A stretch of DNA of 45,825 nt, from IMG/VR virus record IMGVR_UViG_3300009502_000083, positions 1 through 45,825 of that record; one strand, given 5' to 3'. Shown here one piece after another: positions 1 to 45,825 of this stretch; within the stretch, counting starts at the first letter, position 1; each line of letters opens with the position of its first letter. The position numbers were made by a program, and so were the translations under genes. Source of the stretch: a virus. Below the pieces are notes generated by a model that worked only from the letters and a program-made list of their open reading frames with translations, was not told the origin of the DNA and did no database searches.

Positions 1-252
1 CTTCATCATTTAGCAACACATCCAGATTCTTCAGGTTATGTTAAAAAGGGTGTAGCTGATAATAAAAGCACACATCCAGATACTCAGGAATACTTAAAGA
101 CAGGAAAAGACAAGTACAAATCAACAAAGTACAGTGAAGGTAATGGAAGTAATTACAAATCAACAAAGTATAGTGAAGGTAATGGAAGTAATTACAAATC
201 AACAAAGTACAACGGCAATGATGCTGAGTATAAACCATCGAAATACAAATGA
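1..252 (+). CDS. C-terminal end of a repeat-tailed protein (5' partial)
   Basis: The reading frame is open from the window edge to TGA at 250-252, giving 83 residues of a larger protein. The tail is hydrophilic and rich in Lys, Tyr, Ser, Asn and Gly. It carries a 13-residue unit (YKSTKYSEGNGSN) twice plus a partial third copy, then ends in KPSKYK. There is no recognisable domain in the visible part. It overlaps the next gene by an ATGA junction, so the two are probably co-translated. The location beside virion genes suggests a structural or head-associated protein, but that is inference. Confidence 0.6.
   Translation, partial: LHHLATHPDSSGYVKKGVADNKSTHPDTQEYLKTGKDKYKSTKYSEGNGSNYKSTKYSEGNGSNYKSTKYNGNDAEYKPSKYK
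115..210 (+). repeat. 39-bp tandem repeat inside the first coding region
   Basis: Two complete 39-bp units (115-153 and 154-192) differ at only one position, and a third partial unit spans 193-210. The repeat is in frame and encodes the 13-residue unit of the partial protein. The near identity suggests recent expansion by slippage or unequal recombination. Confidence 0.85.
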
Positions 253-707
253 TTACATACAAACAACTAATAGAAGAGATAGAAAGTTACAGAGGTTTCC
301 ATAAAGCACCAAGTCCAGAACAAGACACAAGTTCTCCTTTACATGATCTGAGTAAGACATATCCAGATATATATGGTCCTAAAGGTGCTCAATACTATGG
401 TCATCACGGACACAACCATTCAATGGATATAGAGAGTATTAATACCATACAATCTTCTCGTGGAAAACCAGATAAAAAAGTTAAAATATATAGAGCAGTC
501 CCAAAGACTCAATCTTCACCTGAAACTCCTAAGATGGAGATTAATAAAGGAGATTGGGTTACTATAAATAGAGGTTATGCAAAGGAACATGGACAATCTC
601 ATCTTCGAGGAAAATATAAAATTTTAAGTAAATCTGTTCCAGCAAAACACATTTTTACTAATGGAGATTCTATTCATGAATACGGATATCATAACACAGA
701 TATATAA
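249..707 (+). CDS. ADP-ribosyltransferase-like phage domain protein
   Basis: A 152-residue protein. The C-terminal half (about residues 78-148) has the pattern KIYRAVP, then INKGDWVTINRGYAKEHG, then VPAKHIF and GDSIHEYGYH. I recognise this as a domain common in phage head-associated polyproteins and usually described as an ADP-ribosyltransferase-like fold. The candidate catalytic pieces are the Arg of YRAVP, the aromatic/Ser-Thr strand around GDWVTINR, and the acidic patch before the C-terminus. Here it stands alone with a short N-terminal segment rich in His and Gly. The start overlaps the preceding stop (ATGA). Enzymatic activity is inferred from the family; an inactive structural domain is possible. 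Confidence 0.5.
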   Translation: MITYKQLIEEIESYRGFHKAPSPEQDTSSPLHDLSKTYPDIYGPKGAQYYGHHGHNHSMDIESINTIQSSRGKPDKKVKIYRAVPKTQSSPETPKMEINKGDWVTINRGYAKEHGQSHLRGKYKILSKSVPAKHIFTNGDSIHEYGYHNTDI

Positions 708-714
708 AATAAAA

Positions 715-744
715 TTAGGAATTACCTAATAAATGTTGTATATT
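715..744 (+). promoter_or_regulatory. Putative promoter (TTAGGA / TATATT type)
   Basis: TTA at 715-717 is followed 21 nt later by TATATT at 739-744. The segment just upstream of the hexamer, AAATGTTG, is shared with the copies at 8326 and 9421. The -35-like element is weaker than in the other copies. It lies 22 nt before the tail-tube-like gene. Confidence 0.5.
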
Positions 745-765
745 ACAAATATAAATCAATAAGCA

Positions 766-1329
766 ATGTCAACTAACAGTATAAAAGTATATAATACATC
801 AACTCTAAGTGGCTCACATTTTGAGTTTAGCATTGCTGGATATCCAAATCTTCTCTTCACTGTACAAACATGTAATCTTCCTGCGGTACAGAATAATTTT
901 AAAGCAATTCCAACACCTTTTGGTGATACCCATGTTTCTGGCGATAAGGTAGAATATCAAACTCTTGATATTAGTTTCATTGTAGATGAGACTCTTAATA
1001 ACTGGAGAGAGATATATGCATGGATTCGTGCGTTAGCTCCTACAAATGCTATAGAAGAAGGACTGATTAACAATCAATATGTGTCATACGACAAACCTTT
1101 ATATTCTGTGGGTAATTTATATATACTGACGAATTCCCTTCATATAAATCTTACTGCCACTTTCAATAATTTATTTCCAATATCCTTATCTAATTTAGAT
1201 TTTTCTGTAAAAGACACAGAAGATCGAAAGCTCTTTGCGACAGTTTCGTTTGCTTACGATTACTTTGATTTACAAGTTAATCCGATTTACAATCCTAATG
1301 GATATGTACCAGATAATGTAATAAAATGA
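766..1329 (+). CDS. Tail-tube-fold virion protein (T4 gp19/gp54-like)
   Basis: A 187-residue protein. Its pattern FTVQTCNLPAV, then a Pro/Phe segment, then GDKVEYQTLDISFIVDE, then LNNWREIYAWIRAL matches the tail-tube and tube-initiator family of T4-like phages: a Leu-Pro turn, a GD(K/R) strand, 'L.I.F.VDE', and a helix with Trp. T4 gp19 is about 163 residues, so the length fits a tube subunit or related baseplate protein. Such proteins stack as hexameric rings in the contractile tail. It begins 59 nt after the previous gene and follows a promoter-like element. Which member of the family it is cannot be decided from sequence alone. Confidence 0.55.
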   Translation: MSTNSIKVYNTSTLSGSHFEFSIAGYPNLLFTVQTCNLPAVQNNFKAIPTPFGDTHVSGDKVEYQTLDISFIVDETLNNWREIYAWIRALAPTNAIEEGLINNQYVSYDKPLYSVGNLYILTNSLHINLTATFNNLFPISLSNLDFSVKDTEDRKLFATVSFAYDYFDLQVNPIYNPNGYVPDNVIK

Positions 1330-1339
1330 TAAAAATAAA

Positions 1340-1591
1340 ATGATAAAAATCAAAGATAAAATTCAATCAGAGTTATTTAAGATAATTCAGACTCATTTTG
1401 ATGAGCTTATTGATCCAGATACTGAATTTACTGATGTAGATAAGCTGGAATCATTGTTATTTCTTATTCTCAGTATTCTTTCTAACACTTCACAGTTTTC
1501 ATATGACTTGCAATTGATCGCAGAGACAGAGGAAGGTGAAAGGATAGTAATAAATGATGATTTACTGGATGAGTATTTAAAACAACTTTAA
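1340..1591 (+). CDS. Hypothetical acidic protein
   Basis: 83 residues, predicted largely helical, with a strongly hydrophobic centre (LESLLFLILSIL, about residues 37-48) and acidic flanks. The hydrophobic stretch is too short and too interrupted for a confident membrane call. ATG follows the tail-tube-like gene by 10 nt, and the next gene starts 9 nt after its stop, so it sits in the same transcription unit. No family recognised. Confidence 0.6.
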   Translation: MIKIKDKIQSELFKIIQTHFDELIDPDTEFTDVDKLESLLFLILSILSNTSQFSYDLQLIAETEEGERIVINDDLLDEYLKQL

Positions 1592-1600
1592 AATTATAAA

Positions 1601-1837
1601 ATGGAAGACACTGGAATAAAATATGTTGGATTTTTCAACTACTTCAAGAAGATCAACAATGTTAAAAGAAAGATGACAAGGATGGTATGTTTTGAAGATT
1701 CCTTAGAGGATGCAGAGTCTGTAATTCGTGGTAGAGTAATGTCGGGTAATGTGAACAAGCTTGAAGAATATTATATTTCGGTGTACGATATTATTGGCGA
1801 TGAATCTAAGAAATTGTCAGAGCATAAAATTATCTAA
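1601..1837 (+). CDS. Hypothetical protein upstream of UvsW
   Basis: 78 residues, basic at the N-terminus (KKINNVKRKMTR) and acidic in the middle. Its TAA is directly followed by the uvsW ATG with no gap, so the two are probably translated together. No motif or family recognised. Codon use matches the neighbours. Confidence 0.55.
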   Translation: MEDTGIKYVGFFNYFKKINNVKRKMTRMVCFEDSLEDAESVIRGRVMSGNVNKLEEYYISVYDIIGDESKKLSEHKII

Positions 1838-3421
1838 ATGAGTATCAAAGATATAATTATACACAAAGTCAATGAGACATATGTTCGTCTTGAATGTTCT
1901 GAAGGGATTACTACTCACATTTATAATTCTTTTAGATTTACTAACAGGAAATTACAACATCATCCTAAAGTCAAGGCTAGGTTATGGTCAGGTTATATCA
2001 CTATGCTCGACAGGCGCAACAATTACATGTATCTAGGTCTCATTGAAGACCTTGTAAAATTCTGTATTGAGCATGAATATACATATGAATTCACTTTCAA
2101 GAAAGAGAATAATTACGATGAGCAACTATTAAGTAAAACTTTAGAGTTGTTGGTTGAAGATAGTTTCCAACTAAGAGAGCATCAGTTGAACGCTGTAAAT
2201 TTTGCCTTAAAGAATAATAGGGGAGTTATTGTTTCTGCCACAGCATCAGGAAAAAGTCTAGTTCTCTACATCATCTCTATGTATTACCTTCTTAAAGATT
2301 CTAAGAAGGTTATGATTGTTGTTCCAAGGACTCAGTTAGTGACACAGTTGAAAGATGGATTTGTTGAATATCATAAAGGCGATAAAGAAGAATTTTCTAA
2401 ATCGTTTGAGTTGATTTACTCAGGTTCGTTGGATAGAAATTCAGCAGATTCTTCTATCACAATCTCAACTTGGCAGTCGTTGATGTCAAAGCCGAAGGCG
2501 TATTTCGAAGATTTTGATGTTGTCATAGTGGATGAAGTACATGGGGCAAAAGCCAAAAGTATCACAACCATAATGGAAAATTGCACCAATGCAAAGTTCA
2601 AGTTTGGTTGCACAGGAACTCTCTCTAATGAAAACGAAGAATCTGAGATAGACGAATTAGTTATAAAGGGTCTTTTCGGAAGGGTTGAAACAGTTTCCAA
2701 AAATAGAGAACTTATGGATAAGGGAATAATTACAGAAGCAACGATTCATCTTATTCATTTAAAATATACCGATAAGACGTTATGTTCCACGATAATCAAA
2801 GGTAATCAAGAAATTCGAGAAATCCAAGATTATACGACAAAAAGAAAAAAAATATTTGAAGCAGAGATTTCTTATGTCATAAATAGTGTCCTTCGTAATT
2901 TATTTATAAGGAACTTAGCGATGACTAGAAAGGGAAATACTATTGTGATGTTTCAGTTTGTTGAGAAACAAGGTAAGATTCTCTATGATTTATTTCATGA
3001 CATTGCAGAGAGTGTTGGCAAGGAAGTGTTCTATATACATGGAAAGGTGAATGTTGTCGAAAGAAATAGGATACAAGAACTCGTGGAGAAGCAAGACAAT
3101 ATTATTCTTGTGTCATCGTTTGGAACTTCAAGTACAGGACTTGACTACAAAAATATCCATAACATCATATTTGCTTCTGGTTTTAAATCTAAAATCACTA
3201 TGAAGCAAAGTATCGGTCGTGGATTAAGGAAACACAAGAATAAAGAAATGCTTCACGTATATGATATTGCTGATGATTTCTCAATGGGGAAAAAGACCAA
3301 AAATTTCATGTTTAATCATTTTATAGAAAGAGTTCAGATGTATAAAGAAGAGAAGTTTAAAATAGAATTAACGGAGTATGAAGTTGACAGCACCAATATT
3401 TTAAAAAGGATTCCTAAATGA
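1838..3421 (+). CDS. uvsW: UvsW-like DNA helicase (superfamily 2)
   Basis: 527 residues. UvsW is an SF2 RNA/DNA and branched-DNA helicase of T4-like phages. It unwinds R-loops and recombination or fork intermediates, and shuts down origin-dependent replication late in infection. Visible motifs: an N-terminal domain before residue 110, the Q-motif region FQLREHQLNAV (110-120), a Walker A variant ATASGKS (134-140), motif II DEVH (232-235), motif III GCTGTL (258-262), and C-terminal motifs V/VI around SSTGLDY and QSIGRGLRKH. The length is close to T4 UvsW including UvsW.1. It overlaps the gp55-like gene by ATGA, coupling a late-acting helicase to the late sigma factor. Confidence 0.9.
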   Translation: MSIKDIIIHKVNETYVRLECSEGITTHIYNSFRFTNRKLQHHPKVKARLWSGYITMLDRRNNYMYLGLIEDLVKFCIEHEYTYEFTFKKENNYDEQLLSKTLELLVEDSFQLREHQLNAVNFALKNNRGVIVSATASGKSLVLYIISMYYLLKDSKKVMIVVPRTQLVTQLKDGFVEYHKGDKEEFSKSFELIYSGSLDRNSADSSITISTWQSLMSKPKAYFEDFDVVIVDEVHGAKAKSITTIMENCTNAKFKFGCTGTLSNENEESEIDELVIKGLFGRVETVSKNRELMDKGIITEATIHLIHLKYTDKTLCSTIIKGNQEIREIQDYTTKRKKIFEAEISYVINSVLRNLFIRNLAMTRKGNTIVMFQFVEKQGKILYDLFHDIAESVGKEVFYIHGKVNVVERNRIQELVEKQDNIILVSSFGTSSTGLDYKNIHNIIFASGFKSKITMKQSIGRGLRKHKNKEMLHVYDIADDFSMGKKTKNFMFNHFIERVQMYKEEKFKIELTEYEVDSTNILKRIPK

Positions 3422-3882
3422 GTTATAAGGTAGACAATGTTGAATTATACAGTGAAATTTACAACTATCATGAAGATTTGAGACATAATCCAGAGGCTAG
3501 GATTTCTGATAAACTTGGAAAGATGATACATACTATTGCTTTGGGGATGGTAGCTCGTCCAAATTTTTCTGGATACAGTTATAAGGATGAATTTGTGAGT
3601 TTAGGTGTTTACTATGCGTTGAAGTACCTTAAAAATTACAAACTTGAACGTAAGAACAGCCATGCTTGGGTGTCAAAAGTTGTCGAAAACGCTGCCATTT
3701 CGGTAATAAATGACGAAAAAAAGAAGCTTTATGTAAAGTATAAATCACAATTGAACAGCGACAGTATAATGAATATGTCTGACGAGACCAACTCTCAAAT
3801 CCTAAAAGGCACGGCTGGTGATTTCACTAAGATAGAAGGATTTGTAAATGATTTCGAAAATAGTAAAGGATATAAAAAATAG
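3418..3882 (+). CDS. gp55-like late-transcription sigma factor
   Basis: 154 residues. T4 gp55 is a minimal sigma factor that directs host RNA polymerase to late promoters (TATAAATA) with the sliding clamp as activator. The match is to its sigma region 2: AIALGMVARPNFSGYSYKDEF (ending near residue 59), then VYYALKYLKNYKLERKNSHAWVSKV (64-88), then helix NAAISVINDEKKK. T4 gp55 is 185 residues, so this is a slightly short member. The C-terminal FVNDFE could be the clamp-binding tail, but that is inference. Exact TATAAATA octamers before every minus-strand gene in the window support the role. Confidence 0.8.
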   Translation: MSYKVDNVELYSEIYNYHEDLRHNPEARISDKLGKMIHTIALGMVARPNFSGYSYKDEFVSLGVYYALKYLKNYKLERKNSHAWVSKVVENAAISVINDEKKKLYVKYKSQLNSDSIMNMSDETNSQILKGTAGDFTKIEGFVNDFENSKGYKK

Positions 3883-3883
3883 T

Positions 3884-3912
3884 TTGGAAATCTGTCATAA
3901 ATGTATTATATT
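3884..3912 (+). promoter_or_regulatory. Putative middle/early promoter for gp47-gp46
   Basis: TTG at 3884-3886 is followed after 20 nt by TATATT at 3907-3912, within the repeated pattern TTGGAA-N17-TATATT. The predicted start site leaves a leader of about 50 nt before the nuclease gene at 3971. Confidence 0.65.
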
Positions 3913-3970
3913 GTTGGTGTTGGTGTTATGCATAGATGGTATTTTGAACTTATAAATTTAAAAAATAATA

Positions 3971-5074
3971 ATGGCTAAAATCGCTATTGCGACAGATTTT
4001 CATTTTGGAGTACATGGTGATAGTCCCGAATTTTTAAAATATCAAAAACGTTTCTTCGATGAACAGTTCTTTCCATATTTAGATAAAAATGGAATTAAGG
4101 ACATCATCTCGCTAGGGGACGAATTTCACTCAAGAAAAGATATAAATTACAATACTCTACATAAATCAAAAGAAATGTTATTTGATAGGGTAGAGAACGA
4201 AGGGTATCGTCTTAAGATAATTGTTGGTAATCATTCAACGTTCCATAAAGAACATAATGAGGTTAACTCTCCTAATCTTCTTTTCTCATCATACAATAAC
4301 ATAGAAATCATAGAGGAACCAACAACGCTTCGCTACGGTTCGAGTAAGCTACTCCTTATTCCTTGGATTAATAAAAATAACGAATCAGAGATTCTAAAGG
4401 CTATAAACGATAGTGAAGCAGAATATTTACTTGGTCATTTCGAAATAGTTGGACTAAAGCTTCGATCAAATTGGGAATTCAGTAAAGGGTTAGATAATTC
4501 TCTTATAGATAAGTTTAAAGAAGTTTGGAGTGGTCATTACCATTTAAAATTACAGAAGAATAATTTTTTATATCTAGGGACTCCTTATTGTATAGATTGG
4601 GGGGATGTTTTTGAAACCAAAGGATTCTATATTTTTGACACAGAACTCAAGAAACTCACCTTTATCAAAAATCATTTGAAGATATTCCACATAATAGAAT
4701 ATATCGATGACATTGATGTAGAAAATTTCGATTACAAAAAATACAGTGATTCTTATATAAGAGTAGTTCTTAATGAGAGCATTGAAGGATACCATAAATT
4801 CGAATTGTTTATAAAAAGGCTTGAAGAAGTTTCATATGAAGTTAAAGTAAATGAGAATTTCTATGATTGTATTAAGATTGGAGATGTTAATACAGCCACC
4901 ACCACAACAGCAGATGATGATGCTGATGCAGACAACAAGATGGGTGGCCATTCAGAGACAACAATAGAGACCATCAAGAAGAGGTGTGAGGAGATAGAAA
5001 TTGTTGATAAGGATAAATTGTTTAAGCTCATGAACTCTGCTTATTTAAAATCAAAGGAACTCCTTAACATATGA
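3971..5074 (+). CDS. gp47-like recombination endonuclease subunit (Mre11/SbcD family)
   Basis: 367 residues. This metallophosphoesterase nuclease pairs with gp46 to resect DNA ends for recombination-dependent replication. Metal-binding motifs are all present: ATDFHFG (7-13), SLGDEFHSR (47-55), VGNHST (85-90), LGHFE (154-158) and SGHYH (187-191). An odd low-complexity insertion, TATTTTADDDADAD (about 308-321), interrupts the C-terminal region; it is encoded by a run of short ACC/ACA and GAT/GCT repeats at 4897-4940. The gene overlaps gp46 by ATGA, as expected for a two-subunit complex. ATG follows a promoter-like element by about 60 nt. Confidence 0.92.
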   Translation: MAKIAIATDFHFGVHGDSPEFLKYQKRFFDEQFFPYLDKNGIKDIISLGDEFHSRKDINYNTLHKSKEMLFDRVENEGYRLKIIVGNHSTFHKEHNEVNSPNLLFSSYNNIEIIEEPTTLRYGSSKLLLIPWINKNNESEILKAINDSEAEYLLGHFEIVGLKLRSNWEFSKGLDNSLIDKFKEVWSGHYHLKLQKNNFLYLGTPYCIDWGDVFETKGFYIFDTELKKLTFIKNHLKIFHIIEYIDDIDVENFDYKKYSDSYIRVVLNESIEGYHKFELFIKRLEEVSYEVKVNENFYDCIKIGDVNTATTTTADDDADADNKMGGHSETTIETIKKRCEEIEIVDKDKLFKLMNSAYLKSKELLNI

Positions 5075-6768
5075 TTATTTTCGAAAAGGTTCGGTTTAAG
5101 AACATCAACAGTGTTGGAAACTATTTCGTTGAGATTCCTCTTAACGAGTATAGGAATCTTGTTTTTTGTGGGAAAAATGGAAGTGGAAAAAGTTCCATAT
5201 TACAAGCAATAACCTTTGGAGCCTTCGGCAAGCCATTCACTAGTATTAAGATTGGGACACTTGTTAACTCAATAAACAAGAAAGGTCTTGTAGTAGAATT
5301 ATATTTCTCGAAGGGGGAGAAGTTGTATAAAGTTCTGAGAGGTCTTAAGCCAGATATCTTTGAGATATATGAGAATGATGTCTTATTGAAACAAGATGCA
5401 AAGAAAAATGACTATCAGAAAACACTTGATACTATTTTTGGATTTGATTTCAAGACTTTCATTAATGTAATAATTTTAGGGGCATCAAACAATGTTCCTT
5501 TCATGCAATTACCTGCTAAAGAGAGAAGAGACCTTATAGAAAAACTCCTTGATCTTGAAGTGTTTTCGGTAATGAATGATTACACTAAGAAAGAATTGAA
5601 GGATATAAACGAGCAAATCAAGGAAAATGATTCCTCGATTTACAAGGTTGAATTAAATATTGAATTCAAGGAGAAGTATAAGAAAGAAGCAGAGAAGGCT
5701 CTTAAGGATAAGATAACAGAACATCTAAAGAGTATCAAAGAAATTCAAGATAAGGTTGATGTTCTTACAACAGAGAGAAATTCAGTTATAGAAACATTAT
5801 CTAATATTGATGTTAAGATGTATGAAGATTCCTTAAAGGAGTTTCAAGAAGAGCACAAGAAGATGTATGATGACGAAATAATGATAGAAGCTGGAAATAC
5901 TATAAGCAGAAAGACATTAAAATTTCTTGACGAATACGATGTATGCCCTACCTGTAATCAACTTCTTGACGAAATATACAAACAACAAATTTATGATAAT
6001 ACAATCATAGTTGGAGCCGAAGGCATTAAAGCAGGGAAAGAAGAGATAAAGATTAAAATAAACAAGACGAAGGTGTACTTAGGTAAGATTCAGAATCGAA
6101 GAGAATACATTGATGCTTTAGCTGGAGATATTGCTATCCACAACAAGGATATTAAATTTTATAATAATGAAATAGAAAAGCTCAACAAAACAAATATAGA
6201 CAATTGTGATGAAGCACTTGAAGGATTCTATAAATCTTTAAAGACCTCTCAATCAGAGAAGGATTCTCTCCGAGAGAAAAAGACTATTATAGATGTAGCT
6301 CTTATGTTGCTTAAGGATGATGGTATCAAAGCATCAATAATAAAGAAGTACGTTGGTCTTATAAATACATTAATAAACAGTTATTTGGAGAAATTTGATT
6401 TCTTTGTTAAATTTGAGTTGAATGAACAATTTGAGGAAACTTTTAAATCTCGATATGTTGATTCTTTTTCTTATTTGAATTTTAGTGAAGGAGAAAAAAA
6501 GAGAATTGATCTAGCTATTTTATTTGTTCTTAAAGAGATTAGCAAAAGAAAGAATATGGTGTCTTGTAATTTAATTGCATTTGATGAAACCATAGAAAGA
6601 ATTGATGAACCTGCCGCAGATTGTTTTGCTAAGATACTGAGGTCAACAGATACGAATAACATTATAATTTCTCACGATGATAAAATTATTTCAAAATTCA
6701 CTTCTTCTGATGATTGTGTGATGAATGTCTTTAAGAAAGGTAAATTTTCATATTATAAAAAAAACTAA
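5071..6768 (+). CDS. gp46-like recombination ATPase subunit (Rad50/SbcC family)
   Basis: 565 residues. An SMC-like ATPase that works with gp47 in DNA end processing. Walker A is GKNGSGKS (34-41). Long Lys/Glu-rich coiled coils flank a zinc hook, CPTC (292-295). The ABC signature lies at LNFSEGEKKRID (near 475) and Walker B at LIAFDETIERID (near 515), followed by a His switch in ISHDDK. Length and order match T4 gp46 (560 residues). It is translationally coupled to gp47. Confidence 0.93.
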   Translation: MIIFEKVRFKNINSVGNYFVEIPLNEYRNLVFCGKNGSGKSSILQAITFGAFGKPFTSIKIGTLVNSINKKGLVVELYFSKGEKLYKVLRGLKPDIFEIYENDVLLKQDAKKNDYQKTLDTIFGFDFKTFINVIILGASNNVPFMQLPAKERRDLIEKLLDLEVFSVMNDYTKKELKDINEQIKENDSSIYKVELNIEFKEKYKKEAEKALKDKITEHLKSIKEIQDKVDVLTTERNSVIETLSNIDVKMYEDSLKEFQEEHKKMYDDEIMIEAGNTISRKTLKFLDEYDVCPTCNQLLDEIYKQQIYDNTIIVGAEGIKAGKEEIKIKINKTKVYLGKIQNRREYIDALAGDIAIHNKDIKFYNNEIEKLNKTNIDNCDEALEGFYKSLKTSQSEKDSLREKKTIIDVALMLLKDDGIKASIIKKYVGLINTLINSYLEKFDFFVKFELNEQFEETFKSRYVDSFSYLNFSEGEKKRIDLAILFVLKEISKRKNMVSCNLIAFDETIERIDEPAADCFAKILRSTDTNNIIISHDDKIISKFTSSDDCVMNVFKKGKFSYYKKN

Positions 6769-6782
6769 TAAAAACAAAAATT

Positions 6783-7082
6783 ATGGATACAAATAAAATA
6801 TTACAAGCTTTAGCGAAAGTTAAAAATAAAAAAGAGGAAGCTACGGCTACTCCTATTCGAGAAGAATATATGTTTGCTCTTCCTACGGATTTTAGAAACG
6901 GTTCTATTGCTAGAAAAGAAGCTAAACCAATGAGTGACATGATTGCTAATATCATGACTACAAAACCAAGAATCGATTTATCAAAGGTTCAGGAGGAATT
7001 GGACGACAAGTATGAGGAAGGTATAGATAAATTAGATTCTCCTTTTCCTGAGACACCAGAAGATATCGTAGGACTTGTATAA
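6783..7082 (+). CDS. Hypothetical protein downstream of gp46
   Basis: 99 residues. The N-terminal half is basic and the C-terminal third very acidic, ending in SPFPETPEDIVGLV. It lies 14 nt after gp46. A short protein with an acidic/hydrophobic C-terminus near gp55 invites comparison with T4 gp33 or other clamp-tethered co-activators, but there is no motif I can defend, so the function stays open. Confidence 0.6.
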   Translation: MDTNKILQALAKVKNKKEEATATPIREEYMFALPTDFRNGSIARKEAKPMSDMIANIMTTKPRIDLSKVQEELDDKYEEGIDKLDSPFPETPEDIVGLV

Positions 7083-7097
7083 CTATAAAAATATCAT

Positions 7098-7493
7098 ATG
7101 TTAAAACTTCATTCCGCAGACTCTAGTGTTGGACATGTCCGCATAGATCACAATAATATAGAATCGTATTTTAATTTCTCTCAGGATGCTTCTGAGTCTC
7201 AGGTCGAAATGCTAATAGAGGCACTTGAGAGAAAGATAGTTGATTGGGGGAATAAATCTGTAAAACTATTAAAGAAGTCAAAGACCCCTCAAGCAATCGC
7301 ATTAGTCGAAGAATATGAGGAATTATATGATGAATTCTCTGATGATATGCAAGCAGAAGAATGCGAAGTTCAAGCCTATTGCGTTGTAAAAATGAATTCT
7401 GGAAACTTCTATACAGTTTCGGAAACGGTCGAAGAAATTGATGAACTTCTAAGGGATATAGAATACAATGAGAAATATGGCATCAGTCAATAA
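7098..7493 (+). CDS. Hypothetical acidic protein
   Basis: 131 residues, acidic and predicted helical in the centre (residues 35-85), with a final segment ELLRDIEYNEKYGISQ. No membrane segment or metal motif. It begins 15 nt after the preceding stop. No family recognised. Confidence 0.6.
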   Translation: MLKLHSADSSVGHVRIDHNNIESYFNFSQDASESQVEMLIEALERKIVDWGNKSVKLLKKSKTPQAIALVEEYEELYDEFSDDMQAEECEVQAYCVVKMNSGNFYTVSETVEEIDELLRDIEYNEKYGISQ

Positions 7494-7521
7494 TGTAACA
7501 AATATTTAACAATATAACAAA

Positions 7522-7713
7522 ATGACGGAAATTGTAACAGATACTACACAATCTATAGAATGGCACGAAACATTCGATGGAATACTCTCAAAACTATAAG
7601 AAATATACAAAGAAAATTTGGAATTGAAGAAAGAATTGCTTATATTAAAAACGAAGAAAACAAGAAAACCTAAAACTAAAAACCATGTACGACTACAAAG
7701 CAAGAGTAATTAA
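7522..7713 (+). pseudogene. Small coiled-coil reading frame interrupted by one in-frame TAA
   Basis: ATG at 7522 opens a 25-codon frame that stops at TAA 7597-7599. The same frame then stays open for 37 codons to TAA at 7711. The joined product would read ...DGILSKL, stop, EIYKENLELKKELLILK..., and the part after the stop looks like a charged coiled coil. One C-to-T change (CAA to TAA) would explain it. Alternatively only the 25-residue peptide is real, or nothing is. It overlaps the thermonuclease start by 29 nt. Confidence 0.35.
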
Positions 7714-8032
7714 GGTTATAGATGGTGACACGGTAGATGTCTCGATTGACCTTGGGTTTGACATTTTCCTTAATGAAAGAATTAGATTTCATGGGATTAA
7801 TTGCCCAGAAAGCAGAACATCGAACAAAGAAGAAAAAATTAAAGGTCTTGCTTCGAAGGCATTTACCGAATCAAAACTTCCAATCGGAAAGGAAATCATT
7901 ATTCAATCAAAGACTTTTTCAAAAGAAAAGTTTGGTAGGATTTTGGCTGACATCCTTGTGGATGGGGTAAACCTAAACGAAGAATTAGTAGAAGAAGGCT
8001 TGGCAGTAGTATTTATGGCTGACACAAAATAA
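7685..8032 (+). CDS. Thermonuclease-like protein (SNase family)
   Basis: 115 residues, the size of a bare SNase OB-fold domain. Catalytic and metal positions of the staphylococcal nuclease family can be placed: VIDGDTVDV (11-19, metal-ligand Asp), RIRFHGINCPES (32-43, with Arg34 and Glu42 as the Arg35/Glu43 equivalents), and KFGRILADI (82-90, Arg85 as the Arg87 equivalent). It should be an active Ca-dependent nuclease cutting DNA or RNA. There is no signal peptide, so it would act in the host cytoplasm, perhaps in host DNA breakdown. ATG follows AAACTAAAAACC. Confidence 0.85.
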   Translation: MYDYKARVIKVIDGDTVDVSIDLGFDIFLNERIRFHGINCPESRTSNKEEKIKGLASKAFTESKLPIGKEIIIQSKTFSKEKFGRILADILVDGVNLNEELVEEGLAVVFMADTK

Positions 8033-8052
8033 CAACTAAACAATTAACAACT

Positions 8053-8256
8053 ATGACACAAGAAACATCAACAACACAGGAAGTACAGCAGGAAAACGTT
8101 CCAATCACTTTGAATTTGGATTTGAATTCAGTAAATTTTATTCTAGCCGCATTGGGTGAACTTCCAACAAAAAGTGGGGCTTATAGCCTTATGGCAGAAA
8201 TTAAAAATCAGGGTGAGTCGCAGATCCCTGCACCTGAAGTTATTCCAGAAGGTTAA
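8053..8256 (+). CDS. Conserved small phage protein
   Basis: 67 residues. After a Thr/Gln-rich N-terminus comes ITLNLDLNSVNFILAALGEL (18-37) and a short helix ending AEIKNQ. This pattern, a hydrophobic strand followed by 'VN.ILAALG.LP', is common in small proteins of myoviruses, whose function I do not know. It is the last gene before a strong terminator, in the same unit as the nuclease gene 20 nt upstream. Confidence 0.6.
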   Translation: MTQETSTTQEVQQENVPITLNLDLNSVNFILAALGELPTKSGAYSLMAEIKNQGESQIPAPEVIPEG

Positions 8257-8288
8257 GACTTCTCTCGCTCTCGCACTCTCCCTCTAAT

Positions 8289-8325
8289 AAAAATGGCAAC
8301 ATAATAAAAATGTTGCCATTTTTAT
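8289..8325 (+). terminator. Intrinsic terminator
   Basis: A 13-bp stem (8289-8301 with 8311-8323; core ATGGCAACA / TGTTGCCAT) has a 9-nt loop and a T-rich 3' side. It ends the operon that began upstream of gp47. A promoter for the next gene overlaps its tail. Confidence 0.85.
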
Positions 8326-8354
8326 TTGGAAATACTCAAAAAATGTTGTATATT
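8326..8354 (+). promoter_or_regulatory. Putative promoter for glycosyltransferase gene
   Basis: TTG at 8326-8328, 20 nt, then TATATT at 8349-8354, preceded by AAATGTTG as in the copies at 715 and 9421. Its position rules out the longer reading frame that starts at 8310 and sets the gene start at 8379. Confidence 0.7.
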
Positions 8355-8378
8355 GGTATAACTAACCAGCTTACAATA

Positions 8379-9353
8379 ATGTCTAATAAAAATCATACTA
8401 AAAAGAAATTTAATATTCCCACCACCGACACTTCCACTCCTGCATCAATCTCAGATAACCAAAAAGAATCAGAGAGGAAAATATCTGACCTTCAAAAACG
8501 TCTTGTTGGAAAAAATCTTTTCGTTGCAACACCAATGTTTGGGGGAGTGTGTCAAGGAATGTTTGCAAAGTCTATAAATGAGCTTCTGATAATCGGAAAC
8601 AAATTGGGTGTTGAAATTCGAACATCTAATATTTATAATGAATCACTTATAAATCGTGCTAGAAACTATTTGCTCCAATCTTTTATAGATTCTGGCTCTA
8701 CTCACATTATGTGGATAGACGCGGACATTTCGTTCAATCCATATGACGTATTTACAATGCTTGCATATTGCGATGATAAAGATCCAGTGACTGGAAAGTC
8801 TATGGATATTGTTGGAGGACTTTATCCAAAGAAAGCTTTAGCTGCTGATAAAATGGTAGAAGCGGTAAAGGCTGGACTATGTGATGAAAATCCAGAAGAC
8901 ATTTTCAAATATTCTGGTGATCTTGTTGTAAACCCTGTGAATGGTGGTGGAAGTATAGATATCACGAAACCAATTCAGGTATCAGAACTTGGAACAGGAT
9001 TCATGTTGACAAGTAAAGAATCTATTATTAGAATTCAGAATAAGAATCCTCATTTGCAGTACACTCCAGATCATGTTAGAACAGCAGGTTTTGATGGTAG
9101 TAGGAAAATCTATAATCTATTTGAGATTAAGATTGACGAAGTGTCGAATCGTCTACTCAGTGAGGACTATGCATATCTTAAATTAGCAAGAGAAGCTGGT
9201 GAAAATATTTTTGTATTTCCTTGGATCAAACTTACACACATAGGAAATTGGCATTTCCAAGGTGATTTGCAATCGTTAGCAGTCCTTTATAATAAGATTG
9301 GAGATGACTTCCACATCAGTCTTAGTGGACCACTTGTTCGTAAGCATAAGTAA
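8379..9353 (+). CDS. GT-A type glycosyltransferase
   Basis: 324 residues from ATG 8379. This start is chosen because the frame upstream runs through a terminator and a promoter. The N-terminus (1-45) is polar and Thr/Ser-rich. The nucleotide-sugar domain shows FVATPMFGG, ESLINRARN, and the metal-binding DxD in MWIDADISF; later GGLYPKK, GTGFMLT, LSEDYAYLKLA and LTHIG fit the acceptor and catalytic parts of GT-A enzymes. It could glycosylate DNA, a virion protein or a host surface polymer; the sequence does not say which. It is monocistronic, between two hairpins. Confidence 0.75.
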   Translation: MSNKNHTKKKFNIPTTDTSTPASISDNQKESERKISDLQKRLVGKNLFVATPMFGGVCQGMFAKSINELLIIGNKLGVEIRTSNIYNESLINRARNYLLQSFIDSGSTHIMWIDADISFNPYDVFTMLAYCDDKDPVTGKSMDIVGGLYPKKALAADKMVEAVKAGLCDENPEDIFKYSGDLVVNPVNGGGSIDITKPIQVSELGTGFMLTSKESIIRIQNKNPHLQYTPDHVRTAGFDGSRKIYNLFEIKIDEVSNRLLSEDYAYLKLAREAGENIFVFPWIKLTHIGNWHFQGDLQSLAVLYNKIGDDFHISLSGPLVRKHK

Positions 9354-9363
9354 ATTATTACAG

Positions 9364-9390
9364 GCACTCCCACCACCAAAATGGGAGTGT
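9364..9390 (+). terminator. Hairpin, probable terminator
   Basis: An 8-bp perfect stem (CACTCCCA at 9365-9372 with TGGGAGTG at 9382-9389) has a 9-nt loop. It lies 11 nt after the glycosyltransferase stop. The following T-run is poor (TCATTAATAAT), so termination may be partial. Confidence 0.6.
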
Positions 9391-9420
9391 CATTAATAAT
9401 CAAATATCCTCATTTTCTTC

Positions 9421-9449
9421 TTGCATTTCTTAAAAACATGTTGTATATT
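9421..9449 (+). promoter_or_regulatory. Putative promoter for clamp / clamp-loader operon
   Basis: TTG at 9421-9423, 20 nt, TATATT at 9444-9449. The predicted start lies about 30 nt before the gp45 ATG. It would drive the co-oriented genes 9487-12034. Confidence 0.7.
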
Positions 9450-9486
9450 ATATCAACACTGAGAACATATAAACATAATCAAGATA

Positions 9487-10212
9487 ATGAAAATATCAAA
9501 GAGCACTCTTAACTTACTCCTTAGTCTCACTAAGATTAATCCTTCAATCTCTATTAAGAAGGGAAATATTCTATCGACTATCAACATTGGTGTAGTAGAT
9601 GGAAGAACTGTTCCCATCAAAACAGTTCTTATACGAGCAGAGGTTCCAGAGGAATTCCCTATCAATTTCTCAATTTACAATCTAAAGCAGTTTCTAGAAA
9701 TTGTAGACACTTTCGAGGGAGAGCCAGATTTCGATTTCAAAGACTCCTATGTAACAATTTCTGAGAAGAATAATAGCATTCGATATGGATATTGCAAACC
9801 TACTTTAGTCTTAATTTCTGAGTTAGATAATTTGGAGTTAGGAGAAGATAAGGAGAATTTCATGTTAGATTCAAAGACTATCATGAGGCTAAAAAAACTC
9901 TCAGGAGTTTTGAAGCATGATGATTTATTCATAAAAAATTCTTCGGATGGAAAGGGTATAGAGTTTATTCTCACTACGGTAACAGAAGGTTCTACAGGAG
10001 AAGATAGTACAAATGATTCTGTGCTTACAATAGAGAAGGAGACTTCTGCGGAGTTCAATGTGAAAATTTCTATGAAGAATCTTACTTATGTTATCACCAC
10101 AGATAAGGCCGTTTATAATGCAAGAATTGGTAATTATAAGGGCAAAGATATGTTGGTTCTCGAAAACCTTGGAGAGACAAAAATAACCTACTTTGTTGGA
10201 AGGAAGAAGTAA
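9487..10212 (+). CDS. Sliding clamp (gp45-like)
   Basis: 241 residues; T4 gp45 is 228. The clamp forms a trimeric ring that tethers DNA polymerase and, in T4-like phages, activates late transcription with gp55. The start MKISKSTLNLLLSLTKINP and the alternating beta segments (FSIYNLKQFLEIVDTF, FMLDSKTIMRLKKLSGVL, KISMKNLTYVITTDKAVYNARIG) match phage clamps. Position directly upstream of the clamp-loader genes supports the call. Confidence 0.88.
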   Translation: MKISKSTLNLLLSLTKINPSISIKKGNILSTINIGVVDGRTVPIKTVLIRAEVPEEFPINFSIYNLKQFLEIVDTFEGEPDFDFKDSYVTISEKNNSIRYGYCKPTLVLISELDNLELGEDKENFMLDSKTIMRLKKLSGVLKHDDLFIKNSSDGKGIEFILTTVTEGSTGEDSTNDSVLTIEKETSAEFNVKISMKNLTYVITTDKAVYNARIGNYKGKDMLVLENLGETKITYFVGRKK

Positions 10213-10214
10213 CA

Positions 10215-10430
10215 ATGATGCTCCTCACTGAATGCCCCTCTAATAATTGGTACACTGTTATCAGAGGGGATTGTTGTGGTTTAAATGAAGGTGATACTAT
10301 ATTTTTTGTAAATTCCCCAAAAAATGGTAAGTATCATATTATAAAGGACGAATACTCTATCGAAGATGTTGGCGTCTTTATAAACAAGGAAGACGCTGAA
10401 AAAATAATAATAACCCTATTAGTTTTATGA
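10215..10430 (+). CDS. Hypothetical protein between clamp and loader
   Basis: 71 residues. It starts 2 nt after the clamp stop with two adjacent ATG codons, either of which may be used. Contains WYTVIRGDCCGLNEGDTIFF, which looks like a small beta-barrel (SH3-like) segment, and a C-terminal helix EDAEKIIITLLVL. No family recognised. Position suggests a replication accessory, but nothing in the protein proves it. Confidence 0.6.
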   Translation: MMLLTECPSNNWYTVIRGDCCGLNEGDTIFFVNSPKNGKYHIIKDEYSIEDVGVFINKEDAEKIIITLLVL

Positions 10431-10455
10431 TATATGAAAACCAAAAATTATAAGA

Positions 10456-11397
10456 ATGAGTAATCAAGAAAATCAATACGTTTGGACAGAAAAGTATCGT
10501 CCTTCTAAAGTGCAAGACCTTGTACTTCCAGATTCCGTCAAGAAGAAGTTCAAGGGAATTCTAAAAAAAGGAGAGATGACTAATATGTTATTCTTTGGTG
10601 GATCAGGTGTTGGAAAAACCTCATCCGCTAAAGCTCTGTGTTCAGAATTAGGATTTGAATATATGTTCATTAGAGGGAAAGATTGTGGAATAGATACTGC
10701 AAGATTTCTTCTTCCAGAGTTTGCTTCAGGGATGTCCTTTGGTAGTAACAATAGGCGTGTGATTCTTGTGGACGAATGTGAGAAGATGACTGAGGATTTC
10801 GCTAAAGCTCTACAGTCATTTGTTGAGGAATTTGCAGATAATGTTGCTTTCATACTTACAACAAATTTCCCGAATAGGCTTTCACCTGCTATACGGTCAA
10901 GGTTCAATGATGTGTGTTTTGATATATCAGGAAGAGATGAGAAGAATAAAATGTTTGGAGATATTGTAGAAAATATTTCAAGTATTCTAGATAAGGAAAA
11001 AATAGTATACGATAGGAAAGTAATCTCAAAGTTTGTTTTGAATCATTTCCCTGATATGAGGAAGACGCTTTCAGAGCTTCAAATATATTCTCTCGAAGAA
11101 GGTGTTATTGATACTGGAATTCTTTCCATAAAGAATGATGAGTACGAAGGTTTAATGGGGAATTTAAAATCCAAGAACTTTCGTGAGATGCTTGAAACAG
11201 TAAAAGAGAATGATATAGAATTCATAAAGGTTTCAGAGTATCTCTTGACTCGATTGGATGCAATTGACAGTCGATCTGTAGCAGTTATTATCAAGCTTAT
11301 AAATGAGTACGACTACAAGAATTCCTTTGTACAACATAAACAAGTGAATCTAATTGCGTTTCTAACTGACATCATGGCTAATGTGACATTTTTATGA
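10456..11397 (+). CDS. Clamp loader ATPase large subunit (gp44-like)
   Basis: 313 residues (T4 gp44: 319). An AAA+ ATPase that opens and loads the sliding clamp at primer-template junctions. Motifs: WTEKYRPSKVQDLVLP (10-25), Walker A GGSGVGKT (48-55), Walker B LVDECE (104-109), sensor 1 FILTTNFPNRL (132-142) and the arginine finger SRF (148-150). The C-terminal collar region follows. It overlaps the small-subunit gene by ATGA, as in T4. Confidence 0.93.
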   Translation: MSNQENQYVWTEKYRPSKVQDLVLPDSVKKKFKGILKKGEMTNMLFFGGSGVGKTSSAKALCSELGFEYMFIRGKDCGIDTARFLLPEFASGMSFGSNNRRVILVDECEKMTEDFAKALQSFVEEFADNVAFILTTNFPNRLSPAIRSRFNDVCFDISGRDEKNKMFGDIVENISSILDKEKIVYDRKVISKFVLNHFPDMRKTLSELQIYSLEEGVIDTGILSIKNDEYEGLMGNLKSKNFREMLETVKENDIEFIKVSEYLLTRLDAIDSRSVAVIIKLINEYDYKNSFVQHKQVNLIAFLTDIMANVTFL

Positions 11398-11780
11398 ATA
11401 TCTTCGACATTATGAATGATATCTCAAATGGCAAAGAGGTGAAATTTTCTAGGGAAGAAATTGAAGAACATTACAATCAATTCTTCGTTATGGATTGTTT
11501 CTCTAAATTTGAAGATTCCATATTTATTACAAATGAAATAAATTCATTTAAGTCTTCTTTGAGTAAATATGACCATTATTTATATTTACACTCCACAATG
11601 AGAAAAAGAAGCAGACGTATATCTTGCCCTTCCAAAAAGATTGCTAAAGACGAAGGAAACCTCTTAATAATTATGAATGCTTATGATTATAGTAGAGAGA
11701 AAGCAAAGGTAGCTATGAGGATTTTAACCGAAGACCAAATCCAATCTCTAATACAAGATGTGGGAGGAGTATTAAAATGA
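11394..11780 (+). CDS. Clamp loader small subunit (gp62-like)
   Basis: 128 residues, shorter than T4 gp62 (187). Support comes from position, overlapping gp44 by four bases, and from the conserved layout 'QFFVMDCFSKF ... TNEINSF ... HYLYLHSTMRKRSRR ... YDYSREKAKVAMRILTEDQI', which parallels small loader subunits of marine T4-like phages ('VNR.LS', 'N.LP...YLL.SI.KKKRF', 'YGYS..KA...L..L'). It completes the pentameric loader. The next gene also overlaps it by ATGA. Confidence 0.75.
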   Translation: MNIFDIMNDISNGKEVKFSREEIEEHYNQFFVMDCFSKFEDSIFITNEINSFKSSLSKYDHYLYLHSTMRKRSRRISCPSKKIAKDEGNLLIIMNAYDYSREKAKVAMRILTEDQIQSLIQDVGGVLK

Positions 11781-12034
11781 TTACAATGAAAAATAACAAA
11801 CAGTGGATAGATATTCTAATAGCAATACATAAGACAGGTTCTATTCGAAGTGCCTCTGTAGAACTCGGTGTAACTTATAAGACCGCATGGAAAAGACTTA
11901 ATCGTCTTAAAAATCTTTATCCTGAATATGAGTTAGTGGCAACCTACAATGGTGGTAATCGAAGAGGTGGAACTTTTATAACAGAAGATGGTTATAGAAT
12001 ACTTCAAGAATTAAAATTAAGAATCTTTGAATAA
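11777..12034 (+). CDS. ModE/LysR-type winged-helix DNA-binding protein
   Basis: 85 residues, essentially a single winged helix-turn-helix. Residues 8-50 read ILIAIHKTGSIRSASVELGV then TYKTAWKRLNRL, the helix-turn-helix of ModE N-terminal domains. The wing follows with NGGNRRGGTFITEDGYRIL, also ModE-like. There is no effector domain, so it is probably a phage transcription regulator. It is the last gene of the clamp operon. Two ATGs (11777 and 11786) are possible starts; the first couples to gp62. Confidence 0.7.
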   Translation: MITMKNNKQWIDILIAIHKTGSIRSASVELGVTYKTAWKRLNRLKNLYPEYELVATYNGGNRRGGTFITEDGYRILQELKLRIFE

Positions 12035-12046
12035 TTGTAGTATATT
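12018..12046 (+). promoter_or_regulatory. Putative promoter for thyX
   Basis: TATATT at 12041-12046 lies 22 nt before the thyX ATG. The upstream element is weak (TTAAGA about 21 nt before), and the site overlaps the end of the wHTH gene. It is included because the TGTAGTATATTGATAA context resembles the better copies. Confidence 0.45.
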
Positions 12047-12067
12047 GATAATAATAAAAATAAATCT

Positions 12068-12988
12068 ATGAAACTTATAAAACCTTCATTTGAAATACTC
12101 GAATCACAAGGATGTCTTAAAGATATCGAACTTGCAGGACGCACCTGCTACCAATCTCAAGATAAAATATCAGAAGATAATTCATCTGCTATAACATTTG
12201 TTAAGAATCTTCTCAAGAGAAAACACTATGCTGTGATTGAGTTTGGAGAAAATGTAGTTCTAAAAATCAATGAACCGCTTTGGAGTTCTTTGATGGATGT
12301 TGCACATATGCCATTCTTTCAATCATTTCAACTTTCTTGTTATTCTTCTAATAAGATTCTTCTCTCCATGAATCCAAGAACCGCTATAGAATTTCTAGAA
12401 TTTATTGCAGAAAATGCAAACCTTTATCATTATGATAGTAATATAAAAAAACTTGCGGATACTATAATAAGTAGTTTTCCACTCACTCTTGTAGGTAGTT
12501 TTGTTTCAGTTTTTCCATATTCACTAACAAATCCAGAATTATATGAACACGCTACTCTAGATTTTGATATCGAAAAACTTGTTCATCATACAGTTACAGT
12601 TAGGATTTCATGTGACAGAGGAGTCTCACATGAAATCGTTCGACATCGTAAATGTTCCTTTGCACAGAAATCTACAAGATACTGTGACGAAAAAGGTGAG
12701 ATTGAGTTTATTGAACCTTGTTGGGATTATGTTGTAGACGGTTCTAATTTTATTTTACCTTTGACGTATGATGAAATTGATTACAAAGAATTACGTAAAA
12801 AAGGTTGGTCTCCTCAAGAAGCAAGAGCTATTCTTCCTAACGCTTTAGCGACCGAGATATACATAAAAGCTCCGATCACTGAATGGAAACATATTTTCAA
12901 ATTAAGATGTGCAAAAGATGCGCATCCGCAAATGCTAGAAATAATGTTGCCTTTAGAAGAAAATTTTAAGAAACGAGGTTTAATCTAA
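12068..12988 (+). CDS. thyX: Flavin-dependent thymidylate synthase ThyX
   Basis: 306 residues. ThyX makes dTMP from dUMP using methylene-tetrahydrofolate and FAD, supplying thymidine for an AT-rich phage genome. The diagnostic motif RHRxxSxxxxSxR is intact as RHRKCSFAQKSTR (192-204). Further matches are DRGVSHEIVRH before it and LPNALATEIYIK after it. The protein is longer than the usual 220-250 residues, with extra sequence near 100-135. Its 3' end overlaps the convergent nuclease gene by 23 nt. Confidence 0.93.
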   Translation: MKLIKPSFEILESQGCLKDIELAGRTCYQSQDKISEDNSSAITFVKNLLKRKHYAVIEFGENVVLKINEPLWSSLMDVAHMPFFQSFQLSCYSSNKILLSMNPRTAIEFLEFIAENANLYHYDSNIKKLADTIISSFPLTLVGSFVSVFPYSLTNPELYEHATLDFDIEKLVHHTVTVRISCDRGVSHEIVRHRKCSFAQKSTRYCDEKGEIEFIEPCWDYVVDGSNFILPLTYDEIDYKELRKKGWSPQEARAILPNALATEIYIKAPITEWKHIFKLRCAKDAHPQMLEIMLPLEENFKKRGLI

Positions 12989-13931
12989 TAAATTCTAATA
13001 TCATTTTTTCCTGAGATATATGTAATGTTTCACTATGACCTCCACCAAACATTATCTCAGGTTTGTGGTATAGAAATAGAGATTTTACCTTATCTTCTAA
13101 TTCCATAACATATTTAGAATCACCTGTCCATTCATATAAGGTTTCACGATTGTATGGCATACTCTTTTTGTGGGTATATCTTTTATCAACGGTTTTTGAA
13201 GTAATTCCAATCTTTAGAAACACTTCAGAATCGTTATAACATTTTAAAAGGTAAATTGTAGCGATATCATATTTTTCCTCGAATCTTATAGCATTTAATC
13301 TTCTTTGATTTTCTGATTTACATTTTGGACATCCGTTGCCTGATAAATGACTTGCTGGTCTTTGTTCAAACTCTCCATGTATAGGACAAATTATTATAAC
13401 TTTAATTTTGGATTGTTTATAATCAACTTTAGAATAATCGTATTTATCTCCATGAACCAAGATTGATCTCTGAACGAATTGTTCTGTTGATGACCTATAT
13501 TCATCAGCTTTGCATTTTGGACATCCGTTGCCTGATAAATGATTATTTGGAATTTGTTCAAACTCTCCATGTTCAGGACAAATGATTATTACTTTACTCA
13601 TACATTGTTTATAATCAACTTTAGAATAATCGTATTTCTTTTCTCCATGAACAAAAATAGCTTTCCGAATGAATTGTTCTATTGATGACCTATCTCCATC
13701 ATCTTTGCATTTTGGACAACCTTGCCCAGATAAATGAGAATTTGGAGTCTGTTCAAACTCTCCATGAATAGGACAAATGATTATTGCTTTAGTTTTGGAA
13801 TGTTTATAATCAACTTTAGAATAATCGTATTTCTTTTCTCCATGAACAAAAATAGCTTTCTGAATGAATTGTTCTGTTGTGGATTTTTTATTGGAACGAG
13901 GCTTATAAATAGAGGTACAGGTGTCTAACAT
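12966..13931 (-). CDS. Cassette copy 1: tandem zinc-ribbon repeats plus GIY-YIG-like nuclease
   Basis: 321 residues. Residues 15-205 hold three repeats of about 62 residues with the plan F..KA..VHG.KYDYS.V.Y...K.IIICP.HGEFEQ.P..HL.G.GCPKC, which I relate to the DUF723 type. Each likely binds zinc through its CP.HG and CPKC cysteines and histidine. Residues 210-321 contain ATIYLLKCYND..VFLKIGITSKTVDKRY, the start of a GIY-YIG (T5orf172-like) nuclease. The build suggests a free-standing homing-type endonuclease with a modular DNA-reading arm. It is minus-strand among plus-strand genes, overlaps thyX tail to tail, and sits behind an exact TATAAATA. Confidence 0.75.
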   Translation of the reverse strand: MLDTCTSIYKPRSNKKSTTEQFIQKAIFVHGEKKYDYSKVDYKHSKTKAIIICPIHGEFEQTPNSHLSGQGCPKCKDDGDRSSIEQFIRKAIFVHGEKKYDYSKVDYKQCMSKVIIICPEHGEFEQIPNNHLSGNGCPKCKADEYRSSTEQFVQRSILVHGDKYDYSKVDYKQSKIKVIIICPIHGEFEQRPASHLSGNGCPKCKSENQRRLNAIRFEEKYDIATIYLLKCYNDSEVFLKIGITSKTVDKRYTHKKSMPYNRETLYEWTGDSKYVMELEDKVKSLFLYHKPEIMFGGGHSETLHISQEKMILEFIRLNLVS

Positions 13932-13968
13932 TTTAGTTTAGTTTAATTATTATGGTTCATTAGATACA

Positions 13969-13999
13969 GCCTTCGGATGCTGGAAACATGGCGGAAGGC
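13969..13999. other. Cassette hairpin 1 (conserved 31-nt structure)
   Basis: The outer 6-bp stem is GCCTTC / GAAGGC, with an inner stem of 3 bp plus one mismatch and a 7-nt loop. On the plus strand the sides read 6-1-4-7-4-3-6 nt. It lies between the cassette ATG and its late promoter. On the plus strand it is followed by ATTTTTATA, so it could also terminate antisense transcripts. Confidence 0.7.
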
Positions 14000-14012
14000 A
14001 TTTTTATACTTA

Positions 14013-14020
14013 TATTTATA
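14013..14020 (-). promoter_or_regulatory. T4-type late promoter (TATAAATA) for cassette copy 1
   Basis: An exact TATAAATA on the minus strand, continued as TATAAATATAAG, 82 nt upstream of the nuclease ATG. This is the octamer bound by gp55-type sigma factors. Confidence 0.7.
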
Positions 14021-14037
14021 AAACTTTAATTCTCCTC

Positions 14038-14066
14038 TTGTATATTCAAAAATTTTATCGTATATT
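14038..14066 (+). promoter_or_regulatory. Putative promoter for exonuclease/polymerase genes
   Basis: TTG at 14038-14040, 20 nt, TATATT at 14061-14066. It is divergent from the minus-strand late promoter 18 nt away. The surrounding 71 nt (13997-14067) are identical to 43919-43989 upstream of cassette copy 4. Confidence 0.7.
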
Positions 14067-14089
14067 AGAGTAACATTAAAATTAAATAA

Positions 14090-15031
14090 ATGCCTAGACT
14101 TACAAATGAAGAACAAAAAAGAATTCTTAAATTATCTGAAAACGGATTCTCTTCGAGAGGAATTGCCGAAGAAATTTTTGGCAAAACACATAGAAAATCT
14201 ACTATCAATGATTTTCTGTACAAATCCAAATCCAAAGCAGAAATTGCTCCGAAAAAATTAGGAGCAAGAATTTTATTGGTGGATATCGAAACCAGTCCAA
14301 TTTTGGCTTATGTATGGGGCAGATGGAAACAGAATGTACATCAGGCACAAGTTGTTAATGAGAGCTTTATACTCACATACTCCTGTAAATGGTTAGGGGA
14401 AGAAGAAATTCTTTATGGCTACTTATCTCCATCCGAAGTTAAACTAGAAAATGATTTCAGGATAGTTAACGAATTGAGAGATATCATTAATTCCGCAGAT
14501 ATTTTAATTACTCATAACGGAATTCAGTTCGACTTCCCGATTATCAATACGAGATGTGTTTATCACAGAATTGCTCCGCCTTCCAATTATAGACCAATCG
14601 ATACATTGAGGATTGCTAGAAACAAATTTAGATTTAGTTCTAATAAGCTAAATGACATTTGTGAATATCTAGGACTTGGCATTAAAGAAGATAATGGTGG
14701 ATTTAGTACATGGGTAGGATATCTAAATGGAAAAACAGAAGCTATCCAAAAAATGGTTACTTACAATATAAAGGATGTTGAACTTCTAGAAAACCTTTAT
14801 CTTAGACTTAGACCTTTTGATAATTCACATCCTAACATTCAGATTTATCAAAAGGATATTAATAATATATCATGTCCTTGTTGTGGAAGTGAAGATATCC
14901 AAAAAACTGATAAATTATTCTACACGAATCTGTCGGCATTCGATGCTTACTTCTGTGTAGATTGTGGGAAGAGGTTTAGAGGAAGGAAGAATGTTATTAA
15001 AAAAAATGAAAATCTTATTATCGGAACTTAG
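14090..15031 (+). CDS. DnaQ-like 3'-5' exonuclease with HTH and zinc ribbon
   Basis: 313 residues. The N-terminal helix-turn-helix is LTNEEQKRILKLSENGFSSR...IAEEIFG (4-31). The ribonuclease-H-type exonuclease core has VDIETSP (64-70), ADILITHNGIQFDFP (136-150) and a third acidic site in YNIKDVELL (224-232). The C-terminal zinc ribbon has CPCC (261-264) and CVDCGKRF (288-295). It is separate from the proofreading domain inside the polymerase. The HTH and zinc ribbon suggest it is targeted to specific DNA or structures. The small acidic gene and polB follow on the same strand. Confidence 0.8.
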   Translation: MPRLTNEEQKRILKLSENGFSSRGIAEEIFGKTHRKSTINDFLYKSKSKAEIAPKKLGARILLVDIETSPILAYVWGRWKQNVHQAQVVNESFILTYSCKWLGEEEILYGYLSPSEVKLENDFRIVNELRDIINSADILITHNGIQFDFPIINTRCVYHRIAPPSNYRPIDTLRIARNKFRFSSNKLNDICEYLGLGIKEDNGGFSTWVGYLNGKTEAIQKMVTYNIKDVELLENLYLRLRPFDNSHPNIQIYQKDINNISCPCCGSEDIQKTDKLFYTNLSAFDAYFCVDCGKRFRGRKNVIKKNENLIIGT

Positions 15032-15045
15032 AGACATGAAGAAGT

Positions 15046-15279
15046 ATGAACGTAATAAAAAGATTATATATAAAATATCTCATCAAAAAGAATTTCACCA
15101 TAGAGTTTGTTAATACAGGTATTGTGGAAAATTTTGAAGTGAAATGGGATAAATTTAAACAATGTTTTTTTGTTGAATATGATTTAAAGCCTCCTCCTCG
15201 ACCGAGTGAGATTGTAAAAATGGTAGAAGCAGAAGAAGCAGAAGAAGTTGAAGCAGAAGAAGTTGAATCGGAAATATAA
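15046..15279 (+). CDS. Hypothetical protein with acidic repeat tail
   Basis: 77 residues. The first 50 are basic and beta-rich, possibly a small nucleic-acid-binding fold. The last 20 are an acidic low-complexity run built from AEEAEE/VEAEEVE, encoded by a GAAGAAG(T/C)-type repeat at 15226-15270 that is prone to slippage. It lies 9 nt before DNA polymerase. No family recognised. Confidence 0.55.
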   Translation: MNVIKRLYIKYLIKKNFTIEFVNTGIVENFEVKWDKFKQCFFVEYDLKPPPRPSEIVKMVEAEEAEEVEAEEVESEI

Positions 15280-15288
15280 TATTTAGAC

Positions 15289-17769
15289 ATGCCAAAAATA
15301 AACGAATGGTTCTACACAAACCTCACATATCAAGATGATTTTATTTATGTGAAAGGTTATTATCAAGATGGGACTCCCTTTATAGGGAGGAAACCATACA
15401 AGCCATACTGTTTTGTAAAAGGAGCAGGAGAGTATAAAACATTTGATGGTTCGTCTCCTCTACGAAAGAAAGAGTTTGAGAGTGTATATGAAATGAAGAA
15501 TTACACTTCTACTAAAAAACCAAATGGAGAATTTCCTGAAGTATTTGGTCTTGGTGTAGATGGAAAGTATATAAGCCAAAGAGAATTGGTCTATAGCTTT
15601 CTTGCTGATAATTTCGAAAAAGAGATTGAATTTAATGTTGATTACATTGGTATCCTGAATTTCGATATTGAGACAACTTCTCTCTCAGCCCAAACTGGTG
15701 AAATTCTTTCTATATCATGTTCAGTAACAAGGAATAAGGAGACTACATATAAAACCTTTGGTCTGAAGTTCTACACAGGCACTGAGGTTCTAAATTACGA
15801 GCGTTGCGATGATGAACAAGAAATGCTGAAGAAGTTCTGTAAGTTTGTCAAAGCTTCTGATGTGGATGTGATATCTGGATGGAATTCTCAAAGATTTGAT
15901 ATTTTATATCTATGTGACAGAGTTTACGAGAATTACAAAAAAGATTGGTTGAAACTTCTCAGTCCATTCGGCTTGATGCCTAAAAAAATTCATAAGAAAA
16001 CAAAAAATCGAAAGACAGGGCAGGATGAGGAATACGATATTTGGAAAATAGAAGGGCTTTCTGATTTAGATGGAATGAGACTCTATGCCAAATATGATAC
16101 TTACAATGGTTCGCTTTCCTTGAATAACATAGCGAAGCGTGAGTTAGGGGAAGAGAAGTTGGATTATTCAGAATTCGGTTCTCTTGCAAGGTTATATGAA
16201 GAGGATTTTAATACTTTTATTAATTATAACCAGAAAGATGTTATACTTGTTGATAAGATTTTAAACAAGACAAAACACATTGAACTTGCTATCACTATTT
16301 CTTTCTTGGCGAAGATAAACTTCGAGGATAGTTTCAGTCCGATTGTGACTTGGGATATTCTTATTTATAATTATTTGTATAATAATGGAATTATAATTCC
16401 TCGTAGAAAGGAAAACAAAAAGGATAAAAAGAATATTGGGGGTGCTGTTCGTGATGCAAGAGTTGGGTTTTCAAACCATGTTATTACTACTGATGCAACT
16501 AGCCTTTACCCTTCTATAATTGTATCGTTGAATATCTCTCCTGAGACTTTCATAAGGAAGGTTACGGATATTAGTGTCGAGTTATTAAATGAAAAGAATT
16601 ACTCTAAGGCTTCTAATGGATGCCTGTTTGATAATAATAAGCAAGGTGTTCTTTCCTATCTCGTTGGAAATATTTTTTATAAGCGAGTAGAGTATAAGAA
16701 TTTGATGAAGGAAGAGAAGAAGAAGAATAATGGTGATAAAGACCTTATCAATAAATTGGATATCTTTCAGTATGCAATGAAGATTTTAATTAATAGTGCA
16801 TACGGGGTATTCTCTTCCGTACATTTCAGATATTTTAATATCGATCTTGCTGAAGCCATAACTGTCACAGGACAGAACATCATTGGGAAAACAAATGATT
16901 CCGTTAACAAATATCTTAATGAATATTTAGGAAATGAGATAGATAAAGATTATATAATCTTCTCCGATACAGATTCATCTGCATTTACAATTGACTCTAT
17001 TGTAAAGAAAAAAAATCCAGAAAATGTAACAGATTTTATGGATGAGTTTTATAAAAATAACATTGAACCATATTTAACCAATGTTATAAATAAGTTTGCA
17101 GTGGATCATAATTTCTTCATAAATTCTATAAGTTTCAAAAGAGAAAAGATAATTACAAAGATGGTTGTACTTGCGAAGAAAAAATACTATGGAATTGTTA
17201 CTGATAATGAAGGATTCAGATACACAAACCCAGAGATGTTTTTGACAGGAGTAGAGATTGTCCGTTCCTCAACACCTGAAGTTGTAAAAATACCTCTCAG
17301 AGAATGCATGAATTTTAGTCTAAGTGGAACAGAGAAAGAGCTTCAGTTGTATATCGAAAAATTCAAAAAAGAATACATGACGCTTACACCAGAAGCTATA
17401 TCATTTCCAAAAGGTGTTTCTGATATGTCAAAATATATACAAAAGACAGGATTTAGAGACGGAACTCCTATTCAGGCAAGGGCATCTATTCTATATAATG
17501 AATTGTTAAAAGAGCATAAATTGGAGACGAAATACGAAGCTATAACTAATACTGACAAGATTAAATTTGTTTACCTTAAAATGCCGAATCCTTTATTTCA
17601 AAATGTTATGGGATTTAAGACTTCTTTGCCGAAAGAATTTGGACTTCACGAATATATTGATTATAATACAATGTACAGTAAAACCTTTCTCTCTCCATTG
17701 GAAAGTATTTTAAATGCGGTTGGATGGTCAGAAGAAAATGATGATGAAAAAGAAGGATTTGATATTTAA
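15289..17769 (+). CDS. DNA polymerase, family B (gp43-like)
   Basis: 826 residues (T4 gp43: 898). The replicative polymerase carries its own proofreading domain: ExoI NFDIETTS (124-131), ExoII SGWNSQRFDILYL (near 195-207) and ExoIII YNQKDVILV (near 314-322). Polymerase motifs: A DATSLYPSII (near 402-411), B KILINSAYGV (near 498-507) and C FSDTDSSA (near 558-565). Motif C has Ser in place of the more common Gly before DTDS. Palm, fingers and thumb appear complete. It would work with the clamp and loader encoded at 9487-11780. Confidence 0.95.
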   Translation: MPKINEWFYTNLTYQDDFIYVKGYYQDGTPFIGRKPYKPYCFVKGAGEYKTFDGSSPLRKKEFESVYEMKNYTSTKKPNGEFPEVFGLGVDGKYISQRELVYSFLADNFEKEIEFNVDYIGILNFDIETTSLSAQTGEILSISCSVTRNKETTYKTFGLKFYTGTEVLNYERCDDEQEMLKKFCKFVKASDVDVISGWNSQRFDILYLCDRVYENYKKDWLKLLSPFGLMPKKIHKKTKNRKTGQDEEYDIWKIEGLSDLDGMRLYAKYDTYNGSLSLNNIAKRELGEEKLDYSEFGSLARLYEEDFNTFINYNQKDVILVDKILNKTKHIELAITISFLAKINFEDSFSPIVTWDILIYNYLYNNGIIIPRRKENKKDKKNIGGAVRDARVGFSNHVITTDATSLYPSIIVSLNISPETFIRKVTDISVELLNEKNYSKASNGCLFDNNKQGVLSYLVGNIFYKRVEYKNLMKEEKKKNNGDKDLINKLDIFQYAMKILINSAYGVFSSVHFRYFNIDLAEAITVTGQNIIGKTNDSVNKYLNEYLGNEIDKDYIIFSDTDSSAFTIDSIVKKKNPENVTDFMDEFYKNNIEPYLTNVINKFAVDHNFFINSISFKREKIITKMVVLAKKKYYGIVTDNEGFRYTNPEMFLTGVEIVRSSTPEVVKIPLRECMNFSLSGTEKELQLYIEKFKKEYMTLTPEAISFPKGVSDMSKYIQKTGFRDGTPIQARASILYNELLKEHKLETKYEAITNTDKIKFVYLKMPNPLFQNVMGFKTSLPKEFGLHEYIDYNTMYSKTFLSPLESILNAVGWSEENDDEKEGFDI

Positions 17770-17788
17770 TTAATAAAACAACAAAAAT

Positions 17789-18127
17789 ATGTGGGTAAAA
17801 TCTAAAAATTTACTTTCTCCTAATTACACAACTGTTCAAGAGGAGAAAGCTCCTAGTACTACAGTAGACTTACATTTCTACATAACTGGAGCTGATGTAG
17901 ATACGGTTGATAATGTGGCAGATGCTGTGGAGGATTTGATGAATCACGGAACAAAATCCAAGTACCTAAAGAAAAACATTATTCTTGATGAAATTCTATT
18001 GCTCGAAAACGGCATTAGAATAGGTGTGGCAGGGAAGGTTAATAATATTAGGCTTAATGAAGAAAGACCTGAATACGACAATTCCAATAGAGGAGAATTA
18101 CTCAAAAGATTGACTAGTAAAATGTAA
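17789..18127 (+). CDS. Hypothetical protein after polymerase
   Basis: 112 residues, starting 19 nt after polB. Mixed alpha/beta: VDLHFYITGADVDTVDNVADAVEDLM (26-51) looks like a strand then an amphipathic helix, followed by IRIGVAGKVNNIRL. No cysteines in motif spacing and no membrane segment. Not recognised. Confidence 0.6.
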   Translation: MWVKSKNLLSPNYTTVQEEKAPSTTVDLHFYITGADVDTVDNVADAVEDLMNHGTKSKYLKKNIILDEILLLENGIRIGVAGKVNNIRLNEERPEYDNSNRGELLKRLTSKM

Positions 18128-18145
18128 TATCTATCACACACACAC

Positions 18146-18808
18146 ATGAAAATTTGCATTACTTCCATAAATAAGGATAACTACAATGAACTGTCCGCAA
18201 TTACATGGCCTAATAAAGTAGAGTATGCCAAAAGACACGGTTATGATCATTATCTGAAAACAGAAGAGACCATGTTGAATAATGGTCTCGTAATTGGATT
18301 TGAGAAGATATATTATATTTTAAATATGCTTTCCCACCACGAAGATTATGATTGGATTTGGCATGTTGGATGTGATACTCTTGTCATGAATTATGAGAAA
18401 AAGATTGAGGATGTCATATCACTTGCTACTAATGATGAATCTTTCATTGTTGCTACGGATTGGAATGGTATAAACATGGACAGCTTTCTCGTGAAGAATT
18501 CTCCTAAAGGAAAGAAGTTACTTGAAGATTGTTTTGCAAGTCATGTTCTATACAATCATAGATGGTTTTTCGAACAGCAATTCTTTTGGGATAATTACGA
18601 GACTTTAAAGCAACACATAAAGATAGTTCCTCAAAGAACTATGAACAGTTTTTTGGCGAAGGAATTGTATCCACAGGAGAATCTTTTTGATACATTAGGC
18701 ACTAGTTCTCAATATGTAGATGGAGATTTATTACTTCACTTACCTGGAATTCCTTTGGCGAACAGGATTGATATTTTAAGTAAATTTTTATCTATTGTAA
18801 GAAAATGA
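18146..18808 (+). CDS. Glycosyltransferase, GT34-like (galactosyl/mannosyl type)
   Basis: 220 residues. The N-terminal KICITSINKDNY, then PNKVEYAKRHGYDHYLKTEE, then WIWHVGCDTLVMN and FIVATDWNGINMDSFLVKNS follow the layout of the GMA12/MNN10 (GT34) family, with GCDT in the place of the metal-binding DxD and HLPG near residue 200. It begins a five-gene cassette with four-base overlaps or two-base gaps, so a shared product such as a decorated surface glycan is likely. The acceptor is unknown. Confidence 0.7.
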   Translation: MKICITSINKDNYNELSAITWPNKVEYAKRHGYDHYLKTEETMLNNGLVIGFEKIYYILNMLSHHEDYDWIWHVGCDTLVMNYEKKIEDVISLATNDESFIVATDWNGINMDSFLVKNSPKGKKLLEDCFASHVLYNHRWFFEQQFFWDNYETLKQHIKIVPQRTMNSFLAKELYPQENLFDTLGTSSQYVDGDLLLHLPGIPLANRIDILSKFLSIVRK

Positions 18809-19683
18809 GAAGAACTATTTTAATTACAGGTCATAAAGGTCTTATTGGAACACATCTGAAAGAACATTTCTTTTGTGTGGCGGGGGATGATGTTATTGGA
18901 ATTGGCAGAGAAACGTGGGGGCGTATAAAAGAAAATAAGGAAACATTCTCGACCTTCCTCCATAAACAGAAATTATTTCCAGATGTTATTATTCATTGTG
19001 CAGGAGAGATATACAATGAATCAAATATGTTCGATACCAATGTGGAGCTTACAAAACAGATTCTTGATTATGTTGTAGAGAATTCTAATGTAGAAATGAT
19101 TAATATTTCTTCATCCTCTATATATGGAAAAGTAGGATATCCAACGTCAGAACGTGATATTATCGTCCCACAGGATATTTATTCAACTACGAAGGGGATA
19201 GGTAGCATTATGTCGATAGGATATGGTAGGAGGTACAATCTCAAAATTACAGATGTAAGACCATATTCCATATATGGTGTAGGAGAGAAAAGTCATAAAC
19301 TCCTTCCAAGTCTTTTTAGGGCATTTACCAATAATGAACCAATGGTTCTTTCTGACGGAATGCACGATTGGACATATATCGAAGACTTTCTTGAAGCAAT
19401 AGATAAAATAATCTCAAAGAAAGATAAACCATTCGGAGATATTGTTAACATTGGTTCAGGAATAGAGACCTCAAACTTCGATGTCTATATGGTGTTTGCA
19501 AAGTATTTTGGTTTCGATTCACAGGCAGTGACATTAAATCATGATGGTTATCTGAGAGAAAGAGATACTCGAACATGGTGTTGTAATAACCGATACTCAA
19601 AAGAGTTCTACGATATTGAGTATAAATATACAGTAGAAAATGGAATTTTTAAAATAATAGATAAATTAACAGAAAAATTATGA
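18805..19683 (+). CDS. NAD-dependent sugar epimerase/dehydratase (extended SDR)
   Basis: 292 residues. Rossmann nucleotide motif TGHKGLIG (8-15), active-site Ser around SSSS (102-105), catalytic pair YSTTK (Tyr126, Lys130), then DVRPYSIYGVGE and DWTYIEDFLEAI, both typical of nucleotide-sugar epimerases. It would convert an NDP-sugar in the cytoplasm, feeding the neighbouring glycosyltransferase. It overlaps both neighbours by ATGA, indicating tight co-translation. Confidence 0.85.
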   Translation: MRRTILITGHKGLIGTHLKEHFFCVAGDDVIGIGRETWGRIKENKETFSTFLHKQKLFPDVIIHCAGEIYNESNMFDTNVELTKQILDYVVENSNVEMINISSSSIYGKVGYPTSERDIIVPQDIYSTTKGIGSIMSIGYGRRYNLKITDVRPYSIYGVGEKSHKLLPSLFRAFTNNEPMVLSDGMHDWTYIEDFLEAIDKIISKKDKPFGDIVNIGSGIETSNFDVYMVFAKYFGFDSQAVTLNHDGYLRERDTRTWCCNNRYSKEFYDIEYKYTVENGIFKIIDKLTEKL

Positions 19684-20381
19684 GTACTACTACACTTAAT
19701 AAAATTATCACGAATAAAGGAAACGAAGTTGTTATAGATTTAAATGATCCTCTTTTAAAAGAGCACTTCGAAGCTACCAGTTCATTCACCAATGTCATCA
19801 TCAATCAGATTAACACTGAAGGATTATATACTGAGTACTTTAAGGATTTAAGGAAAAAAGCCACAATCCTTGATATCGGGGCAAATGTTGGCATTTTTTC
19901 TCTTTATGCACAGGATGGTAAAAATAAGGTTTATGCTTTAGAACCAACACCAGAACATTTTGCTCTTCTTGAAAAGACAACAAACGACTTTACTACCATC
20001 AAAAGATTTAATGTTGCACTTGCTCCATATGATGGGAATATTGAATTTTACTTGTGCGATACCAATACTACAATGAACTCAATAGCCAATGGATATGGTA
20101 AATCTATTATTGTTGATGGGATTAGATTAGATAGTTTTATTGAGAAAAATAAGATTAAGACTGTCGATTTTATTAAGATAGATATCGAAGGGTCAGAGAT
20201 GTTAGCTCTTACAGAAGAGATTATAGCAAACGTCAAGGATAAAGTAAAGGTTTGGTTCTTGGAAGTACATGCAACTGATGATAGTTCTCTCCAACAGAAT
20301 AGAAAAATTCTTAAAGAAAGATTTAAGAACTGTGGAATTGAAGTGGTTAATATTGGAAATGATGGATTGATTAGTAAATAA
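19680..20381 (+). CDS. FkbM-family SAM-dependent methyltransferase
   Basis: 233 residues. SAM-binding motif ATILDIGANVGIFSLYA (61-77), acidic loop YALEPTPEHF, and the FkbM-typical VDFIKIDIEGSEM (about 160-172). FkbM-type enzymes O-methylate sugars or small molecules, which suits the surrounding sugar genes. It overlaps the epimerase by ATGA, and a transketolase half begins 1 nt after its stop. Confidence 0.85.
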   Translation: MSTTTLNKIITNKGNEVVIDLNDPLLKEHFEATSSFTNVIINQINTEGLYTEYFKDLRKKATILDIGANVGIFSLYAQDGKNKVYALEPTPEHFALLEKTTNDFTTIKRFNVALAPYDGNIEFYLCDTNTTMNSIANGYGKSIIVDGIRLDSFIEKNKIKTVDFIKIDIEGSEMLALTEEIIANVKDKVKVWFLEVHATDDSSLQQNRKILKERFKNCGIEVVNIGNDGLISK

Positions 20382-20382
20382 T

Positions 20383-21027
20383 ATGAAAGACTCATTGATT
20401 TTAAAGCAATTAGAGAGACGTATCATAGATATAACGTATAATAACAAATTATCACATCTATCTTCCACGTTATCTTCTTTACCTATTATATTGGAAATCT
20501 ATAATCAGAAAAAGGAAGACGAAGTATTCATTCTTTCGAATGGTCATGCAGGACTTGCATTATATGTGGTAATTGAATTTTTCTATGGTATTTCTGCTGA
20601 GTACCTTATCAAGAAACATGGAATACATCCTAGTAGAGATATTGAAAATAAATTGTACTGTTCTACAGGTTCTCTTGGTTCTGGACTTCCTATTGCAGTT
20701 GGTCATGCTCTTGCCGATAGGTCAAAAAACGTTTACTGTTTAGTATCGGATGGAGAATGTGCCGAAGGCAGTATATGGGAATCTCTTGCGTTTATTCATA
20801 AGATAGGATTATCGAATCTTAAAGTTTATACAAATATCAATGGACTCTCTGCGACAGAAGAAATTGATGTTACATATCTAATAGAAAGATTACAGGCGTT
20901 TGTACCTGATAAAGAAATTCTTCATGTACGATATAATATCAAAACACCAGTATCAAGTTTCACACAAGGAATTGAAAGCCATTATCATCAAATAACAAAA
21001 GAAGAATATGAGACGTACATTCTCTAA
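20383..21027 (+). CDS. Transketolase N-terminal (TPP-binding) half
   Basis: 214 residues. Motifs of the transketolase pyrophosphate domain: LSNGHAGLALY (51-61), STGSLGSGLPIAVGHAL (94-110) and the TPP motif VSDGECAEGSIWES (121-134). Stand-alone halves of this type occur in bacterial polysaccharide or secondary-metabolite clusters, with the second half encoded next door, as here. It probably transfers a two-carbon ketol unit to make an unusual sugar precursor. Domain length is somewhat short. Confidence 0.85.
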   Translation: MKDSLILKQLERRIIDITYNNKLSHLSSTLSSLPIILEIYNQKKEDEVFILSNGHAGLALYVVIEFFYGISAEYLIKKHGIHPSRDIENKLYCSTGSLGSGLPIAVGHALADRSKNVYCLVSDGECAEGSIWESLAFIHKIGLSNLKVYTNINGLSATEEIDVTYLIERLQAFVPDKEILHVRYNIKTPVSSFTQGIESHYHQITKEEYETYIL

Positions 21028-21487
21028 GTGTCTTTACGAAGCCATGCAAAAAGATGAGAATATCTACCTACTAACAGGGGATTTAGGATATGGTATTCTT
21101 GATAATATCTTAAAAGATTTTCCTAATAGAGCATTTAATGTTGGAGCAGCAGAACAGTTATTAGTAGGCACAGCAATCGGATTAGCACAAGAAGGAAAGA
21201 TACCGATATGTTATTCGATAACTCCATTTCTTTTATATAGACCGTTCGAGCTTATAAGAAACTATCTTAATCATGAGAAGGCACAAGTAAAACTCGTTGG
21301 TTCAGGAAGAGGGAAGGAATATGAGCATGATGGAATTTCTCATTGGTGTGAAGATGACGAAGATATCATGAACAACTTTGATAATGTTGTATCTTATTAT
21401 CCTGACACTAAGCGACAAATCGTAGACGAGTTCGATGAATTCCTCTACGATGGATGCCCTGCGTACTTGAGTCTATCACGCTTTTAA
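21008..21487 (+). CDS. Transketolase pyrimidine-binding half
   Basis: 159 residues. Starts MRRTFSKCLYEAMQKDENIYLLTGDLGYG and contains AFNVGAAEQLLVGTAIGLA (about 40-58), where the Glu of AEQ is the catalytic TPP-activating Glu. The third, C-terminal domain of full transketolases is absent. It overlaps the first half by 20 nt in another frame, an arrangement suited to a two-subunit enzyme. Its 3' end overlaps the convergent endolysin gene by 12 nt. Confidence 0.82.
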   Translation: MRRTFSKCLYEAMQKDENIYLLTGDLGYGILDNILKDFPNRAFNVGAAEQLLVGTAIGLAQEGKIPICYSITPFLLYRPFELIRNYLNHEKAQVKLVGSGRGKEYEHDGISHWCEDDEDIMNNFDNVVSYYPDTKRQIVDEFDEFLYDGCPAYLSLSRF

Positions 21488-22255
21488 AAGACCTAGAATG
21501 TAGTTGTAACGGGTGGTGGTGTCTTGTAATCCAATGGAGCCACCGTTTACACGTTTCCTTACATTTCCAATATTACCTGTATCAGCAATTTTGTTTATTC
21601 CATTTTTTGACCACCAACTAAGGCTCCCTACTAACGCACCTTCTTTTATGGAAAGGTATTTTATGGTTTCGTCTAGTGATTTCTTTAGAGATAAAGATAG
21701 TGTTGTGTAGTTTTGTTTTCCAGTTATTTGAATAAGGCCACGACCTCTGAACTTCCATCCATCCTGCGAAGCTTCGTCACCATTTCCCATTCGGTTGGCG
21801 TATATACGACTAGCAATCAGGATTTTCTTTCCAACATACTTGTCAACATTCTCTTCGTTAAAATATTTTGGAAATACCTGTAGAAGTCTTTCACGATTAT
21901 AGTTTAAGTTTTCTTCAAGAATTGTAAAGTTTCCTGTCTCGTGTACAGTATTAGCAAGAAATGCAGAAACTCTGTTAATCGTATTTACTTCATAGATAGG
22001 TAAGAATTTCTGAAGAAGAGCAAACCATTCTTTATAATTCGGATTACCTTGAAGGATCTTCTTAAGATCATCGAGAGTCAGGAATGGAATTGCGTATTCT
22101 ACCTTTAATGGTGCTTGAACAATAGGAGCAGTAGGAACAGTAGGTGCTGGAACATCAGTAGGAGCTTTTGGAACAGTAGGAACAGTAGCAGGAGCCACCG
22201 ACGAAGAAGAAGTTTTTTCACCAAATCCAAATATAGTTTTTAATAGTGTAATCAT
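21476..22255 (-). CDS. GH19 chitinase-type endolysin
   Basis: 259 residues. After a short hydrophobic N-terminus (1-11) comes a Pro/Thr/Ala-rich linker (20-50), then a glycoside hydrolase 19 domain. The domain shows VSAFLANTVHETGNF with catalytic Glu106, EENLNYN (114-120) with a second acid, LLQVFPKYF, GDEASQDGWKFRGRGLIQITG, and a C-terminal SWWSKNGIN. Phage GH19 enzymes cut peptidoglycan for lysis. The N-terminal segment may be a weak membrane anchor; a cleavable signal is not evident. An exact TATAAATA lies 16 nt upstream, fitting a late lysis gene. Confidence 0.9.
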   Translation of the reverse strand: MITLLKTIFGFGEKTSSSSVAPATVPTVPKAPTDVPAPTVPTAPIVQAPLKVEYAIPFLTLDDLKKILQGNPNYKEWFALLQKFLPIYEVNTINRVSAFLANTVHETGNFTILEENLNYNRERLLQVFPKYFNEENVDKYVGKKILIASRIYANRMGNGDEASQDGWKFRGRGLIQITGKQNYTTLSLSLKKSLDETIKYLSIKEGALVGSLSWWSKNGINKIADTGNIGNVRKRVNGGSIGLQDTTTRYNYILGLLKA

Positions 22256-22270
22256 TTTATGTTTTTCTTA

Positions 22271-22278
22271 TATTTATA
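22271..22278 (-). promoter_or_regulatory. T4-type late promoter for the endolysin gene
   Basis: Exact TATAAATA on the minus strand, extended TATAAATATAAG. It is so close to the ATG at 22255 that the leader would be only about 10 nt. Confidence 0.65.
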
Positions 22279-22282
22279 TATG

Positions 22283-23551
22283 TCAGAAGAAGGTGTAGTA
22301 AATAAGAGCAGACGTACTCAATGCCATCAAAGTAAAACATAGCCAAGCAAAGATATTATCGACCAAGGTATTTGTATATATCCCCATGATTTCTTTATCA
22401 TTGCATATATGGATTATAAAGTAAATTACAGGACTAGCAGATACTCCATAAAGCAAAGCAGCATAAAGAAGAGAATTGACCACAGATATATGAAAGAATG
22501 GGAGAAACAACGATAATAACATACTAAGTGCTATGATTATATAGAATAAAGGAGCATCTTTATATGATTTTGATAATCCTTGAGGTAAATCGTATAAATC
22601 TGCAATCATAAAAGCGATAGTGCTTGCGAGAACTGGTATAGCAAGAAAGGAAACTCCTATAATTCCAAAAGTAAACAACCAGAATGCATGTTCTCCTGCA
22701 AGAGGAAGCAATGCTTGAGCAGCATCATTAAGGGTTACTATATTATGAATTCCATTAGGAAAGAGAGTAGCACCACATGTTAAGATAATCCCCCATGAAA
22801 TAAGATTAGAGAAAATCATTGCGATATTAGAATCAAATAACATATTCGATAATCTCTTTTTTGTTACATTCGTATATTTTCGCTCTATTCGTTCATCTCG
22901 TTCTGCACTACTTTGATACACCCAACAATAAATTGTTATAGTAGTTCCAAGGACACCTGTTAGTACTAGAAAATATTCCTTAGTCCATTCTATTTGTGGT
23001 ATAAATGTTGCTCTAAGGACTTCAAACCAATCAAGGTGTATGGTTAAAGGAAGAATAAGATAAACTACTAAAGTGAACGCTAGCCATTTTAATACATTTG
23101 ATATGGTTTTGTAACTCCATCCAACTAACGCTACTATCATCATCATCACAAATATAACACTCCAAGTCTGTGATTTAAATTTTGGTACTAACATATGCAT
23201 CACAGACCCAACAGCAAATATATCTGCCGAAATATTTAAGATGATAGCAATAAGTGTTATACTAACAATACTATATAAAACAGATTTAGAATAATGTTCT
23301 TTGAGTACACCAACTAATCCTCTTTTTGTGACAAATCCGATTTTTGCAGACATTCCTTGAATATTTTGCATCAAAGGAATAGTTAGAAGCATAGACCACA
23401 AAAGTTTAAAATGAAATTGTGCACCAGCTTGGCTATATTGGAGAATGCCACTAGCATCATCATCACTTCCAGCAACGATTATCCCAACACCTATTCTGTT
23501 CCAGAACTCTTTAAGTTTACCTATAACTATCGTTAGTGGCTTTTTGCCCAT
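22283..23551 (-). CDS. Nramp-family divalent metal transporter
   Basis: 422 residues from ATG 23551. This start is chosen because the late promoter at 23592-23599 lies inside the longer frame. The protein is a polytopic membrane protein with about 11 hydrophobic segments. TM1 reads IVAGSDDDASGILQYSQAGAQF, the Nramp position of the metal-binding DPGN replaced by DDDASG. It then shows LLWSMLLTIPLMQNIQGMSAKIGFVTKRGL, the conserved Nramp loop, and a TM6-like ATLFPNGIHNIV region. Bacterial relatives with altered DPGN may carry Mn, Fe or Mg. A phage-borne copy is unusual; it may import metal during late infection. Confidence 0.85.
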   Translation of the reverse strand: MGKKPLTIVIGKLKEFWNRIGVGIIVAGSDDDASGILQYSQAGAQFHFKLLWSMLLTIPLMQNIQGMSAKIGFVTKRGLVGVLKEHYSKSVLYSIVSITLIAIILNISADIFAVGSVMHMLVPKFKSQTWSVIFVMMMIVALVGWSYKTISNVLKWLAFTLVVYLILPLTIHLDWFEVLRATFIPQIEWTKEYFLVLTGVLGTTITIYCWVYQSSAERDERIERKYTNVTKKRLSNMLFDSNIAMIFSNLISWGIILTCGATLFPNGIHNIVTLNDAAQALLPLAGEHAFWLFTFGIIGVSFLAIPVLASTIAFMIADLYDLPQGLSKSYKDAPLFYIIIALSMLLSLFLPFFHISVVNSLLYAALLYGVSASPVIYFIIHICNDKEIMGIYTNTLVDNIFAWLCFTLMALSTSALIYYTFF

Positions 23552-23591
23552 AATATGCAGATTTATTGGATTGTTTAGGGGATTACACCTA

Positions 23592-23599
23592 TATTTATA
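23592..23599 (-). promoter_or_regulatory. T4-type late promoter for the Nramp gene
   Basis: Exact TATAAATA on the minus strand, 41 nt upstream of the chosen ATG. It is divergent from the plus-strand promoter beginning at 23618, the same arrangement as at the nuclease cassettes. Confidence 0.65.
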
Positions 23600-23617
23600 A
23601 AAAAGACGTTTTTCTTC

Positions 23618-23646
23618 TTGCATATTCGAAAAATATGTTGTATATT
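23618..23646 (+). promoter_or_regulatory. Putative promoter for the ligase operon
   Basis: TTG at 23618-23620, 20 nt, TATATT at 23641-23646, with the common TTGCATATTC start. It leads into the small gene at 23681 and probably on to the DNA ligase. Confidence 0.7.
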
Positions 23647-23680
23647 AACATAATCAATAAAATAATAAAACAATAAAAAC

Positions 23681-23854
23681 ATGGAACAGATCTTCATAGA
23701 AGATAAAGTTGTAGAAGCATTCATCGATATTATGGATGGCACGACTTGGTACGCATTAGAAGAAATGACTGGAATGTCCGAAAGTAGATGCAAAGAAATA
23801 GAAAATTTGTACTACGAAATTTTAACTAACATTAAAGATAACGAAAAACTATGA
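23681..23854 (+). CDS. Small hypothetical protein, possibly HTH-like
   Basis: 57 residues from ATG 23681, ending in an ATGA overlap with the next gene. The sequence DGTTWYALEEMTGMSESRCKEIENLYYEI (about 19-47) has the spacing of a short helix-turn-helix (helix, MSESRC turn, recognition helix). It is directly downstream of a good promoter motif, supporting a real gene. Function unknown. Confidence 0.65.
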   Translation: MEQIFIEDKVVEAFIDIMDGTTWYALEEMTGMSESRCKEIENLYYEILTNIKDNEKL

Positions 23855-24243
23855 ACCCAATCACAAAGCCAAGAGATGAAGACGAGTACTATGACCGAAG
23901 AGAGAAGACCGAAAACGAACTTTTCTGTTATTCTTGTGGAAGGATTGTTAAAAATACTTTAAGTGTCTGTCCTTCTTGTGGACGTATCGTAAATTACCGT
24001 GCATTTGATGAAAGAGATGATTTAAATATTGTTTTTTCTATTTTATTTGCTATATTCGGACTAACGATTAGTATTATATTCATAGCATTTACAGTTCCTC
24101 CTGTTCAGGTTTTCGTTTTGGTTCAGTTATTAATATCATTTATATTTTTGTGTATTGTTGGAATAGTAATAGGAATTTTCATTTCTTATTCGTATGTTGG
24201 AGGATGGATAAAGAATCATAATAAAAATAATACATCTAAATAA
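23851..24243 (+). CDS. Membrane protein with N-terminal zinc ribbon
   Basis: 130 residues. A zinc ribbon, CYSC (26-29) and CPSC (40-43), is followed by two transmembrane helices (about 60-82 and 86-113) and a short Asn/Lys-rich tail. The zinc ribbon should lie in the cytoplasm. No known family. It overlaps the upstream small gene and sits 6 nt before DNA ligase, so it is in the ligase operon. Confidence 0.65.
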   Translation: MNPITKPRDEDEYYDRREKTENELFCYSCGRIVKNTLSVCPSCGRIVNYRAFDERDDLNIVFSILFAIFGLTISIIFIAFTVPPVQVFVLVQLLISFIFLCIVGIVIGIFISYSYVGGWIKNHNKNNTSK

Positions 24244-24249
24244 ACCATT

Positions 24250-25689
24250 ATGGAAAACAACATCAATGAAATTTTCAACAAGATTAGAAATACCTCATCG
24301 AAAAATGGAAAGATTGACATTCTTAGAGAGAATTCTGATAATGACCTCTTGAAGAAGATTCTACTTTACACTTACGACCCGACGAAGAACTATTACACTA
24401 CAACTTATGCCTATCCTACAGTAAAGAGTAGTGAACTTGACATCAATCACGTATTTGAGGTATTGGATTCTTTGGTAAGTAGAAAGGTCACAGGAAATTC
24501 TGCCAAAACACTTCTTACTAAAATCGAAGGTCTGCTTAACGAAGACGATTCTGTAGTACTAAGAGGAATCATTGGAAGGTCACAGATGTTAGGAATTGAT
24601 GAGAAGAGCATAAATAAAGTGTTTTCGAATCTTATACCAAGTATCGGCTACTGTCGTTGTTCGCTAAAGCTAGATACTATTAAATATCCTGCAATCATAG
24701 AAACAAAATTGGATGGTTTGTTTTGTAATGTCGTATATGAGAATGGAATCCTTAAATTCCTTACTCGTAATGGAACAGAATTCATCCTAAAATCTCTTCA
24801 TGATGAGATTCTTCATACATTACAAGGCGTAGAAGGAATTGGGGATGTTGTTCTTCATGGTGAGTTGCTTGTATCAAATTTAGCTGGTTCAGTAGAAAGT
24901 AGAAAGATAGGAAATGGTTTGGTAAATTCTATCCTAAAGAAAGAACAGACTCTCGAATCTTTACAGAAAAAAATAGAAGGCACAGAAGGAACATCAAAGT
25001 ATTCTAAGATTAGTTCTGAGATTACTTCAAAGATGAAAGAATTCGAAGATACCGACCATCGTCTCCAAATTGTTTTGTGGGACATGTTGCCTCTCCACGA
25101 ATGGGAATCTGACTATTGTGGGGTTAATTATATAAACAGGTTTAAAACATTAGAAGGTTTAGAAAGTTCTCATGTAAAAATTGTAGAATCGAAAATTGTC
25201 AACAATGTAGAGGAAGCACAAGAATTCTATGCTAAACAGATTGGATTAGGTAGGGAAGGTGCTGTAATTAAGAACCTAATCGCAAAGTGGAAAAATCATA
25301 CAAGTCCTGATATGGTTAAAATGAAAGCGGAGCGCGAATGTGAACTGCTTGTAGTAGGTGTTCAGGAAGGAGAAAAGAAATATACTGGCGGTCTTGGGGG
25401 GTTGCTTTGTGAGTCTTCAGATGGTGTTGTGAAGGTTACTATAGGTTCGGGTTTTAGTGACGAACAGAGAGGATTTAAACGAGTAGACGAAAACGATTCC
25501 TCAAAAGGTTTGAAATTGATTGAAGGATTTGATATAAATTCTTATATTGGAAAGATCGTGACGGGTAGATTCAACGAATTGATCACATCACAAAGTAAAG
25601 ACACATGGTCATTATTCCTTCCAAGACTTATATCTTTCCGAAATGATAAGACAGAAGCAGATAATTTCGAATACATTCAGAATCTATGA
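24250..25689 (+). CDS. ATP-dependent DNA ligase (gp30-like)
   Basis: 479 residues (T4 gp30: 487). Joins nicks in replication and recombination. The adenylation lysine is Lys153 in ETKLDGLF (151-158). The downstream motifs are FLTRNGTEF (motif III region), VLHGELLV (motif IIIa), LGREGAVIKN (motif IV) and DMVKMKAE (motif V). The C-terminal OB domain follows. The N-terminal helical region (1-130) matches T4-type ligases. It overlaps the next gene by ATGA. Confidence 0.93.
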   Translation: MENNINEIFNKIRNTSSKNGKIDILRENSDNDLLKKILLYTYDPTKNYYTTTYAYPTVKSSELDINHVFEVLDSLVSRKVTGNSAKTLLTKIEGLLNEDDSVVLRGIIGRSQMLGIDEKSINKVFSNLIPSIGYCRCSLKLDTIKYPAIIETKLDGLFCNVVYENGILKFLTRNGTEFILKSLHDEILHTLQGVEGIGDVVLHGELLVSNLAGSVESRKIGNGLVNSILKKEQTLESLQKKIEGTEGTSKYSKISSEITSKMKEFEDTDHRLQIVLWDMLPLHEWESDYCGVNYINRFKTLEGLESSHVKIVESKIVNNVEEAQEFYAKQIGLGREGAVIKNLIAKWKNHTSPDMVKMKAERECELLVVGVQEGEKKYTGGLGGLLCESSDGVVKVTIGSGFSDEQRGFKRVDENDSSKGLKLIEGFDINSYIGKIVTGRFNELITSQSKDTWSLFLPRLISFRNDKTEADNFEYIQNL

Positions 25690-25982
25690 CATTTAAAGAG
25701 AAAAAGCTTAGAGAGATTCGAAGTAGAGGAGAGTTTAGAGAATTCGAATCTCCCTATGGAGGCATTGAGGTTAGGTTGACTTTAAAAACTGAGTCTCGTT
25801 TACCCCTGAATGAACAATTCATACCAGTTGAATATCTAAAAACTAAACTAGTAGAAGAGCTATATCATTTTCTTTATAATGAGGTTGTAGAGGATTTGAT
25901 GAAACTTATGGATGATGTGTCGAAACTCAAAGACACATATGAGGTTCGAGAAAAAATATCAAATCTTATAAATAATTACTGA
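25686..25982 (+). CDS. Hypothetical protein after DNA ligase
   Basis: 98 residues. Basic N-terminus (KEKKLREIRSRGEFR), a possible strand ESPYGGIEVRLTLKTE, and a helical acidic C-terminal half. It overlaps the ligase gene and ends just before a promoter. Not recognised. Confidence 0.6.
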   Translation: MTFKEKKLREIRSRGEFREFESPYGGIEVRLTLKTESRLPLNEQFIPVEYLKTKLVEELYHFLYNEVVEDLMKLMDDVSKLKDTYEVREKISNLINNY

Positions 25983-25988
25983 TAAGAT

Positions 25989-26016
25989 TTGGAATTCTCA
26001 AAAAATGTATTATATT
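25989..26016 (+). promoter_or_regulatory. Putative promoter for the BRCT operon
   Basis: TTGGAA begins at 25989, 19 nt follow, then TATATT at 26011-26016. The spacer resembles that of the copy at 8326 (CTCAAAAAATGT). The leader to the ATG at 26057 is about 35 nt. Confidence 0.65.
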
Positions 26017-26056
26017 ATAGTAATCAACAAAACATTAAACATAAAGGATAAATTAA

Positions 26057-26311
26057 ATGGAAAAGAGAACAATCGTTGTAACTGGTGAAGTGGAATTTGG
26101 AACCAGAAAGGAATATGCTGAGTATCTTGCAGGATATGGCATTGGAGTCGGAAATTCCGTAACTAAATCTACGTTTGCTTTGATTACCAATTCAGACGTA
26201 GAAACTACGAAACTTTTAAAGGCTCGTGCACTTGGGGTTCCGATTTATGATGAATATGCATTTCTAGATATGCTTGATACTTTGGAACCAGAAGAGGAGG
26301 AAGTAGCATGA
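26057..26311 (+). CDS. Stand-alone BRCT-domain protein
   Basis: 84 residues, a complete BRCT domain: RTIVVTGEVEFGTRKEYAEYLAGYGIGVGNSVTKSTFALI followed by ARALGVPIYDEYAFLDML. This is the plan found at the C-terminus of bacterial NAD-dependent ligases. BRCT domains bind nicked DNA ends or phosphopeptides. Here it is free and close to an ATP-type ligase that lacks BRCT, so it might serve the ligase in trans; that is inference. Overlaps the next gene by ATGA. Confidence 0.8.
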   Translation: MEKRTIVVTGEVEFGTRKEYAEYLAGYGIGVGNSVTKSTFALITNSDVETTKLLKARALGVPIYDEYAFLDMLDTLEPEEEEVA

Positions 26312-26586
26312 GCAAAGCATTCGACCTTATAAGCTACAACCAGTCAGAAGAGTTTAACAAGAACACTAATGCTGATGCTGACGTATTTCCAGAAGAGATT
26401 AATGCCGACATGTTTATAAGTGTACTGGCAACATATTTTCTAATGCTCGTGGATAATCATACGGTAGAAGAGATTCAGGAATTCACACAGAAGTCGAAAG
26501 AGATAGCAGAAGAGATTATAAGCGTTGCTGATCTTTTGAGAGAGTTTCGGGAAGAAGACAGTTCTGAGGAGGACAAGAAAAATTGA
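26308..26586 (+). CDS. Hypothetical acidic protein
   Basis: 92 residues, with MFISVLATYFLMLVDNHTVEEIQEFTQKSKEIAEEI suggesting two amphipathic helices, and a very acidic tail (EEDSSEEDKK). Overlaps both neighbours by four bases. No family recognised. Confidence 0.6.
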   Translation: MSKAFDLISYNQSEEFNKNTNADADVFPEEINADMFISVLATYFLMLVDNHTVEEIQEFTQKSKEIAEEIISVADLLREFREEDSSEEDKKN

Positions 26587-26783
26587 CACAGGAAAAACTT
26601 TTTTTTACTCTCACTCTCATAGGTTTGCTTATTCTATTGGCTATGAGAGTGAGGAAGGATTTCGATCTTTATTTTAAAGATTGCATTATGGAACATGGTG
26701 AAGAAACGAAAGATGAAAATGGGAAGAGAACTTGGTCATTAACAATTTTTCGATTTATTGAAATAAACTATAAGGAAAAGTGA
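26583..26783 (+). CDS. Small membrane protein, TTG start
   Basis: 66 residues. TTG is the only start that matches the overlap with the preceding TGA. One N-terminal transmembrane helix (residues 6-22, LFFTLTLIGLLILLAM) is followed by a hydrophilic, probably cytoplasmic, tail (positive residues RVRK follow the helix). It overlaps the next gene at GTGA. Unknown function. Confidence 0.5.
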   Translation: MTQEKLFFTLTLIGLLILLAMRVRKDFDLYFKDCIMEHGEETKDENGKRTWSLTIFRFIEINYKEK

Positions 26784-27178
26784 AAAAGAACAAACTAATA
26801 GAATTGTTAAATAATATTAAGGGGAATCCCGATATTTATCTTTGGAACGGAATGGTTGGTGAGTTTGTGGATATCGGTGAGATTCTTCCGAATTGTTTGG
26901 TAAAGATGCGGTGGGAATACTATCTCAATTGTTGTAAAATGGAATACATTAAAGATAAAAAAATGACTTTCGAGGAATATGAGTCATTTCAATTCTCAGA
27001 CGAAGAAATAGCGAGATTCAAAATTCATTATAAGAACGATCAACCGTGGGAATCGAATCCATTTGTTGATCTAGACGATGTTAAGAAAAAGAGGTATCAT
27101 TTAAAGAATATTTATGGTATTGATAGTAAAAGGGCAGGAAAAACCTTCTTTGATCGGCAAGGAAAAATTGAATATTAA
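26780..27178 (+). CDS. Conserved phage hypothetical protein, GTG start
   Basis: 132 residues from GTG, overlapping the previous stop. The N-terminus KKNKLIELLNNIKGNPDIYLWNGMVGEFVDIGEI resembles small phage proteins of the type 'LI..L..I.GN..I..WNG', a pattern I have seen in many myoviruses without a known role. The C-terminus is basic (KKKRYHLKNIYG, KRAGKTFFDRQ), so nucleic-acid contact is conceivable. Confidence 0.6.
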   Translation: MKKNKLIELLNNIKGNPDIYLWNGMVGEFVDIGEILPNCLVKMRWEYYLNCCKMEYIKDKKMTFEEYESFQFSDEEIARFKIHYKNDQPWESNPFVDLDDVKKKRYHLKNIYGIDSKRAGKTFFDRQGKIEY

Positions 27179-27190
27179 AATAAATATAAA

Positions 27191-27391
27191 ATGAAAGAAC
27201 TAGATTCTTGGTCTTATGGTATCAAAGATAAGGACGATGAAGTGAATTATTTTTTTAAGAGTAAAAGAAGTCTTAAAGATCGGTTCATTGAATCAATGTA
27301 TACTGGAGTTAGTGGTAAAATTGCACTCGGTTTGTTTGCCATTATACTAATACCAGTTGTATTACTTAAAAAAATTATAAGGAAATTATAA
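27191..27391 (+). CDS. Small C-terminally anchored membrane protein
   Basis: 66 residues. A soluble N-terminal part (1-42) is followed by one transmembrane helix (IALGLFAIILIPVVLL, about 44-59) and a Lys/Arg tail (KKIIRKL). It lies 12 nt after the previous gene and 1 nt before the next. No family recognised. Confidence 0.55.
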   Translation: MKELDSWSYGIKDKDDEVNYFFKSKRSLKDRFIESMYTGVSGKIALGLFAIILIPVVLLKKIIRKL

Positions 27392-27392
27392 G

Positions 27393-28019
27393 ATGAGAGT
27401 TAAAATTGGAAAATATCGGGATTGGTTTGGTGTATATCAGCTTGCTAACATTTTGAAGAAGGTTGGAGTGTCAGAGGAGCGTTGTGATAAGATTGGGGAA
27501 TGGCTATCAAAACGTGAATGGTTGGTGGTATTCTTAGAGTGGGTGTATTCCAAGCGTAAGCGAACTGTAAAGGTTAAGATAGATTATTGGGACACTTGGT
27601 CAATGGACTTAACTCTTGCTCTCATAATTCTTCCGATGCTTAAACAGCTAAAAGCTACGAAACAGGGTTCGCCTATAGTTGAAGACGAGGATTTACCAGA
27701 AGAACTTCGCTCCGCTAATGCTCCACCAAAGGAACCAGAATCCATTGCTGATGAATTCTTTTTCTCTCGTTATGATTGGATCTTAAACGAGATTATTTGG
27801 TCATTCGAACAACTGAATGACGAGGATAATGAAGACCAGTTTTATACAGGTGTTGTAGATTTTGTGTTTGTTGAGAATTCTGAGACAGGTCACTCTATGA
27901 TGGAATTTGGTGAGAATCATACTAGTACTTTCGACACAGAAGGTTATAATAAACATCGAGATAGAATTTCAAATGGACTGCGACTGTTCGGTCTATACTT
28001 CCGCTCAATGTGGGATTAA
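27393..28019 (+). CDS. Conserved T4-like phage protein of unknown function
   Basis: 208 residues. The pattern KIGKYRDWFGVYQLA, then KVKIDYWDTWSMD, then LTLALIILPMLKQLK, then DEDLPEELRS, RYDWILNEIIWSFE and RISNGLRLFGLYFRSMWD is a widely shared hypothetical protein of large T4-like phages. It often lies among small accessory genes as here. It is rich in Trp and acidic residues, with no catalytic signature I can name. Function unknown. Confidence 0.7.
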   Translation: MRVKIGKYRDWFGVYQLANILKKVGVSEERCDKIGEWLSKREWLVVFLEWVYSKRKRTVKVKIDYWDTWSMDLTLALIILPMLKQLKATKQGSPIVEDEDLPEELRSANAPPKEPESIADEFFFSRYDWILNEIIWSFEQLNDEDNEDQFYTGVVDFVFVENSETGHSMMEFGENHTSTFDTEGYNKHRDRISNGLRLFGLYFRSMWD

Positions 28020-28022
28020 TTT

Positions 28023-28051
28023 TTGGTTATCAATAAAACTTATTGTATATT
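28023..28051 (+). promoter_or_regulatory. Putative promoter
   Basis: TTG at 28023-28025, 20 nt, TATATT at 28046-28051. It decides the next start: the frame is open from 28043, but only the ATG at 28076 lies downstream of the predicted transcription start. Confidence 0.6.
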
Positions 28052-28075
28052 TACACAACTAAACACACAAACACT

Positions 28076-28402
28076 ATGCTATTTAATTACAAAGACCAAG
28101 TTTACATCCTTCATTTTGAGTATGATGAATCGCCAAATTGTGAAAGAGTCACAACAGCAAAATTCTTTTCTTATGATAGAGATACAGAAGAGAAAATACT
28201 TATAGCAAAAGGATTCTCATATTGTCAGCCCCAAGACCAGTTTGTGAAAAAAGTTGGTAGACGTATCGCGGTTGAGAGGTTGATAGAAAATCTCGATGGT
28301 TATATGTATGATGGTTATTATCGTAAAGAAGCAAGGAATTTCAGAACAGAATTCTGGAATGCTTATCATATGCAGTCACCAATCAGAAAAATAAAGGACT
28401 GA
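28076..28402 (+). CDS. Hypothetical protein
   Basis: 108 residues starting MLFNYKDQVYILHFEYDE. Beta-rich first half; the middle has YCQPQDQFVKKVGRRIAVERLIENLDGY, suggesting a helix with basic face; the end is RTEFWNAYHM. The start at 28076 is chosen from the promoter position. First gene of a run of small plus-strand genes. No family recognised. Confidence 0.6.
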   Translation: MLFNYKDQVYILHFEYDESPNCERVTTAKFFSYDRDTEEKILIAKGFSYCQPQDQFVKKVGRRIAVERLIENLDGYMYDGYYRKEARNFRTEFWNAYHMQSPIRKIKD

Positions 28403-28408
28403 AACACC

Positions 28409-28651
28409 ATGAATAACCTAGTACAGCTAATCCATGAAGAAAAGTGGACTGAGATTCCTGAATTTCCAATCGGTAATCATAACTCAAGTTTATGTCTGAT
28501 TATTGATGAAGTTGTGAGAATCAAAGAAGAATATAGTCGAATGAAAGAGAAACTTGCTATCGCAGAATGGACTATTGAAGAGTTTATTAAAGAAGAGAAA
28601 CACATGAAGTTACTAAAACAATTTCAAGATGACGAAGAAAATGGATATTAG
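28409..28651 (+). CDS. Hypothetical coiled-coil protein
   Basis: 80 residues. The C-terminal half (33-72) is a likely coiled coil (DEVVRIKEEYSRMKEKLAIAE...). Begins 6 nt after the previous gene and overlaps the next. Not recognised. Confidence 0.55.
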   Translation: MNNLVQLIHEEKWTEIPEFPIGNHNSSLCLIIDEVVRIKEEYSRMKEKLAIAEWTIEEFIKEEKHMKLLKQFQDDEENGY

Positions 28652-28838
28652 ATTTGGAGCATTGTCTCCAAAGTTATCAGAACAGATAAAAGGTCTTCCT
28701 GAAGTTTTTGATAAAGATGCAGATGATATCACCCGTTTGCATCTTAGAGGACTTCTCTCTGACCTCGAAACTAAGAAGGCAAGAAAAAGATTGGTTATTA
28801 CGGCAAACACATGGATGAATAAACTTATAAAAATATGA
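28629..28838 (+). CDS. Hypothetical basic protein
   Basis: 69 residues from ATG 28629. A second ATG at 28641 would cut the overlap with the previous gene from 23 to 11 nt and gives MDIRFGALSPKLSEQI, a plausible natural start. Helical and Lys/Arg-rich toward the C-terminus. Overlaps the DUF1566-type gene by ATGA. Function unknown. Confidence 0.55.
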   Translation: MTKKMDIRFGALSPKLSEQIKGLPEVFDKDADDITRLHLRGLLSDLETKKARKRLVITANTWMNKLIKI

Positions 28839-29335
28839 ACAAAATGACTAACGGAGAATACGAAGAACTTTACACTGATTTTAAAACCCGATTAATAAAA
28901 GATATTTATGTCGGGGGAATAAAATCGAACGGATCAAATCTTTTTCTTCCACTAAGAGAAAGGGGAAAAGTATATAAAGATTTATCCCAAGAAGAATTAC
29001 TATCAAGTATACCTACATCCAAGCTTGAAACTCGTTATGTCATAGACGGGAATCTTCAGGTTGCTTCCGAACATTGTGGAGGAATATGGAGTTGGTTAGG
29101 TGCGAAAGCTTTGTGTGAAAATTTGGGAGAAGGGTGGCGTTTACCAACAAAAGAAGAACTTAATTTGATGTATCTCCATAAGAATGGAATAGGCGGTTTT
29201 GTTGAGGGCTTCTACTGGTCTTCCACTGAGGGCAATGCTGGCAACGCATGGATACAGAACTTTAACAATGGCGACCAGGACTGCAGCAATAAGAGCATCA
29301 CGTTCTACTACGTTCGAGCTGTCAGGAGTATTTAA
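28835..29335 (+). CDS. C-type-lectin-like DUF1566 (Lcl) protein, variable copy 1
   Basis: 166 residues. Residues 75-166 form the DUF1566/Lcl-like domain: AKALCENLGEGWRLPTKEELNLMY, GGFVEGFYWSSTE, AWIQNF and YVRAVRSI. The domain has a C-type-lectin-like fold that displays ligand-binding loops. The last 45 codons match three other genes in the window at invariant codons but differ at scattered exposed ones (see variable repeat 1). The N-terminal 60 residues are unique to this copy. No signal peptide. A role as a receptor-binding or other display protein is inference; the gene lies among accessory genes rather than tail genes. Confidence 0.75.
   Translation: MNKMTNGEYEELYTDFKTRLIKDIYVGGIKSNGSNLFLPLRERGKVYKDLSQEELLSSIPTSKLETRYVIDGNLQVASEHCGGIWSWLGAKALCENLGEGWRLPTKEELNLMYLHKNGIGGFVEGFYWSSTEGNAGNAWIQNFNNGDQDCSNKSITFYYVRAVRSI
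29195..29329 (+). repeat. Variable repeat 1 (DGR-like)
   Basis: 135 nt, equal in length to the repeats at 35898, 36165 and 39921. Invariant codons are identical to the other copies; variable codons are mostly NNC/NNT. Copy 1 has, for example, GGC TTC TAC before WSSTE. Confidence 0.8.
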
Positions 29336-29345
29336 ATAAACTCAA

Positions 29346-29696
29346 TTGGGAGAAACATTGATATATCGACCTCAAAACTGGGTAATCGTGAAAATTATCT
29401 ATAATAATGAAGTCAATTATAAAGTTTTTGGTGGTTGGAGAGAAACTTTTGAAACAGGTGCTTCGTGGAAGATGAACTCAGGTATTGCCAAATTTACTGA
29501 AAGCGTTGAAGGCGGATTCTATCAATTCTTTGGCTTTAGTGGAAACATTTACGAATGTCAAAAATCCGACTATGGAATGTCGTATTATATGGAGGAGATT
29601 TATGAATATCTTGAAAAAGAACTTCGTTATAGTGGAATTACTGCAAAAATGGAAATATTAGACAACACGAATTTTTTAAATTTATTTTCTTTATGA
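29346..29696 (+). CDS. Conserved phage hypothetical protein, non-ATG start
   Basis: 116 residues from TTG 29346; a second in-frame TTG at 29358 is also possible, and no early ATG exists. The pattern WVIVKIIYNNEVNYKVFGGWRE, then SWKMNSGI, then FYQFFGFSGNIYEC matches small phage proteins I have seen but whose role I do not know. Beta-rich. Its stop overlaps the next start by ATGA. Confidence 0.6.
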   Translation: MGETLIYRPQNWVIVKIIYNNEVNYKVFGGWRETFETGASWKMNSGIAKFTESVEGGFYQFFGFSGNIYECQKSDYGMSYYMEEIYEYLEKELRYSGITAKMEILDNTNFLNLFSL

Positions 29697-29884
29697 CTGA
29701 ACATATTATTAAGAATCCTCTTTTAATCGAGAGTTCCGTATTTTTTAGTGAACCTGAATATTCAGATTGGAAATGCATGTGGGGCGGAAATTTAACCTTC
29801 ATTCCTCTAAAGAATAATACGCCAAATTGGTTTCATCGGCTAATGACCACTATACTCTTGGGTGTCAAATGGGAGAAGTCATGA
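29693..29884 (+). CDS. Hypothetical protein
   Basis: 63 residues, Trp-rich (SDWKCMWGG, NWFHRLMTT). Overlaps the previous and next genes by four bases each. Not recognised. Confidence 0.5.
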   Translation: MTEHIIKNPLLIESSVFFSEPEYSDWKCMWGGNLTFIPLKNNTPNWFHRLMTTILLGVKWEKS

Positions 29885-30228
29885 GCATCTCATTAATCCC
29901 AAAAGAAATTCAAATCCAAGAAATTCTAGAAAATTTTGATTTCGAGAAAGTTCATAAAGTAATGGCTTTTTTGAAGTGGAAATGGGCTTGTGGGTATGAT
30001 TTCGAAGGAAAACCTGTTTATGTTACACCAACCGAGAAAGATTTGGTACTTTCTGCTTTAGAAAGACTCAATCGTGTATGGGATGAATATCATTCCATAG
30101 CAACAAAGGAAAATTATGATTGCTTCCTAATTTCAGGTGGATTCAATACTACTATAACGAAATTTGGTACTCTGAAGCTTGAATTTGTTCTCGAAGAATA
30201 TTTCATCGAGGACGAAGAATCATACTAA
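29881..30228 (+). CDS. Hypothetical protein
   Basis: 115 residues from ATG 29881. The frame is open upstream, but this ATG overlaps the preceding stop (ATGA) and gives a natural start, MSISLIPKEIQIQEILENFDFEKVHKVM. KWKWACGYDFEGKPVYVTPTEKDLVLSALERLNRVWDE suggests a compact alpha/beta domain. No family recognised. Confidence 0.6.
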   Translation: MSISLIPKEIQIQEILENFDFEKVHKVMAFLKWKWACGYDFEGKPVYVTPTEKDLVLSALERLNRVWDEYHSIATKENYDCFLISGGFNTTITKFGTLKLEFVLEEYFIEDEESY

Positions 30229-30255
30229 AATATAACCAAGAAAAATTAAATAATT

Positions 30256-30684
30256 ATGAACATTGAAAAAGAAAAATTTCTATTCGAAAAGTATCCACAG
30301 CTTTTTAGAGACAAAGATTCCCCAATGACTCATACAGCAATGTGTTGGGGAATAGAAGTAGGAGATGGATGGTACGATATTTTGGATGAACTCTGTGAAA
30401 GAATCCAAACACATTGCGACAATAACGGATATGATGAGGTTAGGTTTTCGCAGATCAAGGAAAAATACGGTACTCTTAGGGTGTATGTAAATTTTGGAAG
30501 TGATGAAATTTATGATTATATTGATGAAGCTCAAGAGAGATCCTCTCATGTCTGTGAACTATGTGGTTCTAAGAGAGGAAAACTGTATGATGACTTCGGT
30601 TGGCTGAGTGTTCGATGCAAAAAATGCAAAACCAAACAAGATGCTTATACCGCTGAAAGATTGTCAAAGCTAACAGAGAAATGA
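30256..30684 (+). CDS. Conserved phage protein with zinc ribbon
   Basis: 142 residues. MCWGIEVGDGWYDILDELCERIQ (29-51) followed by QIKEKYGTLRVYV (72-84) and a zinc ribbon CELCGSKRGKL...VRCKKC (101-104 and 118-122 region) is a recurrent phage protein ('GFE.GDGW..L', 'Q.KEKFG.LR.Y', zinc ribbon). The function is unknown to me. Its 3' end overlaps the convergent cassette copy 2 by 40 nt. Confidence 0.65.
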   Translation: MNIEKEKFLFEKYPQLFRDKDSPMTHTAMCWGIEVGDGWYDILDELCERIQTHCDNNGYDEVRFSQIKEKYGTLRVYVNFGSDEIYDYIDEAQERSSHVCELCGSKRGKLYDDFGWLSVRCKKCKTKQDAYTAERLSKLTEK

Positions 30685-31637
30685 ATGTTTAGAAAATCTA
30701 ATATATCTTTTTCCTGAGATATATGTAATGTTTCAGTGTGACCACCACCAAACATTATCTCAGGCTTGTGGTAGGTAAACTTAGTTTTTATCTCTTCTTC
30801 TATATCAACTACCGTTTTAGAATCACCTATCCATTGATATAATGTTTCGTATTCGTATGGCATAGTGTTATTTCTTGAATATCTTTTTTCTATTGTCCTT
30901 GAGGTTATTCCTATTTTAAGAAAGGTTTCTATATCATTAGTACATTTTAAAAGATAAATAGTAGCAATATTGTATTTATTCTCAAATTTTATTCCTTCTC
31001 TAATTCTTGCATTATCCTTTACACATTTTGGACAATTATGTCCTCTTAAATGGTGATTTGGTGATTGTTTAAATTCGCCATGAATTGGACAAACAATAAT
31101 AACTTTATCACGAGAGTGTGTGTAGACAACTTTGGAATAGTCATACTTTCCTTCTCCATGAATTTTAATAGATTTTTGAATAAAGTCTTTATTTGAATAA
31201 GTTTTTCTTTTTCTTTCTTCAATGTTGCTACATTTTGGGCAACCTCGTCCTTGTAAATGGGCATTTGGTGTCAATTGAAACTCACCATGTATAGGACAAA
31301 TTATTATAACTTTAGTATTGGTGTGTATATAAGCAACCAAAGAATAATCATATTTATCTCTATGAATAAGGGTGGATTTTTCTTTAAAAGTATTTATGTT
31401 TGAAAGATTTCCACATTTTGGGCAACCATGATTACGTAAATGGTGATTTGGTGATTGTTTAAATTCCCCGTGAAGATTACAAATAATTATTAATTTACTC
31501 CCACAATTTTTATATTCAACTTTAGAATAATTATACCGATCACCATGAACTAAGATAGCTTTCTTTATGAATTCTTCTGTTGTAGATTTTTTATTGGAAC
31601 GTAGAGGCTTATAAATAGAGGTGTAGGTGTCTAACAT
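30645..31637 (-). CDS. Cassette copy 2: tandem zinc-ribbon repeats plus GIY-YIG-like nuclease
   Basis: 330 residues. Three zinc-ribbon repeats (about residues 17-205), each ending CPKC, and a C-terminal GIY-YIG-like domain starting ATIYLLKCTNDIETFLKIGITSRTIEKRY. The last 60 residues (KPEIMFGGGHTETLHISQEK) are almost the same as copy 1, whereas the repeats differ more. Start MLDTYTSIYKP is shared with copy 1. It lies behind an exact TATAAATA with an 85-nt leader carrying the 31-nt hairpin. Its tail overlaps an unrelated plus-strand gene, as expected of an inserted cassette. Confidence 0.75.
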   Translation of the reverse strand: MLDTYTSIYKPLRSNKKSTTEEFIKKAILVHGDRYNYSKVEYKNCGSKLIIICNLHGEFKQSPNHHLRNHGCPKCGNLSNINTFKEKSTLIHRDKYDYSLVAYIHTNTKVIIICPIHGEFQLTPNAHLQGRGCPKCSNIEERKRKTYSNKDFIQKSIKIHGEGKYDYSKVVYTHSRDKVIIVCPIHGEFKQSPNHHLRGHNCPKCVKDNARIREGIKFENKYNIATIYLLKCTNDIETFLKIGITSRTIEKRYSRNNTMPYEYETLYQWIGDSKTVVDIEEEIKTKFTYHKPEIMFGGGHTETLHISQEKDILDFLNIHFSVSFDNLSAV

Positions 31638-31675
31638 TTTAGTTTAGTTTAAATTATTTTGATGCATTAGATACA

Positions 31676-31706
31676 GCCTTCGGATGCTGATAACATGGCG
31701 GAAGGC
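31676..31706. other. Cassette hairpin 2
   Basis: GCCTTC / GAAGGC outer stem with the same 6-1-4-7-4-3-6 plan as hairpin 1. Only the loop differs from copy 1. The plus-strand side is followed by a pyrimidine-rich ATTCTTTTCTTTCTT. Confidence 0.7.
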
Positions 31707-31722
31707 ATTCTTTTCTTTCTTA

Positions 31723-31730
31723 TATTTATA
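31723..31730 (-). promoter_or_regulatory. T4-type late promoter for cassette copy 2
   Basis: Exact minus-strand TATAAATA within TATAAATATAAG, 86 nt upstream of the ATG at 31637. Confidence 0.7.
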
Positions 31731-31747
31731 AAACTTTAATTTTCCAC

Positions 31748-31775
31748 TTGTATATTCCAAATTTTATCGTATATT
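31748..31775 (+). promoter_or_regulatory. Putative promoter downstream of cassette 2
   Basis: TTG at 31748-31750, 19 nt, TATATT at 31770-31775, closely similar to the promoters beside copies 1 and 4. Drives the gene at 31814. Confidence 0.65.
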
Positions 31776-31813
31776 GATATATCAACAACTTAAATAAATG
31801 ATAATGGAGAGAA

Positions 31814-32050
31814 ATGAAATTATATTACGTGGAGTCATTGGCTAAAGATTTTGCATCAGAAGGAAACATGAAATTCTTTGTTTCGGCAGAGAATTCAATG
31901 TTCTATGTGCATACCTTAGAGGAAGCGATGATGTTCAAGACAAAGGAAGAAGCAGAAAAATATATTGATTCCTATAATGAAGAAGTAGTTCAAGAATTTG
32001 AAGTTTTCGGGAAGAATTTTATCGATAAATACAAAAATAATATTAAATGA
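31814..32050 (+). CDS. Small paralogous protein A (MKLYY family)
   Basis: 78 residues. Starts MKLYYVESLAKDF, then a strand MFYVHTLEEAMMFKTKEEAEKYI and ends FEVFGKNFIDKYKNNIK. It is a clear paralogue of the protein at 34598, sharing start, LEEA...FK...EAEK and the end. Overlaps the next gene by ATGA. Function unknown. Confidence 0.6.
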   Translation: MKLYYVESLAKDFASEGNMKFFVSAENSMFYVHTLEEAMMFKTKEEAEKYIDSYNEEVVQEFEVFGKNFIDKYKNNIK

Positions 32051-32265
32051 AAAACTATATTGAGATCACAACGAAAGATTTTGTGTTAGTCACGCTACCA
32101 ATTGAAAATATTATTGTTGCGATGGTTGCTATTGAAAAAAAAAATCGGAAGGATGACAGAGAATTTTTTGTGGAACTTGCCTATTCGACGTCAGAAATAA
32201 TTTATTTTCCTTTTGAATCATATAGTGAAATTTTAGATAAAATTAAAAAGGCGGAGACTGAATAA
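32047..32265 (+). CDS. Hypothetical protein
   Basis: 72 residues, beta-rich N-terminal half (YIEITTKDFVLVTLPIENIIVAMVAIE) followed by a second strand-helix unit. Overlaps the genes on both sides. Not recognised. Confidence 0.55.
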   Translation: MKNYIEITTKDFVLVTLPIENIIVAMVAIEKKNRKDDREFFVELAYSTSEIIYFPFESYSEILDKIKKAETE

Positions 32266-32588
32266 TGGAAAATATAGAAATTATCAACGAAAACATTTAC
32301 GACCATAATGAAGATATGGAATGTTTTAAACTAATATTACTTGAAGATCTGTCTTTCCTCCTTAATAAGGAAGAACATGTTTTCCGTCTATCATATAAAG
32401 ACTTAAAAAAACTTAAAAAAGAAGTCGATAAACATTTCAAGAAGGTAGAAATCAAAAAAGTTCCGTATACGATCACACCGACGGAAGAAGCAGTTATAAT
32501 GTTAGCAGAAGCAATGAAAAAAACGGTAGATGAAGAAATCATTCGAAGCATTATAACCAGTGCTAAAAATATTAGCACAACGATATAA
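32265..32588 (+). CDS. Hypothetical protein
   Basis: 107 residues, acidic N-terminus then a Lys-rich helical middle (KDLKKLKKEVDKHFKKVEIKK) and an Ala/Glu helix (TEEAVIMLAEAMKK). No motif. The ATG shares a base with the previous stop. Last gene before a promoter. Confidence 0.55.
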   Translation: MENIEIINENIYDHNEDMECFKLILLEDLSFLLNKEEHVFRLSYKDLKKLKKEVDKHFKKVEIKKVPYTITPTEEAVIMLAEAMKKTVDEEIIRSIITSAKNISTTI

Positions 32589-32596
32589 AATAGTTC

Positions 32597-32625
32597 TTGC
32601 TTTCTAATATTTTTATTCGTATATT
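32597..32625 (+). promoter_or_regulatory. Putative promoter
   Basis: TTG at 32597-32599, 20 nt, TATATT at 32620-32625. Leader of about 35 nt to the ATG at 32668. Confidence 0.65.
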
Positions 32626-32667
32626 AGACTATAAGAATTAATAATTGAACCCAAAACAGGATTTGTT

Positions 32668-33033
32668 ATGGCCGTATTTGCTTTAATGGAAACACCTTGG
32701 AATTTAAATAAAATGATTACAATCTTTGAAATTTTAAATGGACTATCTCAGACTTCTGCTGTGATATTGCATGATGACTATAAGTGGATTCAACAAGAAT
32801 GTCATGAATACGCAAAGCAATCGGAAATTGCTTTCAGCAGAGCCACAATGAGCGAGTATAGATTTGAAGAGACAGGATCGAAATTATGTATATTAAAACC
32901 CTCTTATGAGGGGTTATGTGGAAGGACGTTCGACTTTTATTTTGTAACTTTAAGGGTATTAGAAGAATATAGTGATATTATCCGCCCGTGTATTCGGTCA
33001 AGTGAAAATAAAAGAATAATTTTAATCAAATAA
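32668..33033 (+). CDS. Hypothetical protein
   Basis: 121 residues. MAVFALMETPWNLNKMITIFEILNGLSQTSAVILHDDYKWIQQECHEYAK looks alpha-helical; the C-terminal half has beta character (FDFYFVTLRVLEEY). No family recognised. Followed by a 78-nt gap that holds a weak 6-bp hairpin (AAGAAC / GTTCTT) and nothing else I can name. Confidence 0.55.
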   Translation: MAVFALMETPWNLNKMITIFEILNGLSQTSAVILHDDYKWIQQECHEYAKQSEIAFSRATMSEYRFEETGSKLCILKPSYEGLCGRTFDFYFVTLRVLEEYSDIIRPCIRSSENKRIILIK

Positions 33034-33111
33034 CCAAGAACGAAAGAAAAGTTCTTAAAATCAAAGAGGATTTGATTACCATCTACTTTACACCTACTAA
33101 ATTGAAAACAA

Positions 33112-33495
33112 ATGAAAGATAAACTCGAAAAGGAATATTTGAAACCATGTCTTATATTTTATATAGAATATAATTCAGAATATGGCAAAGTATACAGTAT
33201 GGATGATATAGAAAAACCATCAGAAGAACTATACTCTTATTATGAAGGTGACTGTATGACTTTAGGAAGAGGGATTCATGACTATGAAAGATGGTGTGAT
33301 ATTTATATGAAAAGTGAGTTGGAGAGGAAGAAAAGATGTGCCTCCTGCCGTTTAAGTGTTGAGAAATTTGCCATAAGATCCTTTGCGGATATTGAAAGTT
33401 TCTATGAGGAAGAAAAATTAAACATTATTAAATTTATAGATCCTCTTCTTAATAAATATTTTAAAATTAAAATTGAAAATGAGAATAATATTTGA
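33112..33495 (+). CDS. Hypothetical protein
   Basis: 127 residues with CASCRLSVEKFAIRSF (about 81-96), a CxxC pair that could bind metal only with partners elsewhere. Acidic overall, Tyr-rich. Overlaps the next gene by 17 nt. Not recognised. Confidence 0.5.
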   Translation: MKDKLEKEYLKPCLIFYIEYNSEYGKVYSMDDIEKPSEELYSYYEGDCMTLGRGIHDYERWCDIYMKSELERKKRCASCRLSVEKFAIRSFADIESFYEEEKLNIIKFIDPLLNKYFKIKIENENNI

Positions 33496-33739
33496 AGACA
33501 AGGATTTCGGGAGAAATGCTTCAGTTGAATGTCCAGATAATGTTCATACGGAACTGTATATCGCGATGGATAAAAGAATCAGGGAACTGGAAGCTCAGGT
33601 ACAAGAGCTAATCGAAGAGCTGCAAGATGTCGTATGTTTTGCTCCAGAATGCACAACATCAAAGGAGTACGCAGTAAAACGGCTGGAAGAATTGATGAGC
33701 CAGTATGTCTTTTTAGATAATAAATGTGAGGCCAAATGA
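33479..33739 (+). CDS. Coiled-coil protein sharing a duplicated tail
   Basis: 86 residues from ATG 33479. A TTG two codons earlier is less likely. A short N-terminal domain is followed by a coiled coil (RELEAQVQELIEELQDVV) and the segment CFAPECTTSKEYAVKRLEEL...YVFLDNK. The last 49 residues are repeated nearly exactly inside the next protein. Base composition here is richer in G and C than in the neighbours, which suggests acquisition from another source. Confidence 0.5.
   Translation: MRIIFEDKDFGRNASVECPDNVHTELYIAMDKRIRELEAQVQELIEELQDVVCFAPECTTSKEYAVKRLEELMSQYVFLDNKCEAK
33590..33736 (+). repeat. Direct repeat, first copy (second at 34338-34496)
   Basis: 147 nt that recur at 34338-34496 with only a few substitutions and a 12-nt insertion (one extra LIEE unit) in the second copy. 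The repeat spans coding sequence in frame in both genes. A shorter similar pair (KMIGEFERVIE) occurs at 34028 and 34498. Confidence 0.85.
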
Positions 33740-33794
33740 GCATGACAGATATGGCTGTTGCAAGAGGGGGTTTTTAATTAAAACGGAGAATACT

Positions 33795-34601
33795 ATGGAT
33801 AATCGTATTGTTGTAAGTATACCGGAACACCTTATACCGAGTGATGAATTGCATGAGGTTCAAGGGGAAGATCGGTATAAAGATTTGCTTGAAAATAAAG
33901 ATTTACGGAAAATATCTTCGGGTGATTTTACGGGAGTTGGTGATACAGTAAAAGAGATGTTTTCCGTTATATCAAATGATCGTGTTCCTGAAGCCAGCAA
34001 AACGATAGATCATATTGTTGATGCTAACAAAATGATCGGAGAGTTTGAGAGAGTGATCGAAAAACATTCCAGATGGTTAGCAAATACTCCTCCACATGTT
34101 AAGGCTCATATCACTGAGTTAAAGGAAGCCCACAACTCCGACATATCTGCCGCGGTAAAAATGAAGGGGATTGCTTGTGATAAGCATGATTTAGTGCATG
34201 GATGGGCCTGCCCTCTATGTGCAAACGCCAAGGACGAGCGCATATCGTGGCTTGAGGAATACGCAAACGCAAAAGACGTATCCGTAACAGAGGAAATGCA
34301 ACGAGCGAACGATGCAGAAGCAAGAACCACGGAGCTTGAAGCTCAGGTACAAGAGCTAATCGAAGAACTAATCGAAGAGCTGCAAGATGTCGTATGCTTT
34401 GCACCAGAATGCACAACATCAAAGGAGTACGCAGTAAAACGGCTGGAAGAATTGATGAGCCAGTATGTCTTTTTAGATAATAAATGGGAGGCCAAAAAAA
34501 TGATCGGGGAGTTTGAGAGGGTGATTGAAATTATGGATGAGATAGTTAACCAGAGACAGAAGAAAATCCAACTTGATTTTAAAAGAGCGAGGGTTTCATG
34601 A
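33795..34601 (+). CDS. Coiled-coil protein with duplicated segment
   Basis: 268 residues from ATG 33795, chosen because GGAGAA lies 6 nt upstream and the 23 codons before it look non-coding. The first 60 residues are polar. The middle has CDKHDLVHGWACPLC (a possible metal site), then a coiled coil and the segment duplicated from the previous gene. KMIGEFERVIE occurs twice in the protein. Codon use (CTG, CGG, GCG) differs from the AT-rich neighbours. Function unknown; looks recently acquired and internally duplicated. Confidence 0.55.
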   Translation: MDNRIVVSIPEHLIPSDELHEVQGEDRYKDLLENKDLRKISSGDFTGVGDTVKEMFSVISNDRVPEASKTIDHIVDANKMIGEFERVIEKHSRWLANTPPHVKAHITELKEAHNSDISAAVKMKGIACDKHDLVHGWACPLCANAKDERISWLEEYANAKDVSVTEEMQRANDAEARTTELEAQVQELIEELIEELQDVVCFAPECTTSKEYAVKRLEELMSQYVFLDNKWEAKKMIGEFERVIEIMDEIVNQRQKKIQLDFKRARVS

Positions 34602-34828
34602 AACTATACTATATTACTGAGATAGGTTTTGATTCTGAATATAAACGTCCTCGATACCTTACAACCGAAAAATGTACAGAGATGTGGACAACAGACTTAG
34701 AAGAAGCTATAATATTCAAAAAGAAAAATGAAGCAGAGAAAATGCTAACTTCGCTCTTTCAAGAAGTTCGTTCATTTGAAGTTTTCGGATATATCGATAA
34801 ATATAAAAATAATATTTACAAAGAATGA
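34598..34828 (+). CDS. Small paralogous protein B (MKLYY family)
   Basis: 76 residues, MKLYYITEIGFDSEY... ending FEVFGYIDKYKNNIYKE; paralogue of the protein at 31814. Overlaps the previous gene (ATGA) and the next. The two copies lie either side of the foreign-looking segment at 33479-34601. Function unknown. Confidence 0.6.
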   Translation: MKLYYITEIGFDSEYKRPRYLTTEKCTEMWTTDLEEAIIFKKKNEAEKMLTSLFQEVRSFEVFGYIDKYKNNIYKE

Positions 34829-34965
34829 GAATATTCTTAGGAATATTAGGAATTATTGTTATATTAGGATTGTATTATTGGATCGATATTAGATTACCAT
34901 TGGATAATAACCATTGGATAATAAAAACAACTTGGCTGGAAATTAAACAAATAAAAATAAAATGA
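34825..34965 (+). CDS. Small single-pass membrane protein
   Basis: 46 residues from ATG 34825, overlapping the previous TGA. One N-terminal transmembrane helix (RIFLGILGIIVILGLYYWI) followed by a short soluble tail ending KQIKIK. The tight ATGA junctions at both ends support translation. Function unknown. Confidence 0.5.
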   Translation: MRIFLGILGIIVILGLYYWIDIRLPLDNNHWIIKTTWLEIKQIKIK

Positions 34966-35236
34966 AAACCAAAGTAATTGATTACAAAAAATCGTAGATG
35001 TAAACACCTTTCAACCGAAGGTGAGAGTTACTCTTGAATGGTTATTGGAAGATCTTCAAGATGCTAAAATTGGAAGAACAGGAGAGGAACAGTGTTCTAT
35101 TATAGGAAAAAGTATATCTGATGCAATAGAAGCATTTGAACCTGTCCCTAAAGTTTATGGCAAAGGTGAATGGGTAGCAGAAACCCTTGAAGACGCCAAA
35201 CAGATGGCGAAAAATTTTCCAGGAGACGTATCATGA
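34962..35236 (+). pseudogene. Probable frameshifted gene (one base missing in an A run)
   Basis: ATG 34962 overlaps the previous stop, but its frame ends at TAG 34995 after 11 codons. A second frame is open from 34982 to TGA at 35236 and reads QKIVDVNTFQPKVRVTLEWL..., whose only start is GTG 35021 in mid-sentence. Adding one A to the A6 run at 34986-34991 joins them into a 91-residue protein MKTKVIDYKKIVDVNTF.... If the base is truly missing, either the gene is broken or slippage rescues it; a sequencing error is equally possible. The product has no recognised family. Confidence 0.5.
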
Positions 35237-35529
35237 TTAATACCTATTTCTATATAAACAATCCGTTCTCCAAACAGGGTTACGAGAATATTTTTTCAAC
35301 GGGTGGAAAATTATTCAAAAATAAATATTGGGAGATAAATATCGAAAGATCTTCCAGTATTTTTGGTCTGATGCTAAGAATCCCATTAAAGCAGAATTGT
35401 CACGCGGGAATCTTTTTTTCTATAGTGCTATTCGGCCATGGACTGGATTTTGAATTTTACGATGTTAGGCACTTGGACAGAGATGCGTGGTTTGTCTGTC
35501 CAGAGCAGGAAGAGGAGGTTCTTAAATGA
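35233..35529 (+). CDS. Conserved phage hypothetical protein
   Basis: 98 residues. The pattern NNPFSKQGYENIFSTGGKLFKNKYWEI, then CHAGIFFSIVLFGHGLDFEFYDVRHLD, recurs in many phages ('NPFS....F.N', 'KYWE.Q', 'DHAG', 'LFG....F..YD.RHWD'). Function unknown. Overlaps the previous frame by ATGA and the following mini-gene by ATGA. Confidence 0.65.
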   Translation: MINTYFYINNPFSKQGYENIFSTGGKLFKNKYWEINIERSSSIFGLMLRIPLKQNCHAGIFFSIVLFGHGLDFEFYDVRHLDRDAWFVCPEQEEEVLK

Positions 35530-35627
35530 CTATCGATATATATGCTTTAGGAACAGTAATAGGATTGTATCTCGCTGGTATAATATCTGGAATATATATT
35601 ATGAATTGGATGAACGAGAATTGTTAA
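35526..35627 (+). CDS. Mini membrane protein
   Basis: 33 residues from ATG 35526, overlapping the previous TGA: MTIDIYALGTVIGLYLAG followed by IISGIYIMNWMNENC. Mostly one transmembrane helix. Very short, but the coupling to the upstream gene and its position before a promoter support it. Confidence 0.4.
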   Translation: MTIDIYALGTVIGLYLAGIISGIYIMNWMNENC

Positions 35628-35635
35628 AATTTTCC

Positions 35636-35663
35636 TTGCATTATTGAAAACATTTCGTATATT
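35636..35663 (+). promoter_or_regulatory. Putative promoter
   Basis: TTG at 35636-35638, 19 nt, TATATT at 35658-35663. Drives the DUF1566-type genes at 35694 and 36066. Confidence 0.65.
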
Positions 35664-35693
35664 AGAATAACCTAAAACGAAATAACCATCATC

Positions 35694-36038
35694 ATGATTA
35701 CAGAAACCATTATGGATAGAGATCTAAAATCGAAAGAGTTTGGAAATCTGAGTTTCTCCACTATTGCCACTAAAGACCTTGAGGGTGTATTTACATGGGA
35801 TGAAGCAGTGGAGGAAGTAAAGAAACTTGGAGAAGGCTGGAGATTACCAACAAAAGAAGAAATTAATTTGATGTATCGTCATAAGGATGAAATCGGTGGT
35901 TTTGTTGAGAACCTCTACTGGTCTTCCACTGAGTACGAGGCTAACTTCGCATGGATACAGAACTTTAACTATGGCGACCAGTACTACGACTCCAAGGATT
36001 GCACGTACTACTATGTTCGAGCTGTCAGGAGCATTTAA
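35694..36038 (+). CDS. C-type-lectin-like DUF1566 (Lcl) protein, variable copy 2
   Basis: 114 residues. Nearly the whole protein is the domain: TKDLEGVFTWDEAVEEVKKLGEGWRLPTKEE, INLMYRHKDEIGGFVENLYWSSTE, AWIQNF and YVRAVRSI. A second ATG at 35712 follows AGAAACCATT and may be the real start. The 3' 45 codons form variable repeat 2. It carries its own promoter, unlike copy 1. No signal peptide or membrane segment. Confidence 0.75.
   Translation: MITETIMDRDLKSKEFGNLSFSTIATKDLEGVFTWDEAVEEVKKLGEGWRLPTKEEINLMYRHKDEIGGFVENLYWSSTEYEANFAWIQNFNYGDQYYDSKDCTYYYVRAVRSI
35898..36032 (+). repeat. Variable repeat 2 (DGR-like)
   Basis: 135 nt. It is the most diverged copy: nearly all the third-base or non-adenine differences among the four repeats are specific to it. 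It may be older or derived from a different template. Confidence 0.78.
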
Positions 36039-36065
36039 TCTAATTAAACTGAAACAGAAATCATT

Positions 36066-36488
36066 ATGGAAATTGAAAAATCAATAGAGATCGAACATAT
36101 TCAGGTTGCCATGAAAGACCTTGAGGGTGTATTTATGATGTATCTTCATAAGGATAAAATCGGGGGTTTTGTTGAGAACAACTACTGGTCTTCCACTGAG
36201 AGCAATGCTACCAACGCATGGTTTCAGCTCTTTACCAGTGGCAACCAGTACTACAACTTTAAGAACCTCACGAACCTCTACGTTCGAGCTGTCAGGAGTA
36301 TTAAACCTAAAACAGAAGCCATTATGGAAAACACGAAAATAGAAAAAGCAAAAAATCAACTACAGGAAATGATTGATCTTCTCAAATCCAGATCTGATAT
36401 CAAACTACCTGAAGGACATCACGACAAACTTCTAAAGATAGAAGCCGATTTGAATAATTTAATCTCTGATAATAATAAAAATCAATAA
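36066..36488 (+). CDS. Deleted and fused DUF1566 (Lcl) gene, variable copy 3
   Basis: 140 residues. VAMKDLEGVF is followed at once by MMYLHKDKIGGFVENN. The segment of about 24 residues carrying TWDEA...GWRLPTKEELN, present in the other copies, is missing in frame. After YVRAVRSI the usual stop is lost (ATT AAA instead of ATT TAA), fusing the domain to KPKTEAIMENTKIEKAKNQLQ.... The fused part, from Met at 36324, looks like a former separate coiled-coil gene of 54 residues. The variable region itself is intact. It may be a decaying or repurposed copy. Confidence 0.6.
   Translation: MEIEKSIEIEHIQVAMKDLEGVFMMYLHKDKIGGFVENNYWSSTESNATNAWFQLFTSGNQYYNFKNLTNLYVRAVRSIKPKTEAIMENTKIEKAKNQLQEMIDLLKSRSDIKLPEGHHDKLLKIEADLNNLISDNNKNQ
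36165..36299 (+). repeat. Variable repeat 3 (DGR-like)
   Basis: 135 nt; the copy richest in AAC codons at variable sites (AAC AAC TAC before WSSTE), so perhaps closest to the unseen template. Confidence 0.8.
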
Positions 36489-36492
36489 TGCT

Positions 36493-36912
36493 ATGAAATC
36501 TGAAACGGAACCACAATTCACTCCAATCACTGGTAATATTTGCGAAGGCTTGGTGAATCAACAGTTAATAGAGATCAAGTCTCTAAAAGAGAGGATGGAC
36601 GAGAGGATGGAAAATAAGGAAAGTTTAATAGACAGTCTAAGAACCATTAGTGAAGATCGAGGCAAAGAGATTACAAGATTAGCAAAGCAAGTGAACAAAT
36701 TGACAAGAGATTTGGAATATGCTAATAGTTCTACTACAACAGAGAGAATTTCTCTTGGTGTGGATGACATTAAGGTATTTTCTACCACAGAATATTTTAA
36801 TGGCTCTATGAGTGTTAATCTTGATGTAAGTGCAGTCGGAAAGCTTCACCTATTGGAAATTGGTTTCAACTCTCTACTACTCGATTCTATTAAGAAGGTT
36901 GAAAATGATTGA
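36493..36912 (+). CDS. Hypothetical coiled-coil protein
   Basis: 139 residues. A long coiled coil (about 22-78: QQLIEIKSLKERMDERMENK ... RLAKQVNKLTRDLEYA) is followed by a beta-type C-terminal domain (VDDIKVFSTTEYFNGSMSVNLDVSAVGKLHLLEI). Overlaps the next gene by 8 nt. Not recognised. Confidence 0.55.
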   Translation: MKSETEPQFTPITGNICEGLVNQQLIEIKSLKERMDERMENKESLIDSLRTISEDRGKEITRLAKQVNKLTRDLEYANSSTTTERISLGVDDIKVFSTTEYFNGSMSVNLDVSAVGKLHLLEIGFNSLLLDSIKKVEND

Positions 36913-37108
36913 GAAAGATGTAAAATGTTTTCCTGTCCTTACGAGGGTTTATTGTAAGGAATGTGGTAAGGAAATGATTAAAGATACTTCACCTGCTCCA
37001 TCGTATTTTAGAAATCCAACAAAATACAAATACGATTGTGTCAAGTGTGGAAGGTCTGTGGAAAGCTACAAAAACTATCCAATCATTGAATACAAAGAAA
37101 TAGAATAA
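36905..37108 (+). CDS. Zinc-ribbon protein
   Basis: 67 residues from ATG 36905. The frame is open further upstream but only inside the previous gene. CKECGKEM (17-24) and CVKCGRSV form a two-knuckle zinc ribbon with a 24-residue spacer. Probably a small nucleic-acid- or protein-binding factor. It lies 21 nt before the RNA ligase gene. Confidence 0.6.
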   Translation: MIEKDVKCFPVLTRVYCKECGKEMIKDTSPAPSYFRNPTKYKYDCVKCGRSVESYKNYPIIEYKEIE

Positions 37109-37129
37109 TAATTACAAAATCACGACATT

Positions 37130-38479
37130 ATGCTTATAACATCGAAGGACATTAATAGAAATTATGCAGGCCAAGTAGTACAATTACATAACATCCAACC
37201 GCATCCCAATGCAGATAGACTGAGGATTGTAAATATAAATTTTCAATCGGTTATCATTGGTCAAGGTTTAGCCGAAGGCGATATTTGTGTCTATTTTCCT
37301 GTAGAGTCTCAAATCAATTCCGACTTTCTCAAAATTACTAATTCCTTCAGAGATGAAAAACTGAATGAGGACTTGACTACTAAAGGATACTTTGAAAGCA
37401 GTGGTCGAGTTCGTGCAGTAAAACTTCGTGGAGAGGCGAGTTGTGGGTGTCTGTTTCCTATAGAAGAATTGGAGAAATTCGTGGGGGAATCATTCAACAA
37501 AACAAATTTAATAGGTTTTGAGTTTGACTACTATGATGACATTCTGATTTGTGAGAAGTATGTTGTTCCTGTAAAGCAAGGAGGTCTTGGTGGAAATGGA
37601 AAGACAGGAAAGACTTCTAAACTGTCTAAGATTGTAGAGAATCAGTTTAAATTTTTGGAAGACACAGAAAATTTCAGAAAGAACCAATTTAAAATTCAAC
37701 CAGAGGACGAAATTACAATCTCTACAAAGGTTCATGGCACGAGTTCTATTACTTCACATCTTCTTGTAAAAAGAGAACTTAATTTTCTTGAGAGGGTGAT
37801 TATCAAATTGAGAATTAATTTTGGGAAAACTCCTGCTATATGGAAGCATCTTCCCGAAATTAGGCAAGATGAATATGGGATAATTTGTTCTTCGAGAAAA
37901 GTCATAAAGAGTGTCCAAGAAGATAAAATAGAAGGAAATTCGTTTTATGAGGATGATATCTGGAGTATATGTGGAAATGAATTGAAAGAATTTATTCCTA
38001 AAGGAATCAGTATTTTTTACGAAATAGTTGGGTACTTACCTTCTGGTGGTGCTATCCAATCGAAGTATGATTATGGTTGTAAGCAAAGTGAACACAAGAT
38101 TTACGTATACAAAATTACCTATACAAACTCGGACGGAAAGGTATTTGTAATTGGTTCTAAAGAATCTGAAGAGTTCTGTAAGAAAATAGGATTTGACTTC
38201 GTGCCGATTCATTTTCATGGAACCGCAAAGGATTATTTCCCTTATAATTCGACTGAACAATCTTTGGATGAATGGCAGAAGTCGTTTGTGAGATTTTTAG
38301 AAGAACGATTCTTAGAAGGTGATTGTCCTATTTGTAAAAATAAAGTTCCGTTTGAAGGTATTTGCATCAGGAAGGAATCCCTAAATAATTACGAAGTTTA
38401 TAAATTGAAATCATTTAATTTTCTTTTGAGAGAATCTTCGGAGCTTAATTTAGGTATTCCTGATATTGAGGAATCGTGA
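37130..38479 (+). CDS. RNA ligase, Rnl5 (Deinococcus DRB0094) type
   Basis: 449 residues. N-terminal OB-like domain: QLHNIQPHPNADRLRIVNI and IGQGLAEGDICVYFPVESQI (18-62), resembling tRNA-binding OB folds. The nucleotidyltransferase domain has the adenylated Lys200 in ISTKVHGTSSI (197-207), then YEIVGYLP (motif IIIa region), EGICIRKE (motif IV) and YKLKSFNF (motif V). Near the end CPICKNKVPFEG adds a CxxC. The order OB domain then KxHGTS is that of the Deinococcus Rnl5 family, which seals 3'-OH to 5'-phosphate nicks in RNA. Likely repairs RNA cleaved by host defence. Its stop abuts the convergent cassette copy 3. Confidence 0.78.
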   Translation: MLITSKDINRNYAGQVVQLHNIQPHPNADRLRIVNINFQSVIIGQGLAEGDICVYFPVESQINSDFLKITNSFRDEKLNEDLTTKGYFESSGRVRAVKLRGEASCGCLFPIEELEKFVGESFNKTNLIGFEFDYYDDILICEKYVVPVKQGGLGGNGKTGKTSKLSKIVENQFKFLEDTENFRKNQFKIQPEDEITISTKVHGTSSITSHLLVKRELNFLERVIIKLRINFGKTPAIWKHLPEIRQDEYGIICSSRKVIKSVQEDKIEGNSFYEDDIWSICGNELKEFIPKGISIFYEIVGYLPSGGAIQSKYDYGCKQSEHKIYVYKITYTNSDGKVFVIGSKESEEFCKKIGFDFVPIHFHGTAKDYFPYNSTEQSLDEWQKSFVRFLEERFLEGDCPICKNKVPFEGICIRKESLNNYEVYKLKSFNFLLRESSELNLGIPDIEES

Positions 38480-39243
38480 TTATGATTTTAGGTATTTCAG
38501 AATGTTTATATTTTCATGAATATCAAGACATTCTGAAATGCCGCCAAAATATTGAAATGGTCTATAAGATTTAAATAATTTTATTATATCTGATTCAATT
38601 GCTTCTGCTATTTCACCAAGAAAGTTCCCTTCATATAATATATTATATTTATATGGCATTGCCTTCTTTCCTGAATATCTTTCCTTCACGGAACGAGCTG
38701 TAACTCCAATCTTTAAAAATGATTCTTCTTTATCAAAACATTCTATTAGATATAAAATACAATCTTCTTTTCCATAAATATCTTTCCAAGTATTAGCACG
38801 TAACTTTCTAATCTTATCGTATCCACATTTAGGACAACCTTGCCCATGTAAATGGTTATTCGGATTCTGTTCAAACTCTCCATGTATAGGACAAATTATT
38901 ACTACTTTTGATTTGGAATGTTTGTAATCAACTTTAGAATAATCGTATTTCTTTTCTCCATGAACCAAGATTGATCTCTGAACGAATTGTTCTGTTGATG
39001 ACCTATATGAATCAGCTTTGCATTTTAGACAACCATCGCCTGATAAATGAGAATTTGGTCTTTGTTCAAACTCTCCATGTATAGGACAAATGATTACTAC
39101 TTTATTATGGGCATTAATATAATCAACTTTAGAATAATCGTATTTCTCTCCATGAATAAAAATAGCTTTTTTAATGAATTCTTCTGTTGTGGATTTTTAG
39201 TGGAACGTAGAGGCTTATAAATAGAGGTACAGGTGTCTAACAT
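38480..39243 (-). pseudogene. Cassette copy 3: nuclease gene broken by a 1-nt deletion
   Basis: The minus-strand frame begins ATG at 39243 (MLDTCTSIYKPLRSTK) as in the other copies. The homologous run of six T (plus strand) is only five at 39194-39198, so the frame is lost after about 16 codons. From there to 38480 the correct frame is open, encoding two zinc-ribbon repeats and a GIY-YIG-like end (ILYLIECFDKEESFLKIGVTARSVKERY). A shorter product could start internally (TTG 38968), but it would keep only half the binding arm. One repeat (38971-39023) is almost identical to copy 1 (13470-13522), indicating recent exchange. Confidence 0.75.
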
Positions 39244-39280
39244 AATAGTGTTGTTTAATTGTTATGGGTGATTAGATACA

Positions 39281-39311
39281 GCCATCAGATATTTGCAGTA
39301 TCGTGGATGGC
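39281..39311. other. Cassette hairpin 3 (compensatory variant)
   Basis: Outer stem GCCATC / GATGGC: position 4 is changed on both sides relative to copies 1 and 2, keeping the pair. The inner stem is a perfect 4 bp (GATA / TATC) with a 7-nt loop. Same 31-nt plan. Confidence 0.75.
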
Positions 39312-39319
39312 ATTTCTTA

Positions 39320-39327
39320 TATTTATA
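39320..39327 (-). promoter_or_regulatory. T4-type late promoter for cassette copy 3
   Basis: Exact TATAAATA on the minus strand within TATAAATATAAG, 77 nt before the broken gene's ATG. Confidence 0.65.
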
Positions 39328-39338
39328 AAACTTTAAAT

Positions 39339-39366
39339 TTGCATATTGAAAAAGATTTTGTATATT
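39339..39366 (+). promoter_or_regulatory. Putative promoter downstream of cassette 3
   Basis: TTG at 39339-39341, 19 nt, TATATT at 39361-39366; divergent from the late promoter as in other cassettes. Leader of about 40 nt to the ATG at 39412. Confidence 0.65.
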
Positions 39367-39411
39367 GAATGGAGATGTAAACATTGAAGAAAGTTGATTC
39401 TGTGTATAGAA

Positions 39412-39588
39412 ATGAATAAAATCCAGAAAATTTCTTATCAATTAGGTTTCAATGACGCTCGTTCATGGAAACCAAAGAATTATTATAATTTTTTTGGAAA
39501 AGTGGATTCTTCTTCGTATGATAAAGGATATGAGATTGGATTGAAGCAAAGAGGAATTTTAAATAAAACTAAACAAAACAAATCATGA
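39412..39588 (+). CDS. Small hypothetical protein
   Basis: 58 residues from ATG 39412, preferred over an upstream non-ATG start. MNKIQKISYQLGFNDARSWKP and SYDKGYEIGLKQRG show two 'Y..G......' half-repeats, resembling short phage proteins of unknown role. Overlaps the next gene by ATGA. Confidence 0.55.
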   Translation: MNKIQKISYQLGFNDARSWKPKNYYNFFGKVDSSSYDKGYEIGLKQRGILNKTKQNKS

Positions 39589-40061
39589 TAACCAACGAAG
39601 AGCAGAAAATAGAAGAACTTGAATGGTTCATAAAGGAATTCAAGGAACAGAAAGAAGAAATCCGATCATTAAAAAGAGTCTTGAACAGCATTAAAAACGT
39701 GATTAACATTAGTCTTCTTGAACCTGTAAAGCCTACAAAACCATCCAAGATTGAAAATGGTTATAATATAGATGGAAAACTGATTGTTTCCATGAAAGAC
39801 CTTGAGGGGGCATTTACATGGGATGAAGCAATGGAGGAAGTAAAGAAACTTGGAGAAGGCTGGAGATTACCAACCAAAGAAGAACTTAATTTGATGTATC
39901 TTCATAAGGATAAAATCGGGGGTTTTGTTGAGCACATCTTCTGGTCTTCCACTGAGGGCAATGCTGACTGCACATGGGTACAGGACTTTAGCAATGGCTA
40001 CCAGTACTACTACAGTAAGGACGACACGGACACCTACGTTCGAGCTGTCAGGAGTATTTAA
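39585..40061 (+). CDS. C-type-lectin-like DUF1566 (Lcl) protein, variable copy 4
   Basis: 158 residues. An N-terminal coiled coil (6-43, KIEELEWFIKEFKEQKEEIRS...) is joined by a Pro/Lys linker to the domain VSMKDLEGAFTWDEAMEEVKKLGEGWRLPTKEELNLMYLHKDKIGGFVEH, FWSSTE, WVQDF and YVRAVRSI. The coiled coil would oligomerise the display domain. The last 45 codons are variable repeat 4. Each of the four copies therefore has a different N-terminal module. Confidence 0.75.
   Translation: MITNEEQKIEELEWFIKEFKEQKEEIRSLKRVLNSIKNVINISLLEPVKPTKPSKIENGYNIDGKLIVSMKDLEGAFTWDEAMEEVKKLGEGWRLPTKEELNLMYLHKDKIGGFVEHIFWSSTEGNADCTWVQDFSNGYQYYYSKDDTDTYVRAVRSI
39921..40055 (+). repeat. Variable repeat 4 (DGR-like)
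   Basis: 135 nt; CAC ATC TTC before WSSTE, and GAC/TAC codons at many variable sites. Invariant codons are identical to copies 1 and 3. Confidence 0.8.
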
Positions 40062-40089
40062 TCATTGAATCATTTATAAACTTAATTCC

Positions 40090-40236
40090 GTGAATATAAC
40101 TAACAAATTTAAAGCATTATCCATTGGCAAAAAAATAGTTTGGATACCATCATTAAAAAGAGTATCATTCTGTAGTTCAATGGAACAAGCTAAAAAGAAA
40201 TTTAGTGGACATCCTATAGAAGTATATGGAATATAG
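40090..40236 (+). CDS. Possible small basic protein, GTG start
   Basis: 48 residues if GTG 40090 is used: VNITNKFKALSIGKKIVWIP followed by SLKRVSFCSSMEQAKKKFSG and HPIEVYGI. It fills most of the 233-nt gap between genes, and its composition (IGKKIVWIPSLKRV, EQAKKKF) looks protein-like. No ATG start and no Shine-Dalgarno sequence; it may instead be a decayed gene. Confidence 0.35.
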   Translation: MNITNKFKALSIGKKIVWIPSLKRVSFCSSMEQAKKKFSGHPIEVYGI

Positions 40237-40294
40237 CCAGATTTTGGTATGTTGTATTTGATTCTTATATTTAAACTCAAACTATTAAACTATA

Positions 40295-40660
40295 ATGAAC
40301 GCTAAAACAGAATTTCTCGAATTAATCGGAACAAAAAAAGTAAAGTGTGCCGAAATAAATTATGTAAGAGATGGATGGAGAATTAGAGAAGATTATGTAA
40401 GAGATGGATGGAGAATTAGAGAAGAACGTGAACGACTTAATACAGAACACTCCTTAAAGGTTGGGTATTCTCCACAGGAACTAATAGAATTTTTAGACTC
40501 TCTTGACTTCGATTACGATGATGGATATGGCACTCAAGAGTTATTTGGAACAGTTTGGTTTGAGATGCGTGAATGGGCAGAACGATGTGAAGACGAGGGG
40601 CATGAGTGGTGGGAGATTAAAAGTTATCCTCAAATTCCTAAAAACTTGAAAATAAAATGA
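40295..40660 (+). CDS. Hypothetical protein with duplicated 11-residue unit
   Basis: 121 residues. YVRDGWRIRE(D/E) occurs twice in tandem (23-44). The second half is acidic and Trp-rich (FDYDDGYGTQELFGTVWFEMREWAERCEDEGHEWWEI), a pattern common in small phage proteins. Function unknown. Overlaps the next gene by ATGA. Confidence 0.55.
   Translation: MNAKTEFLELIGTKKVKCAEINYVRDGWRIREDYVRDGWRIREERERLNTEHSLKVGYSPQELIEFLDSLDFDYDDGYGTQELFGTVWFEMREWAERCEDEGHEWWEIKSYPQIPKNLKIK
40360..40425 (+). repeat. 33-bp perfect tandem duplication
   Basis: Units 40360-40392 and 40393-40425 are identical and in frame. Identity at every base indicates a very recent event. Confidence 0.9.
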
Positions 40661-40842
40661 TAAAGTTACTCATAGTATATTCCATTATCTGGCTTATTGC
40701 ATTTTTATTATTGCATATGCTTCACTATATTGGAGTCAAGGAATATGGTCTACAAATTGACTATTGGTATGTCGCAATCTGTATGGGGATCGGAATGATG
40801 TATCAAACCCTTTATAATTTTATATTGGATAAAATAAAATGA
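40657..40842 (+). CDS. Small two-pass membrane protein
   Basis: 61 residues with two hydrophobic helices (2-22, IKLLIVYSIIWLIAFLLLHML; about 36-56, WYVAICMGIGMMYQTLYNFIL). Overlaps both neighbours by four bases. Function unknown. Confidence 0.55.
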   Translation: MIKLLIVYSIIWLIAFLLLHMLHYIGVKEYGLQIDYWYVAICMGIGMMYQTLYNFILDKIK

Positions 40843-41627
40843 AAACAGTTTTCTATGCAATCTTATCTGATGATTTCAAAGATACAGTAGTGGACTATCA
40901 AGGGTTCTACAAGAGTTTCAAGAGATTTCATCCTGATATTGATCTTGTAGTATTTGGAAACAATGAAATAAATAAGCTATTTTCTGAGAAGACTTGGTTG
41001 AATTTTTGTAATTGTAAGGCATCTTTCGCAAAGCTACTCTACAATGATTACGATCTTGTTGTGAATGTTGATGCAGATTTTTATTTCTTTGACAGGCTGA
41101 CAGAGATTATTGAAGGATTAGATTACGAGCTTGGAGGTTGTGCTAATTACAATGCTTCGCTTAATGTTTCAATTAATTTACCTGTTACAAATGGATATAT
41201 AATTCCTCATATATCTGAACAGCAGTACATTCAGGGTGGGCTTGTAGCATCACCAAGTAAAAAGTTTTGGGATGATTATGAAGAGCATTCAAAGAATTTA
41301 GCTGACCATCTTCCACTGATGGAAAATGATATTCTAAATATATTATGGTACTCAGGTGAATATAAGACAAAAGTATTCGAAGGTGACATTGATTTTAATT
41401 CGGAAAACTTCAAGACTTATTTCAATTGTTCTTTACTTGGAAGAGAATCTGGGTGTTCCTTGAAGGATGGGAAAGTATGGCTTGGGGATAAGCAAGTAAA
41501 ATCTTACCATGTTGCTAACGGAAATTCAGGTAGAGGGACTGGAAAGACAGGAAGAAAAAAGAAAAGAATGAATCAATTGTTCAATAAAGAAATTTGTGAT
41601 TGGTTTGAAAACAAGGTCAACTTATAA
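40839..41627 (+). CDS. Glycosyltransferase, GT8-like
   Basis: 262 residues. MKTVFYAILSDDFKDTVVDYQGFYKSFKRFHPDIDLVVFG is the nucleotide-sugar entry, KASFAKLLYNDYDLVVNVDADFYFF carries the DxD (near 75-80), and YIQGGLVASPSKKFWDDYEEH with NILWYSGEYK matches the acceptor side of GT8-type enzymes. KSYHVANGNSGRGTGKTGRKKKR gives a basic C-terminus. Acceptor unknown; it may work with the phosphoesterase 11 nt downstream or modify DNA. Confidence 0.65.
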   Translation: MKTVFYAILSDDFKDTVVDYQGFYKSFKRFHPDIDLVVFGNNEINKLFSEKTWLNFCNCKASFAKLLYNDYDLVVNVDADFYFFDRLTEIIEGLDYELGGCANYNASLNVSINLPVTNGYIIPHISEQQYIQGGLVASPSKKFWDDYEEHSKNLADHLPLMENDILNILWYSGEYKTKVFEGDIDFNSENFKTYFNCSLLGRESGCSLKDGKVWLGDKQVKSYHVANGNSGRGTGKTGRKKKRMNQLFNKEICDWFENKVNL

Positions 41628-41638
41628 AAGGAAGTAGA

Positions 41639-42415
41639 ATGAAACTTTATATTTTCTCAGATATACATAATGAATTCCGACAAGGCTTATATAGAATTAA
41701 CAAACAGAAAGATGAAAATGATAGTGTTCTAATTCTGGCAGGAGATATTGGATTGCTTGCTGAACCTGAAACATATTTAGATTTTTTAAGAGATTGTTGC
41801 AATCGTTTTCAGTTTGTTATAATTACGGAAGGAAACCACGAATTCTATTCTGGTGGAAATATATCCTTCGACACATATAAAAGTATTGGAGAGAGATATA
41901 ACCTAACAAATCTCTATACACATAAACTCATCATAGAAAGGGAAAAAATAGTAATATTATCTCAGACGTTGTGGACGGATTTCAATAAACATTCTCCGAC
42001 AGCAATGCAAGATATATACTATGGGTTAAATGATTATGCACAAATTGAAATTTTTTCAGATTATCGACCACTTTCAACTGAAGATATATATAATATACAC
42101 ATCATTCAAAAAAAGAAATTATTCGATGATGTTGATTACTATTCAGGACTTGGGTTCAAGATTATTTGTATGACACACCATGCACCAAGCAATAAGAGTG
42201 TTATGGAAAAATATAAAGGAAGTAAAATTAATCATGGATTCTACTCTGAGTTAGAGGACGAAATTCTAAAGAGAGACATTGCATATTGGATTCATGGTCA
42301 CATGCACGATTATATGAAATATAATATTGGTGAGACGATTGTGATCTGCAATCCAAAAGGTTATCTTTTCGAAACAGACAATGGGTTTAATCCTAACCTT
42401 TTTATCGAGCTATAA
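41639..42415 (+). CDS. Calcineurin-like metallophosphoesterase
   Basis: 258 residues. Complete motif set: FSDIHNE (6-12), LAGDIG (33-38), EGNHEFY (64-70), MTHHAPS (near 178-184) and IHGHMHDY (near 219-226). Such enzymes hydrolyse phosphate mono- or diesters using two metal ions. It is not the gp47 nuclease, which is encoded at 3971; the substrate is unknown (nucleotide, RNA end or protein phosphate). The preceding GGAAGTAG may act as a weak ribosome site. Confidence 0.85.
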   Translation: MKLYIFSDIHNEFRQGLYRINKQKDENDSVLILAGDIGLLAEPETYLDFLRDCCNRFQFVIITEGNHEFYSGGNISFDTYKSIGERYNLTNLYTHKLIIEREKIVILSQTLWTDFNKHSPTAMQDIYYGLNDYAQIEIFSDYRPLSTEDIYNIHIIQKKKLFDDVDYYSGLGFKIICMTHHAPSNKSVMEKYKGSKINHGFYSELEDEILKRDIAYWIHGHMHDYMKYNIGETIVICNPKGYLFETDNGFNPNLFIEL

Positions 42416-42669
42416 TGGAAGACGATCAGCTACAAGAAATTCTAAAAGTTATATATGCTAATATTTTTCTTCTTCATTTCGAATCATCTAATTCTAAAGT
42501 TGATTCAGAATTATTTAGAAAAGGTGTGTTAGAACTTGGAGATGATTTGGAATATCTTGTAGAACTTTTCAATGACCCTTATAACGAGGATTACATGAAA
42601 AGGTCACAGGACGATTTGGTTGATATTCTGATAAGTTATGAACGGCTGAAAGATACTCTACAGATATAA
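42415..42669 (+). CDS. Hypothetical acidic protein
   Basis: 84 residues, predicted all helical, Leu/Asp/Glu-rich. Its ATG shares a base with the previous TAA. No family recognised. Last plus-strand gene before cassette copy 4. Confidence 0.55.
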   Translation: MEDDQLQEILKVIYANIFLLHFESSNSKVDSELFRKGVLELGDDLEYLVELFNDPYNEDYMKRSQDDLVDILISYERLKDTLQI

Positions 42670-42673
42670 ATAT

Positions 42674-42695
42674 GTGTAACTAAAATAAGTTACAC
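42674..42695. terminator. Hairpin between convergent genes
   Basis: An 8-bp perfect stem (GTGTAACT / AGTTACAC) with a 6-nt loop lies between the convergent ends of the gene at 42415 and cassette 4. There is no strong T-run on either side, so a weak or bidirectional terminator is the best guess. Confidence 0.45.
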
Positions 42696-42745
42696 CTATA
42701 GCTACGAGAAAAATTAATAATTTTCATCAAGGTAAGATGAGTATT

Positions 42746-43849
42746 TTAAAATTTAAATATTTTGTTAAGACTTTCTGTTAATTTACCATCAGAGTATTCA
42801 GTCTTTAAAATCTTTTCAGTGAGTATAATAAATTCCATTCCATTTTTCTTGGCGTATTCTTTCGCATATTCAAATTTTTGCATATTTTTTACATAATCAA
42901 CACTTTCTAATAAATACTGTTTACTTCGTTTTGAGGGTGGGGATAATTTTCGGTGTGGTTTAATTTCACAAATATATTTATTACCATTTATACTTTCGAT
43001 AAATAGATCAGGGAAATATCTATGCCAAGCCCCATCATAAGATATATATTTTATTATAATTTCCTCTGACGACCATTTTTTAATGAGTTCGCTTCGGTCT
43101 AACCATAAAAACATTCTCAATTCCCATGAGGAACGATATATGCACGAATTAATATTTCCAGTATATTTACTTTCATTTTTAATTTTATAGACCCCTTGAT
43201 TATATCTATTATTCATGTTTAACATGTTTATTATTGAACAGATTGGACAACCTTTATTTCTTAAATGTTCGGATGGTTCTTGTTGAAATTCTCCATGTAT
43301 AGGGCAAATAATTATTACTTTAGTTTGGGACTGTTTATAATAAACTTTAGAGTAATCATATTTTCCTTCTCCATGAATGAGGATAGCTTTCTTTATAAAT
43401 TCTTCTGTTGATGACCTTTGACCATCATCTTTACATTTTTGACAACCATAGCCTTTTAAATGATTATTTGGAATTTGTAAAAATTCTCCATGAACAGGAC
43501 AGATGATTATTACTTTTGTTTTATTGTTTTTGTAATCAACTAAAGAATAATCGTATCGATCTCCATGAATAAGTATAGCTTTCTGAATGAATTCTTCTGT
43601 TGATGACCTTTGTTCATAAACTTTACATTTTGGGCAACCTTTTCCAGATAAATGACTTGAAGGAGATTGTTCAAATTCTCCATGAATTAAACAGATTATG
43701 ATTACTTTTGATTGGGAATGTTTGTAATCAACTAAAGAGTAATCATACTTATCACCATGAATGAGGATGGCTTTTTTAATAAATTGTTCTGTGGTGGATT
43801 TTTTAGTGGAACGAGGCTTATAAATAGAAGTAGATTGGCTGTGTAACAT
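42746..43849 (-). CDS. Cassette copy 4: zinc-ribbon repeats plus PD-(D/E)XK nuclease (gp4-like)
   Basis: 367 residues. Three zinc-ribbon repeats (18-205) as in the other cassettes, but the GIY-YIG end is replaced by an unrelated nuclease. That domain shows YRSSWELRMFLWLD (239-251), WSSEEIIIKYIS (259-270), HRYFPDLFIE (276-285) and YICEIKP (292-298), giving Glu243, Asp281 and Glu295-x-Lys297 as the PD-(D/E)XK site. The pattern closely follows T4 gp4-type head-completion nucleases and TnsA-like enzymes. Same leader, late promoter and start region as the other copies. A homing-type role is inferred. Confidence 0.75.
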   Translation of the reverse strand: MLHSQSTSIYKPRSTKKSTTEQFIKKAILIHGDKYDYSLVDYKHSQSKVIIICLIHGEFEQSPSSHLSGKGCPKCKVYEQRSSTEEFIQKAILIHGDRYDYSLVDYKNNKTKVIIICPVHGEFLQIPNNHLKGYGCQKCKDDGQRSSTEEFIKKAILIHGEGKYDYSKVYYKQSQTKVIIICPIHGEFQQEPSEHLRNKGCPICSIINMLNMNNRYNQGVYKIKNESKYTGNINSCIYRSSWELRMFLWLDRSELIKKWSSEEIIIKYISYDGAWHRYFPDLFIESINGNKYICEIKPHRKLSPPSKRSKQYLLESVDYVKNMQKFEYAKEYAKKNGMEFIILTEKILKTEYSDGKLTESLNKIFKF

Positions 43850-43890
43850 TTTAGTTTGTATTTTAAATTATTATGGTTATCTTACATAGA

Positions 43891-43921
43891 GTCGTCTGAA
43901 GTTCGCACCTTCGAGGACGGC
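43891..43921. other. Cassette hairpin 4 (diverged, structure kept)
   Basis: On the plus strand GTCGTC / GACGGC pairs with one G-U, and the inner stem GAAG / CTTC is perfect with a 7-nt loop. Sequence is largely different from copies 1-3, but the 6-1-4-7-4-3-6 plan is unchanged. Confidence 0.75.
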
Positions 43922-43934
43922 ATTTTTATACTTA

Positions 43935-43942
43935 TATTTATA
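43935..43942 (-). promoter_or_regulatory. T4-type late promoter for cassette copy 4
   Basis: Exact TATAAATA on the minus strand within TATAAATATAAG, 86 nt before the ATG at 43849. Part of the 71-nt block identical to 13997-14067. Confidence 0.7.
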
Positions 43943-43959
43943 AAACTTTAATTCTCCTC

Positions 43960-43988
43960 TTGTATATTCAAAAATTTTATCGTATATT
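43960..43988 (+). promoter_or_regulatory. Putative promoter downstream of cassette 4
   Basis: TTG at 43960-43962, 20 nt, TATATT at 43983-43988, identical to the copy at 14038. Its predicted start site falls at about 43995, on the ATG of the next gene. Confidence 0.65.
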
Positions 43989-43994
43989 AATCTT

Positions 43995-44216
43995 ATGTTA
44001 AAGAAACTGCATGATAAAGGAGTATATGTCGAGGTCAGGACACACTTTGATCCTTATGCGAGAGACGATAAACCTAAGTTTTATTATTACATTTACAGAA
44101 CGTCAGAAGAATTAGTTTTTTCCGAGATAGAATTCATCAACGACAGAGTACAGTTTTTTGATAATTACAATGAGTGTTGGGAAGAGGCAATAGCGAAAAT
44201 AAATTTGGAAGTGTAA
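43995..44216 (+). CDS. Hypothetical protein, possibly leaderless
   Basis: 73 residues. KKLHDKGVYVEVRTHFDPYARDDKPKFYYYIYRTSEELVFSEI is beta-rich; the end is helical. The ATG lies only 6 nt after TATATT, so the transcript would start at or within the start codon. No other early ATG exists, so either it is leaderless or another upstream transcript serves it. Not recognised. Confidence 0.5.
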   Translation: MLKKLHDKGVYVEVRTHFDPYARDDKPKFYYYIYRTSEELVFSEIEFINDRVQFFDNYNECWEEAIAKINLEV

Positions 44217-44268
44217 AATATTTTTAGTAACTATCATAAGCAATTCAGTAAACCTTTAAAGTAATAAA

Positions 44269-44466
44269 GTGACTGTAGTAAAAAAAGATAAAATTTTTGT
44301 TGGTAGTCTTGGAGAATTGTACTATAATACATCTTATGAAGATGTAATATGTTCATTGACGAAGTACAAGAAGATAGTAATCAATGAAAGTGAATTTTTC
44401 CTTAATGGACTTCTCTGGGAAAATGTAGGTAAAGAAAATGAAATAGTATATTATAAGTATTCTTAA
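44269..44466 (+). CDS. Hypothetical protein, GTG start
   Basis: 65 residues from GTG 44269, with no ATG near the N-terminus. VVKKDKIFVGSLGELYYN and INESEFFLNGLLWENV suggest a small beta-rich fold. The 52-nt gap before it holds nothing recognisable. Start uncertain. Confidence 0.45.
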   Translation: MTVVKKDKIFVGSLGELYYNTSYEDVICSLTKYKKIVINESEFFLNGLLWENVGKENEIVYYKYS

Positions 44467-44493
44467 TTAACCATAAAGAAAGGAGTGATGATG

Positions 44494-44694
44494 ATGGAAC
44501 TTACCTATGGAAACGAAGTATCTTGGATTAAAACAATTTGGGATGCACTTGATGAAGTTGACCTGAGAGAAATTATTGGTGATAAAAGAATGGATGACGT
44601 TTGCACAGCAATGGCTTGGGTGTCGGAAGAGTTGGGTATTCATGAATTGTTTGATGAATTCGATGTTAAACCAACTAAAATGTTAATAAAATGA
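44494..44694 (+). CDS. Small hypothetical protein with clear ribosome site
   Basis: 66 residues from ATG 44494. AAAGGAG at 44479-44485 is one of the few good Shine-Dalgarno sequences in the window; its spacing (8 nt) favours this ATG over those at 44488 and 44491. MELTYGNEVSWIKTIWDALDEVDLREIIGD... is acidic and helical. Overlaps the next gene by ATGA. Function unknown. Confidence 0.6.
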   Translation: MELTYGNEVSWIKTIWDALDEVDLREIIGDKRMDDVCTAMAWVSEELGIHELFDEFDVKPTKMLIK

Positions 44695-44993
44695 AAATAA
44701 ATTATAATAATCCTGATTATAATACTTATATAGACATCGAAGATATTAAAGATCACCATTTTGTAGTAGCAAAAGTAGATGATCCTGAACATGCTTATTT
44801 CCTTTGTTCAGATGATGATGATTCATATGGATTTGTAGGTATGAGAAGTGTTAATATTCAAAATATACATTTTCATTATACTATTGAAGATTGCATTCGA
44901 TATTTTTATAAAGATACAAATGCTGAAATTGAAGTATTTACTACAATACAAGAAGTTCAGAAATGGTTTAGTTCTTTGGTTTTTCCAGAATAA
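44691..44993 (+). CDS. Hypothetical acidic protein
   Basis: 100 residues, Asp/Tyr/His-rich: YIDIEDIKDHHFVVAKVDDPEHAYFLCSDDDDSYGF. Beta strands alternate with acidic loops; no catalytic pattern I trust. Coupled to the previous gene by ATGA. Confidence 0.55.
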   Translation: MKINYNNPDYNTYIDIEDIKDHHFVVAKVDDPEHAYFLCSDDDDSYGFVGMRSVNIQNIHFHYTIEDCIRYFYKDTNAEIEVFTTIQEVQKWFSSLVFPE

Positions 44994-45005
44994 GAATTAT
45001 TGTTT

Positions 45006-45034
45006 TTGGAGATGACTACAAAATGTAGTATACT
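45006..45034 (+). promoter_or_regulatory. Putative promoter (TATACT variant)
   Basis: TTGGAG beginning at 45006, 20 nt after the TTG, TATACT at 45029-45034. It excludes the longer frame beginning at 45000 and sets the gene start at 45078. Confidence 0.55.
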
Positions 45035-45077
45035 TAATCATGAGTTTCAATCACGAATAACAATCAGGACAAATACT

Positions 45078-45287
45078 ATGCCATCCTCTAACTCAAGAAC
45101 GGAAGAATTTAAAAAGGAATTTCTAACACTCTTACTGAAGTATGAAGTATTCAAAGTGGAACTCATAGAAAATGATTATTTGTCACCCGATCTAACTTTT
45201 TGGTTCAGAGAGAATAAAGAACTTGGTCTGCCCAGAGAAGAACTTGAATTTTATGGAAGTAGTTTCTCTCCAAACGATTTTAAATAA
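45078..45287 (+). CDS. Hypothetical protein
   Basis: 69 residues from ATG 45078: MPSSNSRTEEFKKEFLTLLLKYEVFKVELIEND...WFRENKELGLPREELEFYGSSF. The start is chosen because the upstream part of the frame contains the promoter. Resembles short phage proteins with an N-terminal helix and a beta hairpin; function unknown. Confidence 0.55.
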   Translation: MPSSNSRTEEFKKEFLTLLLKYEVFKVELIENDYLSPDLTFWFRENKELGLPREELEFYGSSFSPNDFK

Positions 45288-45294
45288 TAATACT

Positions 45295-45498
45295 ATGTGT
45301 GTTCATGGAATACCAAAAGCAGACACCTTCGGTGAAGATGATCACTGGCAAATCCACGAAAGAGTTAGAAATGAAGTTAAAGATCATCTAAGGGACAACC
45401 TCCACAATATATACGAAGAACAGATTGATGAAGAGCAGATTGATGATGTCATCAAAGCACTCTACGAACTTGGCTATGTAATTCTTATGGAAGTGTGA
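45295..45498 (+). CDS. Hypothetical protein
   Basis: 67 residues from ATG 45295, just after the previous stop. The frame is open upstream only within the previous gene. DDHWQIHERVRNEVKDHLRDNLHNIYEEQIDEEQIDDVIKALYELGY is helical with a short EEQID repeat. Not recognised. Confidence 0.5.
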   Translation: MCVHGIPKADTFGEDDHWQIHERVRNEVKDHLRDNLHNIYEEQIDEEQIDDVIKALYELGYVILMEV

Positions 45499-45515
45499 AA
45501 TAAATTCATTATACT
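45487..45515 (+). promoter_or_regulatory. Putative promoter (ATGGAA / TATACT variant)
   Basis: ATGGAA at 45487, 20 nt after the first three bases, TATACT at 45510-45515, overlapping the end of the preceding gene. Leader of about 30 nt before the gene at 45552. Confidence 0.45.
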
Positions 45516-45551
45516 TAAGAAGTTTCAATAACAATTAAAGACCAAAACCAC

Positions 45552-45776
45552 ATGACTATTAAAGAAAAAGCACAGAAATTCGCTCTTGGTCAGTACCTGA
45601 CTGAGTATAACACAGAGGCAACATTTGAAGAAATTTTGGTTACAATCAAAGAAGGTGATTATGATAAATTTAAAGTGTGGGACACCTTCGAAAATTATAA
45701 CCGTGAATTCTTGGTCGATCTAATCGAAATGATGGTAGAGGAGTTAGAGATGACGTTCAACGAGAATAATAAATGA
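45552..45776 (+). CDS. Hypothetical acidic protein
   Basis: 74 residues, MTIKEKAQKFALGQYLTEYNTEATFEEILVTIKEGDYDKFKVWDTFENY..., with a LIEMMVEELEMTFNE end. Helical, acidic, without motifs. The remaining 49 nt of the window contain nothing I can support. Confidence 0.55.
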   Translation: MTIKEKAQKFALGQYLTEYNTEATFEEILVTIKEGDYDKFKVWDTFENYNREFLVDLIEMMVEELEMTFNENNK

Positions 45777-45825
45777 TTGTATCTTACAAATAAACCCCAA
45801 CGTTGAACATTTTTAACATAAAATA

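Follow-up and report, generated by a model that had tools for sequence, protein, structure and literature searches.

An Nramp-related divalent cation transporter gene with a probable late promoter in a T4-like phage

The window, by which we mean the whole 45,825-base stretch analysed here (IMG/VR virus record IMGVR_UViG_3300009502_000083), carries on its minus strand, at 22283-23551, a gene for an Nramp-related (NRMT-like) divalent cation transporter of 422 amino acids, recognised by Pfam PF01566, AlphaFold and Foldseek. The stop lies at 22283 and the frame (22283-23623) is open for 446 codons, with its longest start at 23623; we prefer the start at 23551 because a TATAAATA box at 23592-23599 falls within the longer form, and the 24-codon in-frame 5' extension (23552-23623, minus strand) is probably untranslated. 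Given the base composition, a stop-free frame of 422 codons has a chance of about 7e-15, and the open reading frame is probably a real coding sequence. On the same strand, at 21476-22255, is a phage lysozyme gene (endolysin or tail lysozyme, chitinase-like; PHROG 181, E = 9.6e-59) with homologues that carry endolysin, chitinase or tail lysozyme annotations; the initial annotation was right to place the transporter next to an endolysin gene. The two genes form a minus-strand island between plus-strand operons that end at 21487 and restart at 23681. A phage DNA ligase gene (24250-25689, plus strand; PHROG 114, E = 3.1e-107) on its far side shows that the transporter is embedded in phage DNA; the lysozyme gene and the ligase operon flank it at distances of 30-700 bp. 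The G+C content of the transporter gene equals that of the phage genes, and its third-position composition is like that of the phage's own minus-strand genes.

By its gene content the virus is T4-like, though divergent. It is marked as T4-like by a gp43-type DNA polymerase (15289-17769, plus strand; PHROG 262, E = 8.9e-212), and it also encodes a gp45-type sliding clamp (9487-10212, plus strand; PHROG 223, E = 4.5e-34), a gp55-type late sigma factor (3418-3882, plus strand; PHROG 234, E = 2.5e-28), a tail tube protein, a helicase, gp47, gp46 and both clamp-loader subunits (gp44 among them). The order of the T4-type genes is that of Phage C48C1, with 36-38% identity in the DNA polymerase. Shine-Dalgarno-type starts, counted as a host indicator, number 14 of 65 against 4.5 expected, which is no decisive guide to the host. 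The plus-strand cassette at 18146-21487 contains a split transketolase-like enzyme (20383-21487; open reading frames of 214 aa for Transketolase_N and 159 aa for Transket_pyr, without the C-terminal domain) together with a GT34 glycosyltransferase, an NDP-sugar epimerase and an FkbM methyltransferase, and suggests a phage sugar-modification pathway.

Both genes of the island are preceded by a TATAAATA box on the minus strand, which starts 48 nt before the ATG at 23551 for the transporter (23592-23599) and 23 nt before the ATG for the lysozyme (22271-22278). The box occurs 22 times in the record, where 7.5 copies are expected and the maximum of 60 simulations was 17. Its longer form, TATAAATATA, has eight copies. 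Seven are on the minus strand, six of them no more than about 110 bases before a gene, or the remnant of one, on that strand: those of four homing-endonuclease units (mutually related, so that their copies count as one event) and those of the lysozyme and transporter genes. In T4, the gp45 clamp co-activates late transcription. Because gp55 and gp45 are encoded alongside the TATAAATA boxes, the late promoter proposed in the initial annotation is well supported, and the transporter would be expressed late from a T4-type promoter of its own.

Other repeated elements occur in the record. A TGTTGTATATT box at 23636-23646 on the plus strand probably serves the divergently transcribed operon on that strand as an early or middle promoter, a function suggested by its recurrence shortly before plus-strand genes at 734, 8344, 9439 and 23636. 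The four related homing-endonuclease units (12966-14030, 30645-31740, 38480-39340 and 42746-43950, all minus strand, one a remnant) have near-identical 5' regions, in which the minus strand carries TATAAATATAAG and an opposed TATAAATA lies about 110 bases from it on the plus strand (13904, 31610, 39216 and 43819). The last third of one of their frames (42746-43849, minus strand) matches PHROG 218, whose "head closure" label probably reflects the mixed membership of that family. A thymidylate synthase frame (12068-12988, plus strand), with a family match confined to its C-terminal part, overlaps the end of a convergent homing-endonuclease gene.

The transporter matches the Nramp profile PF01566 over positions 4-356 of 357 (E = 8.7e-63; 212.9 bits against a cut-off of 29.8 bits), while no PHROG family matches it (best E = 0.033). 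Among solved structures, the best sequence match is EleNRMT (7QIA; E = 1.6e-45, 159 bits), with the next structure at 54 bits. The AlphaFold model, computed from a 53-row alignment that excluded plasmid-derived rows, is a complete fold (pLDDT 90.6, pTM 0.90) of LeuT type with broken TM1 and TM6, the breaks falling at residues 31-32 (TM1) and 205-206 (TM6), where Nramps have their ion site. EleNRMT is the top Foldseek match (TM 0.85), followed by canonical Nramps; a structure search of a viral protein model library gave no Nramp among its matches and weak amino-acid-transporter similarities at most. The description of the protein as a full-length polytopic Nramp thus holds, and no key membrane helix, the loss of which had been raised as grounds for doubt, is missing from the model, in which the fold is complete and the helix breaks are in place.

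Canonical Nramps (clades A-C) bind their ion through DPGN in TM1 and A-x-x-M-P-H in TM6. Both DPGN and MPH are absent from the phage protein, which has DASG and TIY instead: its TM1 motif is D30-D31-D32-A33-S34-G35 (23447-23464, minus strand), where relatives have DDDPSG, and its TM6 motif is T203-T-I-T206-I207-Y208 (22928-22945, minus strand), where relatives have TTISPY. The published ion-site signature of the NRMTs, which carry Mg2+, is DxxG-TxxA/T (PMC8806188), and D32-A-S-G35 with T203-T-I-T206 fits it. The initial annotation had seen DDDASG in place of DPGN as a departure of the phage protein; the motif is indeed present at residues 30-35, but only its exchange of proline for alanine is peculiar to the phage, since the bacterial relatives carry D-D/N-D-P-S-G. 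Across 82 relatives, D30, D32, G35, T203 and Y208 are invariant and the position of the canonical methionine is Ser in 76 and Thr in six; at residue 31, 57 of the 59 other sequences of a 60-row alignment have Asp and two have Asn. Apart from the alanine, then, the alignments present DDDASG as the ordinary site of its bacterial group and not as a phage invention. The suspicion that the ion may not be Mn or Fe is likely to be correct, and the NRMT signature points to Mg2+. The signature alone is not proof of Mg2+ transport, because EcoDMT with an engineered NRMT-type site transported none (PMC8806188).

Proton-pathway residues of TM3 and TM9, a feature of canonical clades A and C, are also lost (E124L, D131I, R352I and R353I), H232 is Tyr and E134 is Asp; loss of canonical proton-pathway residues has been described for Nramp-related proteins (PMC12873925). 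In a mutational scan of DraNramp (preprint, PMC13060092), M230A, M230S and M230T gave the highest Mg2+ import, Y54D and H232Y occurred within Mg2+-importing variants, and with M230A in place the P231-H232 positions tolerated change. The phage residues at DraNramp positions 54, 230, 231 and 232 are Asp, Thr, Ile and Tyr, so that the residue types at 54, 230 and 232 match those of Mg2+-importing variants, which we regard as the strongest argument for Mg2+, albeit one drawn from a distant homologue.

None of the 60 aligned sequences departs from conserved residues as often as the phage copy: of 115 columns with a conservation of 85% or more it differs at 31, against a median of 3 in the other sequences. 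Eight conserved glycines and four conserved prolines are gone, namely P22, P357 and both helix-break prolines, although AlphaFold retains the breaks in TM1 and TM6; the loss of both helix-break prolines and of the eight glycines sets the phage protein apart, and these changes could have altered its activity. The nearest relative is 44% identical. In the tree, its neighbour is a branch made up mostly of Bacteroidota (support 99/94), and its own branch measures 1.9 changes per site, a length that makes the placement less certain. In this phylogenetic placement, of the kind proposed in the initial annotation, it groups with EleNRMT and apart from the canonical Nramps; its membership of an NRMT clade would depend on the single NRMT included and on long intervening branches; Nramp-related proteins have been called paraphyletic (PMC12873925). 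Because the frame is intact and all site residues have been kept over a branch of this length, we infer that the gene has been under purifying selection for function during most of its history.

Full-length Nramp-type transporters appear to be very rare in phages, in line with the initial annotation. The window protein had no match in 50,697 phage records, and its Spirosoma relative and EleNRMT as queries gave weak matches at most. Escherichia coli MntH found 12 "phage" records, all unannotated, many a few kb long and two more than 90% identical to E. coli MntH; these short records, partly near-identical to bacterial mntH, were judged to be host DNA or unverified. In IMG/VR, group-specific patterns found three full-length Nramp-related genes and two end fragments, and DPGN-type patterns found no canonical Nramp. 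Two of the three contigs with a full-length gene, L008 and L010, were set aside as probable host flank on account of their bacterial-type gene neighbours (a sensor/cyclase gene after phage-tail-like genes; a Kup-like transporter). The third, probably an actinobacterial prophage, has a very divergent Nramp-related gene (L009:9983-11254; branch 3.05) with a lysis module on one side and a serine recombinase on the other, a candidate for lysogeny-borne cargo. A single-sequence pattern search of viral and genome contigs gave no close relatives of the transporter, the first 25 kb of the record had no near DNA match among phages, and a single DNA polymerase sequence recovered no sister phages. With a two-sequence DNA polymerase alignment as bait we obtained 80 T4-like contigs (at most 37% identity), none with an Nramp gene in the stretches covered, and there was none in 15 whole T4-like records or in Phage C48C1. 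Our literature search on phage Nramp or Mg2+ transport genes returned nothing relevant. Within the limits of these searches, in which patterns miss divergent copies and records very near the window may be left out, no confirmed (lytic) phage in the collections has an Nramp relative in its core genome, which makes this a rare find.

The protein is probably a complete and working metal-ion transporter. From its directly supported family, completeness, site residues, phage context and late promoter sequence we infer an ion, a direction and a benefit: we favour, as somewhat better than an even bet, a late, uncoupled, NRMT-like divalent-cation uniporter, acquired from bacteria and transcribed through gp55 and gp45, that most likely carries Mg2+ and also Mn2+. 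The gene would have been taken up long ago by a T4-like phage from a bacterial donor, probably of a Bacteroidota lineage, and its late transcription, under gp55 and gp45, would start from the TATAAATA promoter that it has to itself. Its product would insert into the host inner membrane and let Mg2+ flow in, driven by the membrane potential and without proton coupling. Its likeliest benefit may be to keep free Mg2+ high for replicated DNA, nucleotides and the packaging ATPase before lysis, a service to replication and packaging suggested by the late timing and by the Mg2+ demand of DNA and ATP. The comparison contains one relative proven to transport Mg2+, EleNRMT, at 29% identity, and the surroundings of 40 bacterial and archaeal relatives yielded no Mg2+ or Mn2+ riboswitch.

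Alternatively, a working transporter could serve mainly to bring in Mn2+ or another transition metal, for late phage enzymes or for protection from oxidative stress. EleNRMT carries Mn2+ too, and Mn2+ transport survives the exchange of Nramp for NRMT site residues (PMC8806188), but the methionine that bars alkaline-earth ions is absent from the phage site, which has Thr there, and the PH on which Mn2+ import relies is IY; we think such a role unlikely, though it is the first of the remaining possibilities, ahead of one in lysis or exclusion and then of a passenger gene. The second of these would make the protein a repurposed or leaky member of the Nramp fold, turned by its lost helix-break prolines and glycines into a conductive pore, a blocker of superinfection or an aid to lysis. 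Its departures from conserved residues, glycines and prolines included, are the most numerous among the 60 sequences, it adjoins a lysozyme gene with the same type of promoter, and an uncoupled uniporter would, if highly expressed, presumably lower the membrane potential; yet all ligand positions are retained, nothing is unusual in the modelled fold or its helix breaks, and EleNRMT too has Ala at the TM1 proline position, so that we rate this reading a little lower still. More speculative is a late ion conduit loosened by the proline losses that, with the lysozyme, would tune or collapse the membrane potential and Mg2+ and thereby time packaging and lysis; improbable as it is, it would, if true, be a new kind of phage-made ion control.

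That the gene is a functionless passenger, caught from a host and decaying, might be read from its absence from all other T4-like phages examined and from its many changed conserved residues, but an intact frame and a full set of site residues at branch length 1.9, a late promoter of its own and a third-position composition like that of the phage's minus-strand genes make this quite improbable. An assembly chimera or misbinned bacterial DNA, conceivable for a single record to which no close phage relative was found, is very hard to reconcile with the close phage flanks, the T4-type late promoter and the shared G+C content.

Compared with known systems, the transporter is most like EleNRMT of Eggerthella lenta (PDB 7QIA/7QJI), with which it shares the fold, the DxxG-TxxA/T site, the alanine at the TM1 proline position and the absence of the proton-pathway residues save an acidic residue at 134; EleNRMT differs in its sequence (29% identity), in Gly54 and Ala230, in keeping the TM6 proline and in being encoded by a cellular gene. 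With the bacterial and archaeal DDDPSG/TTISPY group, whose Bacteroidota branch is its nearest in the tree (99/94) and for no member of which we found a transport test, it shares up to 44% identity and the ligand positions D-x-D-x-S-G and T-x-I-S/T-x-Y, and it differs in lacking the helix-break prolines, P22, P357 and eight glycines, in its branch of 1.9 and in being phage-encoded behind a late promoter. Canonical MntH/Nramp proteins (DraNramp, E. coli MntH and BfraNramp) have in common with it the Nramp fold, the unwound TM1/TM6 site and the core aspartate; the phage protein differs from them in being without DPGN, MPH and the proton-pathway residues, at about 14-20% identity over the structural alignment. 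Its presumed expression is of T4 type, with gp55 and gp45 encoded and TATAAATA before both lysozyme and transporter, whereas no Nramp gene occurs in the covered stretches of the 80 T4-like contigs. Phages carry metabolic genes, and the family itself is known; what is new is the phage carrier and the proline-free site. If the transporter works, a lytic phage takes over the host Mg2+ supply late in infection, and the way in which a cell satisfies the Mg2+ requirement of a phage DNA burst becomes directly testable. The proline-free site, for its part, is a naturally occurring means of asking which features of the Nramp ion site are needed for Mg2+ transport.

What the first reader, a model, noticed from the sequence alone, without database searches (positions are those of the whole stretch)
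29195..40055. Four 135-nt variable repeats with the signature of a diversity-generating retroelement
The 3' ends of four lectin-like DUF1566 (Lcl) genes (29195-29329, 35898-36032, 36165-36299, 39921-40055) align over 45 codons without a gap. By hand count, 24 codons keep the same amino acid and 22 of these are identical at every base in all four copies; 21 codons vary. The changes sit mainly at first and second positions of NNC/NNT codons, and third bases differ in only four variable codons. Of 40 variable nucleotide columns, 34 have an A in at least one copy, consistent with an AAC/AAT-rich template mutated at adenines. Just upstream (GWRLPTKEE region) the copies do differ synonymously, so the block has a sharp 5' edge. 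DUF1566/CLec-fold proteins are established DGR targets. Caveats: adenines in ACT, GAG, CAG, AAG and ACG are invariant, which requires selection; neither a reverse transcriptase nor a template repeat is in the window.
Basis: partly seen in the sequence, partly recalled or inferred. Interest (0 to 1): 0.9.

Follow-up and report, generated by a model that had tools for sequence, protein, structure and literature searches.

The report
Phage lectin genes rewritten by retroelement
Four small lectin-like genes in a fragment of a T4-like phage share a 135-base block that looks as if a mutation-making reverse-transcription system has repeatedly rewritten it, although the machinery itself was not found in the fragment.

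Summary
The four repeats behave like variable repeats (VRs) of a diversity-generating retroelement (DGR). Between VRs only 8 of 170 same-residue codons differ silently, as in true Lcl_C/DUF1566 DGR repeats (30 of 349); in Lcl_C paralogues of huge phages without a detected reverse transcriptase (RT) it is 414 of 1703. The blocks have GC3 0.64-0.67 against 0.29 in 22 other window genes. VR1, VR3 and VR4 differ at 32 columns: 31 show an A, one is a third position.

One of its arguments is weak: A in most variable columns also holds for the RT-less paralogues.

No RT or template is in the window, a 45.8-kb fragment of a T4-like phage. Verdict: DGR target genes, machinery probably off-contig; new member of a known kind. 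Contigs of 306-372 kb hold similar repeats without a detected RT.

The parts
28835..29335 (+). target gene 1, Lcl_C protein of 166 aa
   Evidence: PF07603 42.2 bits, cut-off 34.9
29195..29329 (+). variable repeat VR1
35694..36038 (+). target gene 2, Lcl_C protein of 114 aa
   Evidence: PF07603 45.1 bits
35898..36032 (+). variable repeat VR2; alone responsible for five of the six columns without an A, all third positions
36066..36488 (+). target gene 3, shortened Lcl_C protein of 140 aa; lacks about 26 residues ahead of the VR and runs on behind it
   Evidence: PF07603 25.2 bits, below the cut-off of 34.9
36165..36299 (+). variable repeat VR3, internal to its reading frame
   Evidence: GC3 falls again behind it
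39585..40061 (+). target gene 4, Lcl_C protein of 158 aa with an N-terminal helix
   Evidence: PF07603 43.1 bits; model of mean pLDDT 89.3; best PDB match Legionella Lcl C-terminal domain
39921..40055 (+). variable repeat VR4
29312..29328 (+). shared 17-nt 3' end of VR1, candidate homing signal (inferred)
   Evidence: identical in all four copies
36015..36031 (+). shared 17-nt 3' end of VR2
36282..36298 (+). shared 17-nt 3' end of VR3
40038..40054 (+). shared 17-nt 3' end of VR4

Best explanation
The four genes are targets of one diversity-generating retroelement. A DGR reverse transcriptase copies a non-coding template repeat with errors at adenines, and the cDNA replaces the matching block (VR) of each gene. 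AAC/AAT codons of the template become NNC/NNT codons in the VR; the rest is copied faithfully. The proteins are small C-type-lectin-like (Lcl_C) domains; copies with damaged core codons are lost, so core adenines look invariant. The RT and template most likely lie in the missing part of this phage genome. Shown here: repeat anatomy, near-absence of silent change in the block, a compositional step at its edge, the fold, and agreement with genuine Lcl_C DGRs. Inferred: the RT and template, current activity, loss by selection, and a ligand-binding role.
For: Window VRs differ silently in 8 of 170 same-residue codons and in the third base in 10 of 100 changed codons; true Lcl_C VRs of one lineage 30 of 349 and 13 of 176, template against VR 3 of 430 and 11 of 200; paralogues without a detected RT 414 of 1703 and 555 of 1390. 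Window against true VRs p = 0.15 and 0.50, against the paralogues p = 4e-11 and 2e-10 (comparisons are not independent). VR1, VR3 and VR4: 31 of 32 variable columns with A. GC3 0.64-0.67 against 0.29, with the rise at the VR edge in all four genes. Spared core adenines as in 18 genuine pairs. Residue differences nearly equal for all six VR pairs, 14-18 of 45. Fold: 8q4e at Foldseek E 2.1e-8, then C-type lectins. DUF1566 is a known DGR target (passages of PMC4159848, PMC6642488 and PMC8143477).
Against: No RT by PF00078, by a profile of six DGR RTs or by tblastn, and no template in the window. Genes 2 and 4 show no lower silent change in the VR than upstream (4 of 28 against 2 of 23), and VR2 carries five third-position differences of its own. 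The GC3 step over 0.2 is seen in only 4 of 8 testable RT-bearing loci and also in 20 of 38 copies whose locus holds no RT. A content, base spectrum and the A-rich composite do not discriminate. Among 330 quartets of all huge-phage copies the share of third-position columns goes down to 0.135, just below the window's 0.143. None of 39 T4-like kin records, most of them fragments, has an RT or Lcl_C; nor did the C48C1 record have an RT.
Confidence: 0.7

Rival explanations
1. The VRs were written by a DGR that this phage does not carry: either the RT and template act in trans from the host or another element, or the DGR was lost and the VRs are fossils.
For: No RT or template in the window. Contigs of 306-372 kb hold Lcl_C genes with a similar compositional step and no RT in two searches. 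RT-less VR fragments in nanoarchaea are read as fossils or as remotely diversified (PMC4372165, passages). VR2's private third-position changes suggest age.
Against: The window is perhaps 30% of such a genome (45.8 of about 156 kb, inference from C48C1), so the absence says little. Silent change between VR1, VR3 and VR4 is nil (0 of 82 same-residue comparisons), which speaks against old fossils.
Confidence: 0.2
2. Ordinary duplicated Lcl_C genes diverged under diversifying selection, with gene conversion, and no retroelement was ever involved.
For: Lcl_C paralogue families without a detected RT exist in huge phages. A content and base spectrum of variable columns are similar there. Some pairs of such paralogues also show little silent change (L123-L131, L101-L131, L131-L134).
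Against: Selection on residues does not hold third bases and synonymous sites still while 14-18 of 45 residues change, and does not explain C-ending codons (67 C to 13 T at the variable codons) in a genome with 890 to 2790. Gene conversion would remove residue differences, not add them (inference).
Confidence: 0.07

Closest known systems
Lcl_C/DUF1566-targeting DGRs of phages and bacteria (here L124, L125, L156, L106, L112; Bacuni phages of Bacteroides, PMC8143477, passages)
   Same: Target domain, the YWSSTE...AW.Q.F..G.Q....K......VRAVR layout, Asn-codon variation, sparing of core adenines, silent-site statistics.
   Different: There the template and RT lie beside the target; here neither is in 45.8 kb. 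The window has four VRs spread over 11 kb in short stand-alone proteins; the 23 Lcl_C loci listed had one or two VR-like copies each besides any template.
Bordetella phage BPP-1 DGR (mtd/TR/brt)
   Same: Principle: block at the end of a C-type-lectin-type gene, mismatches opposite template adenines.
   Different: Another target family; single target with TR and RT adjacent.
Partial, RT-less DGR fragments of nanoarchaea (PMC4372165, passages)
   Same: Target gene with VR and no RT beside it.
   Different: Archaeal targets without relatives; the same genomes do hold complete DGRs elsewhere.
Legionella Lcl C-terminal domain (8Q4E, PMC11162425, passages)
   Same: Best structural and sequence match of the target; its conserved residues are described as mostly in the core.
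   Different: Part of a trimeric adhesin with a collagen-like stalk; 'diversity-generating' does not occur in that paper's main text.

Membership tests
Diversity-generating retroelement | DGR-type reverse transcriptase | tested here: inconclusive
   Not in the 45.8-kb window by three searches; the rest of the genome is not held
Diversity-generating retroelement | non-coding template repeat with A at the variable positions | tested here: inconclusive
   Not in the window; two exact patterns in viral contigs gave one chance match and none; own or near records may be left out of such scans
Diversity-generating retroelement | VR in the C-terminal part of a C-type-lectin-like target | tested here: met
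   Three genes end with the VR; in gene 3 the frame runs on. Lcl_C in 3 of 4 over the cut-off; fold
Diversity-generating retroelement | variation at template adenines only | tested here: inconclusive
   34 of 40 columns with an A for all four, 31 of 32 without VR2, but the template is unknown and A content alone is not diagnostic
Diversity-generating retroelement | faithful copying elsewhere (near-absence of silent change) | tested here: met
   8 of 170 against 30 of 349 in true VRs and 414 of 1703 in paralogues without detected RT; 0 of 82 among VR1, VR3, VR4
Diversity-generating retroelement | accessory protein (Avd or similar) | not tested
   Pfam and PHROGs scans covered a part of the window's reading frames and no search was aimed at Avd
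Diversity-generating retroelement | retrohoming activity or population polymorphism in the VRs | not testable with these tools
   No reads or culture
Lcl_C (PF07603, formerly DUF1566) | score over the curated cut-off | tested here: met
   42.2, 45.1 and 43.1 bits against 34.9 for genes 1, 2 and 4; gene 3 at 25.2 does not reach it
T4-like phage (carrier) | T4-type core replication and late genes | tested here: met
   Family B polymerase, UvsW, clamp, clamp loader and late sigma factor, tail tube

The most novel reading that the evidence does not exclude
T4-like and huge phages carry Lcl_C variable repeats but no reverse transcriptase of their own, and these are rewritten in trans by a DGR of the host or of a co-resident element: diversity targets decoupled from their mutator. 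Support: a GC3 step in Lcl_C genes of 306-372-kb contigs without a detected RT, no template-like copy among the motif hits read, and VRs of different contigs (L123 and L131) that differ silently or in the third base in 2 of 36 codons while their upstream codons do so in 10 of 20. That pair was picked from many, the contigs may be incomplete, and on average these paralogues are old.
Probability: 0.13. Interest if true: 0.78.

Novelty: new member of a known kind. Interest (0 to 1): 0.52.

Why it matters
It places DGR-type target genes, four of them, in a T4-like phage of which no near relative was available; the 39 kin records searched had neither Lcl_C nor RT, though most are fragments. It shows how VRs can be recognised without a template, by comparing silent change and GC3 inside the block with the flanks. 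It also shows that in Lcl_C DGRs the adenines of core codons are spared in the sequences observed, which answers a natural objection. If the repeats in huge phages truly lack an RT, in-trans diversification becomes directly testable.

Tried and rejected
Template search by exact patterns in viral contigs: one search gave one locus (L001), a chance match in a portal-like frame; one search gave none. The search for related loci with single proteins chose poor peptides (19 and 44 stretches, none confirmed); alignment A2 gave one distant Lcl_C locus, L002, without RT. megablast of window 28800-40100 against phages: no match. Dulem virus 29, the only Lcl_C hit among phages at E 1e-5, has no RT in its record.

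Examined and dropped as discriminators, because paralogues without a detected RT do as well: A in most variable columns, the base spectrum (window against true DGRs p = 0.95 and 0.92; G002 against true DGRs 0.73 and 0.12), and the likeness of an A-rich composite to a real template (78 of 90; G002 composites mean 74, maximum 80). RNA-parameter folds behind the four VRs show no hairpin common to all (by eye).

Limits of my controls. (75 pairs in 68 of 87 loci) kept only pairs with at least 75% of mismatches opposite A (or T on the other strand), and some frames look wrong (L016, L031-L033; L076 is probably not a DGR repeat); I use them only for the rough statement that non-Asn adenines change in about half of cases in general DGRs; 18 pairs from 17 of the 23 loci listed; dropped were L141 (same as L124), L164, L170, L171 (no gap-free pair under 60 mismatches), L159 and L117 (single copy). 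Four further loci with RT (L098, L128, L151, L165) were never put in. One of the 17, L114, has no RT in its locus or record. The L106 row was cut short by my end rule. L106, L112, L116, L145, L149 and L152 are treated as one lineage, so counts are not independent. One search kept only copies passing my motif filter: 3 of the window's 4, 8 RT loci, 38 copies without RT in the locus. In one search the counts for DGR loci include the template copy. The p-values treat copies and pairs as independent and are overstated. Two of the five structure models were poor (mean pLDDT 64-65).

Papers: passages read in PMC4159848, PMC6642488, PMC7981956, PMC8143477, PMC8144416, PMC4372165, PMC7824862, PMC10743442 and PMC11162425; all others were seen in listings only. 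Searches listed no paper on DGR-like Lcl_C repeats in T4-like or huge phages by title; one search was useless because its term was read as 'lclc'.

Full report
What is there. Four genes on the + strand (28835-29335, 35694-36038, 36066-36488, 39585-40061) share a 135-nt block at 29195-29329, 35898-36032, 36165-36299 and 39921-40055. Genes 1, 2 and 4 pass Pfam's cut-off for Lcl_C (PF07603, formerly DUF1566); gene 3 lacks about 26 residues ahead of its block, runs on behind it, and scores below the cut-off. The best model of gene 4 (mean pLDDT 89.3, pTM 0.64; two of five models near 64-65) matches the C-terminal domain of Legionella Lcl first (8q4e, Foldseek E 2.1e-8), then C-type lectins.

Where it lies. 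The record is a 45,825-base virus contig classed as linear, often a fragment. It carries T4-type core genes: family B polymerase, UvsW, clamp, clamp loader, late sigma factor, tail tube. The top-listed polymerase in the phage collection is that of Phage C48C1 (156 kb, Kyanoviridae) at 36%; the 80 best IMG/VR polymerases listed are 34-37% identical. Of those, 39 records were searched: none had an RT or Lcl_C, but most are under 50 kb.

Is it a DGR target? Without a template I compared three sets. (i) Window VRs, six pairs: 8 of 170 same-residue codons differ silently, 10 of 100 changed codons differ in the third base. (ii) Lcl_C repeats in loci with a DGR RT: VR against VR within one lineage 30 of 349 and 13 of 176; template against VR 3 of 430 and 11 of 200. 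(iii) Equal-length Lcl_C paralogues in huge-phage contigs without a detected RT: 414 of 1703 and 555 of 1390. The window agrees with (ii) (p = 0.15 and 0.50) and not with (iii) (4e-11 and 2e-10, pairs not independent). In quartets the share of conserved codons with silent change is 0.06 in the window, 0.04-0.26 in true VRs, 0.25-0.43 in paralogues of one genome (G002) and 0.11-0.73 in 330 quartets from all the huge phages. The share of variable columns at third positions is 0.14 in the window, 0.08-0.27, 0.26-0.34 and 0.135-0.456 in the same sets, so one extreme of the last set reaches the window's value.

Edge of the block. For genes 1, 2 and 4 together, silent change is 6 of 86 in the VR and 14 of 65 in the 26 codons before it (p = 0.014). 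Genes 1-4 carry the signal (0 of 27 against 7 of 22, p = 0.002), genes 1-2 point the same way (p = 0.096), genes 2-4 show none (4 of 28 against 2 of 23), although they differ in 17 of 45 residues inside and 3 of 26 upstream (p = 0.027). Residue differences between VRs are nearly constant (14-18 of 45), as expected of independent draws from one template.

Composition. The VRs have GC3 0.64-0.67; 22 other genes have 0.29 and the upstream parts of the same four genes 0.27-0.39. The 22 variable codons end in C rather than T 67 to 13, against 890 to 2790 in those genes. GC3 rises around the VR edge in all four genes and falls again behind the VR of gene 3. The step exceeds 0.2 in 3 of 3 testable window copies, 4 of 8 copies in RT loci and 20 of 38 copies whose locus has no RT; most of the latter are huge-phage copies with tails rich in Asn, Gly, Ser and Tyr, while tails without that pattern (for example in L102, L137, L103, L148) show little or none (this grouping is mine, made afterwards).

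The invariant adenines. Pattern scans brought in 84 loci, 26 with a DGR RT by tblastn. In 18 template/VR pairs adenines of Asn codons changed in 240 of 472 cases, but in Q 0 of 32, E 0 of 18, S 0 of 28, Y 2 of 31, T 3 of 39, D 3 of 17, K 10 of 50. In general DGRs such adenines change in about half of cases (rough). Genuine Lcl_C DGRs thus show the same sparing. I infer selection, because in Lcl the conserved residues are described as mostly in the core (PMC11162425, passages).

What does not discriminate. A in variable first- and second-position columns (window 0.97; G002 0.82-1.0), the base spectrum, and the A-rich composite. More telling: without VR2, 31 of 32 variable columns hold an A and one is a third position; 35 triples of G002 have 9-25 columns without A of 38-59, and 20 triples of true VRs from different contigs 3-13 of 23-33. 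VR2 alone accounts for five of the six A-less columns, all third positions, so it is probably older or from another version of the template (inference).

What is missing. No RT by PF00078, by a profile of six DGR RTs, which did find the RT in the two records of that call known to hold one, or by tblastn; no template in the window. The fragment is perhaps 30% of such a genome, so this is weak evidence against. A 368-kb contig (G038, L048) has both a polymerase related to the window's and a DGR repeat pair beside an RT.

A wider lead. Contigs of 306-372 kb (G002-G004) hold Lcl_C genes, 19 motif places in G002, and no RT in two searches. The motif hits that I read (30 of 40 places fetched as loci, others seen in earlier loci) lay in Lcl_C frames apart from two chance matches; none looked like a template. 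Their silent divergence is high on average, so they look older than the window VRs, but a few pairs are not. RT-less VR fragments are reported from nanoarchaea and read as fossils or remotely diversified (PMC4372165, passages). Completeness of the contigs is unknown, so rewriting in trans stays the bold reading.

Verdict. The repeats were written by a DGR-type process (about 0.9 by my judgement); that the RT and template are on the missing part of this genome as well, 0.70. New member of a known kind, in an unusual carrier and with several small stand-alone targets.

Noticed in passing
window 22283-23623, - strand: An Nramp-type metal transporter gene in a phage fragment (PF01566, E 9e-63).
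   Followed up: no
window 18146-21487, + strand: A block of sugar- and TPP-related genes: glycosyltransferase family 34, NAD-dependent epimerase, FkbM methyltransferase and a split transketolase (N-terminal and pyrimidine-binding parts as two genes).
   Followed up: partly
window 12966-13931, 30645-31637, 38480-38968, 42746-43849, - strand: Four related genes with repeated DUF4379-type zinc-finger modules (the third below the cut-off); one joined to a T5orf172 domain, one to a TnsA-like endonuclease domain: likely homing-type nucleases.
   Followed up: partly
window 33473-34601: A segment of about 47 residues is present in two neighbouring reading frames (33473-33739 and 33726-34601), a recent duplication seen in the translations.
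   Followed up: no
L094, L101, L110, L131, L142 (G002, 327 kb); L122 (G003, 306 kb); L144 (G004, 372 kb): Huge-phage contigs with Lcl_C genes, up to 19 motif places in one contig, VR-like GC3 steps in many copies, and no RT by two searches.
   Followed up: partly
L114 9992-10760: A template-like and a VR-like Lcl_C copy side by side (24 of 41 template adenines changed, 0 of 64 other bases) with no RT found in the 38.9-kb record.
   Followed up: partly
L124, L106, L156 and other Lcl_C DGR loci: In Lcl_C DGRs the adenines of Q, E, S, T and Y codons inside the rewritten block are almost never changed, unlike in the general DGR set; selection or a sequence-context effect on the RT could both explain it.
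   Followed up: partly
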